From positions 27,991-91,990 of the IMG/VR virus record IMGVR_UViG_3300000228_000003: a stretch of 64,000 bases of DNA, one strand, 5' to 3'. Source of the DNA: a virus. Below, piece by piece: positions 1 to 64,000 of this stretch. The translations under genes were made by a program, and so were the position numbers. Under the pieces are notes generated by a model. That model was given only the letters and a program-made list of their open reading frames with translations. It did not search any database and had not been told where the DNA came from. Each line of letters begins with the position of its first letter. Position 1 is the stretch's first letter.

Positions 1-2
1 TA

Positions 3-1154
3 CCAAAATATCCAATTACGGAAAATGGTATATGGATATATCGTACTAAAGCATCAGACGACGGTGATAAATGGGCTGCTAGTACACTAGAATTTTTAGA
101 ACAACGTATAAAAGATAAAAAGGTAGTATCGTATACTGCTTTTAAAGACCAGTATAATAAAGCAGAGGTTTATAAAGCTAAAGTACCTATATTTTTTCAG
201 ATAGATAGCTGGTCAGAGTTCGAGTCTGGTGATACATTTAATAAGCTTATGCATATGGGAGAAAATAATACTAATACGATATTCGCTACACAGGGGCTAT
301 TTAAAACTAAATTATTCCAATTACTACCAGCACTAACAACAAGAGCTAATGTTAAGTTCCAGTTAACTGCGCAGATAGGCGAAAATATAGATATGGCAAC
401 AGGACCAGCTGCTTATATTAAACCAACTAAAAAATTACAATATCTTAATAGTGGAGATGTAATAAAAGGTGTTAGTAATAAGTTTAATTACTTACCATCT
501 ATAGTATACTTTATGAGTCCGTCAAGAGTTTTAAAAAACGCATCCACTGGTGAGCAAGAGTATCCTGATACAGCACTTGGTGTTTTTGTGCAAGATTTAA
601 ATATTATAACTATAACACCATTACGTAATAAAGCTGGTAATAGTGGTATAGGAACACAATTAATAATTTCACAAACAGAGGGCGTGCTAGCGTCATTATC
701 AGAATTTCATTTTATAAAGGAACACGATAGGTTTGGTATTAGTGGTACACTACAACACTATGCTTTAGATTTATATCCAGAATGTAAATTAAGTAGAACA
801 ACTATTAGAGATAAGATAAATAAAGATTGGAAGCTAAGAAGATGTTTACAAATAACTGCGGATTTACTGCAGTTACAAATGTATAAACCGACATACGCAA
901 CTACTATGTCAGTAGGTGATTTATATAAAAAGATTATAGACTTAGGATATGATTGGGATATTCTTTTAAGAACTAGACCATATTGGTGTATCGACCAATA
1001 TAATGGAAATAAACCCCCATTTTTATCAGTAATAGACTTAATAGAAATGGTTGAAATTGATAAAAAACCTTATTTTTTAGATGAAAATAAGAAACCACTT
1101 AAGGAATATAAAGAGGCAATGAATAATGTAGAAGCGCATATGCGTAAAAATTAA
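3..1154 (+). CDS. RecA-fold ATPase (UvsX/RecA-like), C-terminal part; 5' end outside window
   Basis: The frame is open from base 3 without a stop, so the gene begins before the window and the first ATG (249) is internal. A hydrophobic strand ending in IDSW (near base 205) looks like a Walker B strand. It is followed by a segment of the type TTRANVKFQLTAQIG, and by LRNKAGNSG, which resembles the loop-bearing part of RecA-superfamily proteins; a conserved C-terminal region with KLSRTTIRDKI follows. The Walker A motif would lie upstream and cannot be seen. The likely role is ATP-driven recombination or repair. The next gene follows 11 bases after the stop with its own RBS. Family membership rests on pattern recognition only; another RecA-like ATPase is possible. 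Confidence 0.5.
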   Translation, partial: PKYPITENGIWIYRTKASDDGDKWAASTLEFLEQRIKDKKVVSYTAFKDQYNKAEVYKAKVPIFFQIDSWSEFESGDTFNKLMHMGENNTNTIFATQGLFKTKLFQLLPALTTRANVKFQLTAQIGENIDMATGPAAYIKPTKKLQYLNSGDVIKGVSNKFNYLPSIVYFMSPSRVLKNASTGEQEYPDTALGVFVQDLNIITITPLRNKAGNSGIGTQLIISQTEGVLASLSEFHFIKEHDRFGISGTLQHYALDLYPECKLSRTTIRDKINKDWKLRRCLQITADLLQLQMYKPTYATTMSVGDLYKKIIDLGYDWDILLRTRPYWCIDQYNGNKPPFLSVIDLIEMVEIDKKPYFLDENKKPLKEYKEAMNNVEAHMRKN

Positions 1155-1165
1155 GGACTAATTAA

Positions 1166-1504
1166 ATGGAACCAGTAGAAATAGGCATAGTTATTAAGGA
1201 ATTAAAAATTACACAACCACCACCTATACAAGATATTATATCTGATATAGGAAATAAGATTAAAGAACGGTCAACTAGCGATTATTTTAATTTTACTACA
1301 CATGTAAAAACAGAAGCTATAGATAAACAACCAGCTATTGACCAAATTAAGAGTATAAGAGTATTTATAAAATTATTAGCAGAGCTACATAAGAAGAATG
1401 TTAATTTATTTCTAGTGTCTGATGTGTCAAATGAAAACTTAGCTGGCGCCGTGCTCGATATGAAAACGGCTATAAAGAACATATATAATAATAAGGCTAA
1501 TTAA
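1166..1504 (+). CDS. Hypothetical protein, 112 aa
   Basis: Start is ATG with AAGGA about 8 bases upstream, directly after the RecA-like gene and 2 bases before the next, so it is probably co-transcribed. The protein is mixed charged/hydrophobic, has no membrane segment, and its C-terminal half reads as helical (VFIKLLAELHKKNVNLFLV). I do not recognise a family. Position suggests a partner of the upstream ATPase or a member of the structural operon; neither can be decided from the sequence. Confidence 0.6.
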   Translation: MEPVEIGIVIKELKITQPPPIQDIISDIGNKIKERSTSDYFNFTTHVKTEAIDKQPAIDQIKSIRVFIKLLAELHKKNVNLFLVSDVSNENLAGAVLDMKTAIKNIYNNKAN

Positions 1505-1506
1505 AG

Positions 1507-2340
1507 ATGAATGATAATAGAATAACCAGAGTAGTTGAACTATATGATAATAATACTAATAAAAACCTTTTACAAAATATAACTGTTAATATATTATTAG
1601 AAAGTGGATTACCAGTATTTGTTAATATTAATAAAACAGTAGAGCGCTGTAACATTGCATTACATAGTGACTTAGCTGGCTTTATAAATATAAATGACAT
1701 AGTAGGTATTATTACAGACCAAGAGTATTTAGCACTACATGGAGTAGAAAGATTTAATTTCGTAACTGCTATTTATGGAGGATTTGGCAACAGTAGAGTA
1801 GTTATGTATTATGATAAGAAATATAGTGATATAATTTTAATACCAGACCAAACTGATTTAATTATAAACGATAGTATCTTATCAGGATGCGCGTATGCTG
1901 TACTAGGTAAATGTATAACTAACCTAGTAGATGTTAGACAACACACACAGAGACTAGATGACCCAGTGTTACCATTAATTAAAGATACAAGTATTACTAA
2001 TAATATCAGCAGTACTAAGACTACGTTTACACCCGTAAGCATTAGTGTTGCTGATATATATGGTGTAAATCCTGGTGTTAGTACTAGGATATTTACCTAT
2101 CTTGAGCAGTCTATTACAAACAGTACAACAGGTGTGTCTAGTAATTATGGTATCCAAAATCTTAACGGAGATGTAGTTGTGTGTATAAATCTTGGTAAAG
2201 AGAGCGATATATTTGATGTACCTAATAACACACTGCCACTAGCAGGCTTTTATAGAAGAGGTTTCGGAACTACAGACATAATGTATTTTGGCAGTAAAAA
2301 ACCAGCAGACTTTGATTTATGGATTATACTAAAACTTTAA
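1507..2340 (+). CDS. Hypothetical protein, 277 aa, last gene of its unit
   Basis: Follows the 112-aa gene with a 2-base gap; an AAAG just before the ATG is a weak RBS, which suggests translational coupling. The protein is rich in beta-forming residues, Asn and Thr, with short Gly turns (for example YGGFGNSRVVMYYD), as is common in virion surface proteins, but no family is recognised. The stop is followed 5 bases later by a long stem-loop (2346-2377), so this gene ends the transcription unit. Confidence 0.6.
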   Translation: MNDNRITRVVELYDNNTNKNLLQNITVNILLESGLPVFVNINKTVERCNIALHSDLAGFININDIVGIITDQEYLALHGVERFNFVTAIYGGFGNSRVVMYYDKKYSDIILIPDQTDLIINDSILSGCAYAVLGKCITNLVDVRQHTQRLDDPVLPLIKDTSITNNISSTKTTFTPVSISVADIYGVNPGVSTRIFTYLEQSITNSTTGVSSNYGIQNLNGDVVVCINLGKESDIFDVPNNTLPLAGFYRRGFGTTDIMYFGSKKPADFDLWIILKL

Positions 2341-2345
2341 CTACC

Positions 2346-2377
2346 AGTATACTTGGTGAGTAATCACCAAGTATACT
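2346..2377 (+). terminator. Stem-loop terminator, 14-bp stem, GTAA loop
   Basis: Perfect inverted repeat of 14 bp around the loop GTAA, 5 bases after the stop of the 277-aa gene and followed by GCGCTTTTT. It separates that gene from the cassette promoter at 2391. Confidence 0.75.
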
Positions 2378-2390
2378 ATGCTGCGCTTTT

Positions 2391-2441
2391 TCCAATTTAT
2401 TTTAATTTTATATTATTAATATAGAACAGCTATACGATGTT
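2391..2441 (+). promoter_or_regulatory. Cassette promoter plus leader stem-loop, copy 1
   Basis: Contains CCAATTTATTTTAATTT, the box TATATTATTAATA (2409-2421), then GAACAGC-TATAC-GATGTT (stem arms 2425-2430 and 2436-2441, one mismatch). The same order of elements recurs before genes at 29068, 48648 (minus), 52376, 55428, 55947 and 56906. The gene follows with the shared AAAAGGATTT ribosome binding region. Promoter activity is inferred from conservation. Confidence 0.65.
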
Positions 2442-2465
2442 ACTAAAACAAAAAGGATTTATAAT

Positions 2466-2798
2466 ATGTCAATATTAGAAGAAACAGTTATCGCAGAAAT
2501 GCGAAAAGACAGTATGTTAATTCAAGAGACATCGGACGAGACTATACTGATAGCTCTTAAAGGGCTAAAGAGAGTATATGGTTTGTTCTGTAACATGCAG
2601 TTTGATAGGGGTAGCTTTGACCCTATCTTCTTCGACAGTATCGAGGCGTTATCTGCCGCCACAGTAACAGTGGTAGTAAGTTTATATGGTATGAACGCTT
2701 CTGTCGGTATTACAGAGTTCCTTAATGAGAACTCTGTAAATGACCAGCCTCGCGGTGTTTTCTTAGCGAGGATACTGGATAAACTACCAGTTGCTTAG
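2466..2798 (+). CDS. Cassette-driven small protein, 110 aa
   Basis: ATG preceded by AAAAGGATTTATAAT, the leader end shared by all cassette genes. Base composition is richer in G and C than the flanking genes. The protein is acidic at the N-terminus and then mainly helical, with MNASVGITEFLNEN near the middle; no known family. It sits alone between a terminator at 2346 and a bidirectional terminator at 2802. Sharing of the promoter-leader with the papain-like protease and beta-helix genes suggests a common expression time, perhaps an early host-directed protein; this is inference. Confidence 0.6.
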   Translation: MSILEETVIAEMRKDSMLIQETSDETILIALKGLKRVYGLFCNMQFDRGSFDPIFFDSIEALSAATVTVVVSLYGMNASVGITEFLNENSVNDQPRGVFLARILDKLPVA

Positions 2799-2801
2799 TA
2801 A

Positions 2802-2829
2802 GTATAAGAGAGATTACTCTCTCTTATAC
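2802..2829. terminator. Bidirectional terminator between convergent genes
   Basis: Twelve-bp perfect stem (2802-2813 with 2818-2829), loop TTAC, followed by a T-rich tract on the plus strand and lying 17 bases from the stop of the minus-strand 940-aa gene. Confidence 0.7.
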
Positions 2830-2845
2830 CTCTGTTGTATTTTTT

Positions 2846-5668
2846 TTATATTTGGTTAATGATAAGATTATAAGCATAGCTTACTATGTACTCACCAGAC
2901 TTATTTATACTTAATCTTTTTTTTAAGCATAGTCTATCTTCTTTATTAGTAAATATCAAAAACTTAGCCTCGTCGTTAATATCTATACTAGATATCTTAA
3001 CACCAAGTATTTTTTCACCAATGAACTGTTTTATTTTATCTTCTAAAACAGATATATCTAAATAACTATTATCTAAAAATAAATGTATAATTTTACCTAG
3101 AGTATGACTATATTGCCCTATCTCTTCTATAGATAGTGTGCTACCTTTAGTATATAATATTACATCAGGTACTACATAATACGGGAGATAATGCGTGCTT
3201 TTATTAACAGTCACACTAACAGGGTTAACCGTATTAAGCGGTTTATATTGCACTATAGTGTTTTCTAGTACTATCTTATTCATAACAGCTAAGTCATCAG
3301 TTAGCCAGCTATTGATATTATTATAAAATACTTTTCTGTATGTGTTATAAACATCTGAATTAGCATATAGAAAATCTAGTTCTAATAGTGTTATGTCCAA
3401 TGCTCTCTCTACCCCAGCATCGACATCTATTACAGGTACTCCGTTAGTATCAAGAACTAGGTCGTCTTTGTAATGTTTAATAATAGGAGTATCATCAGTG
3501 TTTAACATAGTAGTACCTGCTCTATGCAATATATTTCTAACAATTGAACCATCTACTATTTTTATAGTAGTACCATTACTAAAAACTTCATAAACGTCGT
3601 TTTCATAAGTCATAGGTACATCGGCTGCGTACGTTAAAAACTTTCTGCCTATATATGATGTTCTAACTCTATTCCATAGATACTTAAGATTAGTACCAAG
3701 TGTGTACTTTAATAAGTCTTTACTAACAACAATAAAGTTAGAACTAGTGTTAGTGACGATTTCACTTCTTAAGAAGGTACTTGTATTTATAGTGTTATCT
3801 ATAAACAAATGTATGTATACACTACCTACTAACGGCAGTAGTTTATTATATACATTACTAGTACCATTATTAATAATGATGTAATCGTTGTCTATAAAAA
3901 AGTCAGTACTTATATTAAACTCGTAAAAACCAGTATCAATATTACGCATACCTAAAAAACTAGCTTTAGCATCAGTACCATATAACATAAAAGTTGCTTG
4001 TAGTTTAATATCGTTTATGTTGTGTGCACTAACATATGTATTAGCTAATAAATCTATAACTAATTTATAGCCAGTGTCTGTTTTATAAATACCATACCTG
4101 TTTATATTAGCATTTTCAGGAACACTAGTATTTCTATCTACAATACTATATGTCGTTATAGCCGGACTATCTAAATCATATACTACAGATGTGACAACAG
4201 TATCATCTTTCTTTATGACATAGTAATACGGCGTATAGAAGTATCTGTTGTCATCTAGTAAAGTTATAAAATCAACACCTGTGCTACTATTAATAATATC
4301 GAGTTCCTCTTGATTAACTATAGATATAACGCTGTTGTTCTCTTTAAAGACAGCGCCTGATTTTACTACTATATATTTATCATTATGTATTATGTGTGGA
4401 TTATTATAGGCATCTTTAGATATATTAACAGTACAACAAAATATATCCGGAGAAGCGTGTATTAATGGGTCTGAACTCTCTGGTAAGTTTTTACTAGCAA
4501 CATACACCCTAGAAGTTATTACATCTAAAGCTTTTGTAATTTCAAAACCATTATAACTACCGTATTTCATTAAGTTATGGAACGTAACTGGTACATCTAC
4601 AGGACCAGTACTATTATACACTATAGACTCTCTAAGTTCTTTTAAGGGCATACCATTTTTACCACCCTCGCTAGAACCACGAGACATAACGTGCATAAGC
4701 ACACTTCTACTAATAGCACTAGCTGCGTCTTGTGTGGTTTTTCCAAGTATTATACTAAAATCAGTTACTTTAAAAGTATTCAGTGGTAAATTAATATAGC
4801 CGGATGTCTCATACGTATCTATTTGTATATTACCAGTTAATCTTAAATTTATAGAATACAAGTCTGGTATTCTATAATACAACGACTTATCTACACTGTT
4901 GATATATATAGTTGGTGTATTAATGTCTATGTAATCTTCTACTAAAGATTTTTTAAGCTTTATATTACCAGATAATGTATTATACATAGCGTCTGTAAAG
5001 TAATACCAACTAGATAGTAATAATGTTTTTTTATACCCGTTGTTATCTAAGATAACATCGTTAATAGTACTGCGGTATACTTGCTTTATTCTGGTCTCTA
5101 AGACTATCCAAGTTTTACCATCTGCGTCGTTAAATTTTTCACATGGTAATATACTTAAATCTGATATAGAAATATCTAAATCATTATTATGTTGTACAGC
5201 GTACACACTACCATTATTGTAAAGACGCACCTCTATATCATTAAGTAATGTAAAAGTATAACCACCAACAACTATTTCTGTAAATATAGGTATTTTAAAC
5301 ATTGTGTAATTACCATCTATATTTTCTATACCATTATCTCTAACATCTATTAAATTAATATAGAACACAAAAGGGGCTTCTGATGGCATAGCAAACATAC
5401 CTTCTAATTCTTTATCTGTTATATGTCTAAATATTTCTTCAGGTGAAGATGCTAAGTTTGGGTATATTGACCTAGTAGTGACATGGTTTTCCATTTTTAA
5501 ACTAGCACCTATAGCAGACGTTGCTTCTAGTAACATAGTAAATGGGTTAGTTGCATCTTTTACATATAAAGTTCCGTCACTAGCTGTGTCTATCATACCC
5601 AGTATAGTGCGTTGCACCTGTGTTGGGTCGTCTAATATACTTCGTATATCTATAATAACGTTTTCCAT
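2846..5668 (-). CDS. Large virion structural protein, possibly baseplate wedge, 940 aa
   Basis: ATG start with AAAGGATAAATAAT upstream; the second gene of a minus-strand pair, only 5 bases after the 358-aa gene. The N-terminal ~120 residues (LEATSAIGASLKMEN, then SSPEEIFRHITDKELEGMFA) read like the N-terminus of large baseplate proteins of giant phages. The remainder is an Asn/Asp/Tyr-rich, beta-sheet-type protein with no membrane segment. Very large size and pairing with another structural-type gene support a virion role. A specific T4 gp6-like wedge assignment is only a guess. Confidence 0.45.
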   Translation of the reverse strand: MENVIIDIRSILDDPTQVQRTILGMIDTASDGTLYVKDATNPFTMLLEATSAIGASLKMENHVTTRSIYPNLASSPEEIFRHITDKELEGMFAMPSEAPFVFYINLIDVRDNGIENIDGNYTMFKIPIFTEIVVGGYTFTLLNDIEVRLYNNGSVYAVQHNNDLDISISDLSILPCEKFNDADGKTWIVLETRIKQVYRSTINDVILDNNGYKKTLLLSSWYYFTDAMYNTLSGNIKLKKSLVEDYIDINTPTIYINSVDKSLYYRIPDLYSINLRLTGNIQIDTYETSGYINLPLNTFKVTDFSIILGKTTQDAASAISRSVLMHVMSRGSSEGGKNGMPLKELRESIVYNSTGPVDVPVTFHNLMKYGSYNGFEITKALDVITSRVYVASKNLPESSDPLIHASPDIFCCTVNISKDAYNNPHIIHNDKYIVVKSGAVFKENNSVISIVNQEELDIINSSTGVDFITLLDDNRYFYTPYYYVIKKDDTVVTSVVYDLDSPAITTYSIVDRNTSVPENANINRYGIYKTDTGYKLVIDLLANTYVSAHNINDIKLQATFMLYGTDAKASFLGMRNIDTGFYEFNISTDFFIDNDYIIINNGTSNVYNKLLPLVGSVYIHLFIDNTINTSTFLRSEIVTNTSSNFIVVSKDLLKYTLGTNLKYLWNRVRTSYIGRKFLTYAADVPMTYENDVYEVFSNGTTIKIVDGSIVRNILHRAGTTMLNTDDTPIIKHYKDDLVLDTNGVPVIDVDAGVERALDITLLELDFLYANSDVYNTYRKVFYNNINSWLTDDLAVMNKIVLENTIVQYKPLNTVNPVSVTVNKSTHYLPYYVVPDVILYTKGSTLSIEEIGQYSHTLGKIIHLFLDNSYLDISVLEDKIKQFIGEKILGVKISSIDINDEAKFLIFTNKEDRLCLKKRLSINKSGEYIVSYAYNLIINQI

Positions 5669-5673
5669 ATTAT

Positions 5674-6750
5674 TTATCCTTTACTATAAATTTTTACCAA
5701 TTCTTTATAGGTGTGACTATCTTTCTTTATCCACCATTCTAATTCGCCATTTGACGTATTTATCCTAGGATACGCTCTATTACTAACTGCCTGTAATAGT
5801 GATTTAGGTACTTTTTCCATCATATTAGTATCTTCATTAGTTTCTAATTTTAACATATCCTTATTAAATATACCTACAGCTTGGTTAAACTCATACATCA
5901 GTATATCCTCATTGTACATAGCACCAAATGATTTAAACCTAATAGGTATTGTTCTTATTGTGTCGTTATAAACAGTACTATTAGCAGTAATGTCAAACAC
6001 ACCACCTAGTGGTATATTGATAGGAAAACTAGCCCCAGTAGTAGCTATGTATTTTACATGCGTGAGTGTTTCATCTAGTATTAGAACATAAATTCTTGTT
6101 TGGTAATCTATTTCATTCTCTGCTATAAAGTCCATGTATTTAGACATTTTACCTTCGTATATAAGTGTCATATATTTCGTCCAAGTACTAAGCAACAACA
6201 TTAGTGTGTCGTCTTGTACATTATTAAATGTAGCATTAATATCATAACTGCCATACAACTCCATACTACCATCGGCTATACCCCATCTTTGCCCACGCAT
6301 ACCCTCTTTACTCTCATACGTCGGAACGATAGGGTCTGGCCATCCAGATAATGATAGTAGTGAGTTAGATAGTAAAGGTATAAAGCAATTCTCTTCATCC
6401 ACTAATGCTGATTTACCTAATGGTCCAGTACTAAGTCTTGGGTCTAATATTCTACGAACATAACCATGTGCTGAATTGCTATTTGTACTTAACATATTAT
6501 AAAAACTTCTTACATTAGCTAAGTTAACATTTGTTAAGTTTAGTTGCGGTCTAGTAAAAAATACTTTACCATACACCGTTTTAGAAATAGACGCGCTATT
6601 TTTACCGCCTGTGTTTAGACCATAAAGCGTGTTACTTATAGCTCTGTCTTTAGAATTTATAGGTTGCGTATAAGTAAAAAAATTATCTAATGTAGAAACT
6701 CTACTTAGATTAAAATTAACAAAAGGATTTAATTTTTCTAAAACAGCCAA
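5674..6750 (-). CDS. Virion structural protein, 358 aa, TTG start
   Basis: Start is TTG at 6750 with a very strong AAGGAGGATATAAAC in front; there is no ATG near the RBS. The segment GKVFFTRPQLNL (about residues 61-72) resembles a phrase I associate with tail/baseplate structural proteins of several jumbo phages. The protein is soluble and about half beta. It leads the minus-strand pair with the 940-aa protein and diverges from the 428-aa gene across a 61-base gap holding both promoters. Tail or baseplate component is the likely role. Confidence 0.5.
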   Translation of the reverse strand: MAVLEKLNPFVNFNLSRVSTLDNFFTYTQPINSKDRAISNTLYGLNTGGKNSASISKTVYGKVFFTRPQLNLTNVNLANVRSFYNMLSTNSNSAHGYVRRILDPRLSTGPLGKSALVDEENCFIPLLSNSLLSLSGWPDPIVPTYESKEGMRGQRWGIADGSMELYGSYDINATFNNVQDDTLMLLLSTWTKYMTLIYEGKMSKYMDFIAENEIDYQTRIYVLILDETLTHVKYIATTGASFPINIPLGGVFDITANSTVYNDTIRTIPIRFKSFGAMYNEDILMYEFNQAVGIFNKDMLKLETNEDTNMMEKVPKSLLQAVSNRAYPRINTSNGELEWWIKKDSHTYKELVKIYSKG

Positions 6751-6811
6751 GTTTATATCCTCCTTCTAGGCGGTATTTCAATGAAAATTCAGATTAATAT
6801 GGAGAAAACAT

Positions 6812-8098
6812 ATGATAGAACAGGTTATTGGGTTAGGTACAGGGCTAGTAAATCTATTAAAAATAAATGATGTTTTACAAAATAGCAGCGACATTACTGA
6901 CATAGATACTAAGTTAAGAGAGTTACGAGACAATAATAATAAATATGCATTATTAAAAACTAAAGGCTCTATAGTAAGACTTACAAAAACTTTACAAATA
7001 ACACCTACGGTGATTATTTCTAAAACTTTACAAAGAGAAGAAATAATACAAAGAATAATATCTGCTAATTTAGATTTATTTACAGCTTTTTTTACACAAG
7101 CATTCAATATGATAACTGGTATATATGGAGAAAAGCCATCGTATGCTCTGTCTATACTAAGTACTGAGTCAACTACAGAAGTAGTAGCTAGAGACGCTAT
7201 AAAAAATATCTTTAGTGGTGGGCATCTAGGTGTTACTTTTGAAGATGATGACACGTCTTTAACAGATATGTTACTAGATGACAGTGTAGTAGGTAGACCA
7301 ACTAAGAGACCTATTAATGGTGATGTAGCGGGTAACACTTCGGTATCTACTAGAGGCAATGATTTTAAAGACACATTACTCAGCAGTATATATATGCGAG
7401 AAATTATGATAAAAGTAGACTTACCATACGGTGTAATAACTAATAAAAATGAGTTCGAAGAAGCAAAAAAATCAAATAAGAATGTTGAACCTATCTTTAA
7501 AGAGATGGGTAAAAAGACTATAGAGCTACCATTACTAATAAGAGCTAATATAAAATATATTGAACCATCTAGTTTTTACGACGCTATATCTACTAACAAC
7601 ACTAGAAGAAAAATAGGTTTTAGATTTAACGAATGGCGTTCTGGTTTATTGTCTTTAAAAGATTTATTATTAGCAGATGATTTAATAACAGAGTATGGTA
7701 AAGCTGCTTTTAGAGATAGAGATGATTTATTAAATTTTATTAATAACAAAAACGCAGCGGCTAATAGTAAGTTATTGATGGATAGAACTATTGGATTTCA
7801 GAAATACTATAATATGCTGATTATTGATAAAACAGAAGCAATTTACGCGTCAAGAGAAATGATGGGTGATATAACAACTGAAAAGAATAAAGACAATTTC
7901 TTAAATGCTATAGGTGGATTAATGTTTAGTGTAGTAGATACATCTTGGGAAGTAGTTGATATACATATAAGAGATTTAAAAGGTGTTTCTAGCGTTAGTT
8001 TTAAAAATCTTAAAAAAGGTGGTAAGAACGATAGTGTCGTTAATGAGCTAACAGACGTGTTCAAAAGTATGATGATGAACAGAGCGCCGTCTTTTTAA
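6812..8098 (+). CDS. Probable virion/baseplate-associated protein, 428 aa
   Basis: ATG with GGAG upstream. The first 20 residues are hydrophobic (VIGLGTGLVNLL) but not a clear signal peptide. The middle is charged and helical, and a conserved-looking region near 215-265 (KVDLPYGVITNKNEFEEA) precedes the C-terminal third. It heads a plus-strand run (428, 298, 465, 533 and 790 aa) with short gaps. Diverging from two structural genes, it most likely encodes a particle component. No family recognised with certainty. Confidence 0.45.
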   Translation: MIEQVIGLGTGLVNLLKINDVLQNSSDITDIDTKLRELRDNNNKYALLKTKGSIVRLTKTLQITPTVIISKTLQREEIIQRIISANLDLFTAFFTQAFNMITGIYGEKPSYALSILSTESTTEVVARDAIKNIFSGGHLGVTFEDDDTSLTDMLLDDSVVGRPTKRPINGDVAGNTSVSTRGNDFKDTLLSSIYMREIMIKVDLPYGVITNKNEFEEAKKSNKNVEPIFKEMGKKTIELPLLIRANIKYIEPSSFYDAISTNNTRRKIGFRFNEWRSGLLSLKDLLLADDLITEYGKAAFRDRDDLLNFINNKNAAANSKLLMDRTIGFQKYYNMLIIDKTEAIYASREMMGDITTEKNKDNFLNAIGGLMFSVVDTSWEVVDIHIRDLKGVSSVSFKNLKKGGKNDSVVNELTDVFKSMMMNRAPSF

Positions 8099-8118
8099 AT
8101 AAATAAATAAGGATAAAC

Positions 8119-9015
8119 ATGCTAAGTGATGTAATAGAGTATTTTAAAGATATTTATACGTCTTTTACAAAAGATAATACACTAAGAGCCGTATCGCAAC
8201 TAGCCACAGCTCTTAGTAGTGATGTGATACCAGCTTTAACTATGTTAGATAGTAATTCTAATTTAGAGGTAATAAAAAGAAGCGTACTGCTAACTAATAT
8301 TAATAAATTAGCTAAACTAGGTGCCAAGGATAATGTGGAGTTAATTTCAATCTTGTTAGAGCGATTTAAAATATACGAAAAAAAGTGTCAAGATTTAGAA
8401 GAACTAGTAGAAAGTAATCTAGCTAATTACACAGCTAACACTGGTACTAGTCTAAAAGATATAACCATACTAAAAGTTATAGAAGATATATCAGATTTAA
8501 CACTTTATACACTAGATATTATAGACTATATTTTATTAAATGGTGGCGATAGTAATAACTATCCAGCTGCTAAAATAAAATATATTAAAGAAGGTGTGTA
8601 TCCATATGTTAAACTTTTAGATTATTATACTAGAGAAAAGTTGACATCCATTATAAAAATTATACCAAAATTATCTGATAAAACAGTGGATGTTGTCAAT
8701 AATAAAAAAAGTATGGTTATGACATTATTTGGTAAAACAAGTAGTGATGTAGAAAATTTACCTATCAACGGATTTATAGGTAATCCTATCTACCATATAA
8801 GAATATATATGGTAGATAAAGAAATAGCTAAATATAAAATACTAAAAGATAAAAAGAAACTTATAGAACTTAGGATATTGGAACTTAAAGCAAAAGAACA
8901 ATCTGCACCAATAGAAGAAAAGAGTAGATTAGAAACAGCTATAGAGTATCACACTAAGATGTTATTAGAGCAAGAACGCTCTTTAGAAAAAGTAGAAAAG
9001 AAATATGGAGGATAA
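8119..9015 (+). CDS. Hypothetical helical protein with C-terminal coiled coil, 298 aa
   Basis: ATG with AAGGATAAAC upstream. Nearly all-helical. The last ~70 residues (from about 225) are a strongly charged Lys/Glu coiled coil, with YKILKDKKKLIELRIL and later KMLLEQERSLEKVEK. It ends 3 bases before the first internal head protein paralogue, whose RBS (GGAGG) lies inside its last codons. It may be a scaffold or tail-length-type helper; this is inferred from shape and position only. Confidence 0.45.
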   Translation: MLSDVIEYFKDIYTSFTKDNTLRAVSQLATALSSDVIPALTMLDSNSNLEVIKRSVLLTNINKLAKLGAKDNVELISILLERFKIYEKKCQDLEELVESNLANYTANTGTSLKDITILKVIEDISDLTLYTLDIIDYILLNGGDSNNYPAAKIKYIKEGVYPYVKLLDYYTREKLTSIIKIIPKLSDKTVDVVNNKKSMVMTLFGKTSSDVENLPINGFIGNPIYHIRIYMVDKEIAKYKILKDKKKLIELRILELKAKEQSAPIEEKSRLETAIEYHTKMLLEQERSLEKVEKKYGG

Positions 9016-9018
9016 GAT

Positions 9019-10416
9019 ATGTTGGATAATAGTTATTTAAAAAAAGATATTGAACCGGCAACACCCGTAATACCAATCGGTAATACTGATATAGTATTAT
9101 CATTAGAATCTGTAGAACGAGCTACTTTTGTAGTAGATAACGATTTTGATACTAATATTACTACACTTGAAGCAGCGTATAGTGTATTATCAGGTACATT
9201 TTATAAAGTTTCTAGTAAACTAAATATGTTAAAAAACAACGAGTGTACTGTTGAAGAACTTGGGTTAATACAACTTAATATGTTTTTAGCACATGAAACA
9301 CTATGTACTCTTGGTGTAAAAAGTGAAGAACTAAATTTACCAACATTTGAACATAATTATGATAGTAAATTATTAGCCAGTAACATCACGTATGAGGGTG
9401 TAGTTGATTTTATAACAAGAATGTTCGAAATGCTAGGAAGACTATTAGAAAGTATCTTTGGTAAAAGACGAGCTATCTCAGCTGGTATATCTAATATAAT
9501 AAAAAAAGAATTAGTACTTAAGAAAATAGATTTATCTAAAGTGCCAGATATAACATTAGTTATAAAAAAAGAAGAACTAGAAACATTATACACAATATAC
9601 TGCGGTGTTATACATACTGCTAATAAATCTCTATTAGAATCAATATTTTTAAGTGCTACTAGTGCTGCTGCCGGTGGAGCTAAGTACATAAAAGCACTAC
9701 CTAGTTACTATAAAGAATTAGAAGTAGCATTCAAAAAGGCGGTAGACGAAGAAGATAGTAACGCTGTGATTGATCTTACTATTGTCAAGTTACCAGAAAC
9801 AGGCATACTAGAACCAGGTTACCAAGCAGCTCTTGCTAGTGAAACAACTAGGCATAACACAACAGATACTCCTATTAAAAAATATATACAAGATAATAAC
9901 TATGGCGCATTACAAAGAATATTATTAATAAATAACAATATTTTTATGCTTTGCGCTAAAACTTTTAAAAATTTAACTTTACCAGCATATGTTGCTAGTA
10001 AAACTCTTGATAGTTTAGAAAAGTTACCAAAAGATGTACTTGCTGGTGAACCTGACACGTCTGAAATACCAGCTAGAGTACTAGCTGAAAGTTTAAATAA
10101 ACTAATAGACGCAATAGCAATTATAAATAGTACATATGAAACAACAAATTATGAAAAAACTATGTTAGAGACAGTTAACACACTACATGAGTACATAAAA
10201 AATAAAGTAACTAACCAAGATATGGCTAGTGACATAATAATGTTGGCCAACGGATTGTTTAAGGATACAAACGGTAATCCAGGTGGTTTATTTACTTTAA
10301 ATATGCTTACTAAAGAGTCAGGATTAATATCATTAGCTAATGCTACATTTACTATGTATAATAAAAAAATAGAAGAACATAGTAAAAATAACACTCCGCA
10401 ACCACCAGCTGCATAA
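9019..10416 (+). CDS. Internal head protein paralogue A, 465 aa
   Basis: ATG with GGAGGATAAG upstream. A shared pattern defines seven paralogues in this window: an acidic N-terminal propeptide-like stretch with S/A-x-E sites (here LSLESVERA, near residue 30), then an amphipathic helix rich in Ile/Phe/Leu (TYEGVVDFITRMFEMLGRLL, about residues 120-150) and a Lys-rich helical body. phiKZ-type phages make internal head proteins whose N-termini are removed by a prohead protease after S/A/G-x-E. The C-terminus ends in a Pro-rich tail. Function inside the capsid is inferred. Confidence 0.5.
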   Translation: MLDNSYLKKDIEPATPVIPIGNTDIVLSLESVERATFVVDNDFDTNITTLEAAYSVLSGTFYKVSSKLNMLKNNECTVEELGLIQLNMFLAHETLCTLGVKSEELNLPTFEHNYDSKLLASNITYEGVVDFITRMFEMLGRLLESIFGKRRAISAGISNIIKKELVLKKIDLSKVPDITLVIKKEELETLYTIYCGVIHTANKSLLESIFLSATSAAAGGAKYIKALPSYYKELEVAFKKAVDEEDSNAVIDLTIVKLPETGILEPGYQAALASETTRHNTTDTPIKKYIQDNNYGALQRILLINNNIFMLCAKTFKNLTLPAYVASKTLDSLEKLPKDVLAGEPDTSEIPARVLAESLNKLIDAIAIINSTYETTNYEKTMLETVNTLHEYIKNKVTNQDMASDIIMLANGLFKDTNGNPGGLFTLNMLTKESGLISLANATFTMYNKKIEEHSKNNTPQPPAA

Positions 10417-10427
10417 GGAAAGAAAAT

Positions 10428-12029
10428 ATGATAAGCAATAAACGTGTATACACTATGGAAAATAACGCATTTGATAGCAGCGATGACCATATATTAAGTG
10501 TTGATGGTGACGAAAGTACTGCTATATCTTTTAGTAGTAATAATGAAGATGATACAGATATTAGTTTAGAAGAACTAGATACATATACAAGAAACTATCT
10601 TAATGGGTATTTAGCGTTATCTAATGCTAAAGCTTATGCTGTAGAACATAGTAGTACACCGCTTGGTTTAAAGGTATTAACTACAACATTAGAAATGGTT
10701 AATAGTACATTAAAACTAAAATCTAAAGATACATATGTTATTACTGTAGAAAGCAATACTTATTTAAGCTATACTATTACGATTGAAGCAGCTGATGGTA
10801 TGATGTCTAAAATATGGGAAGGTATAAAAACATTCTTTAAAAAGATATGGGATGGCATAACTTCATTATTTAGTAAAACTAAAAGTAAAAATGCAGAAGA
10901 AGTTAAAAAAATAGAAACTTCTTCTGCAGAGATTGTTAATTTACAAAAACAAGTAGAAGCCACTAAAACTATAGAGGTGGAAGATGTTTTATCAGTAGAA
11001 GTTTCTATGGGGTTAGTTAAACCATTATCAGGCTTTATATATAAAAACCCTACTATAACTATACAGCAATTACAAACTAACATAGCGGCGTATTTTTCGT
11101 ATACAGCTAGTAATGGACACCCAATACTTGCTTTCATCGACACATTGACTAGTTCGATAAATAGTATAATATCAATTATGCAAGCTATACCATCTGGTCC
11201 TGCAACAGATACAAATAGCGTTATTAAAATGACCAGTTCAGAAGCGGAAGTTAAGATAAACGAAGTATTATTAAAAAATGGCTTTGCAAAGTATTCTGGA
11301 TTAGTTACTAAGTTAAATATAGATGTTAGTAAATTAAATGGAGATACTTCGTTTATTAGTAATAAATACTATATACCACTAGGTATTCATAATGATGAAT
11401 TCTATATATATATTATAGGCACTAAAGATTTTCCTGGCGAGGATAAAGATAGATATAAATCTAGTATTGAAAAACTCACTATAAAACCAGAGGTGTATAG
11501 TAAGATAAGATTACCTGTTATGAAAAACGAGAATGATATTAGTGTATATTCCAAGACGGCTGAGACATGGAGCAATGCAGTAACAAGTACTAGTAATAGT
11601 GTAGACACTGTTAAAAATAAAACCAATGAGCTTTTAAATAAAGTAGATGCAGAAGTAAAAAGACAAAATGATAATATACCTAGAAATTTCATAGACTTTG
11701 CAAACACTATAATAACAGGTTATTTGTCAGCACTAAATATCTACGCACATCGATTATATGGTACAGACCTTATTACTTTAAGTAACTATTTCGATGCAGT
11801 AAAAGACCATTATAATGCAGCATTAGCTGTTAAAAATGAAAAAGCAGCAACTAATCAAGCAGAAGCGGATAAAACAGCAACTAACCAAGCAGCAGCTAAC
11901 CAAGCAGAAGTTGATAAAGCAGCAGCTGACCAAGCAGCGGCTAACCAAGCAGCAGCGGATAAAGCGGAAGCTGATAAACCCAAGGGCTTTATTAACAGGG
12001 CTAAAAACTTTTTAGGTAGTAAAAAATGA
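10428..12029 (+). CDS. Internal head protein paralogue B with Ala-rich repeat tail, 533 aa
   Basis: ATG with AAGGAAAG upstream; its stop overlaps the next ATG (ATGA at 12026-12029). The acidic N-terminus contains SLE and AVE sites, followed by the amphipathic segment GMMSKIWEGIKTFFKKIW (about residues 124-141). The central region (YYIPLGIHNDEFYIYIIGT ... YKSSIEKLTIKPEV) matches the next gene's (VPLGYKNSTIFALSLGT ... YKPGIKKFTVKQNV), showing duplication. The last ~55 residues are an A/N/Q/D/K repeat ending in KPKGF. Probably a capsid-internal or ejected protein. Confidence 0.5.
   Translation: MISNKRVYTMENNAFDSSDDHILSVDGDESTAISFSSNNEDDTDISLEELDTYTRNYLNGYLALSNAKAYAVEHSSTPLGLKVLTTTLEMVNSTLKLKSKDTYVITVESNTYLSYTITIEAADGMMSKIWEGIKTFFKKIWDGITSLFSKTKSKNAEEVKKIETSSAEIVNLQKQVEATKTIEVEDVLSVEVSMGLVKPLSGFIYKNPTITIQQLQTNIAAYFSYTASNGHPILAFIDTLTSSINSIISIMQAIPSGPATDTNSVIKMTSSEAEVKINEVLLKNGFAKYSGLVTKLNIDVSKLNGDTSFISNKYYIPLGIHNDEFYIYIIGTKDFPGEDKDRYKSSIEKLTIKPEVYSKIRLPVMKNENDISVYSKTAETWSNAVTSTSNSVDTVKNKTNELLNKVDAEVKRQNDNIPRNFIDFANTIITGYLSALNIYAHRLYGTDLITLSNYFDAVKDHYNAALAVKNEKAATNQAEADKTATNQAAANQAEVDKAAADQAAANQAAADKAEADKPKGFINRAKNFLGSKK
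11846..11981 (+). repeat. Ala-rich coding repeat
   Basis: Imperfect short repeats of the type gcagcaactaaccaagcag encoding runs such as AATNQAEADK and AANQAAADK, about 45 codons. Differing copy order suggests slippage or unequal exchange. The repeat lies wholly inside the 533-aa gene and keeps frame. Confidence 0.75.
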
Positions 12030-14398
12030 TAACTAGTAACATATTAAAAAAAGGTGTAATTAAAACACCAGGCAGAGTAGATGTTTTAAACATTCCACAG
12101 TTTATGGATTATAATATTGAATTACAAAATATAGAAGCAACGCTAGAACAAGCTTCTGTAATGATTAATACTTTAGATATCTATGTGAATACTATTAATA
12201 AATTTAAAGACGCTAGTTCCTTACAGGAGTATAATAAAGCTTTTTGTAGAATAACTAATTTAAATTATGTACCAACAGTCGCATTAGAAAGCATAACTCG
12301 CGTTAATACGGCGGTGGCGTATATTATTACTATGGAAGAGAGTAAATCTCTTATAGGAAGAATGTACGAAAGTATTAAGAACTTCATAATGAATATCTTT
12401 AGATGGATTAAAGGTCTATTTGTTAGTACTAAAAAAGATGTTGAAAATAATGAAGATAAATTAGACAAAATAGATGGTCAGACATCTAGTACTAAAGCAA
12501 GAACAGGTATAGACGAAATGCCAGCTGACATTAATGAAAAATATAGTAAAATGTTTGCTAGTTTAATCTACACTACACCTAATCTAACAGCACTAGAGCT
12601 TGAAACACTAATAATCAAATATGGAAACCATATAGGAAGTGGTAGCATAAGTGACGTAATATTTTCATCAGCTACTACGGTAATAGATAATATAGTGAAA
12701 GAACAGACTATTAAGGGTAGTTGGTTCAGTAAGGACACAAAACAACTAAAGTTTTTAAATAAGTATGATACTGTGCAAGAGTACATAGTTGAAAATATTA
12801 ATAATAACGCGGCAATAAAACAAGCTAAAGCTAATATGCCGGTTATAATAGATAAAAGTAAATTAGAAGATGCAGAGGATGTAGATAGTCTAAATATAGT
12901 TCCATTAGGATATAAAAATAGTACTATATTTGCTCTGTCACTAGGCACTAATGGACAAAGCGACGACCTTAATGACTATAAACCAGGTATAAAAAAATTT
13001 ACTGTAAAACAAAATGTTATAGATGCTATAAAGATACCGTTATTTACAGAAATAAACATAGCGCATACTAGTAGTAGACTTAGACAGTTAAATAGTAAAA
13101 TTTTAAGTAAACAAACAGAACTACTAGAAGTAACTGCACGTATAGAAGGATATATGACTAAGCTGAATATGGATATGAGCGAAGAGATTAGTGACTCACC
13201 TCGTTATACATTAGCCGTTTCTACACTAAGTTATAGTTTAACATTATTAGGTACACTAGCTAATAGCGCACGCGTTGTTGTAGATACTGTTATTAATAAT
13301 AGTATAAGTCATTTTATATCTTATCTAGAAGATTGTATTAGTGTTTATAATAAACAAGCTGAAGAAGAAAAACAAAACACTGATAAAGAAGCAGCAGATA
13401 AAAAAGATGTAACTACAGAAAGCGTTCGCGATGCTGCTTTGGATTATTATACTATGAGTACTGATATTGCCCAAGGTTATTATGTAGGTAATCGTAAAAA
13501 AGAAGAAACAGAGAGTGTTATAAGTAAAAATAAAAATATAATATTAAAGGTAAATAAAAATAAAATACCTACATTACATTTTAATAAGAGTGACATTAAT
13601 GAAATATCAAAATACACCCACGGTTTAAATGTTAATATTAATAATGGTATAATAAATAGTATGATAGAATATTTTGAGTTACTAGATAAGGTTATTGCTA
13701 ACTCGCTAATTATTATGTCAGATGTTAATAAAGGGATTTCTATATTTAGAAATATCATACTAGACACCATAAAGAAAGGCGAGTTACTAGACGCGGTAAC
13801 TAATAATGATACATATAGCACATTATTTCCTATGACATTGGTACAACCGTTTATAAAAAGTGTTGATAATTACAATAAAAGTATAATACCATTACAGCAC
13901 GGAGATAGCTTCGCTAAAACATCGAGTACTGTAGTACGGGTGCTGAACTATTATGCCTTTGGTGGTATAATGCGTAATTTATTAGAATATAAAAAAGTAC
14001 TACCTATACCAGAACTATATACTGTAAAAGACACAGTTTTTGAAGAAAGTACTGTGCTAGAAGACAGGTATGTTAGTAAAATAACTACTGCATTACCTAC
14101 TAATACTATAATAAGTATAGTAGCTAAGTTAAATAGAGGTTTAGAAGTAGTACTTAATAATAGTTTTGATAACGAGAAACTTATGGAGTCCGTGTTAAAG
14201 GATATAACTGATGCCGTTATTAAAAATAATAAAGACATAAGCTCTAGTAAAATAAAAAGTACACTAGCACATTTAACCAGAACAGGTGGTGAGTTAACTG
14301 GTATTAAATATTATAACTATAATACACTAATTTATAGAAATAATATAGAAAACGCTATACAGAAAATATTTGAAGTTATAGAAAATAAAATAGATTGA
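12026..14398 (+). CDS. Internal head protein paralogue C, long form, 790 aa
   Basis: ATG overlaps the previous stop (ATGA), so translation is probably coupled. The N-terminal half repeats the layout of paralogue B: an ALES site, ITMEES, an amphipathic block SLIGRMYESIKNFIMNIF (about residues 112-129) and the VPLG/YKPGIKK block. The extra ~340-residue C-terminal half begins around VTTESVRDAALDYY, preceded by a Lys/Asp/Ala linker, and may be a second fused head protein. The gene ends in a 32-bp perfect palindrome shared with the convergent RNA polymerase gene. Confidence 0.5.
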   Translation: MITSNILKKGVIKTPGRVDVLNIPQFMDYNIELQNIEATLEQASVMINTLDIYVNTINKFKDASSLQEYNKAFCRITNLNYVPTVALESITRVNTAVAYIITMEESKSLIGRMYESIKNFIMNIFRWIKGLFVSTKKDVENNEDKLDKIDGQTSSTKARTGIDEMPADINEKYSKMFASLIYTTPNLTALELETLIIKYGNHIGSGSISDVIFSSATTVIDNIVKEQTIKGSWFSKDTKQLKFLNKYDTVQEYIVENINNNAAIKQAKANMPVIIDKSKLEDAEDVDSLNIVPLGYKNSTIFALSLGTNGQSDDLNDYKPGIKKFTVKQNVIDAIKIPLFTEINIAHTSSRLRQLNSKILSKQTELLEVTARIEGYMTKLNMDMSEEISDSPRYTLAVSTLSYSLTLLGTLANSARVVVDTVINNSISHFISYLEDCISVYNKQAEEEKQNTDKEAADKKDVTTESVRDAALDYYTMSTDIAQGYYVGNRKKEETESVISKNKNIILKVNKNKIPTLHFNKSDINEISKYTHGLNVNINNGIINSMIEYFELLDKVIANSLIIMSDVNKGISIFRNIILDTIKKGELLDAVTNNDTYSTLFPMTLVQPFIKSVDNYNKSIIPLQHGDSFAKTSSTVVRVLNYYAFGGIMRNLLEYKKVLPIPELYTVKDTVFEESTVLEDRYVSKITTALPTNTIISIVAKLNRGLEVVLNNSFDNEKLMESVLKDITDAVIKNNKDISSSKIKSTLAHLTRTGGELTGIKYYNYNTLIYRNNIENAIQKIFEVIENKID

Positions 14399-14430
14399 CT
14401 AAGATAAGAGGGATATCCCTCTTATCTTAG
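14399..14430. terminator. Perfect 32-bp palindrome, bidirectional terminator
   Basis: A fully self-complementary sequence centred on GGGATATCCC, starting on the base after the 790-aa gene's stop and ending 3 bases before the stop of the convergent RNA polymerase gene. As RNA it forms a long hairpin in either direction. Confidence 0.75.
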
Positions 14431-14433
14431 TAT

Positions 14434-17400
14434 TTAGTTAAAATATAAATTTATAGCACCTTTTTCTATTTGTTTAATAACAGCTATAGTTGTACTCATT
14501 AAGTCAGGCGAACCAACTATACGAGCAAATACGCTAGTGCCACTAAACTTTGCTTCTATAGGTATACCACTGTCTGTAGTTATATCTTCTGTAAAAACAT
14601 GCCCAGCAGTAAATTTTAATTGGTTACAAAATATAAACTTATCGCCAGTACCTACGCTATCTAGTCTATCTATATATATCTTAATTTCTACAGCTTGTGG
14701 TTTTAACGGAATACCTTTTATGCTATACGACCCATTTACTTTACCAGTGTATCCAGTGTTTGCTAATAAAAACTTATCAGATACATTAGCTATTTCTTGT
14801 AATGATTTACTCAGTTCTAAAAACTCGCAGTTGTAGTATAATACTATTTTACTTATAGTTCCATTATATTTAGCTTTAGGGGAACTTTTAGCTATGTCTT
14901 GTAATATACTTAACGTTCGTTCGTCTATGTTGTGTCCACCGAGTATATTACTATTGTTTATAGTTAATAAAGGTTGTGTTGCTTTTATAACATCATTAAC
15001 ATTTACTATATTATTTATATTCTGATTAGCTTCTACAACTATAGACCTAGTGTGCGTAACTTTAGTAGTTAACTTATTATTAAGCTTAGTAGACAACACA
15101 CCTGAATCTTCTAGAGTAGCGGACTCTTCTGATATAGCAACTGTTACAACTGTACCTTGTTTATATATAACTTGGTTCTTTATAAAAACACTAGGTGTAA
15201 AAAAAGCAGCATCATATGTAACTATGTCGTCTTCTTCTACAGTATCGCCAACTTTAAGAGAAGTTATTAGTTCGTGTGTATAACAGATATTAGCTTCTTC
15301 TTTAGATGTCCATTTGTACAATTTAAACTTATCTTCTTTTGTATTATTATATAGAATAGTTACAGTGTCTTTAGTAATACTTGTAACCTTGCCTTTACCT
15401 TTAGCCTTACCTATAAATTTTATTCCAGCTTTATGCGATATCATATGTTCATATCCGGTGATAACATATGGTGTTTCGCTTCCTAGTATAGGTATAACAT
15501 GAGACCCCATTATGGCACTAAAATTAGAACGCTTAGGGTCATCGTATCTTGAAAACGGCATCAGTACACCAGTAGTAGATAGTATATTACTCCAAGTATC
15601 GTTATCTTGTAACAGTTTAGTTTTCCCTCTTATAGAAGTAACATTAGGTGTAGCAGATAGACCAGCAGTTATACCAACATCACCACTGTCTTTACTATGC
15701 TCACTAAGTATACCTATGTCTTCTGGGAATATAGACCTTGTGTTTACAGACATCCCTTCTCTACTTCTACCACCAGCACCTAGGTATGTGATTTCTTCAT
15801 TTTGCTTAACATTAGCCAGTGGATTTAAATCTTCTTCTAACATAACAGTACTATCTTCGTTTATAGCTTTTATAATACTATAAGGGTCAACATTCACGCG
15901 ACTTTTAGTATAGTTACTATTATTGTTATGTTCTTTTATAGCTTTTATAAGTTGTTTATACATTAACCCGGCTATACGTTCGTGTCCTTTAATAAGCATT
16001 CCGCTCGTGTCATTAGGATTTTCATACTTATCATTTTTTAATAATTCAGACGAACGTATCAATAACCCTATAAAGGTAGCTGGCTCTTCCATAGAGACCA
16101 ATATCTCTTTAGTTATAGGGTCTACGTAAGAATTTTCTAATATGTTAATCTCGTTGATATAAGTAACAGCTAGCTGCATATCTGAGAAAATCTTCAAATA
16201 GGATATCTTATTATTAAAACTATCAAAAGTGTTATTTTTCAAAACACTGTCTATGCTTAATAAACCAAATACTAAGTTGTCTTTATAATTATAACTTCTA
16301 CTTAGTATTAAGTATTTATCTTTAAACTTTATAACTGTATTGTCTACAGCTAATGAACCTCTATCTACTTTATCAACAACTTTAAAAGTATACTTTAGTA
16401 TATTTAATATATTAGTTAATCCTAAATAATACATTAATAAAAAGATTACCGGTATCTTGGTATTATAAATAGCAATACTAATAAACTCTACAGGTACTTT
16501 AGTTTTATCTATCTCTAGTAAGTGATATATACTTTCATAAGTAATAGCATTATTTTTAGTTACTATTTTTATTAAATTATTTCTATCCATAGTTACATAG
16601 CTAACATTGTTACATCCTATTAATATTAAACCGTCTTTCTCAATACTAGCTAGTGGTATGTTTAATCCACCATTACTTAGTAATGCGGCTCTTTTAAAAT
16701 AGTCGAATGTGTAATTTATGTTATTATATTCAAAAGCTTTAATGTATCTAGCGATAACACTGTAGTCATTAGGTAAATCTGCATTTTTGTTATCTACACC
16801 TAATTTTACTAGTTTTTTAAGATTAGGATTAGTGACGGCGATACTAACTAGTTGCTTATACACCCAAAAGCCAGCGTCATTAGTTTTATTAAAAGCTCTT
16901 GTTATAAAAAGTTTACCGTAGTAACTAGATAAAGCAACTTTATTCTTATCTATTTTACGTATAGGTATGTCTGATAACTGTTTACGCATAACATATGTGT
17001 TACCGCTTAAAATGAATCTACCATCTTCTCGTATTTCTGGCAATACTATTTTAATATTATTAGATACACCATTTAGCATAGTTAGTTTTACATCGTGTGT
17101 TATAGTACTACCTAATATACTAGCTGTTTTATATGTACTATAACCAGAGATTAACGCGTTAGCAGCATTAACACTGAAGATGGTTTTTACTATATCATCG
17201 TTATAAAATTCTGATATATATTTTTTATTATAGTTATTGATTATAGCTTTAGTATCATTAGTTTTAAGCACAGGACTTTTTATATTAATAACTGTTTCAT
17301 TTAGACTAACATCTTTTTTATTTTGTAAGATGTCTTTAACAGTCTGTGGACTATCTGGATATGGTTTAATATTAAGAGACTCTTTTAAAACGTTTTTATA

Positions 17401-18732
17401 TACAGAACTAGCCTTCTTATTTATAATACCATTTTTTTCTAGAAGATCAATGTTATTATTAGATATATCTTCTAAAGTAGAAGTATCTTTATATATACTA
17501 TCTATATCCGTATAGGTAGTGTCTTTATTAAGCTCAGTAATATTAATACCCTGTAGTGCTTGATTAAGTGTATTTAGTACATCAGTTTTTTCAATTTTAT
17601 CAACATTAATAGCAGCTTCGTCTTCTTTAGCTCTAATGTCTATGTTATTAAGTATAGTATCTAAATCAGATATATCACTACTGTTTTTATTATTTGTGGT
17701 ACCAATAGTAGTAGAACCGTTAGTGATACCTAACATGATTTTATTATCAGTTTCTACATTATCTACTTCCGTATTAGGTGTATCTACTGTGTCTTCCATA
17801 AGTGTTTTTATTTGCATATTGTATAGTAACACATATAAAAGTTTCTGTGCATCAGGTTTATTAACAGATATTAAATTTATTTTATTTTTAGTATCTTTAT
17901 CTTTAATTATTAGTGTTCTTAATGTATATAAGTTAATAGGCACTACACTGCTTTCTAACGTTAATAATAATACTGTGCTTTTACTTTTAATCTCGGTGAT
18001 ACCATTCAGTGTGCATAGCTTATCACTATTAACATCAAACATTCTATATAGATTTAGAAAATTAAGTTTATCAGCAGTATCAAAAGTGGACATAAAATCG
18101 CTAGTAGGTGTAGTTAGTTTTATATATTTAACTAATACTTGTCTTGTTATAGGTATACTAGGTAACTCTATTCTTATATAATTTACTCTATCTGTCTCTG
18201 TGTTATTTATAGTATCAGCTAGTGTTACTTGTGTGTTATACCAATGGTAATAAGTGTTAAACCTGTGATTAGCATATTTATGTAGAAATGTAAGCGCAGT
18301 GTAATCTACTAATATAGTATCATTCTTATATATACTAACAGTACGCTGCTCGTATTTTAAATATTTAATATTAACACTCAATGTTTTATAGTCTGTTAGT
18401 AATTTATCATAACTAATACTTTTTTTAGTATATGCTCCTAACGTAGTTCCTCTATAGTCATAAAGGTATTTATAATAAATATTACTTTTAGGGCTAGCAA
18501 GTATGTCGTTATGTTTAATTCGTAATGGTACATCTGTTTCTGTTATGTAATGGTATATACTATTAAAAGGTAATATTAATGTACTACTATTAATTATTCT
18601 AGGTTGTAAGAAGTTACGTATGCCAATTAACCCATAACTACGATACCATAAGTCAGTAGGCATAATAGTATTTTCCATGGTTATAACATTGTCACGTGAT
18701 TCAAATGTGTGGTGCAGTAATGTTGTAGACAT
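14434..18732 (-). CDS. RNA polymerase beta subunit-like protein, single chain, 1432 aa
   Basis: Start chosen at 18732 because AAGGATTTAT lies before that ATG; an upstream in-frame ATG (18759) has no RBS. The beta family is recognised by: GRFILSGNTYVM (about 571-582), the NPLANV/LGAGGRSREG block (about 969-992, matching NPLSEI/LGPGGLTRER of E. coli rpoB), LEDSGVLS (E1208-D1209, matching E813-D814 in NFEDAILIS), and GDK...K with K1365 and K1373, the same eight-residue spacing as catalytic K1065/K1073. The role is phage-encoded multisubunit transcription. Beta is one chain here, whereas phiKZ and AR9 split it. About residues 310-480 are an Asn/Asp-rich low-complexity insert. No beta-prime (NADFDGD) was found in the window. 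Confidence 0.85.
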   Translation of the reverse strand: MSTTLLHHTFESRDNVITMENTIMPTDLWYRSYGLIGIRNFLQPRIINSSTLILPFNSIYHYITETDVPLRIKHNDILASPKSNIYYKYLYDYRGTTLGAYTKKSISYDKLLTDYKTLSVNIKYLKYEQRTVSIYKNDTILVDYTALTFLHKYANHRFNTYYHWYNTQVTLADTINNTETDRVNYIRIELPSIPITRQVLVKYIKLTTPTSDFMSTFDTADKLNFLNLYRMFDVNSDKLCTLNGITEIKSKSTVLLLTLESSVVPINLYTLRTLIIKDKDTKNKINLISVNKPDAQKLLYVLLYNMQIKTLMEDTVDTPNTEVDNVETDNKIMLGITNGSTTIGTTNNKNSSDISDLDTILNNIDIRAKEDEAAINVDKIEKTDVLNTLNQALQGINITELNKDTTYTDIDSIYKDTSTLEDISNNNIDLLEKNGIINKKASSVYKNVLKESLNIKPYPDSPQTVKDILQNKKDVSLNETVINIKSPVLKTNDTKAIINNYNKKYISEFYNDDIVKTIFSVNAANALISGYSTYKTASILGSTITHDVKLTMLNGVSNNIKIVLPEIREDGRFILSGNTYVMRKQLSDIPIRKIDKNKVALSSYYGKLFITRAFNKTNDAGFWVYKQLVSIAVTNPNLKKLVKLGVDNKNADLPNDYSVIARYIKAFEYNNINYTFDYFKRAALLSNGGLNIPLASIEKDGLILIGCNNVSYVTMDRNNLIKIVTKNNAITYESIYHLLEIDKTKVPVEFISIAIYNTKIPVIFLLMYYLGLTNILNILKYTFKVVDKVDRGSLAVDNTVIKFKDKYLILSRSYNYKDNLVFGLLSIDSVLKNNTFDSFNNKISYLKIFSDMQLAVTYINEINILENSYVDPITKEILVSMEEPATFIGLLIRSSELLKNDKYENPNDTSGMLIKGHERIAGLMYKQLIKAIKEHNNNSNYTKSRVNVDPYSIIKAINEDSTVMLEEDLNPLANVKQNEEITYLGAGGRSREGMSVNTRSIFPEDIGILSEHSKDSGDVGITAGLSATPNVTSIRGKTKLLQDNDTWSNILSTTGVLMPFSRYDDPKRSNFSAIMGSHVIPILGSETPYVITGYEHMISHKAGIKFIGKAKGKGKVTSITKDTVTILYNNTKEDKFKLYKWTSKEEANICYTHELITSLKVGDTVEEDDIVTYDAAFFTPSVFIKNQVIYKQGTVVTVAISEESATLEDSGVLSTKLNNKLTTKVTHTRSIVVEANQNINNIVNVNDVIKATQPLLTINNSNILGGHNIDERTLSILQDIAKSSPKAKYNGTISKIVLYYNCEFLELSKSLQEIANVSDKFLLANTGYTGKVNGSYSIKGIPLKPQAVEIKIYIDRLDSVGTGDKFIFCNQLKFTAGHVFTEDITTDSGIPIEAKFSGTSVFARIVGSPDLMSTTIAVIKQIEKGAINLYFN

Positions 18733-18833
18733 ATAAATCCTTATGAGTTGATTAATCATTTATCTATTTTTTTTATTTTAATAGTATAAAGAGTGCTGCT
18801 TTGTTGAATATTTGGTATAAAGGAAAATAGAAC
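18733..18833. promoter_or_regulatory. Divergent intergenic region
   Basis: About 100 AT-rich bases between the RNA polymerase gene (minus) and the 178-aa gene (plus), with long T and A tracts and AATAGTATAAAG. Promoters for both directions must lie here or further upstream; no copy of the cassette box is visible. Confidence 0.35.
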
Positions 18834-19370
18834 ATGAAAAAAGACAGTAAATATACGAAATGTATTAGCGATATAAAAGAGTTACAAGCTCATACAGAAC
18901 AGGATAAATTAGTATTTGATGTTAATATATCAAGAGTTTTTATTAATATACTAGAATTAGGATATCATAGTAATAATATACAGATGTTTAGTAACATTAA
19001 AAATATAGAACCTGACAGTAATAGACATAGTGGTATAAATAGTTATCATACACTAACAAGTCTAATAGTTGCTTTAAAAGATAAAAATAAGTTAATACCT
19101 TGGTATGGTAATGACATAATATCTTTACTAATGAAATACTTATTAAATCCTAATAGTAATAATAAACCGGCGTTTCCTTGTGTACAAGACTTTGTAGAAA
19201 CAGCTAAGTGTACTAATAAGTTAGAATATCTATTTCCTAAAGACGCTAAGTTACCTAGAACTAATATAGAAGAGATTGTTATTCTTTTAAGTAATATGCA
19301 CACTAAGCAGTTAATAGATACGTTATATCCATTATTAACATGCGTGGTAACAAATGAACCAAATACATAG
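18834..19370 (+). CDS. Hypothetical protein, 178 aa
   Basis: ATG with AAGGAAAATAGAAC upstream. A soluble, mostly helical protein with SNRHSGINSYHTLTS near residue 65 and a Cys pair later; no family recognised. It overlaps the 507-aa gene by 17 bases, indicating coupled translation, so its product probably works with that structural-type protein, for example as a tail or head accessory factor. It leads the rightward run 18834-28566. Confidence 0.5.
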   Translation: MKKDSKYTKCISDIKELQAHTEQDKLVFDVNISRVFINILELGYHSNNIQMFSNIKNIEPDSNRHSGINSYHTLTSLIVALKDKNKLIPWYGNDIISLLMKYLLNPNSNNKPAFPCVQDFVETAKCTNKLEYLFPKDAKLPRTNIEEIVILLSNMHTKQLIDTLYPLLTCVVTNEPNT

Positions 19371-20877
19371 AACACTATATGGTTTAGAAACCACAATAGA
19401 TAGACCAAATGCTATAATAGTAACTAATGGTATAAAAAGATTACTAGGTATTAGTAATAAGGAAATATACACAACATATACTATTGACGATACTACCTAT
19501 AGAAGAAAAACTAATACAGCTAAAGTTCAAGGTCAAAGTAATACCTATAATGAGTATATGAGTGTTACGTATAAAGAAGTAAGTCAAGATAGACAAGATG
19601 TATCATTACTAATATATAATCCATTTTTTACTCCTGTTTATAGGGACAAGAGTATAGAAACTATAATTAAACCACTTTATCACAAGAGAATGGTTACTAT
19701 GGCAGTAAGGTATGGTAATAAATCTAAATCTTACATAACAGGACTTATCAATAGACTTAGACTAACTACTGCTAGAGAGTTATTTTATACATATCACGAT
19801 TTAGAATACTCGTATGTAATAGAAGGAGATGCCCTTCTATTACTTATGGAGATATTAGAAAGAAAAAATAAGTATGAAAATACTAAACTAACATTAGAAG
19901 AGTACTTTAATATATATTTTGATAAAAGACTTATAGTTAATTACTCACACACGGGTGATTTACACAAAGCCGAATATCTAGTTCGTGAAACACAGTTAGG
20001 TATAGCTGGATTTATTAACGAAGATATGCACACTATAGAAGAAGAGTACGATGAAAATTTAAATTTACACTATGTAGAATTTACATATTCATTTAGATAT
20101 GATAAACCAGTGTCTTTAGAGATAAAATACCCATCGATAGTATATAATCAACCACTACCATTAAAATACACTAGAACCATAGCTCCATCAGGTTGGGCTG
20201 AAATAGGTGACGGTGTAAATCCTATACGTATAGAAGATATTTTATACAATGTAAGATTAGATGGTAAAACATATGTAACTATACCTAGGAACGATGTCGC
20301 TATACGTACACCTGTACCAGACTATTATGTTAGGGTATTTACAACTATGATTATAGTGGAACCTCAAGACAGGTATACTCTTTTTAATCTAAATGAGATA
20401 CCTTGTATAAGAATTAAACAATGTGTATATGATTGTTTAATTAAAAGTACTAGTACTGATATAAGTAAAAGAAGAAAACATCTTGTGTATATACAATTAA
20501 TCGAAAATGATAATAAAATAGAAGATGGTAAAATTTATGTAGATGAACTAGGTAATCTTAAAACGACGTTTGAGTTAGACATCACTAAGTTATATAGATT
20601 ATCTTTTAATGTTATGTATAATTTATCATACTTAGATATGGATGGTGAAAGTAATTTGAAGAACTGCGGTGACCAAGAGGACCCACTTAGCATGGTCAAG
20701 TGTGTGTTGTACATGCTTGGTAAGACAGAAGACGAAATAGCACTTATACTAGCGAAGTGCCCTAATCAAGACGTAACGTGCTTGTGCACATTTTTACAAT
20801 GTGCTGAGTATAGATGGTTTTTAGTTCAAGTTGCTAGTACTATTATATTAAATATGCTGGAAGGAAAAGTAAACTAA
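19354..20877 (+). CDS. Virion structural-type protein, 507 aa
   Basis: ATG inside the 3' end of the previous gene with only GGTAAC upstream; coupling is likely. A beta-rich protein with YNPFFTPVYRDKS (about residues 86-98), PSGWAEIGDG near 280 and a Cys-containing C-terminus (KNCGDQEDPLSMVKC). I suspect a tail or head structural protein by style and neighbourhood, but no family is certain. Its stop shares an A with the next ATG (TAATG). Confidence 0.45.
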   Translation: MNQIHRTLYGLETTIDRPNAIIVTNGIKRLLGISNKEIYTTYTIDDTTYRRKTNTAKVQGQSNTYNEYMSVTYKEVSQDRQDVSLLIYNPFFTPVYRDKSIETIIKPLYHKRMVTMAVRYGNKSKSYITGLINRLRLTTARELFYTYHDLEYSYVIEGDALLLLMEILERKNKYENTKLTLEEYFNIYFDKRLIVNYSHTGDLHKAEYLVRETQLGIAGFINEDMHTIEEEYDENLNLHYVEFTYSFRYDKPVSLEIKYPSIVYNQPLPLKYTRTIAPSGWAEIGDGVNPIRIEDILYNVRLDGKTYVTIPRNDVAIRTPVPDYYVRVFTTMIIVEPQDRYTLFNLNEIPCIRIKQCVYDCLIKSTSTDISKRRKHLVYIQLIENDNKIEDGKIYVDELGNLKTTFELDITKLYRLSFNVMYNLSYLDMDGESNLKNCGDQEDPLSMVKCVLYMLGKTEDEIALILAKCPNQDVTCLCTFLQCAEYRWFLVQVASTIILNMLEGKVN

Positions 20878-22121
20878 TGGACATACTAGAAGCAGTAGAA
20901 GAATTGGAGTACAACGAGGTAGTAGAAGAAGCAATAGTGTCTATGGAAAGTATTAATAGTAGATTTAACTATGCCATGGAAGATTATATTAGGATACTAG
21001 ATAAGATTACAAAGAATGGTTATACACCTACTAACTATAGCATTATACAATCTACACTTGAGAATTATAAAATAGATACTACGTTTAACGCTATAACACT
21101 AGAAGAAGCTAATTACTATTATAAGAATAGTATCTCTTTAGAGTTTAATATACTAGACTTAATATCTAGATTTATTACATTTATTAAGAATTTAATACAC
21201 GTAGCTAGCACTAATATTAGGTCATTCTTTAGTAAGCTAGGTAATATATTTGTTAATATAAATAAGCGTGTTGAGAACATAAGATATAATATTACACAGA
21301 TGAACACTGTTGACAGTTTTAAGTTAGATGGCAAGTATGTGGATAAAGCTAGTAGTGTTAGCGCGGTTATATCACGTAGTACTACTACTATGTACGATAT
21401 GTCTGGTAATAACTTTTCTATTATTATTAAAACATATCTAGATATAATAACAGATGAAAATATATTTACATACATAGCTGACATAGTAAATAAAATGGTA
21501 CAGGTTTTTACTAAAAAGGTAACTAGTCTCACGCCACAGGAAGTAGATGCCGCTAATGATATTTTAAAAGAAGCTATCAATGTGGTTAATACATATGGTA
21601 ATAAACAAGCTACACTTATTACTGCTTTTAAAGAAAAACTATCTAAAGAAGAGGGATACATATTAGGTAATGTATTTAAACCTGTTATAGTTAGAGCAGA
21701 CTCATCTGTTATAAAAGCTTTTTTCTTTAAGAAAGAAGACGAGGGTGAGTATCCTAAGCCTGTAGTTGCTAGTATAAACTCTAGTAAGATCGAGAAAGCC
21801 AATATGCCACTAGCTGTTAGTAAAAAAGAGATGCTATCTACACTAGATGGTATTTTATTATTTAATGCTAAGCATCAAGCTAGTATCAATGCTGGTGATA
21901 GAATGTTAGTTATTTTAGATAAAACTATAAATACATTAACTAATTTAAAAACAACAGCTTTAGATTTAAAAGGTTTAGATAAAGATTTAAGACTACTACA
22001 AGGTTCTTGCAAAGTAGCACTAAATGATGTTATAGTAGACAGAATGATAGGTTTTAAAAATGGTATATTGGATAGTGTAAATTTAGTTAATATGTACTAT
22101 AGTAGCACAGCTAAAAATTGA
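20877..22121 (+). CDS. Internal head protein paralogue D, 414 aa
   Basis: TAATG overlap with the preceding gene; RBS GGAAGGAAAAG. The acidic N-terminus carries SME (22-24), AME and SLE (87-89), then the amphipathic segment NILDLISRFITFIKNLI right after the last site, as in the other paralogues. The body is Lys-rich and helical. The shared layout suggests proteolytic removal of the first ~89 residues during head maturation, based on the S/A/G-x-E rule of phiKZ-type prohead proteases. Confidence 0.5.
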   Translation: MDILEAVEELEYNEVVEEAIVSMESINSRFNYAMEDYIRILDKITKNGYTPTNYSIIQSTLENYKIDTTFNAITLEEANYYYKNSISLEFNILDLISRFITFIKNLIHVASTNIRSFFSKLGNIFVNINKRVENIRYNITQMNTVDSFKLDGKYVDKASSVSAVISRSTTTMYDMSGNNFSIIIKTYLDIITDENIFTYIADIVNKMVQVFTKKVTSLTPQEVDAANDILKEAINVVNTYGNKQATLITAFKEKLSKEEGYILGNVFKPVIVRADSSVIKAFFFKKEDEGEYPKPVVASINSSKIEKANMPLAVSKKEMLSTLDGILLFNAKHQASINAGDRMLVILDKTINTLTNLKTTALDLKGLDKDLRLLQGSCKVALNDVIVDRMIGFKNGILDSVNLVNMYYSSTAKN

Positions 22122-22161
22122 TTGATTAGCAAAAGCTAAATATTGATAAAAGGAAACAAAT

Positions 22162-23835
22162 ATGGGTTTATTTAGTAAATACAACTACCAGACAACGGAG
22201 CAAGACGACACCGGATCAACTACTGTAACTGTAGCTGGACAAGATATTCTTAAAGATACAAGTAGTGATATTCATGATTTAGATATTGATATTGAAGGCG
22301 ATACAACTAATTTAAATAATGGATTAGCAGCAGCAAAAGTTATGGATACTACTATTAAAAGTACGCAAATAGCTACTGATAATGGTGCTAATGTAACACA
22401 AGAACATATTAATGCACTAAATAATTGCTTAACACTAACTCTTAATTTAATAGGTGGAAAAGAAGTAGCTGCTAATACATTAATAGCTTGTGAGAGTAAA
22501 ACATCGTTAACAGAAATGTACACTGTTTCACTAGAGGGGTTTACCGATATTGTATCTGGTATTTATGATAGAATTATAAAAATACTAGAGAGTGTTTATT
22601 CTAAGATTAAACTTATTATACCTAAAGCTATGGGGTATATGCAAAAGATAATAGGCAAAGCAGAAAGTCTTAAGAAAAAAACTAATGCATTAAAGAGTAA
22701 TAGCACAGTAAACGCTATAGTAAGTGCTACAAGCCAAGAACTACTTAAGAAACTAGGTCTTTTTATACTATTACATAATAGTAACACAATTCCTGCTAAC
22801 TCAACTGGATTAGGTTCTTTCTTAGTAAGTAAACTTAAAGAATTAAACACCGCTAATGAGTTAACAAATATAAATACTGCTATAAGTGCTATCATCACAC
22901 AGGTAGCGTCTGCTAGCGTTGCTGAATTAAAAGCTCTTACGCCACAGAGAATGTATAACACTATTAATGGTAGTATCGTTAAAATAAAAACAGATACTGA
23001 CATTATAGAAAAAGCTACTGCGGCTGGTATTTTTAAAGAGTTGGACGATGGTGTTAGCAGTGCTAATCTTATAATATCACGTGTGAATAATACAAATGTG
23101 GATGTTATAGCACTAACACCAAAAACAGTTGGTGCTGCTATGGAAAATATAAATTGGTTCCAAAGTATATTTACCACTGAAAACACTAAAGAAGAACTAG
23201 AGAAAAAGATTGACGTACTTAAAGAAAGTATTGCTAGTCATAAAGAGGAACTAACTAAAAACCCTAATGATGAAGACGCTAAAAAAAAATTAGCCTCTGA
23301 TGAAGATAATCTTAAATTGACAGAGGAGGCTTTAGCAAAACTAACAGGTACACCAACTCCGGTTGTTGACGAAAATCCACCAGGTAATGTTGAAGACGGA
23401 ACTTCAGGTGCGGATATGTACGATGCTAAAAAATACACATTAGCATTCGCGTCTGAAAAAGCATCTGGATATACTATACCAGGACTTGTAAAATCAGATA
23501 TACTAATAGTACTTAATGCAGTAATTGCTAATCAGAATAATCTTTCTAAATATTTTGAAACGGCTAATGAAACTATAAATAATATTATTAAGAAACTAGG
23601 TGATATTAAGAAAATGGCTACTACGGATATAGATGGTAATACTATAGATGGACTAACTGATAAAGTACAGTTTGTTACTAAGTTAGCAGGTCTATTAGGT
23701 ACTAACTATATTTACTCTATTATGATGCAAAAGTTTAACTTTCAATCTTTAGCTGTAGACGTTTGTAGCGCTTCATACGAAGGGTTAGCTAGTGCACCTA
23801 AGGAAACTAAACCTGCTACACCAGCGAGCGTATAA
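22162..23835 (+). CDS. Internal head protein paralogue E, 557 aa
   Basis: ATG with AAAAGGAAACAA upstream. N-terminus MGLFSKYNYQ matches those of the 470-aa and 459-aa paralogues. SLE at 123-125 is followed directly by GFTDIVSGIYDRIIKILESV, the amphipathic block. A Glu/Lys coiled coil lies around 335-390, then a Pro-rich linker, and the C-terminal part (DKVQFVTKLAGLLGTNY) matches EKVRYVTK and EKIRYVTK in the sister genes. A perfect 32-bp palindrome follows. Probable capsid-internal protein, cleaved on maturation. Confidence 0.55.
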   Translation: MGLFSKYNYQTTEQDDTGSTTVTVAGQDILKDTSSDIHDLDIDIEGDTTNLNNGLAAAKVMDTTIKSTQIATDNGANVTQEHINALNNCLTLTLNLIGGKEVAANTLIACESKTSLTEMYTVSLEGFTDIVSGIYDRIIKILESVYSKIKLIIPKAMGYMQKIIGKAESLKKKTNALKSNSTVNAIVSATSQELLKKLGLFILLHNSNTIPANSTGLGSFLVSKLKELNTANELTNINTAISAIITQVASASVAELKALTPQRMYNTINGSIVKIKTDTDIIEKATAAGIFKELDDGVSSANLIISRVNNTNVDVIALTPKTVGAAMENINWFQSIFTTENTKEELEKKIDVLKESIASHKEELTKNPNDEDAKKKLASDEDNLKLTEEALAKLTGTPTPVVDENPPGNVEDGTSGADMYDAKKYTLAFASEKASGYTIPGLVKSDILIVLNAVIANQNNLSKYFETANETINNIIKKLGDIKKMATTDIDGNTIDGLTDKVQFVTKLAGLLGTNYIYSIMMQKFNFQSLAVDVCSASYEGLASAPKETKPATPASV

Positions 23836-23851
23836 ATTAAATAGCTATACA

Positions 23852-23883
23852 TAACTCAAGATGTGATATCACATCTTGAGTTA
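23852..23883 (+). terminator. Perfect 32-bp palindrome after paralogue E
   Basis: Fully self-complementary, centred on GATATC, between the 557-aa gene and the 425-aa gene on the same strand. It lacks a strong T-tract, so it may attenuate or act as an RNA-processing or stability hairpin rather than fully terminate. Confidence 0.6.
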
Positions 23884-23901
23884 ACTTAAAAGGATAAAAA
23901 T

Positions 23902-25179
23902 ATGTCACTATTCACTGGAGATTGCACCAACGCTGATAATGCTTCGCAAATAGATAACCAAGTTTATATAAAACAAGAAGAACTACAAACATCATTACTA
24001 CTATCCAACGAGCACGCTCTAGATGCGATTATTAACAATATAACTGGAGCTAAATGGGAAGTTACTTATTTTGGTCAAGCTAGAGACCTTAATGATACTA
24101 TAAATAATCCAGATATTAATGTGACAGCTACACTACAAAAATATAGAAGAATAGATAATTTAATTATTTATGTACAGTCACCGTTGCCTAATGATAAAGT
24201 AGAAAATATGACTGGCGACGCTATAATTAATGCTGGTTTCGTACCTTATAAAGGTGATATTATATTAGCACAGTTATTAAATGGTAGAGATGTATTATTA
24301 ACCATAGAGACTGTGGAAGTTAAACACTATAATTTACATAATGTTTATAATATTACATATAAATATTTTGCATTTGTAGATACTAATGTAAATATCTATA
24401 ACGACATAGTAAATAAGGTAATAGAATATTATGTTTATGATAAAGACTTTATAGTAACACAGTCGTCTCCTATAGTGTTAAAAAAACAGTTTTATATTAG
24501 GTTAGAACTCAATGCTGAAATAGAAAAATTAGTAGACTACTATATGACTACTTTTAAAGATGCTAAAAGTAAATTAATAGCATTACCAACTGATGATAGA
24601 AATATTTATGTAGATACATATTTACAAAACTTTGTAATAGAGGTATTATCTTCTTCTAACCGTACAGATTTTTTAGATATAGCAATAATACCGCATACAC
24701 ATATTAAAATATACACTATTTGGGATAGTCTATTAAAAAGAGATTTAAATATACTCAAGATAGCAAAAAGGAATCTACAGTTTTTACCATATAAACAAGA
24801 TAATAACATATATACTACTATGCTTACATATTTAAAAGTATCACATATAGTAAGCCATACGTTATTACCTTATGACGCTATTTTATCACCATTATATAAA
24901 ACTAATGAGTTATATAGTGATGACATAGTTACTACGCCTATTATGGAAAGAGATGCTTATGTGTTTTCTAATAATTTTTATAATAACCAAGGTGCGTCGC
25001 TAGGTATATTAGAATTAGCTACTTTTAATTATATTAATAAAAAAGAAGTTAATATTCTGTTAATAGAAATTATGTTAAAAGAGTATATGTACTGGGACAC
25101 ATATGACCAGTACTATGGTGTGCCTATTTTAATATTCTTAATAAAGAATAGTGTACTTAATACATTTTCACCACTATAA
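23902..25179 (+). CDS. Probable virion structural protein, 425 aa
   Basis: ATG with AAAAGGATAAAAAT upstream. The N-terminal third has AKWEVTYFGQARDLND; the middle has IIPHTHIKIYTIWDSLLKRD; the C-terminus is hydrophobic and aromatic but has no obvious membrane segment. No family recognised. Lying among internal head and structural genes with a 171-aa gene 8 bases downstream, a head- or tail-assembly role is the reasonable guess. Confidence 0.4.
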   Translation: MSLFTGDCTNADNASQIDNQVYIKQEELQTSLLLSNEHALDAIINNITGAKWEVTYFGQARDLNDTINNPDINVTATLQKYRRIDNLIIYVQSPLPNDKVENMTGDAIINAGFVPYKGDIILAQLLNGRDVLLTIETVEVKHYNLHNVYNITYKYFAFVDTNVNIYNDIVNKVIEYYVYDKDFIVTQSSPIVLKKQFYIRLELNAEIEKLVDYYMTTFKDAKSKLIALPTDDRNIYVDTYLQNFVIEVLSSSNRTDFLDIAIIPHTHIKIYTIWDSLLKRDLNILKIAKRNLQFLPYKQDNNIYTTMLTYLKVSHIVSHTLLPYDAILSPLYKTNELYSDDIVTTPIMERDAYVFSNNFYNNQGASLGILELATFNYINKKEVNILLIEIMLKEYMYWDTYDQYYGVPILIFLIKNSVLNTFSPL

Positions 25180-25187
25180 GGTTTAAT

Positions 25188-25703
25188 ATGTTGTCAAGAT
25201 TAAAAAAGAGATATAAAGTTATAGTACCTACTATAGCGACTATATCAGAACAAGAACTGTTCGACGCAGGTTTACCTATGGGGCAAGATAATGGCATAAC
25301 AACTGACCTGGATATTAAAGAACTAGATGCGTTCGTAACTACAGTTACGGCGTACTTTACAGTGGATAAGATAATAAATACATATATAGCAGGTTTTAAC
25401 ATATCATTAGCTGCTTTTTCAGATGTTAAAAGTTTATATAACGAATTATTAAATTATTATATTGAAACTAACCAGGAGGTAGCTAGAAGTATCAACACAC
25501 CAATTAACGTAGAGAACAGAATGTCTGACATATTAGAGCTGTTAACTAGTTTAAAAGATAAAGCAGATAACTACATACCGCCTAGAACGTTAGCTAAAGA
25601 CATTTTAGTTAGTGATAGACATGGTCTTTTAAAAGCATCTAGTATGCCTAAGGATAGTAATGGTGATTTAACTAGTATTGCTAATAGATATAAATACTGG
25701 TAA
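25188..25703 (+). CDS. Hypothetical protein, 171 aa
   Basis: ATG with AAGGTTTAAT upstream, 8 bases after the 425-aa gene, so probably co-translated. N-terminus is basic (MLSRLKKRYKVIV), the middle mainly helical, and the C-terminus is Lys/Asp/Ser-rich. No family recognised. A short stem (ATAGC/GCTAT, 25715-25730) lies between it and the next gene. Confidence 0.5.
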   Translation: MLSRLKKRYKVIVPTIATISEQELFDAGLPMGQDNGITTDLDIKELDAFVTTVTAYFTVDKIINTYIAGFNISLAAFSDVKSLYNELLNYYIETNQEVARSINTPINVENRMSDILELLTSLKDKADNYIPPRTLAKDILVSDRHGLLKASSMPKDSNGDLTSIANRYKYW

Positions 25704-25760
25704 AAATTAAATGAATAGCGTTTTTGCTATATAAACTATATAAGGAGAGTTAATAAGCTA

Positions 25761-27173
25761 ATGGGTTTTTTTAGTAAAAATTATGCGTACGAAGACGAAG
25801 CTAATGCAGCAAGCGGACCAGTTGCAACAACTATGTCGGATGATGAAGTATCACAGCATGTGGATACTGTAAACGATATTAATGCTGATGAAGCTAAAAT
25901 AAATAGCGCTATCAGTGATGTTGCTATGCAAGAAAAAGCACTTGATACCAACATACCAGTGGTACAAGAGTTTAATAAAAAAATAGAGACTGAGCCAGCT
26001 ACTGTGACATCAGCAACAGTTGAAGCTATAGCTCTTTCATTAGAGAACTTGTGTTTAATTCTAGGTACAGCACCTAGGGCACTAGGTGTTCATATTACAT
26101 CAGAAAATGTAGGTGCCACGCCTATGTTCAGAGCAATAGAAGCAGTTGAGGGACTTAAAGAAATAATCTCTAGAATCATAACAGCTACATATAATATTAT
26201 TAAGGATGTTATGGACTGGATAGTTAGAATGTATGCTAAAATAACTAATACATTTCAGTATTACTTTAATGCTTGTGATGCGTTAAAAAATAAACTTAAT
26301 AGTATAAATTCTAAAAACGATGATAAAGTATCTATACCTAGTGAGGAACAGCGAAATATTATTAATAAAATTGGTAACTTTATGGTATTAAATAATATCG
26401 ATGCTTTTAGTAATACTAATGTAAGCACACTTGTGGATAGACTGAACGGTTTAAAGACAACAGCAGAACTTGATGCTATGGCTACTGGTTTTACGAGTTT
26501 AACAAAGTATATCTCTAGTGCTACTAAAGAGACATTAATAAGTGAAAATAATCAAGAGTTATTTACTAAAATAACAAACGCGACTAGTGGTATAAATAAA
26601 TACGCTACTGGTAGAGTAGTGGATGTTTTATCCTTGTTATCTAGTAATTACGAAGATGGTGATGACAAAGAATTACAAAAAAGTATAGTTGTTATAACCG
26701 CGTTTAATGGTTTTAAACTACAATTAGTTACTGTTGCACCTAATGCTAAACACATAACTGAAGAAGGTGTATTTACACCAGAAATTATGACACTTAAAAT
26801 GAAAGAAAGTGTAGCACATAAACTAAAAGTAGAAATACTATCAAGAGATAGTATTAAAACACTATTAACTACTTCAAAAGGAGTAATAGAGGCTAAAAGT
26901 AAATATATAAAAGATTTTAACGATGTTGTTACAAAAGTTAGTGGTGCGGTTACTAATCTTAGAAAAATAGATACTTTGGATATAGACGATACTGATATAT
27001 CAGAAGCAGTAGAAAAAGTAAGGTATGTAACTAAAATAGCGAGCATAGCAGCTAGTAGTATAGTAGCTAAAGCACTATTGGGTAGAGTACGTTTTATAGA
27101 CAACGTTATAAATCTGTGTAGAATACAAATAAGAATGTATGACGAAGCAGGCAAACTTAAAAAACAAAAATAA
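25761..27173 (+). CDS. Internal head protein paralogue F, 470 aa
   Basis: ATG downstream of AAGGAGAGTTAATAAGCTA. N-terminus MGFFSKNYAYEDEA is nearly that of the next gene (MGLFNKVRAYEDEA). SLE (93-95) and AIE (125-127) sites precede the amphipathic stretch ISRIITATYNIIKDVMDWI. The C-terminal block EKVRYVTKIASIAASS aligns with the sister proteins. It sits 13 bases upstream of paralogue G, consistent with tandem duplication. Inferred to be packaged in the capsid after cleavage. Confidence 0.55.
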   Translation: MGFFSKNYAYEDEANAASGPVATTMSDDEVSQHVDTVNDINADEAKINSAISDVAMQEKALDTNIPVVQEFNKKIETEPATVTSATVEAIALSLENLCLILGTAPRALGVHITSENVGATPMFRAIEAVEGLKEIISRIITATYNIIKDVMDWIVRMYAKITNTFQYYFNACDALKNKLNSINSKNDDKVSIPSEEQRNIINKIGNFMVLNNIDAFSNTNVSTLVDRLNGLKTTAELDAMATGFTSLTKYISSATKETLISENNQELFTKITNATSGINKYATGRVVDVLSLLSSNYEDGDDKELQKSIVVITAFNGFKLQLVTVAPNAKHITEEGVFTPEIMTLKMKESVAHKLKVEILSRDSIKTLLTTSKGVIEAKSKYIKDFNDVVTKVSGAVTNLRKIDTLDIDDTDISEAVEKVRYVTKIASIAASSIVAKALLGRVRFIDNVINLCRIQIRMYDEAGKLKKQK

Positions 27174-27186
27174 AAAGGAAATAACA

Positions 27187-28566
27187 ATGGGATTATTTAA
27201 TAAAGTTAGAGCATATGAAGACGAAGCAGCAGAAATTAACATTAACATTGAACCAGGTACTGGTGATTCAGATGTACTAGAAGAGACAAAAACGGATACA
27301 CTTATAAACGATGTAGTAGATACTGTAGAAGAATTAGAAGCAGATGGTGTGGACGTATCTAATGCAGCTGACGCAATGGATCAACTAGAAGATAAAAATG
27401 AGCAAATAACTGAAATATTAGCAGACGACCCTAGCGTGGTAACAGACGCTGTTGCTAATATGGCTATCGAATCTGTAGCTATGATACTTACTAGACTTGA
27501 TGCTGGTAAAACGCCTGAGGCTATCACAAGAAATACAGGACTAGCTATTAGCCAAGAGTCTTATCAATCAGCATATGATAGACTAGTTATAACTAATGAA
27601 TCTATCAGTGGCACTATTAGAAATATTATACAAAAGATAAAAGTTATATTCGAAAAGATTAAATCTTACATTTCTAAACTTATATCTAAAGTTAAAATAG
27701 GTTTTGTAAGACTAACTGGTAGACTAGACAGACTTAAATCAAGATTATCTAAAGCTAAAGATACTTCATCAGCAGCAATAGCTTCATCAGACGCTAGAAG
27801 AATAGCCAAAAAACTATTATTTACTATGATGGCAAATGAAGAAGCGCGTACTGTGTCAACAATAGTAGAGGGTGATATAGACGCATTAATAACTACATTT
27901 AAGGGTTTTAAAACAGATAATACACTTAAAACAGTATCAGACGCACTAATCGCCGTTACTGGTACTATGACTAGTAAGAGCATAGCAGAATTAAAAGCTG
28001 ACGTATTTGCAAATAAGGTTGTTGTGACTCCGGCTCTCCAGGAGAAGATTGTTGCTAAGATTGACGACTTTGATGCTAGCTTAGGCGATATAGCGTGCGC
28101 AGTAGCAAACGGTCTTAGATTTGTAGTAGTTCATGCTGGTAGTATTGCCGATGATGGTACTGTGTCGGAAATGCCTGTTGCGGTAAGTTACAAATCCACA
28201 GAAGATGTGTTTAATGCTATTAGTGTTAGTTGTCCAGGAAATAAGGCAAAACTAGCAGCAATGATATCTGGTATGCAGACTGCTACTAAAAATTTTGATA
28301 AATATATTAAGGACATAGAAGAGAAGGTAGTTACACCGATGCTAAATAGTCTAAATAAACTAAGTAAGATTAATGTTGACGATATAGACGGTAAACAAGA
28401 ATCGGACGCTCTAGAAAAAATAAGATATGTAACTAAGTTTATTAATCTCGTTGGAACAACTCTTTCAACCGCTGCTATTTCTGGTAGAACAACAGCAATA
28501 CTTGGTGTAATAGATTATATAGGCACTTGCGTATCTGCATTCGAAGATAATGGTAAGAAAAAATAA
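27187..28566 (+). CDS. Internal head protein paralogue G, 459 aa
   Basis: Start set at 27187, where ATG follows AAAAAGGAAATAAC; an earlier in-frame ATG (27139) lies inside the previous gene and lacks an RBS. The acidic ~95-residue N-terminus ends in AIE (93-95), aligned with SLE at the same position in paralogue F. The amphipathic region SGTIRNIIQKIKVIFEKI and the C-terminal EKIRYVTKFINLVG follow. Somewhat richer in Ala and in GC than its neighbours, perhaps reflecting high expression. A perfect palindrome follows. Confidence 0.55.
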   Translation: MGLFNKVRAYEDEAAEININIEPGTGDSDVLEETKTDTLINDVVDTVEELEADGVDVSNAADAMDQLEDKNEQITEILADDPSVVTDAVANMAIESVAMILTRLDAGKTPEAITRNTGLAISQESYQSAYDRLVITNESISGTIRNIIQKIKVIFEKIKSYISKLISKVKIGFVRLTGRLDRLKSRLSKAKDTSSAAIASSDARRIAKKLLFTMMANEEARTVSTIVEGDIDALITTFKGFKTDNTLKTVSDALIAVTGTMTSKSIAELKADVFANKVVVTPALQEKIVAKIDDFDASLGDIACAVANGLRFVVVHAGSIADDGTVSEMPVAVSYKSTEDVFNAISVSCPGNKAKLAAMISGMQTATKNFDKYIKDIEEKVVTPMLNSLNKLSKINVDDIDGKQESDALEKIRYVTKFINLVGTTLSTAAISGRTTAILGVIDYIGTCVSAFEDNGKKK

Positions 28567-28571
28567 TACGT

Positions 28572-28603
28572 AACTATAGGATAGCATATGCTATCCTATA
28601 GTT
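28572..28603 (+). terminator. Perfect 32-bp palindrome; half-repeat at next start
   Basis: Self-complementary, centred on GCATATGC. Thirteen bases of it (AGGATAGCATATG) recur at 28617-28629 as the RBS and start of the next gene, so the palindrome's right arm could pair with that translation start. Confidence 0.6.
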
Positions 28604-28625
28604 GATTTAAATTAAAGGATAGCAT

Positions 28626-29003
28626 ATGGGAAATGAAAAAATAATAATACAAACTATAATGTTTATTTTAACTTTTACTATAATAGCAATAACGATATTA
28701 ACTGGTTTTGCTATGTACAGGGATACGGTAGATATTAAAGTAGTATATGACCATTTTAGAGATATAATAATGGCTATTATTACATTACTAACCGGAGTGA
28801 TTACAGGTAAATTCGCATTGACTACACCTGGTAGTAAAATAAACGACGTAGGTCCATTACCGCCACCAGATTTAGTATTACCACCTGAAACATTTAATGG
28901 TGAAGTAAACAACCAGTCTACTAACACGGAAGATAGTGTAATTAACATACAACATGCAACTATAAATGTGTATGACGCAGTAGATATATCTAAAAAAAGC
29001 TAA
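28626..29003 (+). CDS. Small membrane protein with two TM segments, 125 aa (holin candidate)
   Basis: ATG with AAAGGATAGC upstream. Two hydrophobic segments: about residues 7-30 (IIIQTIMFILTFTIIAITIL) and 46-65 (DIIMAIITLLTGVITGKFA), separated by a short charged loop. A Pro-rich (PLPPPDLVLPP) Asn/Thr-rich soluble tail of ~55 residues follows. Size and topology would fit a holin or a membrane-bound particle accessory, but no lysis gene is beside it. It ends just before a cassette promoter. Confidence 0.5.
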   Translation: MGNEKIIIQTIMFILTFTIIAITILTGFAMYRDTVDIKVVYDHFRDIIMAIITLLTGVITGKFALTTPGSKINDVGPLPPPDLVLPPETFNGEVNNQSTNTEDSVINIQHATINVYDAVDISKKS

Positions 29004-29006
29004 GCC

Positions 29007-29039
29007 TATATTACTATAATAGAACATCTTTATGATGTT
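29007..29039 (+). promoter_or_regulatory. Cassette promoter plus leader stem-loop, copy 2
   Basis: TATATTAC (29007-29014), ATAATAGAAC, then a perfect 6-bp stem AACATC/GATGTT (29023-29028 with 29034-29039) and TACTAAA. TATATTAC is, to my recollection, the core of phiKZ-type early promoters. Confidence 0.65.
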
Positions 29040-29067
29040 ACTAAACTTTAATATATAAGGGTATATT

Positions 29068-29757
29068 ATGCGCACATTTACGCTAACACCTGTCGCGGTA
29101 CTTACATTAGACTTGTACAACTACTTAGTAGATAGCGATAATGAAAGTTTTATTATGCAGTCATATTGTGTACTTTTTAAGACAGCTGGTGTGGAACATA
29201 AATTCTATTATACAAATTTAGAACTGTATCAACTACGCGGCTTATTTAGCCTTTACGATGTGAAGGATTACACCTCGAACATAGATACACTAATCAATAT
29301 CTATCATACTGAGGAAAAAAGAATACCAGAGTTCTTCTACACTGTTGATAAAGATATTAATTTATGGAAATACGCATTTGACTTACTAGTATACAGCGCA
29401 TTTAGAAGGTATGTGTATAAAAAACTAGAATCCAGTATAAAAAATAATACTATAGAGGATTTTAAAAAGACTCTAATCAGTAATTCTTTCATATTGCCAT
29501 ACAGTGACATATTACAGTATGACCAATATATGTGTTCTTTTGATAACACACTTAAGACATCCTTAACTTATAGCGATTGTTCCACAATAGCATATTGGTT
29601 ACTAGAAAGTAAAGAAGTAAGAATTAAGTATATGAAAAAACCAAAAGTATTACCGCATGGAACATCAGTAGATGGTAACAATATAGTTAATGTTAATGGT
29701 GATGGTATATTTACTAATCACTACTTAATAAAAAATAACTATATAATATACACATAA
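29068..29757 (+). CDS. Cassette-driven protein of unknown function, 229 aa
   Basis: ATG with AAGGGTATATT upstream, downstream of cassette copy 2; the leader between stem-loop and RBS differs from the AAGGATTTAAAATG type. The protein is aromatic-rich, partly helical, with a central Lys-rich helix (YVYKKLESSIKNNTIEDFKK) and a short C-terminal beta region (VNVNGDGIF). No family recognised. It forms a single-gene unit between cassette promoter and terminator, like the other cassette genes, but shares the AT-rich composition of the core genome. Confidence 0.5.
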   Translation: MRTFTLTPVAVLTLDLYNYLVDSDNESFIMQSYCVLFKTAGVEHKFYYTNLELYQLRGLFSLYDVKDYTSNIDTLINIYHTEEKRIPEFFYTVDKDINLWKYAFDLLVYSAFRRYVYKKLESSIKNNTIEDFKKTLISNSFILPYSDILQYDQYMCSFDNTLKTSLTYSDCSTIAYWLLESKEVRIKYMKKPKVLPHGTSVDGNNIVNVNGDGIFTNHYLIKNNYIIYT

Positions 29758-29759
29758 CC

Positions 29760-29793
29760 AGTATAACAAGAGGAATGTTCCTCTTGTTATACT
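29760..29793. terminator. Bidirectional terminator, 16-bp stem
   Basis: Perfect 16-bp arms with the 2-base centre TG, between the convergent 229-aa gene and the helicase gene; the right arm overlaps the helicase stop codon at 29792. Confidence 0.75.
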
Positions 29794-31306
29794 AAAATAT
29801 AAAATCATCTACTGTATCTTTTTTATTTTCATTAGAGTTCGTTTTATTAATATCTTCTAAAATAACAGGTATGCCTTTTTCAAAATCTAATGTAAAGAAT
29901 TTATCTTCTTCGTCTATTACAGTAGGTAGCTTATGTTTACCTCTACGTACAGTTAACACCCATTTGCCATTTTTAATAGCACGGTGTAAGTATATATCTA
30001 AATCTATAACTTGGTCTAGTTGTTTACTATAAGCAGTATAACCTTTTTCAGCTACTTCATTTACAAAGTGTAACCCAGACACACCGTTCTTAATAAGTTG
30101 TTTAGCAGCAGTATCTAGTTGATGTGGTGTTAAGAAGGTTATATCTAATCCAGCACAAAAGTTTCTAACTATCTGAAACATCTTCCTATGTGGAGAGTCA
30201 CCAGGTGCGTCTATGGAAATACCAGTGACCGGTAATTCTGAAAAATAATCTACGAATAACCCTTCAACATTAAAACCATTAGCATTGTACTTTAATACTA
30301 AGTTAGTTAAATCTTTATAAGTCCAAAGAGATGGATTTACTCTTAACATTTTTATACTGAAACCATTTTTTTGTAATGAGTTTTTTATGTATTTAGATAT
30401 ATCAGCATCTTTAGTAGTAGTTATATCTGGCATTACTTTAAACTCATTATAGTAAAGGTATGTATAAGCAAACACTAGAAATGAAGCTGGGTTGTCCTCA
30501 AAACTTATAAATAGTAATAAAGGTTTCTTACCATCTTCACGTGCATTAGGCGTATTGTATCTAGGTATCTGTAAAAATAAACTTAATAGAAAACTAGACT
30601 TATAATTATGCTGTAATGCATTTATCATACAGAAACCAGGGCGTAATCCGCCTTGGAGGGCTTTATTAAGCGCATCCCAGCCAGTTCGCCATATTTTTTC
30701 ACCTACAGCTATAGCTTTAGCTTTAGTAACTATATTAGACGTAGTTATTTCATTATCAATATCTAGCTCAGTCATAATAGCTGGGTCGTAGTTGTCTTTA
30801 GTTACTAGACTAGTTAATTGGTTTTCTATTTCCATAATATATTGCTTAGCATAATCTTTTAATGTTAATTTACCTAAATCACCATTTAACAACTTAGCCG
30901 CACCACTTAGTATTAAGTTTCTTAATTTAAAATCTCTATAATAATACACGATAGCTTGTCTAAGACCTAGTATATAATTAATATATTTATCTTTATCGTT
31001 AATATAACCTAGCGAAGAATCTAACATTTTTATTAATGATTTTTTATCATATAGAAGTGCACTAAGTTTAGTTATTAGATATTCCTCTGTATATAACTCT
31101 GGTGTTTCTGTTATTTCTGTAATGATATCTTTAAGCTGGTGTAATAACTCAGTATCTCCGCCCATAACGTTGTCTTTAAATTCTTTTATTAAACCAAAAA
31201 AAGAATTTACAAGTTCTAAAGAACTACTGTCGTCAGGTACTTTAATCTTATTCTCTGCATATATTAATAATATACATTTTAACATGAGTTCTAGTTTTTT
31301 ATACAC
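29792..31306 (-). CDS. DnaB-like replicative helicase (RecA-fold), 504 aa, GTG start
   Basis: GTG start at 31306 with AAAAGG six bases upstream. The C-terminal RecA core holds: GWDALNKALQGGLRPG (about 209-224), a P-loop-position motif ALQHNYKSS (230-238) lacking the usual Gly before Lys, LLLFISFED (264-271), a Walker B strand GLFVDYFSEL (349-358), FLTPHQLDTA (391-400) in the DnaB QLNR position, and a basic strand WVLTVRRGKHK near 449-459. The N-terminal ~200 residues would be the helicase N-domain and linker. It ends acidic (DTVDDFIF). Replication-fork helicase is the probable role; diverges from the capsid unit. Confidence 0.75.
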   Translation of the reverse strand: MYKKLELMLKCILLIYAENKIKVPDDSSSLELVNSFFGLIKEFKDNVMGGDTELLHQLKDIITEITETPELYTEEYLITKLSALLYDKKSLIKMLDSSLGYINDKDKYINYILGLRQAIVYYYRDFKLRNLILSGAAKLLNGDLGKLTLKDYAKQYIMEIENQLTSLVTKDNYDPAIMTELDIDNEITTSNIVTKAKAIAVGEKIWRTGWDALNKALQGGLRPGFCMINALQHNYKSSFLLSLFLQIPRYNTPNAREDGKKPLLLFISFEDNPASFLVFAYTYLYYNEFKVMPDITTTKDADISKYIKNSLQKNGFSIKMLRVNPSLWTYKDLTNLVLKYNANGFNVEGLFVDYFSELPVTGISIDAPGDSPHRKMFQIVRNFCAGLDITFLTPHQLDTAAKQLIKNGVSGLHFVNEVAEKGYTAYSKQLDQVIDLDIYLHRAIKNGKWVLTVRRGKHKLPTVIDEEDKFFTLDFEKGIPVILEDINKTNSNENKKDTVDDFIF

Positions 31307-31381
31307 GCTATGCCTTTTAATTATTATTTCAAGTATACGATACTTATGATATTTTATTGAAATCCTACACCAAGGGGGCGT

Positions 31382-31903
31382 ATGTTAACTGCTAGTAAAA
31401 TAAGAGATATTAAAATGTTGTTTATACCTTATTACATAATACAATACGCAAATTTAATTAAATTAGAACTATCGCACCTTATTAATGCCTGCGAAACAAA
31501 AAATGCAGATGTATTATCTAAAGTAGATATAGAGAAAATAATTTATCTAAATAAGCTTGTATATGGTATATTACAATCTGTAGACCCGCCGTTATTTATT
31601 GCTGATGATAGTGCTTTCACTATTAATGATACTAAGAATACAATATCTGAATTATCCAGTAATAGTGTATTAGACGACAGTAGTGCGTACAATATTATTG
31701 AAAACAATCAGTATATTGTGGTGGTGTGTAATCCTGGATTTAGTAATTTTTTAATAAAAAATAAATCTATGGATATTGTATTAAGTTTTACTAAAGATAT
31801 ACTAGATATATTGATTAGTAGGTTTAATATTAGCGAAGTGCGAAAATTGCCATTATATATGGTTTATATTAAAGAAAGGTTAAAATATGATACAAGTAAC
31901 TAA
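31382..31903 (+). CDS. Hypothetical protein upstream of capsid gene, 173 aa
   Basis: ATG with AAGGGGGCGT upstream, a strong RBS. It overlaps the capsid gene by 17 bases, so it is translationally coupled and expressed with it. Hydrophobic/helical N-terminal half, then an Asp/Ser-rich middle (ISELSSNSVLDDSSAYN) and a beta-type strand NQYIVVVCNPGF. No family recognised; a capsid-assembly helper is possible from position. Confidence 0.5.
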   Translation: MLTASKIRDIKMLFIPYYIIQYANLIKLELSHLINACETKNADVLSKVDIEKIIYLNKLVYGILQSVDPPLFIADDSAFTINDTKNTISELSSNSVLDDSSAYNIIENNQYIVVVCNPGFSNFLIKNKSMDIVLSFTKDILDILISRFNISEVRKLPLYMVYIKERLKYDTSN

Positions 31904-34079
31904 AGCAGCAAATACAGCTAGCGACAAATCTAACAAATTTAATACGTTCGGAATAGAGATACAATCTCTTATCCACATTGACTCTGATTATAACTCTGTT
32001 GCTTTTGAAGACGCCGTGGGTAGTGCAGCTAGAACCGCCACTAGTCTAGTAGTAAAAGCTACAGAAGATAAAATTGACCCAGCATTTGAAAATGTTAGTA
32101 TAGATTTGATTAAAGCACTTAAACCAGGTGGTCTTAAGAAACTTTACAGTAAAAGCGATGTTAAAAATGGCATATTTGGAGCTATTAATCCAAGTAAATT
32201 TGACGAGCTAGCTAATAACATTAGTACAGCTATGGAATCTTTTGACGGACAAAATCCAAATAATCCTATATATATGTCACTAGTTACTACATACGCTGTA
32301 ATGCAAGGTGACCCGTTTATAAACGATTTCTATCCTATTATGCCATTGGATATGGAACAATCACATATTACAATACAAACACCAATAACAGCACTGCATA
32401 ACCCACTAAGTGAGAGAGATGTAGACGGGCACGGTAAATCAACTGATAAACTATTTAATAGACTACTTCTATCTAAGAATATTTACTCTGACGTATTTAC
32501 TAGCTCTACAAATAAATGTATTCCAGTATATGATGTTGCTAATGCTGCGCACGCTAACTTGTTTTACACAGGCATTGCTCCGGTAGTAGATAACACAAGT
32601 GGTAAAAATGTAATAACACTACCATTAAAAGTAAATACACCTATAGATATTATATCTATAAGTAAAACAAGTACAGAGATTTCTAGAGGCGTATCTGATG
32701 CTATTGAAACACTTGTAAATAGTATTAAGCTCACAGACCTATATTTTAGTCTTAGAAGAACAATTGGTGGTACTCCAGTAACAGAAACATTTAAAATAGA
32801 TATTAGAGGTATAGACTCAGCAGTATTCTCGCAAAAAGCTATTGGCGAAGAGAGAGATTACCATTCGCATATTAATACAGATGTAGCTGTATTCTCCCTA
32901 GAGCCTATCAATAGTGCTGGCGGAGCAAGTGCTATTCTTACAGACATTGGCTTAGCTAATTATAAAGTAAGACTAGGATTAGAAGTAATCGCTGGTGTTA
33001 ACCTAGAGTCTAGCAGTATGAAAGTTAGTCCAGCTGGTAAAGGTATAACTTTTGTGTCCCTTTACGATGGTACAAACATACAACTCGCACCTACTGCTAC
33101 TGCTTCTACAGATGTTAAAGCGTTATTCGATACAGCTGAAATAGTTGGTTATTATCAAGAGTCTTATAGAACTAACTCAGACCTTAGAACTGCTGGTTTA
33201 ACATTTACTGTTATTAACAAACAAGCACAACTATATGCTCCTTACAAAAGTGGGTCAACTGCGTATACACCTATAGTGGAATTTGGTAATAGTAATGATG
33301 CTAACAGACTCAATGGTGGGTCACTACCAAATGTAACGCTTATACAGATGCATAATGCCGCTATTGAGCAATTGTTAAGAACAGAAAGCACCTTGGCTTC
33401 TGTAACAAGTAACGGTTCACTTGTTATATCTGACACTACACAAGCAGTGCTAGGTCTTGGTTCTTACCATGTTACACCTACGTATATTAAAGACACTATA
33501 GACCTTTCAGCATTTATATCTTCTACTAAGTCATCAGAAAGAAAAGAAGACATAAAAGCAGCTATTTCGCAAAAGCTAATAGATGTACTGTTACATTTAG
33601 GTAATGTGTCTAATTACTTTGTATCTAGTATGCTACTCTACGGTAGCCACGAGACGACTGGTGCTATTAGAGCTACATACGTTGTTCTTGTTTGCGACCA
33701 GTATATTTATAACTATCTTGACCCAGACCAAAATGGTGAAATTAGAATAAAAGACTTTATTATAAGATGTAGTAAAACTCTTAATCCTAAAATGGCTGGC
33801 AAAATGTACTTTACGTTTGGTGGTATGCAAGCAGCTACTGAAGTAAGTAACAATGTTGTAACTATTAATCCTATTAGTGGATTAGGACTTACACTTGTTA
33901 GACCTACAATCGTTTCACCTGCCATAGCAACTAGGACTAGTAATGGTGGTACACTGCTTAGGTCTGATACATTTCCTTGCTGGGAGTTTCATAACACTAA
34001 TCCAGTACTTTGCCGCATAGACATAACTAACATTACAGAAGCCCTTGCTAAAATTACCTTTAACACACATGCTGTTTAA
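31887..34079 (+). CDS. Probable major capsid protein, 730 aa
   Basis: ATG with AAAGAAAGGTT upstream. Length is close to the phiKZ major capsid protein (about 750). The block MQGDPFINDFYPIMPLDMEQ followed by an amphipathic strand (about residues 145-180) resembles the start of the HK97-type core in jumbo-phage capsid proteins. A STAMES site (A-x-E at 115-117) just before this would release a propeptide under the S/A/G-x-E prohead cleavage rule. GC-richer codon choice and a strong terminator fit very high expression. The remaining sequence is long, soluble and Gly/Ser/Thr-rich without Cys clusters. Confidence 0.7.
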   Translation: MIQVTKAANTASDKSNKFNTFGIEIQSLIHIDSDYNSVAFEDAVGSAARTATSLVVKATEDKIDPAFENVSIDLIKALKPGGLKKLYSKSDVKNGIFGAINPSKFDELANNISTAMESFDGQNPNNPIYMSLVTTYAVMQGDPFINDFYPIMPLDMEQSHITIQTPITALHNPLSERDVDGHGKSTDKLFNRLLLSKNIYSDVFTSSTNKCIPVYDVANAAHANLFYTGIAPVVDNTSGKNVITLPLKVNTPIDIISISKTSTEISRGVSDAIETLVNSIKLTDLYFSLRRTIGGTPVTETFKIDIRGIDSAVFSQKAIGEERDYHSHINTDVAVFSLEPINSAGGASAILTDIGLANYKVRLGLEVIAGVNLESSSMKVSPAGKGITFVSLYDGTNIQLAPTATASTDVKALFDTAEIVGYYQESYRTNSDLRTAGLTFTVINKQAQLYAPYKSGSTAYTPIVEFGNSNDANRLNGGSLPNVTLIQMHNAAIEQLLRTESTLASVTSNGSLVISDTTQAVLGLGSYHVTPTYIKDTIDLSAFISSTKSSERKEDIKAAISQKLIDVLLHLGNVSNYFVSSMLLYGSHETTGAIRATYVVLVCDQYIYNYLDPDQNGEIRIKDFIIRCSKTLNPKMAGKMYFTFGGMQAATEVSNNVVTINPISGLGLTLVRPTIVSPAIATRTSNGGTLLRSDTFPCWEFHNTNPVLCRIDITNITEALAKITFNTHAV

Positions 34080-34083
34080 ACAA

Positions 34084-34121
34084 ATCGTAACTACACCAGG
34101 TTTCCCTGGTGTAGTTACGAT
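34084..34121 (+). terminator. Strong intrinsic terminator after the capsid gene
   Basis: Seventeen-bp perfect stem (34084-34100 with 34105-34121), loop TTTC, followed at once by ATTTTTT. It is the most classical terminator in the window. Confidence 0.85.
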
Positions 34122-34133
34122 ATTTTTTAAGTA

Positions 34134-34148
34134 TATATTATTAATAAG
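34134..34148 (+). promoter_or_regulatory. TATATTATTAATAAG promoter-like box
   Basis: Same 13-base box as in the cassette leaders but followed by AAG and no AACAYC stem-loop; 20 bases before the 355-aa gene start and just after the capsid terminator. Confidence 0.5.
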
Positions 34149-34168
34149 ATATTTACACAGGAGTTCTA

Positions 34169-35236
34169 ATGACTTGCGACGACATACCACAGCACGTGTC
34201 TGTGCATAAAAATTATACATACGATAATAACATAAACCTTACTAGTATTGTAGTACCTAATAAAATAGGACAGAGCAGATATATTTATAATACTATGCAA
34301 GAGGAGTGCAGCGTTATTAAAAATGGTATCCTGTCTAATATTGTTAAGAGCACAGAATTAACATACAGTCAAGATTTAAAGAAGATATTTCCAACTTTAA
34401 ATATTAATGGCGGAGTATTTATTATAGACTTTACAGCTATTAATATAACTAATTGTAAAGATGAGTTGATAAAATACTACAGCAGTGACAATGGTATTAA
34501 TATAGTGATAAATAGATTAATACTAGAAGCGATACACACAGCTAGTCCATTAACGGAAATAATATACTTAAGAGTAATATACTATGTGCCGCATAGTATA
34601 TTAAGTATTAATAAGGAGGTGAGTGTTTCTAAGTTAGGATTAATTTTTAATTTAGGTAGTGTTGCGATACCACAGTATAACTATACAACTGAGGATATAC
34701 TAAGCGGCATATTTAAAATTATTATTATTAATAACGAAGTTCCTGGTAAAAAGTATTATGTAGAATTAGGAGGTGTGGAGGTACCATTATCATCAGTAGT
34801 ATCTAGTAAAATAGCATCTGGTGCCATCGTCGAGATAAGTACTAATAATAGTCCAAAGAAGACTTTATATAAATTAGAGGAGTTAGAAAGTGTAGGTGTA
34901 TACTCTGATATAGAAAAATTAAGAAAGAGTAGATTACTTAATAAAGAGTCTAGGGAAGATAGATTATCTGCATTAGATTATTATTCTAAAGTGGATAATA
35001 ACCGTACTAATATGTTGCTAGCACAATCTAAACTCAACATGCAGTACTCGGCAGAAGCGTCGGCTAATAATTTAGCAGTGTATAATATGATAATAGTTAA
35101 ATTAAAACTGCTGCAGACTGTTATTGATATCAATACTCCAAATAAAGTAGCTGCTGGCACTAAAGGTAACTCGAAAGATACGGTTTTACTGGAAATATTT
35201 GATTTAGTTAAAAAAATAGTCATAAAAAAAATATAG
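34169..35236 (+). CDS. Hypothetical protein, 355 aa
   Basis: ATG with ACAGGAGTTCTA upstream. Beta-rich N-terminal two-thirds (LGLIFNLGSVAIPQYN, KYYVELGGVEVPLSS), then charged helices (DIEKLRKSRLLNKESREDRL) and a Lys-rich C-terminus. It heads the post-capsid unit with the 596- and 474-aa genes. No family recognised; head or neck component is possible by position. Confidence 0.45.
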   Translation: MTCDDIPQHVSVHKNYTYDNNINLTSIVVPNKIGQSRYIYNTMQEECSVIKNGILSNIVKSTELTYSQDLKKIFPTLNINGGVFIIDFTAINITNCKDELIKYYSSDNGINIVINRLILEAIHTASPLTEIIYLRVIYYVPHSILSINKEVSVSKLGLIFNLGSVAIPQYNYTTEDILSGIFKIIIINNEVPGKKYYVELGGVEVPLSSVVSSKIASGAIVEISTNNSPKKTLYKLEELESVGVYSDIEKLRKSRLLNKESREDRLSALDYYSKVDNNRTNMLLAQSKLNMQYSAEASANNLAVYNMIIVKLKLLQTVIDINTPNKVAAGTKGNSKDTVLLEIFDLVKKIVIKKI

Positions 35237-35277
35237 ATGGTATGATTAATGACTTTAATAAAAAAAGGATGTGATAT

Positions 35278-37068
35278 ATGTCTGGTATAAATAATACGTT
35301 GGCATCTCTATTAGACAGCTCGACGCCTAAGTTTAATTCACAAATAACAAGAGGGTTTGCTAAAGAGGTATTAGAAACTGCTATAGATGCTTTTTTACCA
35401 AACATACTGTACGGTGGTATGCGTACATTGCGGTCTAATATACCGTTAACATTTAATGGTATAAGAAAAATATCACCTGTTGAAGATTTTAATACTATCT
35501 TTAAAAAGAACGAAGGGGTTAAATTATCGCTTAATAACTCTGATGTATATCCTGTGTATTTACTATTTGAATATGATGGAGCACCTATACATTTAAAAAT
35601 ATACTTGCCTTACTGTAGAACTGGTAACATTATGAAAATAGATGGTACTACATATAAAATAGTGCCCGTGTTAACAGATACAGTAATATCACCTAGTGAC
35701 ATAGGTGTGTTCATAAGACTTCTTATGGGTAAAAATATGGTATATGGCCCAGCTAAGAATATAGTTATTAATGGTATCAAAACTCATTTACAGATATTGC
35801 AAACTACAACAGTGTCTGTTAAGGCTGGTATAGCAAATAACTTAGGTAAAGTTAATACTCCTTTATCATTATATCTTTTATCCGTATACGGACTAGCTGG
35901 AACATTACGTAGGTATTATAATATAAATATAGACGAGTTTATAGTAACGGATACTTATCCGGATAATAAAGACGATTATAATATTTATGAGTCATTCGGT
36001 AGTAAGCCTAAAGAACTTACTAGAATAGATTATTCAGCACACAGCACTAAGATTTGTATATCAAGTAGCGTACTAAGAACTACTGGTTTAGATAACTTTA
36101 TAGCTGGTTTACTTTATACTCTCGATGTATTACCAGATGCAGAACTTGAACTTTATAAAGTATTATATAAAGGAGACATAGAGTGTACATACTGGAGAAT
36201 ACTGTTTGGTAGAATAGTCTATCGTGATGCTTATACACTTGAGAGAATCATACCAGACATCAACGAACATTTTCAAGCGTTAAATAGTTATATGGACGCA
36301 TATAATGCTAGTAAGTTAGCTACTAACGGTATGGTTTGTGAAAACTTCTTCGATTTACTAGCCATATTACTAGACCAATTTAGTATGCTACATTTAAAAA
36401 ATAAAGAGTATGCTGGTAACATTAAGAATAGATACTTAGATATTTTGTATTATATTCTATACGATGTGATAATAGGTTTTAATAGAGCAATATTGTCTAT
36501 TAATAGAAAATACAAAAATAAACTACCAACAGGTAAAGATGATATAAAAATTCTTCTTGCTAAAGAATTAAAGCCTATGAAGATAGAAGAAATAGCTAAA
36601 TCTTCTAATCCAAATATATGTATTGGTACTGTAGACTATGTTGGTGATTGTTATCCTTTAAAAATAACAAGAGCAGTAGAAGAACAGAACAGGGCAGGTG
36701 CCGGTGTAAGGCGTGGTCCTAAAATGTCATTTCCTTTATTACTACAGCAGCTAGGTGGTAAAGATGGTTATTTCGGGTCACTATATGATTTATCTAAAAA
36801 TACACCATCTGCTATGTTAAAATTAAATCCTTATTTAGATATTAACATACACACTGGTAAAATTAATCTTACTGATGAGGAGAGTAAAATAATATCGATA
36901 TTAGATTTAGCGTTATCTAGTATAAGTACTGTGCTTAGTACTGATGATGATGATATTGCTGATGATAACATTGAAGTAGATGATGACTTAGTTATTGGCG
37001 AGCAAGTGGACGATGACGATAACATCGAAGAGACTAGTACTTCAGATGAAAATGATGATACAGACTAG
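35278..37068 (+). CDS. Conserved-type phage protein with acidic tail, 596 aa
   Basis: ATG with AAAAAAGGATGTGAT upstream. Residues about 92-160 read VYLLFEYDGAPIHLKIYLPY, GTTYKIVPVLTDTVIS, GVFIRLLMGKN, a pattern I believe recurs in unannotated jumbo-phage proteins. A basic GAGVRRGPKMSFPLL lies near 475, and the last ~45 residues are almost purely Asp/Glu with Asn/Ser. The acidic tail suggests a nucleic-acid-mimic or protein-docking end. The GTTY...L.D block loosely resembles the G-x-x-Y block of the RNA polymerase beta gene in this window; whether that is homology is unclear. Confidence 0.5.
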   Translation: MSGINNTLASLLDSSTPKFNSQITRGFAKEVLETAIDAFLPNILYGGMRTLRSNIPLTFNGIRKISPVEDFNTIFKKNEGVKLSLNNSDVYPVYLLFEYDGAPIHLKIYLPYCRTGNIMKIDGTTYKIVPVLTDTVISPSDIGVFIRLLMGKNMVYGPAKNIVINGIKTHLQILQTTTVSVKAGIANNLGKVNTPLSLYLLSVYGLAGTLRRYYNINIDEFIVTDTYPDNKDDYNIYESFGSKPKELTRIDYSAHSTKICISSSVLRTTGLDNFIAGLLYTLDVLPDAELELYKVLYKGDIECTYWRILFGRIVYRDAYTLERIIPDINEHFQALNSYMDAYNASKLATNGMVCENFFDLLAILLDQFSMLHLKNKEYAGNIKNRYLDILYYILYDVIIGFNRAILSINRKYKNKLPTGKDDIKILLAKELKPMKIEEIAKSSNPNICIGTVDYVGDCYPLKITRAVEEQNRAGAGVRRGPKMSFPLLLQQLGGKDGYFGSLYDLSKNTPSAMLKLNPYLDINIHTGKINLTDEESKIISILDLALSSISTVLSTDDDDIADDNIEVDDDLVIGEQVDDDDNIEETSTSDENDDTD

Positions 37069-37116
37069 TATTTAGTTTTAAAAAACACAATCTTAAACAT
37101 ATAGCGAGGTATTTAA

Positions 37117-38541
37117 ATGTTAGAACAGCAGCAAGGTAATATACCACAAGTAATAAATACAATCTATAGCTTAAAAAGCAGAATAGACGCACTAGCGCTA
37201 GATTGGAATACTTATAATAAAAACCAAGACTATCTTAACGATATTCTTAATGCAGCAGCTAGTTTAGCACAAGTGACAGCATCTGTTAGTAATAGCGGTA
37301 ATTATAGCATCGTGCAAGCTATAAATAGCGAATTAGCTAAGTATAACATACCACAGGTACACGCTCTTAACGAAGAAGCTAATAAAATAATAAGTACAGT
37401 CAACGCCAGTAGCGCGCAGTGTGCACCAGTATATAATTATCGATCACCAACAGCGCAGCAACCACAATATACGCAGCAATCGGCTAGTAGTAATTATGGC
37501 ATAGCGCAAGGGCTACAAGGAACAAAACACCCAGCATTTGCACAACCACAGGTGTGTCCACCGCAAGCTGCTAACAAGTACGCAGCGTATAGTGGCCCTG
37601 CTTTAGAAAACACATTACCGTCTATTGCTATTCAAAAAGTGCCTGAACTAAAGGTGGTCTCGTACCCTATAACATCTGGTGCCACCGAGGTCGTGCTAGG
37701 TGAAATTATTTTTAAAGGAGTAGTTATGGATAAATTAAGTCTAAAAACATTAGAACCAGTAACGATAAAGTTGGATAGCATTATACAAACAGTGCTACCT
37801 ATGGCACAAATGCTTACTGATGATAATAGCGTTACACCTGATGACATAGTTGTTTTAGAATGCACTTATGAATTTAATAGTACTTTAACTAGATTACTAG
37901 CGGAGAGTAAGGACATTGCTTCTTTATTAAGTAAGATGGATACTGCATTATTTAATAACAGTAGTATATCTAAAAAAGATAAAGCTATTATAGACGATAT
38001 GTTAACAAGTTTATTTAACGCAGCAGCAGGAACATGGTCGGTATCTTCTGATAAATCTATAAGTATACCAAGCATAATAAGTGGATACGAAGAATTATCT
38101 AATATGGAAAATTTAGATAAAATTAAAAACGGACCAGATAATATTAAAAATTACCTACTAGGACTAAGAGATAGAGGGTTAGAAAAAGTAAACAGATTTA
38201 TTAAGTCGTTTAGTATACTACCACTAAGCGACGATGATGACAAAACAGACGCTTTAAAGCTAAGACCAGCTTCACACACATTACTTGGTATACTTATCAA
38301 TAATGAAGATTTCTATTACCAAATAGAAACAGCAAAAACTGACGCAGCTAAGTATGGTGTTAAGTATATAAGTATCGTACAAGAAGCTTACCCTAGTTTA
38401 TATTACCAACTAGATACCATTTATGAAGAAATGTCTGCTTTTAAGAATACTGGCTATGTTATTCTTATAGTGTTAACAAAAGATATGGCTATGCACACGT
38501 ATAAACTACATCGTGCAAAAGAGACTTATTTTGTAATATAA
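37117..38541 (+). CDS. Hypothetical protein with Gln/Pro-rich linker, 474 aa
   Basis: ATG with GCGAGGTATTTAA upstream. The N-terminal ~100 residues are helical, the linker (about 105-155) is Gln/Pro/Ala/Tyr-rich with Cys-Pro, and the C-terminal ~320 residues form a mixed domain ending in MAMHTYKLHRAKETYFVI. The layout (coil, flexible linker, globular domain) fits a virion or assembly protein. No family recognised. It ends in a 38-bp palindrome shared with the convergent portal gene. Confidence 0.5.
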   Translation: MLEQQQGNIPQVINTIYSLKSRIDALALDWNTYNKNQDYLNDILNAAASLAQVTASVSNSGNYSIVQAINSELAKYNIPQVHALNEEANKIISTVNASSAQCAPVYNYRSPTAQQPQYTQQSASSNYGIAQGLQGTKHPAFAQPQVCPPQAANKYAAYSGPALENTLPSIAIQKVPELKVVSYPITSGATEVVLGEIIFKGVVMDKLSLKTLEPVTIKLDSIIQTVLPMAQMLTDDNSVTPDDIVVLECTYEFNSTLTRLLAESKDIASLLSKMDTALFNNSSISKKDKAIIDDMLTSLFNAAAGTWSVSSDKSISIPSIISGYEELSNMENLDKIKNGPDNIKNYLLGLRDRGLEKVNRFIKSFSILPLSDDDDKTDALKLRPASHTLLGILINNEDFYYQIETAKTDAAKYGVKYISIVQEAYPSLYYQLDTIYEEMSAFKNTGYVILIVLTKDMAMHTYKLHRAKETYFVI

Positions 38542-38573
38542 GCTATAGTGGGATATCCCACTATAGCTTATAT
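38536..38573. terminator. Perfect 38-bp palindrome, bidirectional terminator
   Basis: Self-complementary around GGGATATCCC between the convergent 474-aa gene and portal gene; the left end overlaps the 474-aa stop codon. The longest perfect palindrome seen in the window. Confidence 0.75.
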
Positions 38574-38576
38574 ATG

Positions 38577-41006
38577 TTAATAGCTTGGATACTCTGTATC
38601 TGTTGCAACATCAGCTTGTGGTGCTGCGCTATTTTGCGATGTAGCACCATCTGACTCAGGAGTTATTACTTTAAATGCTTCTGCGATTTGTTTTTTTATT
38701 GTTTCTAGCTCTTGTATCTGTGGTAGTATCTGTTCTGCAACATTTTTTATAAAGACACTATGTGTATTTATAATATCTTTATTAGGTGCGTCATCTGTTA
38801 ATTTAGCACCAAATTGCGATATTTCTGGCATATAGTTATTAGTAGCCATCCAATCTCTAATTAGTGTAGTTTTTATAATAGCACTTATATCTGTTAGTTT
38901 ATTACTCAAGTCACCTGATATAGACGCTGGTAATGCTGTGCTACTAAGTAATAAATCAACATACTCATTAACACTATCTTTATATGCTGAAAAGGCTGTT
39001 TTCATATTCTGTGCATCGTGGTAATCTGGTGCTGGAAAACTAGCATTATTATTAGAAATAAAATCTATAAGTAAATACTCTATAACCTCATCTTTATCAA
39101 ATGTTTGGTTATTTTTGTCTAGTTTATTAGCTGTTATTATCTCCTCATATCCACTACTTATAATTTCTTTTAATGCTGAGTATATACTTTCGTTGTTATA
39201 ACATAGTTTACTTATGTGTAAATTTACTTGTGGTTCGAATACACTATGTATAACGCTAACGCGCTTAGTAAATTGTAATGACTTAGACGCGAATGTTGTA
39301 GCGAAGTCATTACTAAATCCAGATTTTACTAGTTCAGGAGTAAGACCTAAACCCATTATTATCTTTTCCCATACTGACTCAAAAAAAGCCATATCTGGTA
39401 CAGTTACACCAGCATTAACATTATTAATTTGTGGTACAACTTGTGGAAAACTAGGATGCTCTATGCTCATTTTTACGCCAAGTGTTTTAGCCCACGATGT
39501 TAGGTCATTAACATTTATACTACCCATAGGAAAAGAGGCTTCCCTAGTAGCTAAGAAATTAGATTTAATAATCTCTAATGTCTTAATAGGGTCTGGGTCG
39601 TTATCTGGTATTTTTACATTGTACTCTGTAATGTTAGTACTATTTTTAATATTAGCTACTACGTTAGTAAAAAATAATACAGCTAATATACTGTACATAA
39701 CAGCAACATCTTCTAATAATGATTTACCAGTACCATTATCTCTAAACTTATATGCATAGTATTGCATCATATCAGTACTTATGAATAATAGTTTAGTCTT
39801 TTGTTGTGCTATTTTTCTATTAAACATAACTCGGTAAATTTCATTATTAATATCAATTTGTACAAACTTACCAAACCTACTGGTCTCTAGTCTTTTTTTT
39901 ATAAGGTTTTCTACCATTTGTACATACATATTATCCATTTCATTTAGCATAGGCACACCTGTTATCATATTGTTAAGACCATTCTTAGCTCTAGAAATTA
40001 GATTACTACTATTAGAGCCGGTATCAGTACTTGCCATATTACTAGTGTCACTATTTATAATATTACCATACACATCTGTTAATATAAAATACCCTATGTG
40101 CTCACTAGGTGTATTAGTAACATGAATAGGTATTACATATTCTGCTGGTATATTAAATACTAAAGCTGGACCTATACTTTTGCGAGAAGCATTTTCTTTT
40201 GTATTAACAGTAACAAAATACTCTTGTGAATTACCAGCAGTATTATTTTTAAATAGCATATCTAGTGTGTTATCATTGCTTTCTAAGGCTATTCTATCTG
40301 GATAAATACTATTTTTTAAACTATCTTTTGTGTTTTTTTTTAACATAGCAGGCGCTGTTAATATAGCGTAGTTGTCTATAAACTCTATTAACATATCATC
40401 AGCCGTGTGTGCTTTAGTACCACTAGTTGTTACAGCAGCTATGTTTTCAGTTGTTACACCATTAGTTACACTATCAACCCCACCGTCTAATATGCCAATT
40501 AATGGTGTTGAACTAATGTGTTCAAAAGCGTTAACTTTAGTTCTATTAATAAAATCGTCTACACTAGCTTCTGGTATGATTGCTTCACAGTATGCACCAT
40601 CTAAAAAAAGTGTCTTCTCTAGTATGTCTGGTAGTTTACTATCTAACTTATAATTATCTACAACGTAGTTCTTAACGATAGATAACATTTTAGTTCTAAT
40701 GCCGCTAGGTATCAATTTGCTATTATTGGTGATAGTCAATTTACTACCTTGTAAATCGTTAGGAGATAGTATATTTGCAATAATAACTTGGATGAGCATA
40801 GCTGTTTCTGGAAATAGTTTCAGTATATCTTGGTTAGTACTAGACTTAGATTTAGCGTTATTAACAAGATTTTCAAAATTAGATATTAGTAAAGCAGGGT
40901 CTTTTTTTATATCGTTTCTTGCTATTAATTTAGAGTATAACGCTAACACTTCCGGGTCTTTATCCGTGTGTGTAATTGGGTTTTTACTAGTTTCGAACAG
41001 CGACAT
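38577..41006 (-). CDS. Probable portal protein, 809 aa
   Basis: ATG with AAGGAAATTGAA upstream. The phrase STDMMQYYAYKFRDNGTGKSLLED (about residues 427-450) matches what giant-phage portals show in their core, and a helical region with ATREASFPMGSINV follows. Length suits phiKZ-type portals. An Asp/Ser-rich insert lies near 330, and a basic amphipathic helix precedes an Ala/Gln/Ser-rich C-terminus. The portal ring serves as the DNA channel and terminase dock; the terminase gene lies 12 kb away. It diverges from the 939-aa gene across only 25 bases. Confidence 0.65.
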   Translation of the reverse strand: MSLFETSKNPITHTDKDPEVLALYSKLIARNDIKKDPALLISNFENLVNNAKSKSSTNQDILKLFPETAMLIQVIIANILSPNDLQGSKLTITNNSKLIPSGIRTKMLSIVKNYVVDNYKLDSKLPDILEKTLFLDGAYCEAIIPEASVDDFINRTKVNAFEHISSTPLIGILDGGVDSVTNGVTTENIAAVTTSGTKAHTADDMLIEFIDNYAILTAPAMLKKNTKDSLKNSIYPDRIALESNDNTLDMLFKNNTAGNSQEYFVTVNTKENASRKSIGPALVFNIPAEYVIPIHVTNTPSEHIGYFILTDVYGNIINSDTSNMASTDTGSNSSNLISRAKNGLNNMITGVPMLNEMDNMYVQMVENLIKKRLETSRFGKFVQIDINNEIYRVMFNRKIAQQKTKLLFISTDMMQYYAYKFRDNGTGKSLLEDVAVMYSILAVLFFTNVVANIKNSTNITEYNVKIPDNDPDPIKTLEIIKSNFLATREASFPMGSINVNDLTSWAKTLGVKMSIEHPSFPQVVPQINNVNAGVTVPDMAFFESVWEKIIMGLGLTPELVKSGFSNDFATTFASKSLQFTKRVSVIHSVFEPQVNLHISKLCYNNESIYSALKEIISSGYEEIITANKLDKNNQTFDKDEVIEYLLIDFISNNNASFPAPDYHDAQNMKTAFSAYKDSVNEYVDLLLSSTALPASISGDLSNKLTDISAIIKTTLIRDWMATNNYMPEISQFGAKLTDDAPNKDIINTHSVFIKNVAEQILPQIQELETIKKQIAEAFKVITPESDGATSQNSAAPQADVATDTEYPSY

Positions 41007-41031
41007 TTCAATTTCCTTAATGAGGGTATAT

Positions 41032-43851
41032 ATGTATAGTTTTGAAGAATATCATCAAAGTATTGTAAACCTGACAAATACTTTAGTAATAAAAATCGCG
41101 GCATTACCTGTAGCTATTAATCAAAATTTAGCTATGTATCATGGTATACAAGAACCTAACCATAAAAGTGAGTGGAAGTATTATCTTAATCTTAGTGGAC
41201 AAAAACACAGCACTAATAGTGATGTAAAAATAAAACTAAGAGAAAATGGTATAGAAGAAAGTTTATCTGTAGAGTTACTACGGGTATATAGAAATACTAG
41301 AAAAGAACTTCTTAAGAATAGTATATACTATAAAGAATTGATTAATAAATACCCACAAGACATCCCGTTTATACACGGGTGTATGTTACCAGTTGATATA
41401 GATAGAGCTATTTCAGCAGAAGACGGTACTATATTAACATATAATCCGCTGTTCTTATTAGATAGAGAACTTTATTTAATAAAAGAATTGCAAACACACA
41501 TTAAGAATGTATTAGCCAGATGGAATGTAAAAGAATATACTGTTGTTGATAATTTATATGTACCATCATTATTAGCTGTTTTATATGCTAGTATACCTAA
41601 TAAGATACATAATATTAGATTAACTAAAATCAAGACTGCTGAAGTACACCCTTTTCATATGGAACACCATTTACGTTCTAATATGGACATATGGACTGAC
41701 GCGTCTGCTTTAAACAAAGGTTCTCTTTACTGGTTATACTATAACATAGATATGTTACTAAGACATGTAGGTAAAGAAGAAACACTTCATAGAGTACTTG
41801 ATAAGATATTTGATAGTAATGGAATAGGTGTAGGTGAATTTATAGTAAAGTGCACTGCTCCTACGGTATTATTAAACAGTACAGATATATATACTAGTAG
41901 CATAATAACTAATGAACCAGTATTGGTTACTAGCTCTCTTAATGATAGTTATATACCATACAACGGTAGTCTCTATAGTCTAGATGAAATAATAAACATA
42001 GAAGTACAAGAGACTATTAAGCCAGATAGTGATGAGAATAAAAAGTTAATAAAAAAGTTAGTAGATAACGAAAAAGATATCTTAATAGAAAATACTTTTG
42101 TAGACCAAAAAACTAAAGTATTAGATGTTAAAGCACACGAACTTATGCTACTGCACACAGAAGACCCTGTATTGTTTATTATAGATACATGGTTATATAA
42201 CATAGCAACAGGTAGATATAACACTAGAATATCTTTTTTAGATAGTAATACTAACATAGTTTATACATATACACCAACACAAGCATTTTTGATATTAATA
42301 AAGATGTTATTACATCTTACAGGTAGTGACGATGAGAAATTATCAACATTACATTGGGAACATATAGAAAACCTAGGTACACTAGATGCTAGTGCTGCCG
42401 TTAGGGGAATGTTTGCTAAAGAACAGGTATTACCATTAATAGAAGATATCATAAACAGCATACCTTTAGAATCAGCTGAGTACTATCAAGTTGATGATTT
42501 TAGGGAATATATAGTTCAGCAGTTTAAGTTTTTAAAACTATTATGGATTTCTGATTGTAATGCTGAAAACATAGCTGTTTCTGCTAATATTAAATATGCG
42601 TTTAATAGATTAGCCTCTAGAGGTACTTATAGTGTAGTAAACAACGTTCCAGCTACTATAGATAGTATACTATTAGATAATGACGTTAGTATAACATTAA
42701 CAGAGGACTATGACTATTATAGTACTGTTAAGTTAATCATACTTACTTACACTGGTGTTGATATAGATTTTTATAAAGCCTCTGTTGAAAGACGAGCTAA
42801 GTTTATAAATATACTAAAAAAATTAACATCATACAGCGTACAGCCTATAGATACGGCTAAAGATATAAAGCAAGTCTACGTACCATATACCGGTTTAAAT
42901 TTATTATATAGTAATAAAGGTGCTGGTCAATGCGGTGGTGATTGTGGTGATAACGATAACACTAGCTGTTATAATAGAATTGGTTCAATCACTGTGCTAG
43001 GCGGCACTATAACTAACGCACTAGAACCAGGTGATACAATAGTTGATTTTAAATCTAATAATTTTGCAGAGAGCAGTAAATTATTTAATACGTTTATGCT
43101 TAATAATTTTACTATGTGTAGAGTAGTATATTATGGACAACAGTTAACGTACCAACATAGCGTTGTGCAACAAATTAATATACTTTGTATACCTAAAAAA
43201 ACTATACTTATAAATAGTTTAGCTTTAAATGTTAAAACTAACCCTAATTATGTTATGGACATAGTGCACTGGCATAGAAATAAATTAATAGATAACGTTA
43301 CAGTAGGACAACAGATACTAAAAGACGAAGCATACACAGCACAGTTTAAGTTGTTACTAACTAACACGCATATGGTGTTAACATCAAGGTATGGTCATAA
43401 TAGTGAACTAAGTAGACTAACTAATATGCCCATTATACCGTTAGTTATGCACAGCAAAGACATACTAGGGCAAGCAGTATTACCAAATAGTACATTTGTT
43501 GCTTGGCAAGAGTATAATAGCTTTACAGCCTCTCTACTTTTAAGTAGTAAAGCTATTATAAGTAATTTAACTCTACCAACTCTAACTAATTTTAGATTAC
43601 CTAATATATTACTAGAAAATAATATATCTACAACAAGTAATCTTCAAGGTGTAATAAGTACATTTAAAAATACACTGAACACAACACATTCTATACCAGT
43701 ATCTGCTGGCTGTGATTACGGCAACGCGGAACACACTATTGTGTGCATAGAAGAGACTAGTTATTTAGGTAAAACTAAGATTTCACACACAGAGGGACAA
43801 ACACTACGGAACACCACTAGTGCACCATTAGTTACAGTTAGATTTTTATAA
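41032..43851 (+). CDS. Large virion-associated protein, 939 aa
   Basis: Start set at 41032 (ATG after GAGGGTATAT); the open frame extends back to 40699 but that part is antisense to the portal gene and has no RBS. The protein is soluble, with KAEVHPFHMEHHLRSNMD near 205 and a Gly/Cys/Asn stretch (GAGQCGGDCGDNDN, about 640-655) that could bind a metal or form disulfides. Its unusual C-terminus contains a second Cys (SAGCDYGN). Divergent partner of the portal gene; probable structural protein of the head-neck region. No family recognised. Confidence 0.5.
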   Translation: MYSFEEYHQSIVNLTNTLVIKIAALPVAINQNLAMYHGIQEPNHKSEWKYYLNLSGQKHSTNSDVKIKLRENGIEESLSVELLRVYRNTRKELLKNSIYYKELINKYPQDIPFIHGCMLPVDIDRAISAEDGTILTYNPLFLLDRELYLIKELQTHIKNVLARWNVKEYTVVDNLYVPSLLAVLYASIPNKIHNIRLTKIKTAEVHPFHMEHHLRSNMDIWTDASALNKGSLYWLYYNIDMLLRHVGKEETLHRVLDKIFDSNGIGVGEFIVKCTAPTVLLNSTDIYTSSIITNEPVLVTSSLNDSYIPYNGSLYSLDEIINIEVQETIKPDSDENKKLIKKLVDNEKDILIENTFVDQKTKVLDVKAHELMLLHTEDPVLFIIDTWLYNIATGRYNTRISFLDSNTNIVYTYTPTQAFLILIKMLLHLTGSDDEKLSTLHWEHIENLGTLDASAAVRGMFAKEQVLPLIEDIINSIPLESAEYYQVDDFREYIVQQFKFLKLLWISDCNAENIAVSANIKYAFNRLASRGTYSVVNNVPATIDSILLDNDVSITLTEDYDYYSTVKLIILTYTGVDIDFYKASVERRAKFINILKKLTSYSVQPIDTAKDIKQVYVPYTGLNLLYSNKGAGQCGGDCGDNDNTSCYNRIGSITVLGGTITNALEPGDTIVDFKSNNFAESSKLFNTFMLNNFTMCRVVYYGQQLTYQHSVVQQINILCIPKKTILINSLALNVKTNPNYVMDIVHWHRNKLIDNVTVGQQILKDEAYTAQFKLLLTNTHMVLTSRYGHNSELSRLTNMPIIPLVMHSKDILGQAVLPNSTFVAWQEYNSFTASLLLSSKAIISNLTLPTLTNFRLPNILLENNISTTSNLQGVISTFKNTLNTTHSIPVSAGCDYGNAEHTIVCIEETSYLGKTKISHTEGQTLRNTTSAPLVTVRFL

Positions 43852-43868
43852 TAAATGAGGAAGGTAAA

Positions 43869-44696
43869 ATGACAAACACAAAAGCAATAGTAGAACTATT
43901 ACCATGCCAAGAAAACTTAATATTAGATACTATATCACCATTTTTCTTAAATGCACTAGATAAGGTGTCTAATACATTAAGATATAGTTTTAATGGCAGA
44001 AAAAGTACAGACAGCACTAAGGTAGTCGAACAAAATAGCATAGTATTATCGTTAGTAGACTTGCGACCAAAAGTAAAGTGGATACTAGATAATAATACTT
44101 ATGGTAAATTAGAAAATAAAAAAGTACCTATACCTAGTGGTCTAAAAGTTAAATATGTAACAGCGTTAAAATACTTAGACACTAATACCAAAAGCATAGA
44201 CACACATGTTATAGAAGTACTTAAACAGGCAGATAGTACTATCGGTACAATCATTAACAACTTACAAATGTTACCATTAAAAATGAATAATTCAAAAGTA
44301 GATAGTAAGTTGTTAGACACACTAGTAGACAATATAAATTTAATGTATGACACTAATAAAACTACAGATATGGCAGTCTTTTCAGATATGTTTGACAACC
44401 TTAGTAGTCTAGATGTAATACTAGATACTTGCGTAGTTGTTGGTAGTGTCATAACAGAAAAGAAGCTAAAAGAAGTAGAAAAGTTATCTACTTCTATAGC
44501 AGATAAAGTAGATAAGATAGTAACATTTTATAAAGAGAATATTGATGTTAAACCTAGTAAATCAGCTATATTAACATTAGCTACACATCTAGATTATATT
44601 GCTAACTTAATTTCTTACACAGCTATTAATCAACATTTGATACATGATATAGCTATGTCATTTAGATACACTGTAGAAAGCTTATACACTAAGTAG
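43869..44696 (+). CDS. Hypothetical protein, 275 aa
   Basis: ATG with GAGGAAGGTAAA upstream, 17 bases after the 939-aa gene. Mostly helical, hydrophilic, Lys/Asp-rich, with a SIADKVDKIVTFYKEN helix near the C-terminus. No family recognised. Co-transcribed with the 939-aa gene and closed by a perfect palindrome. Confidence 0.5.
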   Translation: MTNTKAIVELLPCQENLILDTISPFFLNALDKVSNTLRYSFNGRKSTDSTKVVEQNSIVLSLVDLRPKVKWILDNNTYGKLENKKVPIPSGLKVKYVTALKYLDTNTKSIDTHVIEVLKQADSTIGTIINNLQMLPLKMNNSKVDSKLLDTLVDNINLMYDTNKTTDMAVFSDMFDNLSSLDVILDTCVVVGSVITEKKLKEVEKLSTSIADKVDKIVTFYKENIDVKPSKSAILTLATHLDYIANLISYTAINQHLIHDIAMSFRYTVESLYTK

Positions 44697-44719
44697 AGGG
44701 ATATCCCTCTACTTAGTGT
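44686..44719. terminator. Perfect 34-bp palindrome, bidirectional terminator
   Basis: Self-complementary around GGGATATCCC, overlapping the 3' end of the 275-aa gene and of the convergent 111-aa gene (stop at 44709). Confidence 0.75.
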
Positions 44720-45044
44720 TAAGTTGTCCGTATACTAACTTGCCATCTATAGTACCCACAGATGTACTTAGTCTTTCATTATTTATACTGCATTCTACTA
44801 TACAATGCGGCGTGTCTACGGCAAATATATCTTTTTTAGAGGCATATAACACACCAGCTATTTTAGCAGTAGCTATTTTAATAAACAACTCGTTAATAAA
44901 CAATTCGTTAAAAAGTGACTCATTAACAAATATCTCCTCGCATAACTTAGCACACTCACTAGCTATCACAGCACTTGTGGCGTCAGGTAGCATAAACCTT
45001 GGGACACCATTACTATTTGGTAATGTTATTATATTACTAATCAT
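44709..45044 (-). CDS. Hypothetical protein, 111 aa
   Basis: ATG overlaps the end of the upstream 220-aa gene (8 bases), a coupled arrangement. The protein contains an internal repeat NESLFNELFINELFIK (about residues 41-56), matched by a DNA repeat of ATTCGTTA-type units near 44888-44920, and a C-terminal beta region. No family recognised. A plus-strand open frame over the same bases is a shadow. Confidence 0.5.
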   Translation of the reverse strand: MISNIITLPNSNGVPRFMLPDATSAVIASECAKLCEEIFVNESLFNELFINELFIKIATAKIAGVLYASKKDIFAVDTPHCIVECSINNERLSTSVGTIDGKLVYGQLNTK

Positions 45045-45699
45045 CGTAACTTAATCCCTCTGATAATATATTTTTAATAGTAGTAGCTGTTTCATTATCT
45101 TTATTTTTTACTAAAAATGAATTTATATCTAGTTCATCTACAAATATATACTTAGCCAATAACCATCCTAGTTGGTAATCTGTTATGGCGGCAGTATCTA
45201 TGTTAAAATTATTTAAACCAGTGGCTATGTCTTTACCTAATGTTTTATCACCATATGATGGTATCATGTTGTTTTTATTATTAATATTAGCAATAGTATT
45301 ACGTATAGACATACCACTATCTAATATTGTTTCATCTGTACTGCTAGGTATCACAACACTAGGTAATAATCCTGGTACTCTCATTATGGTTTTATTATTT
45401 TCATCGACTACGTCAACAGGTGAAAACATACTACCGGCCATAGTACGCCACTGCGTTAACTTCTCAGCAACTACAGGGTCTCCTCTATCGCCAAATAGTA
45501 TCGCGTCTATATAATAATTTTTTAAAGTATGGGCACTAACTCGTGCTATAAGTTTATTATCAGCATTATTAGGCAATATATCTTTACCATACTGTTCTAT
45601 TTCTTTAGCTAGCTCTGCTAATCTGCTATTAGTAATAGTTTGGTCTATCTGTTCTAAAGTAGGCAACGTAGTAGCTTGCGTGTTATCTGTATTCTCCAT
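45037..45699 (-). CDS. Hypothetical structural-type protein, 220 aa
   Basis: ATG with AAAAAAGGATTTATCAC upstream. Glu/Gln-rich helical N-terminus, then FGDRGDPVVAEKLTQWR (about 75-90) and MRVPGLLPSVVIPSS. Part of the minus-strand run RecJ, 134 aa, 220 aa, 111 aa. The mix of an acidic helix and beta segment suggests a head-completion or tail-tube-type accessory protein, but I do not recognise it. Confidence 0.45.
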   Translation of the reverse strand: MENTDNTQATTLPTLEQIDQTITNSRLAELAKEIEQYGKDILPNNADNKLIARVSAHTLKNYYIDAILFGDRGDPVVAEKLTQWRTMAGSMFSPVDVVDENNKTIMRVPGLLPSVVIPSSTDETILDSGMSIRNTIANINNKNNMIPSYGDKTLGKDIATGLNNFNIDTAAITDYQLGWLLAKYIFVDELDINSFLVKNKDNETATTIKNILSEGLSYDD

Positions 45700-45722
45700 G
45701 TGATAAATCCTTTTTTAATAAG

Positions 45723-46127
45723 TTAATTATAGAATATCTGACTTCTCAAATTATCTATGTTGTATTGAAAATTCAACACACCAGTATCATCAGCAAATAA
45801 CGCTGTACTTAAGTTGTATTTTATATTATCTTTAAATACTCCTTCTATATTTATAATAAACGCAGCTACACCATCTGTGTATGATAGTGTGTTGTTTATA
45901 ACTACACTTACATTGGTAAAATATTTACTATATAAATATACTAAATCTTGTTCTATAACTACTAAAGCATCATATGTATTTTTATTAGTAGCTAAGGTAT
46001 ATTGCAAACTTTTTATAGTATGTAAATTAGATTGTGAATACATACTTGTAACATAATAATAAAATATCTTTTGTAACAGCTTATTAGGGTCGGTAATCCA
46101 GTTCTCCGTACTTAAAGTTGGTACCAT
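45723..46127 (-). CDS. Hypothetical protein, 134 aa (small tail/baseplate-type)
   Basis: ATG with AAAGGATATAC upstream, 12 bases after the RecJ-like gene. Begins MVPTLSTENWITDPNKLLQKIFYYY, then helical, ending in beta strands (FADDTGVLNFQYNIDNL). The N-terminal pattern recalls small proteins next to baseplate genes in giant phages; I am not sure. Co-transcribed with its neighbours on the minus strand. Confidence 0.45.
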   Translation of the reverse strand: MVPTLSTENWITDPNKLLQKIFYYYVTSMYSQSNLHTIKSLQYTLATNKNTYDALVVIEQDLVYLYSKYFTNVSVVINNTLSYTDGVAAFIINIEGVFKDNIKYNLSTALFADDTGVLNFQYNIDNLRSQIFYN

Positions 46128-46139
46128 GTATATCCTTTC

Positions 46140-47885
46140 TCAATCTTCTAATTTTAAGTTAGTGTAGATATACCTATTAGAATAAATATCATATCTACAA
46201 TTAAATATTATCGTAACATTACTGTTGAACTTAGCTCTTAGTTCTTCAGTGTTCTTATAACTAGAATTACATCTAATGTATTTAAATATCTCTATAATAT
46301 TACCATCAGCACCGCTACTTATAGCTTTGGCGTTTAAATAGTCCATATCAGCATTTTTATACGCTATGTACAGTATCTCTAATTTTATATTAAGTTTATA
46401 AGTAATAGGAGACCAGTTTTCTCCGTATGGTTCGTATTTCTTACTATACTCTACTAAAGTATATAGTTCTTCTAATGACTTTACTGTTATAACTTCTGAT
46501 GTGTCTCTTTCAAGTTTAGGTATGTCTAATTTAGTTACTATATCTAGTAACTTAGTATAATCTTTAGCAAGTAAACTACAACCACCAGCCTTAGTGTGTC
46601 CGCCATAAGTAATAAATAATTCGTTATCTAAAGTATTTATAGTACTAAACAAAGTAATTATACTATACCCAGGAGACCTAGCTGAACCATATAACATATG
46701 GCTATCAGTATTTCTTTTAAAACATATAACAGGTTTATTAAATTTATCCACAAGTATACCAGCTACTATACCATTTATATTAAAAACAATATCTTCTAAT
46801 AGGACACAAATAACAGGTGGGTTACTATCTATTGTATCAAGTGCTTTATTTAATGCTAATATCTGCGCTTTCTTGCGTTCGTTATTAAGTCTAAGTAGTA
46901 TCTCTATATTAGTATTATCATTTGGATTTAATAACATATCTAAAGCAACACGTTCATTATTAGTGCGACTACCAGTATTAATAACAGGGGCTAGTGTAAA
47001 GTTAAAAAACGTATAATCTACTTTTAGTACACTATTTGTAAATTTATTATCTACTAATTTATTAAAGAGTATACGCCACAACCGTGATATATGTGTATCA
47101 CTAGTATTTAATAAATTAATAGCTTGTTTAACAGTAGCTCTGTTTAAATCATTTGCAAGTGACATAACATCAGACATAGTTGTTAATCCAGCAAATATTA
47201 ATTCATCTTTTAGTATTTTAAAAGCTATCTCATTATATGTTGCTTTTTTATTAAATTGTTTATAATTAACGACAGCTAATAAAAAAGCTACCATACAACC
47301 AGATAATGATTTACTAATAGAACTCTCACTAGTCTGTGGATTTACAAAAACATCACAGTTAGTAGGACTACCAGTTTCTGGTATAGTGTGATGGTCTGTT
47401 ACTACTATATCCATTTCCGGTCTTATTTGTTTTAAAATACCGTAACAACCGTCATCAGAACTACCATGGTCTGCTGTTAACAACAACATACCCCTTGGTG
47501 CGTCATCACATTCGGTTAATATCATATTACGCAGATATTCGGTTAATCCATTACCTTTAACTCTCATACCATTTATAACAACATAGTCTATCTTTGTATT
47601 TAAATATATAGCTCCTAATAAATCAAGGTAACCAGCTAACATAGCGCCAGCTGCTAACCCGTCACAGTCATAATCAACTGCTATTATGATTTTACTTCTT
47701 AATCTTATATGTCTAGCTAATAGCTTAGCACCATCTACTATGTTAGGTATATTATCTATGTATTCTTTAATATACTTTTCATTAGTATAAAAATCACTAT
47801 AGTCATCGTTAATAAAGTCAGAACTAAATTTACTATTTGACTTAGCTTTTCTATTTTGTATCAAGTCATCTATACTTTTAACCAT
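46140..47885 (-). CDS. RecJ-like DHH-family ssDNA exonuclease, 581 aa
   Basis: Start set at 47885 because ATTAAGGAATACA precedes that ATG; the upstream ATG at 47909 has no RBS. DHH phosphoesterase motifs are clear: AVDYDCDG (about 69-76), LLTADHGSSD (about 135-144), VVTDHH (about 161-166) and SGCMVAFLLA. The DHHA1 part shows ITYGGHTKAGGCSL. RecJ removes single-stranded DNA 5' to 3' in repair and recombination; a phage copy fits recombination-linked replication and agrees with the RecA-fold and SbcD-like genes of this window. All metal-binding Asp/His motifs look intact. Confidence 0.85.
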   Translation of the reverse strand: MVKSIDDLIQNRKAKSNSKFSSDFINDDYSDFYTNEKYIKEYIDNIPNIVDGAKLLARHIRLRSKIIIAVDYDCDGLAAGAMLAGYLDLLGAIYLNTKIDYVVINGMRVKGNGLTEYLRNMILTECDDAPRGMLLLTADHGSSDDGCYGILKQIRPEMDIVVTDHHTIPETGSPTNCDVFVNPQTSESSISKSLSGCMVAFLLAVVNYKQFNKKATYNEIAFKILKDELIFAGLTTMSDVMSLANDLNRATVKQAINLLNTSDTHISRLWRILFNKLVDNKFTNSVLKVDYTFFNFTLAPVINTGSRTNNERVALDMLLNPNDNTNIEILLRLNNERKKAQILALNKALDTIDSNPPVICVLLEDIVFNINGIVAGILVDKFNKPVICFKRNTDSHMLYGSARSPGYSIITLFSTINTLDNELFITYGGHTKAGGCSLLAKDYTKLLDIVTKLDIPKLERDTSEVITVKSLEELYTLVEYSKKYEPYGENWSPITYKLNIKLEILYIAYKNADMDYLNAKAISSGADGNIIEIFKYIRCNSSYKNTEELRAKFNSNVTIIFNCRYDIYSNRYIYTNLKLED

Positions 47886-47939
47886 TGTATTCCTTAATGT
47901 ATTATTCATTTATTCTTAGCTAAATAAAAAAAATAATGT

Positions 47940-47975
47940 ATTAGCAGATAGGGGATGACTCCCCTATCTGCTAAT
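47940..47975 (-). terminator. Terminator of the papain-like protease gene
   Basis: Sixteen-bp stem (47940-47955 with 47960-47975), loop TGAC, overlapping the protease stop codon; on the minus strand it is followed by a run of eight T. It separates the protease gene from RecJ. Confidence 0.8.
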
Positions 47976-48648
47976 TTCCTAATATGTATATTATATTAGG
48001 GGCGAGTGCTCCTAGCAGCATTTGGCTACTGATTGCCCAGTAGCCCTTATCACCAGAGTCTTCTCCTGACGAATCACGTAGCATTATAGTCTCTCCGTCT
48101 GTGGAGATTCCACAGACTATCATCGCGTGTAACGAAAACATCTTATCTGAGAATAACTTGGCAGCCAAGGTATGACCTCTCTCTAAGTTCTGCTTAGAGA
48201 AGCATATGTTACTATCTTTATACGCGGCTAAATGCATTATACTTTGTACACACACCAACAAGGGTTTACCAGCCGTAATTGCTGGTATAACTTGTTGCAC
48301 ACTAAGTTTATTGTACCCGCGTGAGCCTACCGCGTTTTCTAGCATTTGCACTATATCTATGTTTGTTAAACCATCGACGCCTTCTTTTTTAATAGACCTA
48401 TACCAATCATCTGGATTGGTAGGACACTGTACCCCGTGAAATCCCATTAGTCCTGCCATAGCGTGGCAGACACAGCTAGCTGTCTCCTGTTTTGTCACAG
48501 GGGGCATTGTAGTTCTTAGGTCTACTCCCCAAGTTATTTTTTTACCGAAACCTATTCGGTAAGGTAACATCATTGTTACAACAAGAATGACGATAGGTCC
48601 TATGGTCACTATAATAAAAATACCTAATATTAAAATTAAATTTAACAT
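47971..48648 (-). CDS. Membrane-anchored papain-like (C1A) cysteine peptidase, 225 aa
   Basis: ATG with CCTAAGGATTTAAA upstream, the cassette leader. A single hydrophobic segment (about 2-28) anchors the N-terminus. The peptidase C1 pattern follows: VTKQETASCVCHAMAG (Q54, C59) where papain has the oxyanion Gln and SCW; FSLHAMIVCGIS (H174); RDSSGEDSGDKGYWAIS (D192-S193 in place of Asn-Ser-Trp, then GYW). At ~170 residues the catalytic part is shorter than cathepsins, with no propeptide. Clearly richer in GC than neighbouring genes. Papain-like proteases are rare in phages; possible roles are host-protein attack or particle maturation. Activity is not proven. Confidence 0.7.
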   Translation of the reverse strand: MLNLILILGIFIIVTIGPIVILVVTMMLPYRIGFGKKITWGVDLRTTMPPVTKQETASCVCHAMAGLMGFHGVQCPTNPDDWYRSIKKEGVDGLTNIDIVQMLENAVGSRGYNKLSVQQVIPAITAGKPLLVCVQSIMHLAAYKDSNICFSKQNLERGHTLAAKLFSDKMFSLHAMIVCGISTDGETIMLRDSSGEDSGDKGYWAISSQMLLGALAPNIIYILGN

Positions 48649-48670
48649 TTTAAATCCTTAGGAAAAAAGT

Positions 48671-48715
48671 AACACTATACGGTGTTCTATATCTGTTATA
48701 TAGGATTAGAAAGAT
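48671..48715 (-). promoter_or_regulatory. Cassette promoter plus leader stem-loop, copy 3 (minus strand)
   Basis: On the minus strand: TTCTAATCCTATATAACAG, ATATAGAACACC, stem arms AACAC/GTGTT, then TACTTTTTTCCTAAGGATTTAAAATG. It is nearly identical to the copy before the beta-helix gene at 52376. Confidence 0.7.
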
Positions 48716-48840
48716 TTAAAAAATGAGCATACTCCTTATTAACTATATTGATAACTAAAGTAATGTATTATTATTTCAGTTTATAACCAACTTATTTTTT
48801 TATCTTAATATAACTAGAATATCTGTATCCTATTTTTTAG

Positions 48841-48881
48841 TAATATTATATTATTAATAAGTAGCAAGCATTAATTTGCTA
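48841..48881 (+). promoter_or_regulatory. TATATTATTAATAA box with a different leader stem-loop
   Basis: Box at 48847-48860, then a 6-bp stem TAGCAA/TTGCTA (48862-48867 with 48876-48881). The position of the stem relative to the box mirrors the cassette leaders, but the stem sequence is unrelated. It precedes the 448-aa gene. Confidence 0.5.
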
Positions 48882-48906
48882 AGTAGGTGTAGATAAGGAA
48901 TTAAAC

Positions 48907-50253
48907 ATGATTGCAATAGACGAAAATAACGCCATGCGGATAGCGGCGCAAATACTGAGTAAGTTATTTGGTATTTGCAATATTAACTCAGCAGAAGACA
49001 TAGAACACGTAGAACATTTATTACAACTTTACCCAGGACAACTATCTGGTGAAGCACGCACTAACATAAGTAATAGTGTTAGTGTTAGGGACAGTATTAT
49101 AATGGACACGGATCCAAGATATTTAGTGTCCATTAAAGGTGTGGATGAGATGCTCGATGTATCTATTTTTAACTGCACGCGTAGTGGTAGTGCGGACATA
49201 ATCGAAAGAATATCGTTATGGTTGAAAAAATGCTATAACACTATAGATGGTATAACTAAAAAAGTTAAAGAAGCCATAACTACAGAAAATGTTGATTTAT
49301 TTATTAATATGACAAAAACGGGAGCTTTTAATTTAACACAGTCAACGTGGATATTAAGAACTATTATTAAAAACGGAAAACATATTCTTTTAAGAAGACT
49401 TGTTAATCACGAAGTAATAGGCCCCACGTTAGATTACCTTGATATGTTGTGCTTAGCAGTAAAAACGGACTATATCCAAATTATAACGTGTATACTAGAG
49501 GCAAAGTATGCTAGTAATAAACTATCGTATGGCGATTTAACTACTATTATCGCCAATATTGATAGTCCAACTAGTGTAGCGATATACGATACTCTTTCAT
49601 CTTTTATAGAACATAACTATAAAAAAGAGGTTAATAGTAATAAGACAGACGATGTTGCTAAGTCTTCTGCGTTAAATACCGACACAGCTGAACCTGTGTT
49701 ATTAGTTAGCGGACAAAATAATGCCAATACAGTAATTAGTGTAGTTTCTAAGACAAATACTAATGGTACTAAAGAGGGTTCAATAACTAAAATTATAAAA
49801 CTAAGAAGTAAGGAAACTAAAAAACAAACTATTCTTACTGTGGGGCACGAAGCGGCTACCACCGTAACACCTAAGATAAATAAGGAGGTAACATATAGTG
49901 ACACATATGTTAATATTTATTTAACAGAAGTATGTAGTACATTAATGGAAAATGGTAACAACATCAATGATGAAGAGATAGCTAATATCATAATAGATAT
50001 TAATAGCAAATTTAAAAAGAACATTGATGAAAGTTTAATCTTGAACACAATAACAAAAATAAATACTAAAAAGGAGATAGATAAAGAGACATTTAAACAA
50101 AAAGTACTAAGTATATTACAGGCCGGTATATCAGAGGAAAGTATACTAACGAATATTCGTCACATAGTAGATGTGTATTTTGATAAAGTTAATATAATCG
50201 ATATTACAAGTATCGACACTATATGCGCTAATATATTAAATTCAGAAGGATGA
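48907..50253 (+). CDS. Hypothetical protein, 448 aa
   Basis: ATG with AAGGAATTAAAC upstream. The N-terminal ~230 residues are helical with repeat-like helix pairs (TWILRTIIKNGKHILLRRLVN), vaguely solenoid-like. A Thr/Lys/Asn linker lies at about 240-315 and a Lys/Glu-rich helical C-terminal domain follows. No family recognised. The next gene follows after 3 bases. Divergent from the papain-like protease over a 258-base gap that holds the promoter elements for both. Confidence 0.5.
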   Translation: MIAIDENNAMRIAAQILSKLFGICNINSAEDIEHVEHLLQLYPGQLSGEARTNISNSVSVRDSIIMDTDPRYLVSIKGVDEMLDVSIFNCTRSGSADIIERISLWLKKCYNTIDGITKKVKEAITTENVDLFINMTKTGAFNLTQSTWILRTIIKNGKHILLRRLVNHEVIGPTLDYLDMLCLAVKTDYIQIITCILEAKYASNKLSYGDLTTIIANIDSPTSVAIYDTLSSFIEHNYKKEVNSNKTDDVAKSSALNTDTAEPVLLVSGQNNANTVISVVSKTNTNGTKEGSITKIIKLRSKETKKQTILTVGHEAATTVTPKINKEVTYSDTYVNIYLTEVCSTLMENGNNINDEEIANIIIDINSKFKKNIDESLILNTITKINTKKEIDKETFKQKVLSILQAGISEESILTNIRHIVDVYFDKVNIIDITSIDTICANILNSEG

Positions 50254-50256
50254 TTT

Positions 50257-50775
50257 ATGTCGATAGATAAAAAAGTAAATGAGTATATACTAAAAAAAGC
50301 ATTAATAGAACTAACTATTGATAGACTAAGCACTTACATAGCAGATAATGCTAAAGACACAGCAAAAGGTTTACTAGATATTATTAACGAGTTAGGACAA
50401 GAGGCTAAAACATACCCAGATGCGCCGAAAGCATTAGACGCCTTGTTTAATAGGCTAACTAGCAGTTTTGAAAATACCTTAGAAGAAGATTTTCCAAAAG
50501 ATTTATTACCACAAATTTATAAGTCCAACCATGACACCTTTAAACAACTATTAAAAGATAAGATGTCTAATTTTAGTTACACTGTAACATTAGCCACAAA
50601 AGATGGTGTTATAGAGCACGTATACGAAGTTATTGCGGCAGGCATACCTGACGACAGAAAAGAAGCGATAAGAAACGTCATCATAGCTACTGTAAACGCA
50701 TTAACCGGACAACCTAAAGATATGGATATAGATAAGATAACTTTGTTAGTACAAGCTAAACTAAGATTTATCTAA
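50257..50775 (+). CDS. Hypothetical helical protein, 172 aa
   Basis: ATG 3 bases after the previous stop, with GAAGGATGATTT overlapping it. Helical, Lys/Asp-rich, about the size of a small assembly chaperone; segment EDFPKDLLPQIYKSNH in the middle. No family recognised. The stop codon lies inside the first unit of a 35-bp tandem duplication that includes the terminator. Confidence 0.5.
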   Translation: MSIDKKVNEYILKKALIELTIDRLSTYIADNAKDTAKGLLDIINELGQEAKTYPDAPKALDALFNRLTSSFENTLEEDFPKDLLPQIYKSNHDTFKQLLKDKMSNFSYTVTLATKDGVIEHVYEVIAAGIPDDRKEAIRNVIIATVNALTGQPKDMDIDKITLLVQAKLRFI

Positions 50776-50850
50776 CCGTCATTGCACTATAGATAGCATG
50801 TGCTATCTAACCGTCATTGCACTATAGATAGCACATGCTATCTATAGTGC
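50770..50850 (+). terminator. Terminator within a 35-bp tandem duplication
   Basis: Units begin at 50770 and 50805, each with ATCTAACCGTCATTGCACT; they differ only near their ends. Unit 2 plus the next 11 bases forms a 15-bp stem (50819-50833 with 50836-50850). Unit 1 can fold into a shorter stem. A T7 run lies at 50871-50877. Confidence 0.7.
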
Positions 50851-50900
50851 GTTATACTTACTAGTCTATCTTTTTTTGATTTTAACAAAAGGTAATAAAA

Positions 50901-51077
50901 ATGGATAATTTTACATTTACACAAGTACCACGTCCTGGTTCGCAAATAACAGTTGCGTTTGGTGGCGGTGATATGAAAACTATAAAACAAGCAGTAACTA
51001 AGGATGGAAAAGAAGTAGTAACATCTAGTGATGCTACTAAAATATTACAAGAAACATTTAAACATGATAAAAAATAA
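50901..51077 (+). CDS. Small protein, 58 aa
   Basis: ATG with AAAAGGTAATAAAA upstream, ending TAA at 51075-51077; the following gene's ATG (51064) overlaps its end by 14 bases. It begins MDNFTFTQVPRPGSQITVAF and ends in a charged helix (KILQETFKHDKK). Good RBS, spacing after a terminator and overlap with a longer gene make it a credible real gene despite its size. Function unknown. Confidence 0.55.
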   Translation: MDNFTFTQVPRPGSQITVAFGGGDMKTIKQAVTKDGKEVVTSSDATKILQETFKHDKK

Positions 51078-52293
51078 CAATACAGATAATAGGGATATTA
51101 AAGTAGTATTTACCGACAGACTAGAGCATATAAAATGGAATATGTCTTTCTATAATGAATTAAAGAAAGTACGTCTAAGTTGGGTTGGTAAAGACCCTAT
51201 GTATGCAGAGTTCTTAGGTGGTAACACTATAGGAGTACAACCTATAAGATATAGTGCACAAGATATGGATATGTTATTTATACACTTGCTAGGCATAGAT
51301 AGAACTAGCCTAGATAAAGAACTATCCAAGCTAGTAGGTATAGAGAAAACGTTCATTGTAAGCTCTGATGTAACATATCTAACACTTGGTTATATTATGC
51401 ATAAATTTGCTACATTACCTATTTTTAAAAATGTAATGGTAGAAGCTATACGTAATACTTATTACATATTTGCTTATAGAGCACTAGGCAGTATGATGTA
51501 TCACTGGTTCGGTATGTATAACTTAGACCAAGCAGTAGCTATAGCAGCTTTTGAGAAATTAACTAATCAATACTTAATAAAGAAACTAGGCAGTTGGGAA
51601 AAGTTATTAGAATATAGAGCTAATGATTTACTACCAAATGGGGCACAGTGGGATAGAGTGACAGCGTATACTACCAGTGATGCTACAAGGATGGTAGCCG
51701 ACCTACAGGGGGCATTAAAAGATCAGATGGTAAATTTACGTGGTATAATAGAGGAAATTTTAAAATCAGGTAGTAAGATTAATGTAGTTAGTAAGTTAGA
51801 AACATATGAGGAAAACATTACACTAAGCGATGTAAGTAATCAGTATATAGAATATAAAAACTACATACACACTATTATAGCTATACCAGCTGATTTTGTA
51901 GATACTGATTTAATATATGTATTATTAAATATTTTAGATAAAAGTAATATAAAACAAAACGATTTAGTACATATACTGAGTAGTATATCTAAACTATATA
52001 ATGATAAAAAAATAGAGGCAGATTTAATAGATAAAATTATTATAACTTCTATAGAGTATTTAACAACTAAAGGTATAATTAATAACTACCATGTAAATTT
52101 AATAGTAATTATTAAAACACTAAAAGGATACTGGTCAGCTAGTAGTGTTAGACATAAAGATGTGTTATATATAAAAAATAAGTTAAATACTATTTGTAAA
52201 AGTAATGGTATAAAACAAACTAATAAAGTAGTAACATTAGTTATATTTATCGCTATATATATTTTTATAAAAGCAGTAGTAAAAAAACACTAG
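51064..52293 (+). CDS. Protein with C-terminal TM segment, 409 aa
   Basis: Start taken at 51064 (MIKNNNTDNRD); an earlier in-frame ATG (51028) lies inside the 58-aa gene and would add 12 atypical residues. The RBS is weak (AAGAAAC), so coupling is likely. The first half has KVRLSWVGKDPMYAEFLGG and YWYHWFGMYN-type aromatic helices (around 140-150). A hydrophobic segment near the end (VVTLVIFIAIYIFIKAVV) followed by KKH is a tail anchor. No family recognised; possibly a membrane-bound assembly factor. Confidence 0.5.
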   Translation: MIKNNNTDNRDIKVVFTDRLEHIKWNMSFYNELKKVRLSWVGKDPMYAEFLGGNTIGVQPIRYSAQDMDMLFIHLLGIDRTSLDKELSKLVGIEKTFIVSSDVTYLTLGYIMHKFATLPIFKNVMVEAIRNTYYIFAYRALGSMMYHWFGMYNLDQAVAIAAFEKLTNQYLIKKLGSWEKLLEYRANDLLPNGAQWDRVTAYTTSDATRMVADLQGALKDQMVNLRGIIEEILKSGSKINVVSKLETYEENITLSDVSNQYIEYKNYIHTIIAIPADFVDTDLIYVLLNILDKSNIKQNDLVHILSSISKLYNDKKIEADLIDKIIITSIEYLTTKGIINNYHVNLIVIIKTLKGYWSASSVRHKDVLYIKNKLNTICKSNGIKQTNKVVTLVIFIAIYIFIKAVVKKH

Positions 52294-52304
52294 CTAGTAG
52301 CTTT

Positions 52305-52352
52305 CCAATTTATTCTAATCCTATATAATATATATGGAACACCTACAGTGTT
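52305..52352 (+). promoter_or_regulatory. Cassette promoter plus leader stem-loop, copy 4
   Basis: CCAATTTATTCTAATCC, TATATAATATATAT, then GAACACC-TACA-GTGTTAC with a perfect 5-bp stem (52338-52342 with 52348-52352). Leader ends CCTAAGGATTTAAAATGG. Confidence 0.7.
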
Positions 52353-52375
52353 ACTATTTCTCCTAAGGATTTAAA

Positions 52376-53101
52376 ATGGAATACAAAGAAGAAGTAAAAG
52401 AAGTAAAAAGTATCTTTACTTTAACGGATGAAGAAAATGCATTCTTTGTTTCCTCGGATGACGAGGCTGAAAAAGTGGAAAGATTTACAATGGGCGACGT
52501 GCTGGAGTTCCAGTATAATACTGCTGGAAAGATAATTTGTCCAGCCGGAAATTACACTGACATTTCCGATTTTCCAAGTGACTGCTACTTCGAAGATACG
52601 CAATTGTTTGGAGATAATGTGTGCTTCGGAAAAAATTGCGTGTTTAAACCAGGATCCAAATTCGGAGCTAGCTGCACCTTCGCAAGAGGATGCAAGTTCG
52701 GACCGAGCTCGCAATTCGGTGAGTGTTGTGAGTTTGGAAGCTGGTGCGAATTCGGGTTTGACTGCACCTTCGCAAGGAGGTGCGACTTCGGAAGAAGGGG
52801 CGTATTCGGGCACGATTGTGCCTTTGCAAGTGGGTGCACATATGGTGAGGACACCACCATAATCAGAGGCGCCTTTGATGAGCTGGGGATGGGGGCGGAC
52901 GACGCGCCTATCCTTCAGTGCGTAGTCGGCAAAGAGACATTGCGTGCGTATCGCCTTCGTGGCGATATTATGGTGATTGTACCATTCTTCGAAGGTACTC
53001 TCCATGAATACGGGCAGCAAATGGGTACCATACATGGACACCCAGCTGACGTCCAGAAGGCCTTCATGGGTCTTATAAAAGCGGCGTGGGGGGTAGTATA
53101 A
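52376..53101 (+). CDS. Cys-rich hexapeptide-repeat beta-helix protein, 241 aa
   Basis: Start follows the shared AAGGATTTAAAATGG leader. An acidic N-terminal module (MEYKEEVKEV, then LTDEENAFFVSSDD) is shared in part with other cassette genes. Residues 70-159 form about fifteen six-residue repeats of the type x-x-F-G-x-x, many starting with Cys (CTFARG, CKFGPS, CEFGSW), which predicts a left-handed parallel beta-helix with a Cys ladder. A ~75-residue C-terminal domain follows. Codon use is much more GC-rich than neighbours. Function unknown; host-directed binding or mimicry is possible. Antisense long frames over it are repeat artefacts. Confidence 0.7.
   Translation: MEYKEEVKEVKSIFTLTDEENAFFVSSDDEAEKVERFTMGDVLEFQYNTAGKIICPAGNYTDISDFPSDCYFEDTQLFGDNVCFGKNCVFKPGSKFGASCTFARGCKFGPSSQFGECCEFGSWCEFGFDCTFARRCDFGRRGVFGHDCAFASGCTYGEDTTIIRGAFDELGMGADDAPILQCVVGKETLRAYRLRGDIMVIVPFFEGTLHEYGQQMGTIHGHPADVQKAFMGLIKAAWGVV
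52583..52852 (+). repeat. 18-bp-period coding repeat (FG hexads)
   Basis: Codons for x-x-F-G-x-x recur about fifteen times, with DNA blocks such as TGCACCTTCGCAAG and AAGTTCGGA repeated nearly unchanged, suggesting recent internal duplication. Confidence 0.7.
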
Positions 53102-53102
53102 G

Positions 53103-53134
53103 GAGGAAGCGGTGGTTAGTACCACCGTCTCCTC
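53103..53134 (+). terminator. Terminator of the beta-helix gene
   Basis: Stem GAGGA..CGGTGGT with ACCACCG..TCCTC, loop TAGT, two internal mismatches, then TTTCCTTTTTT. Its layout is related to the ending of the 133-aa cassette gene near 56330-56378. Confidence 0.7.
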
Positions 53135-53148
53135 TTTCCTTTTTTATT

Positions 53149-55290
53149 TTATGTAGCAAAATATCTTTTATGTTTAAAACCATTCTTTTGTTGTTCTATT
53201 TTGATATTATCTATTAATGTTTCTATATTATACGCTGGCATCGCGCGGTGGTCTACACCGTTATATAGACGTCTTATTTTAAGTTCGATTAACCGACTAC
53301 TTATAGGGTCATTCTTCTCTTTCATCGCTATAAGTAGATTGTCTATAGTTTCTTTTAATGCCATTTGTTTTTCTTTTTTCTCTATTTCTTCGATACCACC
53401 TTTTTCTGCTATCATAAGATTTTGCACAGTCGATAATACACTATTAGAAGATATACCATAGAAACTTTTATTCTTAGCAGATAATAGAAAATAATAACAT
53501 AACAACCAACCTATAACTAAGTCATCATGGTCATCAGGTCCGTCACCGTGGTCTATTCTATTATTTTTTATAGTTAAAGACAATAGTTGTGCTATTAGCT
53601 TACTGTCACGCACTGTGTTAGAAGTATATTTTATACTGTGATTAAAAGCCACACTATATAAATTGTCTCTTGCAGCACGCCCAGAACCTGATGTAGCATA
53701 ACCGAACTCGCCCCTGTATTTTTCATAAACCCAGCTTGGTCTCTTGTACATAGGCGTATCTATAACATATTTTCTATAGTTTTCATTAACATCATAATCA
53801 TTAACTACCCAGTTAAATAATACCTTAAATGGGTCTATGTTAAGTAGTGGTAGTATTCTTATTAGATTATCAATTATGGCTTGTCCGGTACTCTTGTTTT
53901 CTATTATCATAACTATATTAGGATACTTTACTATAAGTTCACCTAGCCAGTCTGAAAATATAATAAGGTTAGTTTCATTATAGTCCCCTATAGCAAGAAG
54001 CTCTCCAGTTGATACATCCCGCATAACTAACGACATATCATCTCCACCTGTAGCGTTAGATGTGTCTATACCAGCTACTATGCTTCTACCTTTTATACTA
54101 TCTAAATCAACATACCATCTTAATGTATATCCATATTTATAAATCTCTATTTTAGGATTAGTATCTTTAGAAGCATTTATTATGTCTAAATACTTTTTAT
54201 CTATAGGAGAAGCATCGCTACCAGATATCCATATGTTCATATACTCAGCTTGTCCAGATATAGGGTCAGCCATATTTTCATCCATGATATCTTTAAATTC
54301 TTTATCAGTGTAACCAAGTTGTCTATGATTATACTCTAGTAACATAACTCTATTACCTTTACCACTACTTATCTGTAATAACTCTTGTAGTTCTTCTGTA
54401 GTAGATATATCTAGAAGTTTATCAGTCCATCTCATACTGTTTTTATATATATTATGAGCATACTTACCAGACTTAGTATATAGATATCCAGCTGTTGTAG
54501 TAAATATATTACCATATGGTGCATTCGCTACTTTAGCGTTCTCTCTAGCCGCAGGAGTAGCCGCTAACATAGCTGGTAGTGTGATATCTATATTACTTAT
54601 AAACGCTAATTCATCTACATGATTATTAGGTAGTGTCATACCTCTACCAACCTTTAACGCATTAACTGGGGATGGTTGTGCTACTAGTGTGGAATAAGTA
54701 TTATTTAAAGCACTTATTTTAAGTAATTCTGTATTCCAAGTGTCTGTTTTTAATTTAAATTGTAAGTAATAAGGCAGTTGTGCATATATACCTTTTATTC
54801 TGTCTACATTTTTTACTCTTAGACTATCGTCTTTAGTAAGAAGACTTATTTCCATATCTGATGTCATTATAGAAAATAGCACTACCCATAGTACATCTGT
54901 AGAAACAGATTTACCAGTTTGCCTTGGTTGTATTAATAAAATAGTTATGTGCTGAAAGTATAACCAGTATAAACTTATATTTGCTCTGTTAGCATTAAAA
55001 GGTATATCAGACCTACCAGAGTTAGGTGGTAGCCTAATAAGTTCTCTTATGACGTACCAATAGTTAACGGTACATTCTTCTACGACCATAGCCATTTGTT
55101 CTTGAGTTAACTCTAGCGAAAATGGGTCTACACTAACTAACTCTGGATTATGTAATGCTAGCATAAAGTTATTATTTTTAATACCCATCATATGGAACAG
55201 CGTAGCTAGTCTTACGAATGATTTATTTTTACTCTCATAGTTCGCTATAGCCGATGGATATTTAGCCCAGTCTTCTTGTCTTAGTATCAT
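53149..55290 (-). CDS. Terminase large subunit (TerL), 713 aa
   Basis: ATG with AAAAAGGACACAG upstream. The ATPase has QPRQTGKS (121-128, Walker A), VDELAF (225-230, Walker B with catalytic Glu) and TTAGYLYTKSGKY (about 260-275, motif III region). The C-terminal RNase H-like nuclease shows AGIDTSNATGGDD (about 404-416), IVMIIENKSTG and DHDDLVIGWLL, giving the acidic triad. This is the motor that cuts and packages genomic DNA through the portal. It is complete and shows no intron or intein. It lies inside the cassette-gene array: beta-helix gene convergent, 130-aa cassette gene divergent. Confidence 0.93.
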   Translation of the reverse strand: MILRQEDWAKYPSAIANYESKNKSFVRLATLFHMMGIKNNNFMLALHNPELVSVDPFSLELTQEQMAMVVEECTVNYWYVIRELIRLPPNSGRSDIPFNANRANISLYWLYFQHITILLIQPRQTGKSVSTDVLWVVLFSIMTSDMEISLLTKDDSLRVKNVDRIKGIYAQLPYYLQFKLKTDTWNTELLKISALNNTYSTLVAQPSPVNALKVGRGMTLPNNHVDELAFISNIDITLPAMLAATPAARENAKVANAPYGNIFTTTAGYLYTKSGKYAHNIYKNSMRWTDKLLDISTTEELQELLQISSGKGNRVMLLEYNHRQLGYTDKEFKDIMDENMADPISGQAEYMNIWISGSDASPIDKKYLDIINASKDTNPKIEIYKYGYTLRWYVDLDSIKGRSIVAGIDTSNATGGDDMSLVMRDVSTGELLAIGDYNETNLIIFSDWLGELIVKYPNIVMIIENKSTGQAIIDNLIRILPLLNIDPFKVLFNWVVNDYDVNENYRKYVIDTPMYKRPSWVYEKYRGEFGYATSGSGRAARDNLYSVAFNHSIKYTSNTVRDSKLIAQLLSLTIKNNRIDHGDGPDDHDDLVIGWLLCYYFLLSAKNKSFYGISSNSVLSTVQNLMIAEKGGIEEIEKKEKQMALKETIDNLLIAMKEKNDPISSRLIELKIRRLYNGVDHRAMPAYNIETLIDNIKIEQQKNGFKHKRYFAT

Positions 55291-55356
55291 CTGTGTCCTT
55301 TTTATTTATACAAAGTTCATTAAATTTTATAAAATTATAATACTAGATAGTAGCTT

Positions 55357-55405
55357 CCAATTTATTTTAATCTTATATTATTAATATAGAACATCTTATG
55401 GTGTT
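55357..55405 (+). promoter_or_regulatory. Cassette promoter plus leader stem-loop, copy 5
   Basis: CCAATTTATTTTAATC, TATATTATTAATA (55374-55386), TAG, then stem AACATC/GGTGTT (55390-55395 with 55400-55405), which pairs fully only as RNA because it needs one U-G pair. Confidence 0.7.
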
Positions 55406-55427
55406 ACTAAAAACAAAAGGATTTAAA

Positions 55428-55820
55428 ATGGCAACAATAAAAATTAAAAAGGAAACAGATATCAACACTGAAACGGACGAGGAGATTGCTGCCGGATTGG
55501 TGGCAGTCGCGGCTGCTTCGGCAGCAATGAATATGATAGCATGCGGTGCGAACCGTGTAATTATATATGATCCAAAGGGTTGTTGGGGAGCCTGGGTGAT
55601 TCTAGACAGCAAGTGTCATCCATTGGATAGAAATAATAGGCCTATTCTATCTATTACGGACGAACTACTAAGAATAGCCTTGGGAATGTGCGGAGACAGC
55701 TTTGATTTTATCCGCCTGTCAAAGGACGATAAGGTAACACCTATCGTCAATTATCGCGGAGGAAGAGAGTACGGCAATTCCATTTACTTTGCCAAGACAG
55801 AGCACCTGCGGTGGCACTAG
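55428..55820 (+). CDS. Cassette family protein 1, 130 aa
   Basis: Start at the ATG of the AAAGGATTTAAAATGG leader; the frame extends to 55398 but without an RBS. Acidic Lys/Glu N-terminus (ETDINTETDEE), Ala-rich hydrophobic helix (about 23-40), then the family core RVIIYDPKGCWGAW, LDSKCHPLD, RIALGMCGDSFDF and DKVTP. Two close paralogues lie at 55947 and 56906. Conserved Cys and Trp suggest a small metal- or disulfide-stabilised fold. The stop codon sits in the loop of a terminal hairpin (55810-55825). GC-richer than core genes. Function unknown. Confidence 0.6.
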   Translation: MATIKIKKETDINTETDEEIAAGLVAVAAASAAMNMIACGANRVIIYDPKGCWGAWVILDSKCHPLDRNNRPILSITDELLRIALGMCGDSFDFIRLSKDDKVTPIVNYRGGREYGNSIYFAKTEHLRWH

Positions 55821-55825
55821 CCACC
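55810..55825 (+). terminator. Hairpin over the stop codon of cassette gene 1
   Basis: GGTGGC/GCCACC stem with ACTA loop. No clear T-tract follows, so it may only weaken transcription before the next cassette promoter. Confidence 0.45.
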
Positions 55826-55880
55826 ACGAGCTAGTTCACGTCTATCAGCACGTAATTATATAGTATTACGTTGATTAACA

Positions 55881-55919
55881 TAATATTACTATAATAAAAA
55901 TAGAACATCTTATAGTGAT
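55881..55919 (+). promoter_or_regulatory. Cassette promoter plus degenerate leader stem-loop, copy 6
   Basis: TAATATTACTATAATA, then AATAGAACATC-TTAT-AGTGAT; the right arm has two changes relative to GGTGTT, weakening the stem. Leader continues to AAAAGGATTTAAAATGG. Confidence 0.6.
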
Positions 55920-55946
55920 ACTAAAACAAAAAAAAAAGGATTTAAA

Positions 55947-56348
55947 ATGGAATACAAAGAAGAAGTAAAAGATATTCTTACACTATCAGAGGATGGTATA
56001 GAGAACACGGATGAGGAAGCTGCCATGATAGCTGCGGTAGCTGCTACAGCGGCAATGAATATGTTATCACGCGGGGTGTACCGTGTAATTATATATGACC
56101 CAAAGGGTTGTTGGGGATGCTGGGCAACTTTAGACAGTGCTTGCCATTCACTAGACTGGTCTGGGTATCGAGTATCGTCCATCCTAGCTCTTCTAATAAA
56201 AATAGCCTTGGGAATGTGCGGAGATAGCTTTGACCTCCTCCCATTATCGATTGAGGATAAGGTAACCCCCGTATCAAAAAGCGGGGAAGGAAGGGACTAT
56301 GGCGACTCCCTTAGCTTTGCCAAGATGGAGGATCTGCGGTGGTATTAA
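55947..56348 (+). CDS. Cassette family protein 2, 133 aa
   Basis: N-terminal MEYKEEVKD is nearly that of the beta-helix protein at 52376 (MEYKEEVKEV), but the rest follows the cassette-family core: AAMNMLSRG, RVIIYDPKGCWGCWATLDSACHSLDW, ALLIKIALGMCGDSFDLLPLS, ending FAKMEDLRWY. It is thus a chimera of an N-terminal module and a family body. The end of the gene (GCGGTGG around the stop, then CTCCTC and T8) matches the beta-helix gene terminator. Function unknown. Confidence 0.6.
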   Translation: MEYKEEVKDILTLSEDGIENTDEEAAMIAAVAATAAMNMLSRGVYRVIIYDPKGCWGCWATLDSACHSLDWSGYRVSSILALLIKIALGMCGDSFDLLPLSIEDKVTPVSKSGEGRDYGDSLSFAKMEDLRWY

Positions 56349-56378
56349 CCATCACCGCCTCCTCTCTCCTTTTTTTAT
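56330..56378 (+). terminator. Terminator of cassette gene 2
   Basis: Stem GCGGTG/CACCGC around the stop codon, then CTCCTCTCTCCTTTTTTT; related to the terminator at 53103-53134. Confidence 0.65.
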
Positions 56379-56408
56379 TATATTTATGAATTTAAATAAG
56401 GAAAGACA

Positions 56409-56837
56409 ATGTCTACACTAACAGTAAATAACACATATAGCTTTAGTACTAAAATACCAGCAGTATTAGGTTCTACGTATAATAATGCTAAACTAGTAGC
56501 TATATTAACACCAGAGCTAGCGGTCACATTGGGTTCTGGCGGTATAGATATACCAACTAACCACATAACTATTGCCAATGAGTTAAGAAAACAAAACGAT
56601 TTAGTCTCTATAAATTATAGAGATTTACAAACTTGGTATTTATTCGATATACAAGGACAACGTAAAATATTTGCTGCGGAGTATTTAATACTGGGTACTG
56701 TAACACAAGTGTCTAATACTAATTTAGATATTAGCATAACAAGTATCAACCCATCGCTTGTTAATATGGTATTAGAAACATTAAAAAAATTATTACCAAC
56801 TAGTGCTATTACACATACTGTAATAACTAGTTCTTAA
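56409..56837 (+). CDS. Hypothetical beta-rich protein, 142 aa
   Basis: ATG with AAGGAAAGACA upstream. AT-rich like core genes, in contrast to the cassette genes on both sides. The protein has ILTPELAVTLGSGGIDIP and a strand pattern YLFDIQGQRKIFAAEYLI typical of a small beta-barrel; it may be a structural or regulatory factor. No family recognised. It interrupts the array of cassette genes, so the array is not purely tandem. Confidence 0.5.
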   Translation: MSTLTVNNTYSFSTKIPAVLGSTYNNAKLVAILTPELAVTLGSGGIDIPTNHITIANELRKQNDLVSINYRDLQTWYLFDIQGQRKIFAAEYLILGTVTQVSNTNLDISITSINPSLVNMVLETLKKLLPTSAITHTVITSS

Positions 56838-56883
56838 TTTATTCTAATTTTATATTATTAATATAGAACATCTATACGGTGTT
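56833..56883 (+). promoter_or_regulatory. Cassette promoter plus leader stem-loop, copy 7
   Basis: TTAATTTATTCTAATTT, TATATTATTAATATAG (56851-56866), stem AACATC/GGTGTT (56867-56872 with 56878-56883), then TACTAAAATAAAAAGGATTTAAAATGG. Confidence 0.7.
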
Positions 56884-56905
56884 ACTAAAATAAAAAGGAT
56901 TTAAA

Positions 56906-57265
56906 ATGGCAACAATAGAAGCTAAAAAGGAAACGGACGAGGAGAACGCGTTCTCTGCTTCGTCGTACGGGGAAGTTGTTACAAAGAATACGGATGAGAA
57001 AGCGTCTATGATAGCCGCGGTAGCTGCTACCGCGGCAATGAATATGTTATCACGCGGTGCAAACCGTGTAATTATATATGACCCAAAGGGTTGTTGTGAA
57101 TGCTGGGCAACTTTAGATAGTACTTGCCATTCACTAGATTGGAATGGGAGACGTGTATCGTCCATCCTAGCTCTTCTAATAAAAATAGCATTGGAAATGT
57201 GCGGAGATAGCTTTGACCTCCTCCCATTATCGATTAATGAAAAGATAACACCTGACGTCAATTAG
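56906..57265 (+). CDS. Cassette family protein 3, truncated, 119 aa
   Basis: N-terminus MATIEAKKETDEENAFSASS joins the MATI start of family member 1 to the DEENAF segment seen in the beta-helix protein. The body (AAMNMLSRG, RVIIYDPKGCCECW, MCGDSFDLLPLS) is close to member 2. It ends early: a TAG stop stands where member 1 has Tyr (VNY). The C-terminal family residues continue in frame after the stop as unread sequence. Whether the shortened protein works is unknown. Confidence 0.55.
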   Translation: MATIEAKKETDEENAFSASSYGEVVTKNTDEKASMIAAVAATAAMNMLSRGANRVIIYDPKGCCECWATLDSTCHSLDWNGRRVSSILALLIKIALEMCGDSFDLLPLSINEKITPDVN

Positions 57266-57313
57266 CACAGAAGGAAGGACTATGGTGATACCCTTAGCTT
57301 TGTCAAGATAGAA
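57266..57313 (+). pseudogene. Unread 3' remnant of cassette family gene 3
   Basis: In frame after the TAG, the bases still encode KDYGDTLSFVKIEH, matching REYGNSIYFAKTEH and RDYGDSLSFAKMED of members 1 and 2. The remnant runs straight into the next leader stem-loop at AAGATAGAACACC, where the promoter box should be. Confidence 0.65.
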
Positions 57314-57327
57314 CACCATATAGTGTT
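57311..57327 (+). promoter_or_regulatory. Leader stem-loop copy 8 without promoter box
   Basis: Perfect AACAC/GTGTT stem (57312-57316 with 57323-57327) followed by TACTAAAATTTAAAAGGATTTTAAAATGG; the AT-rich box seen upstream in the other copies is missing. Confidence 0.6.
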
Positions 57328-57351
57328 ACTAAAATTTAAAAGGATTTTAAA

Positions 57352-57552
57352 ATGGTCTGCATAGAGAGTGCTTTTATCATAACAGATGAGGATACTGCGT
57401 TTTTTACATCCTCCGATTACGCGGACACAGTTACGGAAGCTACGTCGTCTGCAGAGACTCTGTCGGTTATCGCAATGGTATTAGACATGACGACATATGA
57501 TGCTCGTTTACGACCCGTATGGGGAATAGATAGCCTAGATAACGTTATATAG
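57352..57552 (+). CDS. Cassette-type small protein, 66 aa
   Basis: ATG with AAAAGGATTTTAAA upstream. Residues 8-22 (FIITDEDTAFFTSSD) match FTLTDEENAFFVSSD of the beta-helix protein, but the remaining ~40 residues resemble nothing else here. It thus carries the shared N-terminal module on a different, short body, or is a deletion remnant. GC-richer than the following core genes. It has no own promoter box, so it may depend on read-through from copy 7. Confidence 0.5.
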   Translation: MVCIESAFIITDEDTAFFTSSDYADTVTEATSSAETLSVIAMVLDMTTYDARLRPVWGIDSLDNVI

Positions 57553-57569
57553 TAAAAGGAGTAATAGTT

Positions 57570-57896
57570 ATGGATAAGCACAGTGACTTATTAGCAATAT
57601 TAAAAAAGGTAGATAACAAAGTTATTTGTACGCAGGATGAGTTGTCAGTAGCTATAGGACATATTAGTAACGTACTTTATGCTAGAGAGATGTTTTATTT
57701 CGGTTTACCTAAAGCCGATTTAGATATAAACACTAATGATGCAGTTAACGATAATATGCTAAAAGGATTATCTCTTATATACGGAGATAATATTCCAAAA
57801 AATGAAGTAAACATTGTTAAGTATATGCTTAACAACCATGCGGAGGCATTAGCGTTATTAGAGTATTATATACTTTATCATAACTCAGAAATATAA
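57570..57896 (+). CDS. Hypothetical protein, 108 aa
   Basis: ATG with AAAAGGAGTAATAGTT upstream, a strong RBS. AT-rich core-genome composition. Helical, with a charged N-terminus (DLLAILKKVDNKVI) and an AEALALLEYYIL helix at the end; no family recognised. It is closed by a classical terminator (57905-57934). Confidence 0.55.
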   Translation: MDKHSDLLAILKKVDNKVICTQDELSVAIGHISNVLYAREMFYFGLPKADLDINTNDAVNDNMLKGLSLIYGDNIPKNEVNIVKYMLNNHAEALALLEYYILYHNSEI

Positions 57897-57904
57897 ATAA
57901 AAAG

Positions 57905-57934
57905 TAGTAACTATGGGTAATCCCATAGTTACTA
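57905..57934 (+). terminator. Intrinsic terminator, 13-bp stem
   Basis: Perfect stem 57905-57917 with 57922-57934, loop TAAT, then GCTTATTTTTTTT. Confidence 0.8.
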
Positions 57935-57986
57935 GCTTATTTTTTTTATAACTATATTTTTAGATAAGATAATAAAAGGATACTTG

Positions 57987-59075
57987 ATGGCTAACGTGTT
58001 AGTGATATCCGATATACACCTAGGTAGAAATAAAGATTTAACTATTTCTATAATAAACAATTTAAGGGCATACTTTGATACTAATAAAAAACTATTCTCT
58101 AAATTAGATGTTATTATTATAGCTGGCGACACATTCGATAAGTTACTGACTACTAATGGTGTTTTATACGCTATGTGCATAAACTGGTTATTAGAACTAT
58201 GTTTATACTGCAGTGAAAAAAATATAATATTAAGAATACTAGAGGGGACACCTAGTCACGATTGGAAACAAGTTAAGATACTGGATACTATATTAGCTAA
58301 TAACCAAATAAAATTAGATTATAAATATGTAGATACTATTTATATAGAGCATATAACTAATTTAAATATTAATATAGGATATATACCAGACGAGGGTAGT
58401 GTTAGTAACACATATAATGTTTTTAAAGACTATATGAAAGATAATAATATTTTTAATTTAGATTTACTTATTATGCATGGTTTTTTTAAGTATCAACTGC
58501 CACAACTAGTTAACCAAGGACACGATGAGCAAGAATACTTAAATATAGTTAAAGGATATATATGCATAGGTCATATTCACACGCCAAGTGTTTATGCTAA
58601 AATACTAGGACCTGGTAGTTTTGATAGACTAGCACATGGCGAAGAAGAAGATAAGGGCGGGTTGTTTATACACTTAGGTAGTTCTAACTCATATCAGTTT
58701 ATTAAAAACTTTAATGCTACTAAATATAAAACATTAAAGTATAATGAAAAATTAATTAGTATAGATAAGGTAGTTGATGATGTTAGTAAGCTGGTAACAG
58801 AATATAAATACATAAGAGTATTAATTTACACTAATATCTCTATAACTGGCTTAGAAACATCGCTACAAAAGAAATATGCGGATAATGTATTTAGTATAAA
58901 TAAAATAACAAGCGAGGCACAAGCAACACACGAGTTGCCAACTATAAGTTATAATACAGGCTTCCCTATTACTAAAGATAATATAGAACAATTACTTCTT
59001 TTAAGAGTTAAGCATTATAACTTATCAGAAGAAAAACTAAAACTATTTAAGCAAGAACTTCTTAAAATATTGTAA
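57987..59075 (+). CDS. SbcD/Mre11-like metallophosphoesterase, 362 aa
   Basis: Start taken at ATG 57987, seven bases after AAAAGGA; a TTG one codon earlier is possible. Calcineurin-type motifs: SDIHLGRN (D9, H11), AGDTFD (D48), GTPSHD (87-92, replacing the classical GNHD), IMHG (H164), IGHIHTP (H196, H198). The C-terminal ~100 residues are a Lys/Glu-rich extension. Phage relatives act with an SbcC/gp46-type ATPase as DNA end-processing nucleases; the partner is not in this window. Adjacent ATP-grasp and SSB-like genes suggest a DNA-metabolism operon. Confidence 0.8.
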   Translation: MANVLVISDIHLGRNKDLTISIINNLRAYFDTNKKLFSKLDVIIIAGDTFDKLLTTNGVLYAMCINWLLELCLYCSEKNIILRILEGTPSHDWKQVKILDTILANNQIKLDYKYVDTIYIEHITNLNINIGYIPDEGSVSNTYNVFKDYMKDNNIFNLDLLIMHGFFKYQLPQLVNQGHDEQEYLNIVKGYICIGHIHTPSVYAKILGPGSFDRLAHGEEEDKGGLFIHLGSSNSYQFIKNFNATKYKTLKYNEKLISIDKVVDDVSKLVTEYKYIRVLIYTNISITGLETSLQKKYADNVFSINKITSEAQATHELPTISYNTGFPITKDNIEQLLLLRVKHYNLSEEKLKLFKQELLKIL

Positions 59076-59134
59076 TTATATATTATTTAATAAATAGTCA
59101 TTTGTTAATATAAAAAGAAGGAGTATAAACGCTT

Positions 59135-60046
59135 ATGGAGAGTAACACATTATTAGAAAGAACAATTAGCTCATTCGGTGTTAGTATAGGAACTGGTCTT
59201 ATGTTAGAATCTTTATTTAAACCGACAACTAAAAGATACGATGAGGCTAGAATCATACCTGACAATAAAGCTACTGTAAACGATTTTAAATATCATTATA
59301 TAAATGTATTTACACTTATTAGAAATATATTATCTGCAGCTAATAAAAAAAATAAAGACTTAACTAGTAGTAAAAAAACTATAAAAAGTATAGCCGAGGT
59401 GTTATCGTATGAAATAGATTTGCTTTTTGGTTTATACGATAATAGTAATTGTCACTTAGTGCTTTATATGTTAAAATATGATAAAGCACTAAGTGTTATG
59501 AATAGCGGCATAAAGACAGCTAATGGTGAAATGGTTAATAAAATAGAAAAAAATGTATTAGAAGAAGTTTTAGATATTTATGATATTTATAAGAGTGTAT
59601 CTGAAACTTCTCTTAATGACATATTGGTAGATGTTGAGATACAGTCTAATATACGTTTAAATAAACTTAAGGTGGCGGACACTAAGATACTTATAACAAC
59701 TAGTTACCCTTTAGATTTATTAAATCAACATTCTACATATTTTAATATACGTTTATTAGAGTCACACACTGGCGTGATTAAATCTAAGATGAGTTGGTAT
59801 ACTAAATATAATAACATTAAAGATATAATGTTACCATTTAGTAAATATCTACTGTATGTGTTTGGAGACAGTAGTGGCGATATAAAACCACTTGGTATTA
59901 AAGAAAGGCGAGATATACTAGAGATAGCCAAATTAAAAAGCTGGTCTCCTATAACAACGGATGAAAAGGTTAAATTTGATATTAATAATAGTACTTTAGT
60001 TAGTACTATAAAAAAACAGATTTTAGAGATACCTAGTAAAATATAA
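59135..60046 (+). CDS. Hypothetical protein, 303 aa
   Basis: ATG downstream of AGAAGGAGTATAAACGCTT. Helical, with FKYHYINVFTLIRNIL (about 51-66) and a C-terminal segment LESHTGVIKSKMSWYTKY (about 207-224) that looks conserved. I have an impression that similar proteins neighbour phosphoesterase genes in other giant phages, without a known role. It lies between the SbcD-like gene and the ATP-grasp gene and may share their process. Confidence 0.5.
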   Translation: MESNTLLERTISSFGVSIGTGLMLESLFKPTTKRYDEARIIPDNKATVNDFKYHYINVFTLIRNILSAANKKNKDLTSSKKTIKSIAEVLSYEIDLLFGLYDNSNCHLVLYMLKYDKALSVMNSGIKTANGEMVNKIEKNVLEEVLDIYDIYKSVSETSLNDILVDVEIQSNIRLNKLKVADTKILITTSYPLDLLNQHSTYFNIRLLESHTGVIKSKMSWYTKYNNIKDIMLPFSKYLLYVFGDSSGDIKPLGIKERRDILEIAKLKSWSPITTDEKVKFDINNSTLVSTIKKQILEIPSKI

Positions 60047-60059
60047 AAAAGGAAAATAA

Positions 60060-61055
60060 GTGTTAGTAAGAGTACTAATAATAGGAGTAACAATTGAAGA
60101 CATTATTCCTAGTAAAATAAATCTAACGCATAATAATATTGAGTATACTATAGCGGTGTCTGATTTGAATACTAGGTATGACACAGATACTGCTGATTTA
60201 CATATATCGTATAACCCAGCTGGGACATTGATGCCGTTGATACCTGCGGCTAATGTTATTAGCATACCGCAATATGACAAGTTACAGCAGTATGTGTTTC
60301 TAAGTGACCATAAGATACCAACGCCGCTATGTGTGCGTTATTTAAACGGGGTTCATAGTCGTTCATTATCTAATTGTAGTACTATAGATAATGATACTCC
60401 TGTTATAGTAAGAAGTTTAAGAGGTGCTAATGGCCTAGGTATGTTTCGTATACCTTATGGTGTATTAAACTCGGCTTTATACTTTGTAAGTTTGCACAAC
60501 AACGATGTAGATGGGTTTAAGAAAGCTTATACTTCAGCTAGTTTATCCCCTGCTAGTAAAGATAGTATTGTTTATGAGTCTAATTGTGTTATTGTTACTG
60601 AGTATCTTACTGATGTGAAAAATGAGTATCGTGTAGTTATAATAGGAGATTACATAACTATTTATAAAAGGAATAGAACTGTAAAGGATAATGAATTAGT
60701 ACAAGCTAATATTAATAAGGATACATATTTTAATATACCGACGACACACACTATGGTATATAACAACTGTGAAAGTACCTATACTGAGGAGACTCAATCT
60801 TATCTTGATTTACCAGTAGAACAGTACAACGTAATCTTATCTTTAACTAGATTTATGATTAAGCACTTACCAATGGTATATGGGTCTTTAGATTTTTACC
60901 TTAAAGATAATGGTGATGTGGGTATTTTTGAATTTAGTAATCAATTTGGCGTAGCAGTGACGCCCACCGCTACAACAGTACTCTACCACACTGAGTTTAT
61001 TAAAAAACTAGTAATAGAGTATTTAGAAAATCCTATACAAACTTATAATAATTAG
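60060..61055 (+). CDS. ATP-grasp enzyme, 331 aa, GTG start
   Basis: GTG start with AAAAAAGGAAAATAA upstream. ATP-grasp signatures in order: PVIVRSLRGANGLGM (about 114-128, glycine-rich loop after the ATP-binding strand), EYLTDVKNEYRVVIIG (about 181-196), GSLDFYLKDNGDVGIFEFSNQFG (275-297) with D278, E291 and N294 as metal ligands. The N-terminal ~90 residues form a pre-ATP-grasp domain. Closest in style to RimK/tubulin-ligase-type enzymes that add amino acids or peptides to a carboxylate. The substrate is unknown; it could modify a phage or host protein tail. Confidence 0.7.
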   Translation: MLVRVLIIGVTIEDIIPSKINLTHNNIEYTIAVSDLNTRYDTDTADLHISYNPAGTLMPLIPAANVISIPQYDKLQQYVFLSDHKIPTPLCVRYLNGVHSRSLSNCSTIDNDTPVIVRSLRGANGLGMFRIPYGVLNSALYFVSLHNNDVDGFKKAYTSASLSPASKDSIVYESNCVIVTEYLTDVKNEYRVVIIGDYITIYKRNRTVKDNELVQANINKDTYFNIPTTHTMVYNNCESTYTEETQSYLDLPVEQYNVILSLTRFMIKHLPMVYGSLDFYLKDNGDVGIFEFSNQFGVAVTPTATTVLYHTEFIKKLVIEYLENPIQTYNN

Positions 61056-61077
61056 CATAATAGCTATTATTATAAGT
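61041..61077 (+). terminator. Stem-loop after the ATP-grasp gene
   Basis: ACTTATAATAATTAGC pairs with GCTATTATTATAAGT with a single bulge; it overlaps the stop codon. AT-rich and without a T-tract, so moderate. Confidence 0.5.
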
Positions 61078-61116
61078 AATGTAAATATATATGACTAAAT
61101 TAAAAAAGGAACAATA

Positions 61117-61713
61117 ATGAACGCACCATTAGAAGCTGTTGTAAAAAAATTAACAGCATTTACAATAAACAACGAAGACGGCAGTAGTTTAACATGGAGT
61201 GTAAGAAATGGTTATCCTAGAATAACCGTGTTTTTAGACAGAGACCAAAATGGTAAAAGTGACATCATAATGGCTAAATTCGATTTAGTATCATTGCACG
61301 TAGCTTTAACCGCGTTTCTAGATGTAATAAATGCGACAGAAGATAAAGTTGTGAAGTTTAATTGTTCTGATATTAAATATGATAATAATATTAAAACAAA
61401 TGAAAGATATGTACAGTCCACTGTTGCGTTTATTAATAAAGGCGGGATAATTAGTATAGCATTGCGTAGTAGTAAAGGTGTAACTAAAAAGTATGATATG
61501 ATACCAAGTGTGTTCGTTGCGGAACTAGATAACGATGGTACACCTATAACAGATTTAGATAAAACATCCGTAGCTTGGGCTAACGCTTATGTTACTTTAC
61601 TATCTAAAATGATAATAGTATACACAGCAACATTAGACATGAAAGCTATGAAGCAAGAAACTTCTACATCTACTGTAGCTATAAATAACTCGGACGATGA
61701 CGAATTATTTTAA
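61117..61713 (+). CDS. Probable single-stranded DNA-binding protein, 198 aa
   Basis: ATG with AAAAAGGAACAATA upstream. Beta-rich body with SLTWSVRNGYPRITVFLDR (about 21-39), a possible OB-type strand pair with aromatic residues, then an Asn/Ser/Thr linker and an acidic end SDDDELF, like the DDDIPF tip by which bacterial SSB proteins recruit partners. Size and neighbours (SbcD-like, ATP-grasp) agree. The body itself is not recognisable as bacterial SSB, so this is a phage-type SSB by inference. Confidence 0.55.
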   Translation: MNAPLEAVVKKLTAFTINNEDGSSLTWSVRNGYPRITVFLDRDQNGKSDIIMAKFDLVSLHVALTAFLDVINATEDKVVKFNCSDIKYDNNIKTNERYVQSTVAFINKGGIISIALRSSKGVTKKYDMIPSVFVAELDNDGTPITDLDKTSVAWANAYVTLLSKMIIVYTATLDMKAMKQETSTSTVAINNSDDDELF

Positions 61714-61740
61714 AGTATTAATGTGTTTATTATTAATACT
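61714..61740 (+). terminator. Weak AT-rich stem-loop after SSB-like gene
   Basis: AGTATTAAT/ATTAATACT 9-bp stem with a 9-base loop immediately after the stop codon; may also act as a leader for the next gene. Confidence 0.4.
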
Positions 61741-61757
61741 AAGATTAAGGATAATTA

Positions 61758-62090
61758 ATGGTCGTATGCTGGAAAGATTACATTGGTTCACTGGACGACC
61801 ATCCAAATGTGGATAAACTTTCTATCAGGATGGTGGACGATAACTATCAAGACATAATAAATGGAAAAGTTATAGATACAGATAACTTTTATAAAGAGTT
61901 TAAGCCATCCAGTGTTTATTCGATAAGCGATGTGGATAGAGAATACGTTATGTTAAAAGAAGTAAATCATATTTGGTCGCTTTACGATTTAGATAATCTA
62001 TTACTTTTAACAAACGGGTATCATCGGCATAGTAAAGTTATAGGATATGTTATTACTGACAAACCCTGGGTCATCGCAGCTACAATCTGA
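61758..62090 (+). CDS. Hypothetical protein, 110 aa
   Basis: ATG with TTAAGGATAATTA upstream. Asp/Tyr-rich, with VVCWKDYIGSLDDHP at the start and PWVIAATI at the end, probably one small alpha/beta domain. No family recognised. Last gene of its unit before the hairpin at 62115. Confidence 0.5.
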   Translation: MVVCWKDYIGSLDDHPNVDKLSIRMVDDNYQDIINGKVIDTDNFYKEFKPSSVYSISDVDREYVMLKEVNHIWSLYDLDNLLLLTNGYHRHSKVIGYVITDKPWVIAATI

Positions 62091-62114
62091 AAAGTATGTA
62101 AATTTATACCTTTA

Positions 62115-62144
62115 ACTACATATGCCATTTAAGGCATATGTAGT
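62115..62144 (+). terminator. Stem-loop terminator, 12-bp stem
   Basis: Perfect arms 62115-62126 and 62133-62144, loop ATTTAA; AAGGCTACCTTTTTAT follows shortly after. Confidence 0.7.
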
Positions 62145-62185
62145 AAGGCTACCTTTTTATTAGTATTTCTATTTTTTTTTAATCT

Positions 62186-62200
62186 TATATTATTAATTAG
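62186..62200 (+). promoter_or_regulatory. TATATTATTAATTAG promoter-like box
   Basis: Same box as in the cassette leaders with AATCT in front and no AACAYC stem-loop after it; 40 bases before the TTG-started 507-aa gene. Confidence 0.55.
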
Positions 62201-62240
62201 TAACAACTAGTACTAACTATATTTACTTAAAGGAACGCAC

Positions 62241-63764
62241 TTGCTAACATTTGGCTGCACGTTTAAAACACCAGTAATTACCGTTAAATCACCACATGGT
62301 GAAATAACACATTTTGCTATTAGAGCATTAATTTCTAATAGGAATATTGAAAAAGCATCTGGCGCATTACAGTATGAAATATTAAATGCATATTTAAAAT
62401 GGAAAGGTGATATATTTCAAGATACTTTGTTTAATGTATATAAAGAAGCTCTTTCTAACGTACACAATCTAAATAGAGCGTCGCCGTTTTTCCCATTGCC
62501 AGTGCATATACTGTCTAATCTATTAGAGTTAATAGATTTTGAAGAAATACTATATTATATTAAAGAAGTGTATAAGGTTAAACCATTAGCAAGTTTACCA
62601 GATACACTTGATATCAGTATGGTGATTAACGACAAAGGTACTAGGGAACAAACTTATTTAAAAAGTGACTTCTTAGACCTATGTGGGTTATCTATTGTTA
62701 TAAAATTATTAATTCCTATTCTAGGAGAATTAATAAACGAACACAGCGCAGAAATAGACCCTAACCAGAAAGAGTTTATACTTTACCAGATAATTAATAA
62801 CACTAAGTTAGCTAACATACAGCCGTTGCTGAAAGTAAAAGATATGGTAGTGGTATTATTAAAGCAGTATCTAACACCGCAACTAGAGAAGATAATGGTA
62901 TTAGGTAAAAATATTTCTGATAATAATATACATAGTTATATTATAGCTAAGCTATTATTTACAGAAATAGCATATACTGATATACTAAGCGAGACAGATA
63001 CACATAACACTATTGTAGCGATGCATACGTGGACTAAAGCTCAAGCGGAAACAGGGTCTGGTTTTAGTACTAGGATAATGGAGAAGACACCTCCTAGAAC
63101 TATAGGTAGTGATGAAAACGGTCTATCCGAGTCTACGCACGAAGCTGTTAGGACGATTAGTGATATCTCTCCAGGACAAGTAACAGAATATATTTGGGCT
63201 ACTGATAGCATCAGTATTATACTAAAGCAATTAGAGAATAAGCCATATAAACCAAAAGATATAAATTCTGTTATAAAAGCAAGGGACTTAGTCAATAAGG
63301 TTACTAATATAACAATAGCACATATGTGTATATTAGGATTAATGTTTAAAGACTTAATACATCCTAATGCTACTAGGTATATTTATAAAAACAATATACA
63401 TAATCTATTAGCAATAGGTTATGTAATACTAGTAGAGCAAGGTTTTCCAGATGTAGCGGTGCTGTTATTATCTAATAGTGTTGATGATGATATAGGCATT
63501 AATGTATCCTATCAAAAATCAAAGTACACTAATGATATTTTAGTACTATTTAAGAAGTATTATACTTTAGAAAAGGGAGGTGTTAATGTAGCATTAGAGA
63601 TGATTAATAAACTGGCAGTGGAACATATATTATCTAAGAGATGGATACCAGTTTATAATACGGCACAAGAACACACTGGCAGCGTACCGTCTCAAGATAT
63701 TAAGCACGCTATAATAGCATTAATGATACATATGGAGGAAATGAGATGTTTCAAGGTGAAGTAG
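62241..63764 (+). CDS. Hypothetical protein, 507 aa, TTG start
   Basis: TTG start with AAAGGAACGCAC upstream; no nearby ATG. Largely helical, with PVITVKSPHGEITHFAIRAL at the N-terminus, a low-complexity region around 265-300 (RIMEKTPPRTIGSDE) and further helices. Its end overlaps the next gene by 19 bases. I do not recognise a family; the style resembles unannotated structural or assembly proteins of giant phages. Confidence 0.5.
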   Translation: MLTFGCTFKTPVITVKSPHGEITHFAIRALISNRNIEKASGALQYEILNAYLKWKGDIFQDTLFNVYKEALSNVHNLNRASPFFPLPVHILSNLLELIDFEEILYYIKEVYKVKPLASLPDTLDISMVINDKGTREQTYLKSDFLDLCGLSIVIKLLIPILGELINEHSAEIDPNQKEFILYQIINNTKLANIQPLLKVKDMVVVLLKQYLTPQLEKIMVLGKNISDNNIHSYIIAKLLFTEIAYTDILSETDTHNTIVAMHTWTKAQAETGSGFSTRIMEKTPPRTIGSDENGLSESTHEAVRTISDISPGQVTEYIWATDSISIILKQLENKPYKPKDINSVIKARDLVNKVTNITIAHMCILGLMFKDLIHPNATRYIYKNNIHNLLAIGYVILVEQGFPDVAVLLLSNSVDDDIGINVSYQKSKYTNDILVLFKKYYTLEKGGVNVALEMINKLAVEHILSKRWIPVYNTAQEHTGSVPSQDIKHAIIALMIHMEEMRCFKVK

Positions 63765-64000
63765 ATTACACAAATAAAAAAACTGTGAAAAATTATACGC
63801 TTACTAATGGTATACTATTCCCTGTACGAGTAGCTGGATATCAAACACCATGGATACGACCTATTACTATCGATTCTACAGAGAGAGCGTTAAACGAACT
63901 CTCACAGGTGTTAACTGCGTCTTATGCTCCGGATATACTATCAGTTACAAAAGCAGCTACCATAAGTGGATTAAGTGGCGTAGCATCAACGCCTATAGGA
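63746..64000 (+). CDS. Hypothetical protein, N-terminal 85 aa, runs off the window
   Basis: ATG at 63746 with GGAGGAAATG upstream; open to the last base. Begins MFQGEVDYTNKK, then a beta-type segment (NGILFPVRVAGYQTPW) and an Ala/Ser/Gly-rich stretch. The start overlaps the 507-aa gene by 19 bases, so it is translationally coupled. Too short to name. Confidence 0.6.
   Translation, partial: MFQGEVDYTNKKTVKNYTLTNGILFPVRVAGYQTPWIRPITIDSTERALNELSQVLTASYAPDILSVTKAATISGLSGVASTPIG

Follow-up and report, generated by a model that had tools for sequence, protein, structure and literature searches.

The 64,000-nucleotide stretch of viral DNA analysed here, in the following the window, is part of a partial IMG/VR record of 118,709 bases and encodes a membrane-anchored papain-like protein of 225 residues which, as judged from its sequence, is a diverged homologue of peptidase family C1 located outside the Pfam definition of the family. 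The host of this protease gene is a deep-branching, probably nucleus-forming jumbo phage of the phiKZ-like group, and we see about an even chance that the gene product is an early, acquired, membrane-tethered cysteine peptidase which acts with a cytosolic domain on host proteins.

Homology, fold, active site and membrane anchor

The initial annotation, made from the sequence alone, had described the open reading frame with Q54, C59, C61, H174, D192-S193 and a GYW motif (202-204), all of which are found as claimed (Table 1), and had proposed a profile search against family C1. Fifty related jumbo-phage contigs were gathered via the RNA polymerase beta subunit; four of these encode ordinary C1 peptidases, and starting from these about 80 phage C1 proteins were gathered, the 68 distinct ones among which constitute the phage C1 profile. 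This profile matches the protease with 23.0 bits (E 2.4e-9) versus a peak of 7.9 bits among 2000 shuffles of the domain, so that the papain order of the residues exceeds chance. Among the 226 ORFs of the record, the protease is on top by more than 22 bits (runner-up, 0.4 bits), with two matched blocks, residues 40-72 at the Gln-Cys end and residues 173-211 at the His-Asp end. The signature of the catalytic domain begins at VDLRTTMPPVTKQ (residues 42-54), earlier than first noted, and the best single-protein match is the protein L131 (phmmer, E 1.9e-7). The protease scores below the Pfam gathering thresholds for C1: PF03051 (Peptidase_C1_2) gave E 0.0073 and 15.6 bits with a cut-off of 22, and a PF00112 search of the phage's own genome gave no match. 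Equally, PF13529 (C39-like) remained below its cut-off with E 0.049, and neither NCBIfam nor phmmer against PDB sequences gave a match to the protease.

Soluble relatives are encoded on at least 90 IMG/VR stretches, and a scan with the homologue alignment A3 recovered soluble, standard C1 relatives only; direct relatives of the protease were found neither in IMG/VR, GTDB genomes, INPHARED phages and PLSDB plasmids nor in the 50 related jumbo contigs. A DNA pattern for RDS..G...GD.GY had one match, which overlaps an unrelated ORF at its end and was taken as a chance hit. As xylellain (3ois) is the top match of the A3 profile (E 1.3e-83), with cathepsins next, the homologues were placed as xylellain-type C1A peptidases.

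Structure prediction, also proposed beforehand, gave a papain-like fold with xylellain first, in a model guided by a C1-only alignment. This AlphaFold2 model (pLDDT 74.6, pTM 0.71; residues 139-166 uncertain) covers the papain fold with residues 39-225 and has its best structural match in xylellain 3ois (Z 13.8, 167 residues, rmsd 3.2), tied with other papain-like enzymes within one Z unit, while Foldseek matches include cathepsins and phage or viral C1 proteins. In the model, the predicted nucleophile C59 sits at the start of the central helix, with Cys and then His in papain order. A single-sequence AlphaFold model is poor (pLDDT 42). Because the guiding alignment held C1 homologues only, the guided model is to be read as compatibility and not as an independent fold. 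The outcome that the initial annotation had named as speaking against its reading, lack of C1 similarity together with a fold that lacks the site, was not obtained, and the homology and fold of the protease are well supported.

All 41 aligned homologues share Q54, C59 and H174, with the catalytic residues invariant in A3. The Asp in place of the usual Asn had been called odd; the third residue is Asn in all 41 homologues and Asp192 in the protease. Furthermore, the residue after Asn-Ser is Trp in all 41 homologues and a second Trp follows four residues on in 40 of them, at which positions the protease carries Ser194 and Ser198; the loss of these two flanking Trp had been overlooked. The protease has Asp192-Ser-Ser at the place of the Asn-Ser-Trp third-residue feature of C1, and its Gln is one residue closer to the Cys (Gln-x4-Cys versus Gln-x5-Cys in 41 of 41). 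Because the Asn, the Trp and the Gln spacing were tested and found to deviate, the protease was not filed as a standard C1 member. C61 was ruled out as the nucleophile since in the alignment C59 stands at the invariant Cys position and C61 at an Ala/Gly position. The coordinated change of third residue and shield would fit either a rebuilt Cys-His-Asp site or weakened catalysis; with the shortened Gln-Cys loop, the N to D and the two W to S replacements could have altered or abolished activity.

The single N-terminal membrane segment is borne out by one long hydrophobic stretch in the hydropathy profile (best 19-residue mean 3.14, Kyte-Doolittle), which is a helix even in the single-sequence AlphaFold model, with a pLDDT of about 91-93 for residues 1-20. 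This helix takes the place of the homologues' N-terminal segment, and a membrane segment is absent from 68 of 68 phage C1 homologues. According to the positive-inside rule, the positively charged flank of a membrane helix stays cytosolic. As charges are absent before the helix and R31, K36 and K37 follow it, an N-out/C-in topology is predicted, in which the catalytic domain would face the cytosol.

Table 1. Positions of the protease gene, its residues and the leader copies in the window
Feature	Position	Strand	Basis or remark
Membrane-anchored papain-like protein, 225 aa, CDS with stop	47971..48648	-	homology and model
N-terminal membrane helix (predicted), residues 3-29	48562..48642	-	single-sequence model and hydropathy
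Q54, oxyanion-hole Gln equivalent	48487..48489	-	alignment
C59, nucleophile equivalent, start of central helix	48472..48474	-	alignment and model
H174, catalytic His equivalent	48127..48129	-	alignment
D192, where 41/41 aligned homologues carry Asn	48073..48075	-	alignment
Strong intrinsic-terminator-like hairpin, end of protease gene	47940..47975	-	16-bp stem, then T-rich tail
Protease leader	48646..48720	-	AT-rich promoter core, inverted repeat and ribosome-binding box
Promoter core of protease leader	48685-48706	-	AT-rich
Inverted repeat AACAC...GTGTT of protease leader	48669-48688	-	conserved
Ribosome-binding box with start, protease leader	48646-48659	-	
Leader copy, gene 2466	2392..2475	+	
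Leader copy, gene 29068	28990..29075	+	
Leader copy, gene 52376	52304..52385	+	
Leader copy, gene 55425	55356..55434	+	
Leader copy, gene 55947	55870..55956	+	promoter core diverged
Leader copy, gene 56906	56833..56915	+	
Leader copy, gene 57352	57278..57361	+	promoter core diverged

The phage, the gene neighbourhood and the cassette leader

The phage origin assumed in the initial annotation can be narrowed to a phiKZ-like jumbo phage on the basis of its multisubunit RNA polymerase, major head protein and a chimallin homologue. Among the products of the record are a phiKZ-type RNA polymerase beta subunit (phrog_3148, E 4e-291), which shares about 29% identity with its counterpart in 201phi2-1, a major head protein of phiKZ type and further proteins of the family; phrog_3231 was also matched, and tblastn matches were obtained in 294 phage records. 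Chimallin homologues are present in the relatives G001-G003, and via an alignment with relatives a homologue was found in the record outside the window (G000:8740-10434, L002:8740-10434; E 1.5e-34), a diverged member missed by a direct search with 201phi2-1 chimallin. The phiKZ-type genes and the chimallin homologue are the reason to consider the phage deep-branching and probably nucleus-forming.

As a terminator-like hairpin with a 16-bp stem (-28.3 kcal/mol, z -7.4) closes the gene, the protease looks like a single-gene unit. It is located upstream of the gene set recJ, phrog_3294 and 45037, which is retained in L185 and L187, two relatives that lack the protease; a counterpart is not detectable in the 50 related phages. 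The GC3 of the protease gene is 0.381 versus 0.207 +/- 0.023 in 19 core genes, and most other genes with the same leader are similarly high (0.34-0.49; two are lower, 0.29 and 0.30). This foreign-looking GC3 in the protease and most leader genes suggests acquired accessory genes. The terminator of its own, the foreign GC3 and the absence from relatives also agree with the earlier reading of an accessory rather than a head-maturation gene. In the related jumbo phage L185, a group I intron (Rfam RF00028, 89 bits) resides inside recJ (1070-1400) at the conserved DYDAD motif. In the window, a nearly perfect 35-base tandem duplication with a 26-base perfect inverted repeat is found between two genes at 50769-50850.

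The coupling of the protease to a cassette leader likewise holds, with ten copies of the leader before ten genes of the 118.7-kb record. In the leader unit of approximately 75 bases, an AT-rich core (CTATATTATTAATATAG) is combined with an inverted repeat GAACAYC...TGTTAC and with a AAGGATTTAAAATG box. This box fixes the start codon of the protease and is identical in other leader copies. A promoter PWM derived from the copies gives 23-28 bits for eight sites, followed by 16.6 for the next. The core without the repeat recurs with up to three mismatches in the related phages G001, G002, G003 and G030 (5, 5, 3 and 2 matches), on one strand only per record and with 15 matches in total versus 4 for a reversed-pattern control (1 each); small genes are situated downstream of two of the G001 sites. 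Pairing of the leader's inverted repeat is seen in 88% of cells, but there is no two-sided covariation, so that a conserved RNA hairpin is not supported. According to a review, an AT-rich motif precedes the early operons of every RNA polymerase-encoding jumbo phage and was confirmed as the early promoter in all cases with mapped transcripts (PMC7598289). By analogy, the leader is most likely the early virion-RNA-polymerase promoter of this lineage; the term 'early' rests on this analogy because the PWM scan found no leader-type site directly upstream of the chimallin gene, which is expected to be early.

The other leader genes have no family assigned. Three of them (55425, 55947 and 56906) are tandem paralogues at 55425-57265, each with its own leader, with a shared VIIYDPKGC motif and a GC3 of 0.40-0.46 versus 0.21 in core genes; they belong to no recognised family and are candidate takeover or counter-defence genes. 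The leader-driven protein encoded at 52376-53101 (GC3 0.49) has C-x-F-x-x-x repeats and weakly resembles hexapeptide-repeat beta-helices (PF00132, E 0.024).

Proposed function and rival explanations

In the explanation that we give about even chances, the protease gene would have been acquired as an accessory by a phiKZ-like, probably nucleus-forming jumbo phage and would be transcribed alone, from the repeated early-type promoter to its own terminator. The product, synthesized early and inserted into the inner membrane via its helix, would be a xylellain/papain-type cysteine peptidase with Cys59-His174-Asp192 and with Gln54 for the oxyanion hole. With a cytosolic catalytic domain, it would cleave host proteins located at the inner membrane or close to it early in infection, for takeover or counter-defence. 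We infer this timing, topology, activity and host target. In line with such a role, patchily distributed jumbo-phage peptidases have been proposed, in a review, to target host proteins (PMC7824862).

Two rivals stay and are serious. An active peptidase might process early, infection-vesicle or virion components of the phage itself instead of host proteins, which we consider unlikely. phiKZ-like phages need proteolysis of head proteins (PMC13282480) and a membrane location fits the early membrane vesicle or the assembly of capsids on the inner membrane (PMC12908238), but relatives manage without the protease gene, its composition is foreign and it shares its leader with unassigned accessory genes. 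That gp175 of phage fnug finds no match in the partial record would speak for such processing, but this search was done without a positive control and in an incomplete record. The protein might equally be catalytically weak or dead, a papain-like binding protein that holds its target at the membrane. The replacement of Asn by Asp and of two Trp by Ser and the shortened oxyanion loop, all at invariant or nearly invariant positions among 41 homologues, point in this direction; on the other hand, Gln, Cys and His are all kept and Asp is one of the canonical third residues in other papain-like families (PMC10318531), so that we judge this pseudo-protease improbable to the same degree as the processing of phage proteins.

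Much less is to be said for a signal-anchored periplasmic cell-wall enzyme resembling SAR endolysins or NlpC/P60 proteins, which we regard as very unlikely. Phages do have amidases and lysins of papain fold, which rank lower among the viral fold matches of the model, and the jumbo-phage papain-like domains described so far are NlpC/P60, sometimes tail-associated (PMC7824862); the nearest match in sequence and fold is, however, a xylellain-type C1 peptidase, the charges that follow the strongly hydrophobic helix speak for a cytosolic domain and the leader does not adjoin recognised lysis genes. Least of all would we expect a soluble phage C1 peptidase of the ordinary kind that carries a secretion signal and no anchor, as the soluble relatives on at least 90 IMG/VR stretches might suggest, since the hydrophobic stretch of about 27 residues lacks a basic n-region and, by eye, an evident cleavage motif.

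The preferred reading of a host-directed, membrane-tethered peptidase can be extended to a more specific and decidedly tentative proposal. In a nucleus-forming jumbo phage, an early, cytosol-facing, tethered papain-type peptidase might cut membrane-associated host or defence proteins or remodel the early vesicle, its site having been converted from a Trp-shielded Cys-His-Asn arrangement into a Cys-His-Asp one that lacks the shield. Phage peptidases used against hosts are hardly known, and with its small size, clear nucleophile and probably early expression the gene lends itself to a direct test of the target. Furthermore, the leader marks a set of genes of foreign composition, which are good candidates for host-takeover or counter-defence factors.

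Comparison with known systems

The protease resembles xylellain of Xylella fastidiosa (3ois) and the phage xylellain-type short C1A peptidases in the catalytic domain, the Cys-His order and the best structural match, and in the motifs VDLR...PPV..Q, HA..V.G and an S.G...GD.GY end. It differs from these peptidases in the membrane helix that replaces the N-terminal segment, in Asp for Asn and Ser for both Trp, in Gln-x4-Cys versus Gln-x5-Cys and in a Cys-His distance of 115 versus 121-152. The capture of xylellain-type C1A peptidases by Myo- and Siphoviridae has already been published (PMC10380794); in the library searched, no literature on a function of the phage enzymes was found.

With the jumbo-phage C1 peptidases L095-L098 the protease has in common a C1-type gene in phages with a phiKZ-like RNA polymerase, but those are soluble, have the standard Asn and Trp and score above the Pfam cut-off; to the aligned jumbo-phage C1 peptidases L105, L099 and L100 the protease is about 16-18% identical. 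The L097 and L098 genes adjoin an ORF that, judged by eye, resembles a transposase of the IS110 type, which hints at mobile accessory genes. Like the head-maturation protease of the gp175 type, the protein is a protease of a phiKZ-like phage; the gp175 type is, however, a serine protease of head maturation (PMC13282480), whereas the protein of the window is cysteine-type and accessory. Finally, like jumbo-phage early promoters (PMC7598289), the leader has a conserved AT-rich core in front of several scattered genes but differs in that the core is joined to a conserved inverted repeat and a ribosome-binding box in the 5' untranslated part. New features of the protease are its membrane anchor and altered active site, together with the early-type leader and the placement in a phiKZ-like phage.

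Follow-up and report, generated by a model that had tools for sequence, protein, structure and literature searches.

A dispersed family of leader-bearing small genes in a putative nucleus-forming jumbo phage, probably early accessory-gene cassettes

Nucleus-forming jumbo phages are thought to keep their DNA apart from that of other genomes, which makes the route by which they gain accessory genes an open question. The question bears on a stretch of 64,000 nucleotides (hereafter the window, positions 27991-91990 of a 118,709-base IMG/VR virus record), in which small genes of unusual composition surround the gene of the terminase large subunit (TerL). A preliminary description of the window saw in them an evolving pool of accessory proteins, built by recombination inside conserved leaders and N-termini.

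By profile matches, the window encodes a phiKZ-type terminase, a major head protein and the beta subunit of an RNA polymerase (RNAP; phrog_3148, E=4e-291). TerL matches phrog_2 (E=2e-54 in the profile search), stands at 42% to the TerL of FLC9 and has phiKZ-like relatives. A second RNAP beta gene, outside the window, is homologous to phiKZ 071-073, part of the nvRNAP (phrog_3295, E=5e-130), and a gene matching the major nuclear shell protein lies at contig 8668-10491 (L004:8668-10491; phrog_4795, E=1.2e-12). Two features of the Chimalliviridae, namely multisubunit phage RNAPs together with a phiKZ-type TerL, and the nuclear shell protein, are thus present; the shell-type gene is divergent, since tblastn against isolate phages gave no match. 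On the strength of the TerL, head protein, RNAP, nuclear-shell and nvRNAP matches, the phage is a phiKZ-like jumbo phage and probably a divergent member of the nucleus-forming group (Chimalliviridae). Isolate relatives have genomes of about 230-320 kb, so that the record probably covers only a portion of the genome of this phage. No tRNAs were found in the window, and an Rfam search of window 47900-58200 returned nothing.

Leader anatomy and copies

The leader is an element of about 75 nt made up of four parts. An AT-rich core that resembles a promoter (TATATTAT or TATATAAT) is separated by 6-7 bases from an inverted repeat (GAACAYC..RTGNTACT, or GAACAYC..RTGTTACT), and this is followed by an AGGATTT ribosome site and then the ATG, which sits 39-46 bases past the G of GAACA. 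The genes named in the preliminary description were all found at their coordinates, and the leaders that it ascribed to them are well above chance: the strict pattern occurs 7 times in the window, whereas none would be expected (0 in 100 dinucleotide shuffles). The array around TerL has the following features (GC3, third-position GC; PWM, weight matrix).

52303..52375, +, leader of the 241-aa gene: TATATAAT, inverted repeat, AGGATTT (PWM, pattern, repeat families D4/D5)
52376..53101, +, 241-aa protein that starts with MEYKEEVK and has the TDEENAFFVSSD module, a hexapeptide-like solenoid at about 70-155 and a domain at the C-terminus; GC3 0.49 (weak Hexapep/LpxD similarity)
53100..53147, +, intrinsic-terminator-like hairpin and T run closing the 52376 cassette (70-nt stretch, -25.2 kcal/mol)
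53149..55290, -, TerL, given as context and not a cassette (phrog_2)
55355..55427, +, leader of paralogue 1 (repeat search, PWM, pattern)
55428..55820, +, paralogue 1: 130 aa, MATI start, GC3 0.46 (paralogue comparison, GC3)
55876..55946, +, leader of paralogue 2, with diverged promoter and an inverted repeat that fails to fold (promoter/repeat scan, folding)
55947..56348, +, paralogue 2: 133 aa, MEYKEEVK start, GC3 0.43 (paralogue comparison, GC3)
56409..56837, +, SH3DP-domain protein of ordinary composition (GC3 0.18), within the array, without leader, not a cassette gene (PF20287, E=7e-6)
56832..56905, +, leader of paralogue 3 (repeat search, PWM, pattern)
56906..57265, +, paralogue 3: 119 aa, MATI start and TDEENAF module, GC3 0.40 (paralogue comparison, GC3)
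57266..57310, +, decayed remnant of the 3' part of paralogue 3, which at GATAGA passes straight into the next leader (tail alignment stops where the leader starts)
57307..57351, +, leader of the 66-aa gene, without promoter core (PWM, promoter/repeat scan, tail alignment)
57352..57552, +, 66-aa protein with TDEDTAFFTSSD module, GC3 0.42 (GC3, module alignment)

A looser scan used a weight matrix built from the five genes of the preliminary description and the copy at 48648, the latter shown by the repeat search. It returned ten leader copies on the 118.7-kb contig, on both strands, four of them further ones (window 2466 and 29068, contig 952 and 23070). The scores of the ten run from 14 to 57 bits, while the top scores of the null lie near 10 (16.4 at most), and nine are far above chance. 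The copy at 29068 is borderline, its 13.9 bits falling inside the null extreme; it is clear in separate promoter and repeat scans, but was itself used to build those models. Only five of the ten copies lie around TerL, where the array had been placed, and the others, at window 2466, 29068 and 48648 and at contig 952 and 23070, are dispersed over the contig. The leader genes are therefore a dispersed family of about ten, larger than first reported. Moreover, two genes in or beside the array do not belong to the family: the SH3DP gene at 56409, which passes its profile cut-off (26.1 vs 25 bits), and the gene at 57570, in or beside the array (GC3 0.27), both of ordinary composition and without leader. 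The dispersed members in the window, with one promoter core for comparison, are these.

2396..2465, +, leader of the first member of the dispersed pair (PWM, promoter/repeat scan, pattern)
2466..2798, +, 110-aa protein, GC3 0.41, 57% identical to the product of contig 23070-23402 (L005:3070-3402) (alignment, GC3)
28994..29067, +, weaker copy of the leader, with TATATTAC as its core, an inverted repeat of 6 bp and a different ribosome site (PWM, promoter/repeat scan, folding)
29068..29757, +, orphan of 229 aa preceded by that weaker copy, GC3 0.29 (GC3)
47971..48648, -, protein of 225 aa, hydrophobic at its N-terminus and bearing papain-like C/H motifs, GC3 0.38; a terminator-like hairpin of 16 bp comes after the gene (Peptidase_C1_2, E=0.007, under the cut-off)
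48649..48722, -, leader of the papain-like gene (repeat search, PWM, pattern)
62173..62240, +, promoter core without leader repeat, ahead of a conserved gene (phrog_3209) (promoter scan)

Behind the leaders stand seven protein families: the trio of paralogues, the 110-aa pair, the hexapeptide-repeat protein, the 66-aa protein, the papain-like protein and two orphans. Terminator-like hairpins follow five of the cassettes. The inverted repeat of the leader itself spans 5-6 bp at most and has no T run, three of the ten leaders form the shared hairpin poorly, and covariation did not support it, the pair statistics not differing from those of shuffles; its reading as a hairpin is therefore weak. 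A separate repeat lies at window 50769-50850, just past the gene 50257-50775: a 35-bp direct repeat with a perfect 26-bp inverted repeat.

Composition, modules and decay

Base composition had been said to differ from that of core genes, a contrast that can now be put more sharply. With genes called by a greedy open-frame rule (108 on the contig), mean GC3 is 0.392 in leader genes and 0.215 in the 98 others (p=1.5e-7). The contrast holds with one count per protein family (p=8e-6) and for the five leader copies missing from the preliminary description, tested alone (p=1.3e-4). In fact, the seven genes of highest GC3 on the contig all bear a leader (the sixth was listed as an antisense frame over 56906). 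The rise begins within the genes: GC is an ordinary 0.28 over the seven codons that follow the ATG and 0.40-0.42 in the bodies, while in non-leader genes it is 0.30-0.32 throughout, without a step past the first codons. A foreign origin of the bodies may be inferred from these values; the high GC3 could instead be selected, as paralogues with dS about 1.1 keep it. Two genes without leader also have raised GC3, a 110-aa gene at window 61758-62090 (0.33, the top value among non-leader genes) and a 284-aa gene at L004:3138-3992 (0.32, z 4.3).

The N-terminal pieces were described as being combined with different bodies, and their similarity survived proper alignment. The genes at 52376 and 55947 are 100% identical over 37 nt spanning the ribosome site, the ATG and MEYKEEVK, and diverge after that; 55428 and 56906 have leader and MATI in common; and the TDEENAFF/SSD module (TDEEN.F..SS) is common to 52376, 56906 and 57352, with none of 1000 shuffled N-termini scoring as high. 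The bodies behind common N-termini showed no similarity when alignments were compared with shuffles, the strongest pair (57352 vs 48648) being matched by 4% of shuffles.

There are also signs of cassette duplication and decay. The cassettes at 2466 and contig 23070 are 76% identical over 480 nt, leader and terminator included. The three paralogues are 56-74% identical, and the dN/dS of paralogue pairs, 0.25-0.50 (dS about 1.1), indicates that the products are under purifying selection. Paralogue 3 is shortened relative to its sisters by an in-frame TAG, and past its stop the tail remains similar to a sister up to GATAGA, where it turns into the leader of the 66-aa gene (57266-57310). This one sharp junction and the one whole-cassette duplication are suggestive of recombination as the mechanism.

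None of the leader-gene products has a confident match in Pfam, PHROGs, NCBIfam or fold libraries. In the 241-aa protein the Hexapep repeats reach 14.8 bits against a cut-off of 27, LpxD chains match over the repeat only (E=0.002), and the single-sequence model is poor (pLDDT 43). For the trio, the model of paralogue 2 has a mean pLDDT of 62, with the N-terminal 21 residues below 50, and no known structure matched it at an E-value of 0.001 or lower. The papain-like product reaches 15.6 bits against a cut-off of 22 for Peptidase_C1_2 and has no sequence match in the PDB; with its Papain/C39-like motifs and hydrophobic N-terminus, this leader-borne gene (47971-48648, -) might encode an early membrane-anchored protease. 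An anti-host function of the cassette products is a reasonable guess.

Relatives and expression timing

The nearest relatives found have 49-52% TerL identity, and because none is closer than about 52%, gain, loss and swapping of cassettes are not directly visible. The distant relatives nevertheless differ from this phage in the content of the locus. In L022, L023 and L025 an SbcD-like gene and TerL are divergent neighbours, 75-600 bp apart with nothing between, whereas in the window the SbcD-TerL pair is 2.7 kb apart with cassettes in between. The trio was not found in the 25 related records searched, and in the same records the papain-like protein has one marginal match only (E=0.0095); an empty result there is weak evidence in either case. 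Alignment scans of viral and genome contigs gave no relatives of the trio, the candidates in L008 and L009 being rejected as antisense chance frames over terminase- and portal-like genes. Likewise, a search of other records for the pattern from promoter through repeat found no leader, and pattern matches in L010-L016 were rejected, as they are one repeated sequence with no start codon behind it. Unbiased clustering of upstream regions in four relatives recovered similar promoter families (AACCATATATTATTTATATAG) and few composition outliers, and no repeat-bearing leader like that of this phage. One such family, in G002 (TTCCAAT..CTATATTAT / TTCCAAT..CTATATTATAA), stands before about seven genes without the repeat, and their GC3, where measured, is 0.24-0.37 against a median of 0.27. 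The proposed pool of accessory proteins is thus borne out in part, by the conserved leaders and N-termini, duplication, module reuse, decay, separate composition and absence at the syntenic site of relatives.

As regards timing, the promoter core scores 26-32 bits in eight of the ten leaders against a null top of about 13, with a model built from the leaders. Without the repeat, the same core precedes the nuclear-shell gene, the nvRNAP-beta gene (the phiKZ 071-073 homologue) and other conserved genes. In AR9, early promoters have the form AAATATATATTAT-(6N)-G (PMC5312081), and chimallin and nvRNAP subunits are early products in the phages studied (PMC12908238, PMC10612078). The leaders resemble the early promoters of AR9 and phiKZ (PMC5312081, PMC7058600) in an AT-rich core, TATATTAT/TATATTAC, some 6 nt upstream of the expected start, where a purine stands at the predicted start site, and in the presence of this core before nvRNAP and nuclear-shell genes. 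The core is therefore probably an early promoter, and by this analogy the cassettes are likely expressed early. The 33 early-promoter genes of AR9 differ in that they have neither a common stem-loop leader nor a composition shift.

Readings of the cassette family

The best reading, which we hold to be moderately probable, is a genome-wide family of self-contained expression cassettes for early accessory genes, which duplicate, exchange N-termini and decay. Each cassette would have a promoter of early type and the repeated 5' leader, which holds a short inverted repeat and a strong ribosome site; a short ORF would follow and, in many cases, an intrinsic terminator. A new or foreign small ORF that joins the leader, or the leader and first codons, presumably by recombination at the leader, would be expressed at the start of infection, with transcription by the virion RNA polymerase. 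Whole cassettes would be copied to other sites, N-terminal pieces swapped between cassettes and some copies left to decay, and the products may act in early host takeover or counter-defence.

Alternatively, these could be native early genes in which selection for codon use or for mRNA structure has driven GC3 up, the leader being an ordinary regulon element and the paralogues in-situ duplicates. We regard this as possible but doubtful. It would explain why all the paralogues keep GC3 at 0.40-0.46 despite dS about 1.1, which is unexpected for a decaying foreign composition, and it agrees with dN/dS below 1. Moreover, genes with the promoter core only (nuclear shell, nvRNAP and others) are themselves slightly raised (GC3 0.253, p=0.001), so that part of the GC3 effect may be selection. 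However, these genes, with the same core and no leader, lie far below the leader genes (0.25 vs 0.39, p=5e-5), and a general GC3 bias of early genes is absent in AR9, where 33 genes behind annotated early promoters have GC3 0.169 vs 0.169 for the rest (p=0.53). Nor does the account sit well with a composition that rises only past the first codons (0.28 to 0.42), or with families not found in relatives.

The common N-termini could also be a destination tag, for the virion or a phage compartment, kept by function and not by recombination. T4 internal proteins carry a common N-terminal segment on different bodies behind conserved leaders, and this segment targets them to the capsid and is cleaved. 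The likeness to the present locus extends to the segment, the differing bodies and the leaders; nothing here indicates virion packaging, which early-type promoters would also misfit. Modules conserved at the protein level before unrelated bodies, and the low-confidence N-terminus of the modelled paralogue, would suit a flexible tag, yet the N-terminal pieces are of three kinds or more, they are missing from several leader genes, and the similarity begins in non-coding leader DNA, in the 37 nt that span the ATG. We judge such a tag quite improbable. Chance similarity or an assembly artefact would be extremely improbable: AT-rich sequence does give rise to many weak repeats, but the pattern matches against none expected, the open frames under purifying selection and the spread of copies over the contig on both strands all speak against it.

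If the cassette reading is followed, the leader is a sequence tag on compositionally atypical genes, which allows a simple listing of candidate early effectors in a genome that is hard to annotate, and gives a handle on how accessory genes are acquired. The data suggest that new accessory genes, possibly host-fighting ones, may be captured and spread as ready-to-express cassettes. A bolder version, which we think unlikely, is that leader and first codons form a gene-capture platform of one nucleus-forming lineage, from which ORFs that land there would be expressed off the incoming phage genome within minutes, the leader RNA aiding exit from the early vesicle or preferential translation; the cassettes would then be a renewable arsenal of early host-takeover proteins.

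Among known systems, the T4-like phages have mobile regulatory cassettes called PeSLs (Arbiol et al. 2010; Comeau et al. 2014, via PMC4503421). As far as they are described in that source, they resemble the present leaders in being a repeated promoter element (early in PeSLs, probably early in our case) with a stem-loop or inverted repeat, placed before accessory genes; the gene shuffling to which PeSLs are tied may have a counterpart here. The stem-loop of a PeSL serves as a terminator and is joined to the promoter, whereas here the inverted repeat comes after the promoter, ahead of the ribosome site, and is no terminator. Unlike in PeSLs as there portrayed, terminators stand at the cassette ends, the promoter is of the virion-polymerase type of phiKZ/AR9, the leader takes N-terminal codons along with it, and members occur singly across the genome as well as clustered. 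On this account, the cassettes are best read as analogous to PeSLs yet distinct, and are not classed with them because the place and nature of the stem-loop differ. A PeSL-like arrangement was observed in G002 (L108-L118), where two promoter copies, near 52661-53347 and 173969-175215, also share an upstream terminator-like hairpin.
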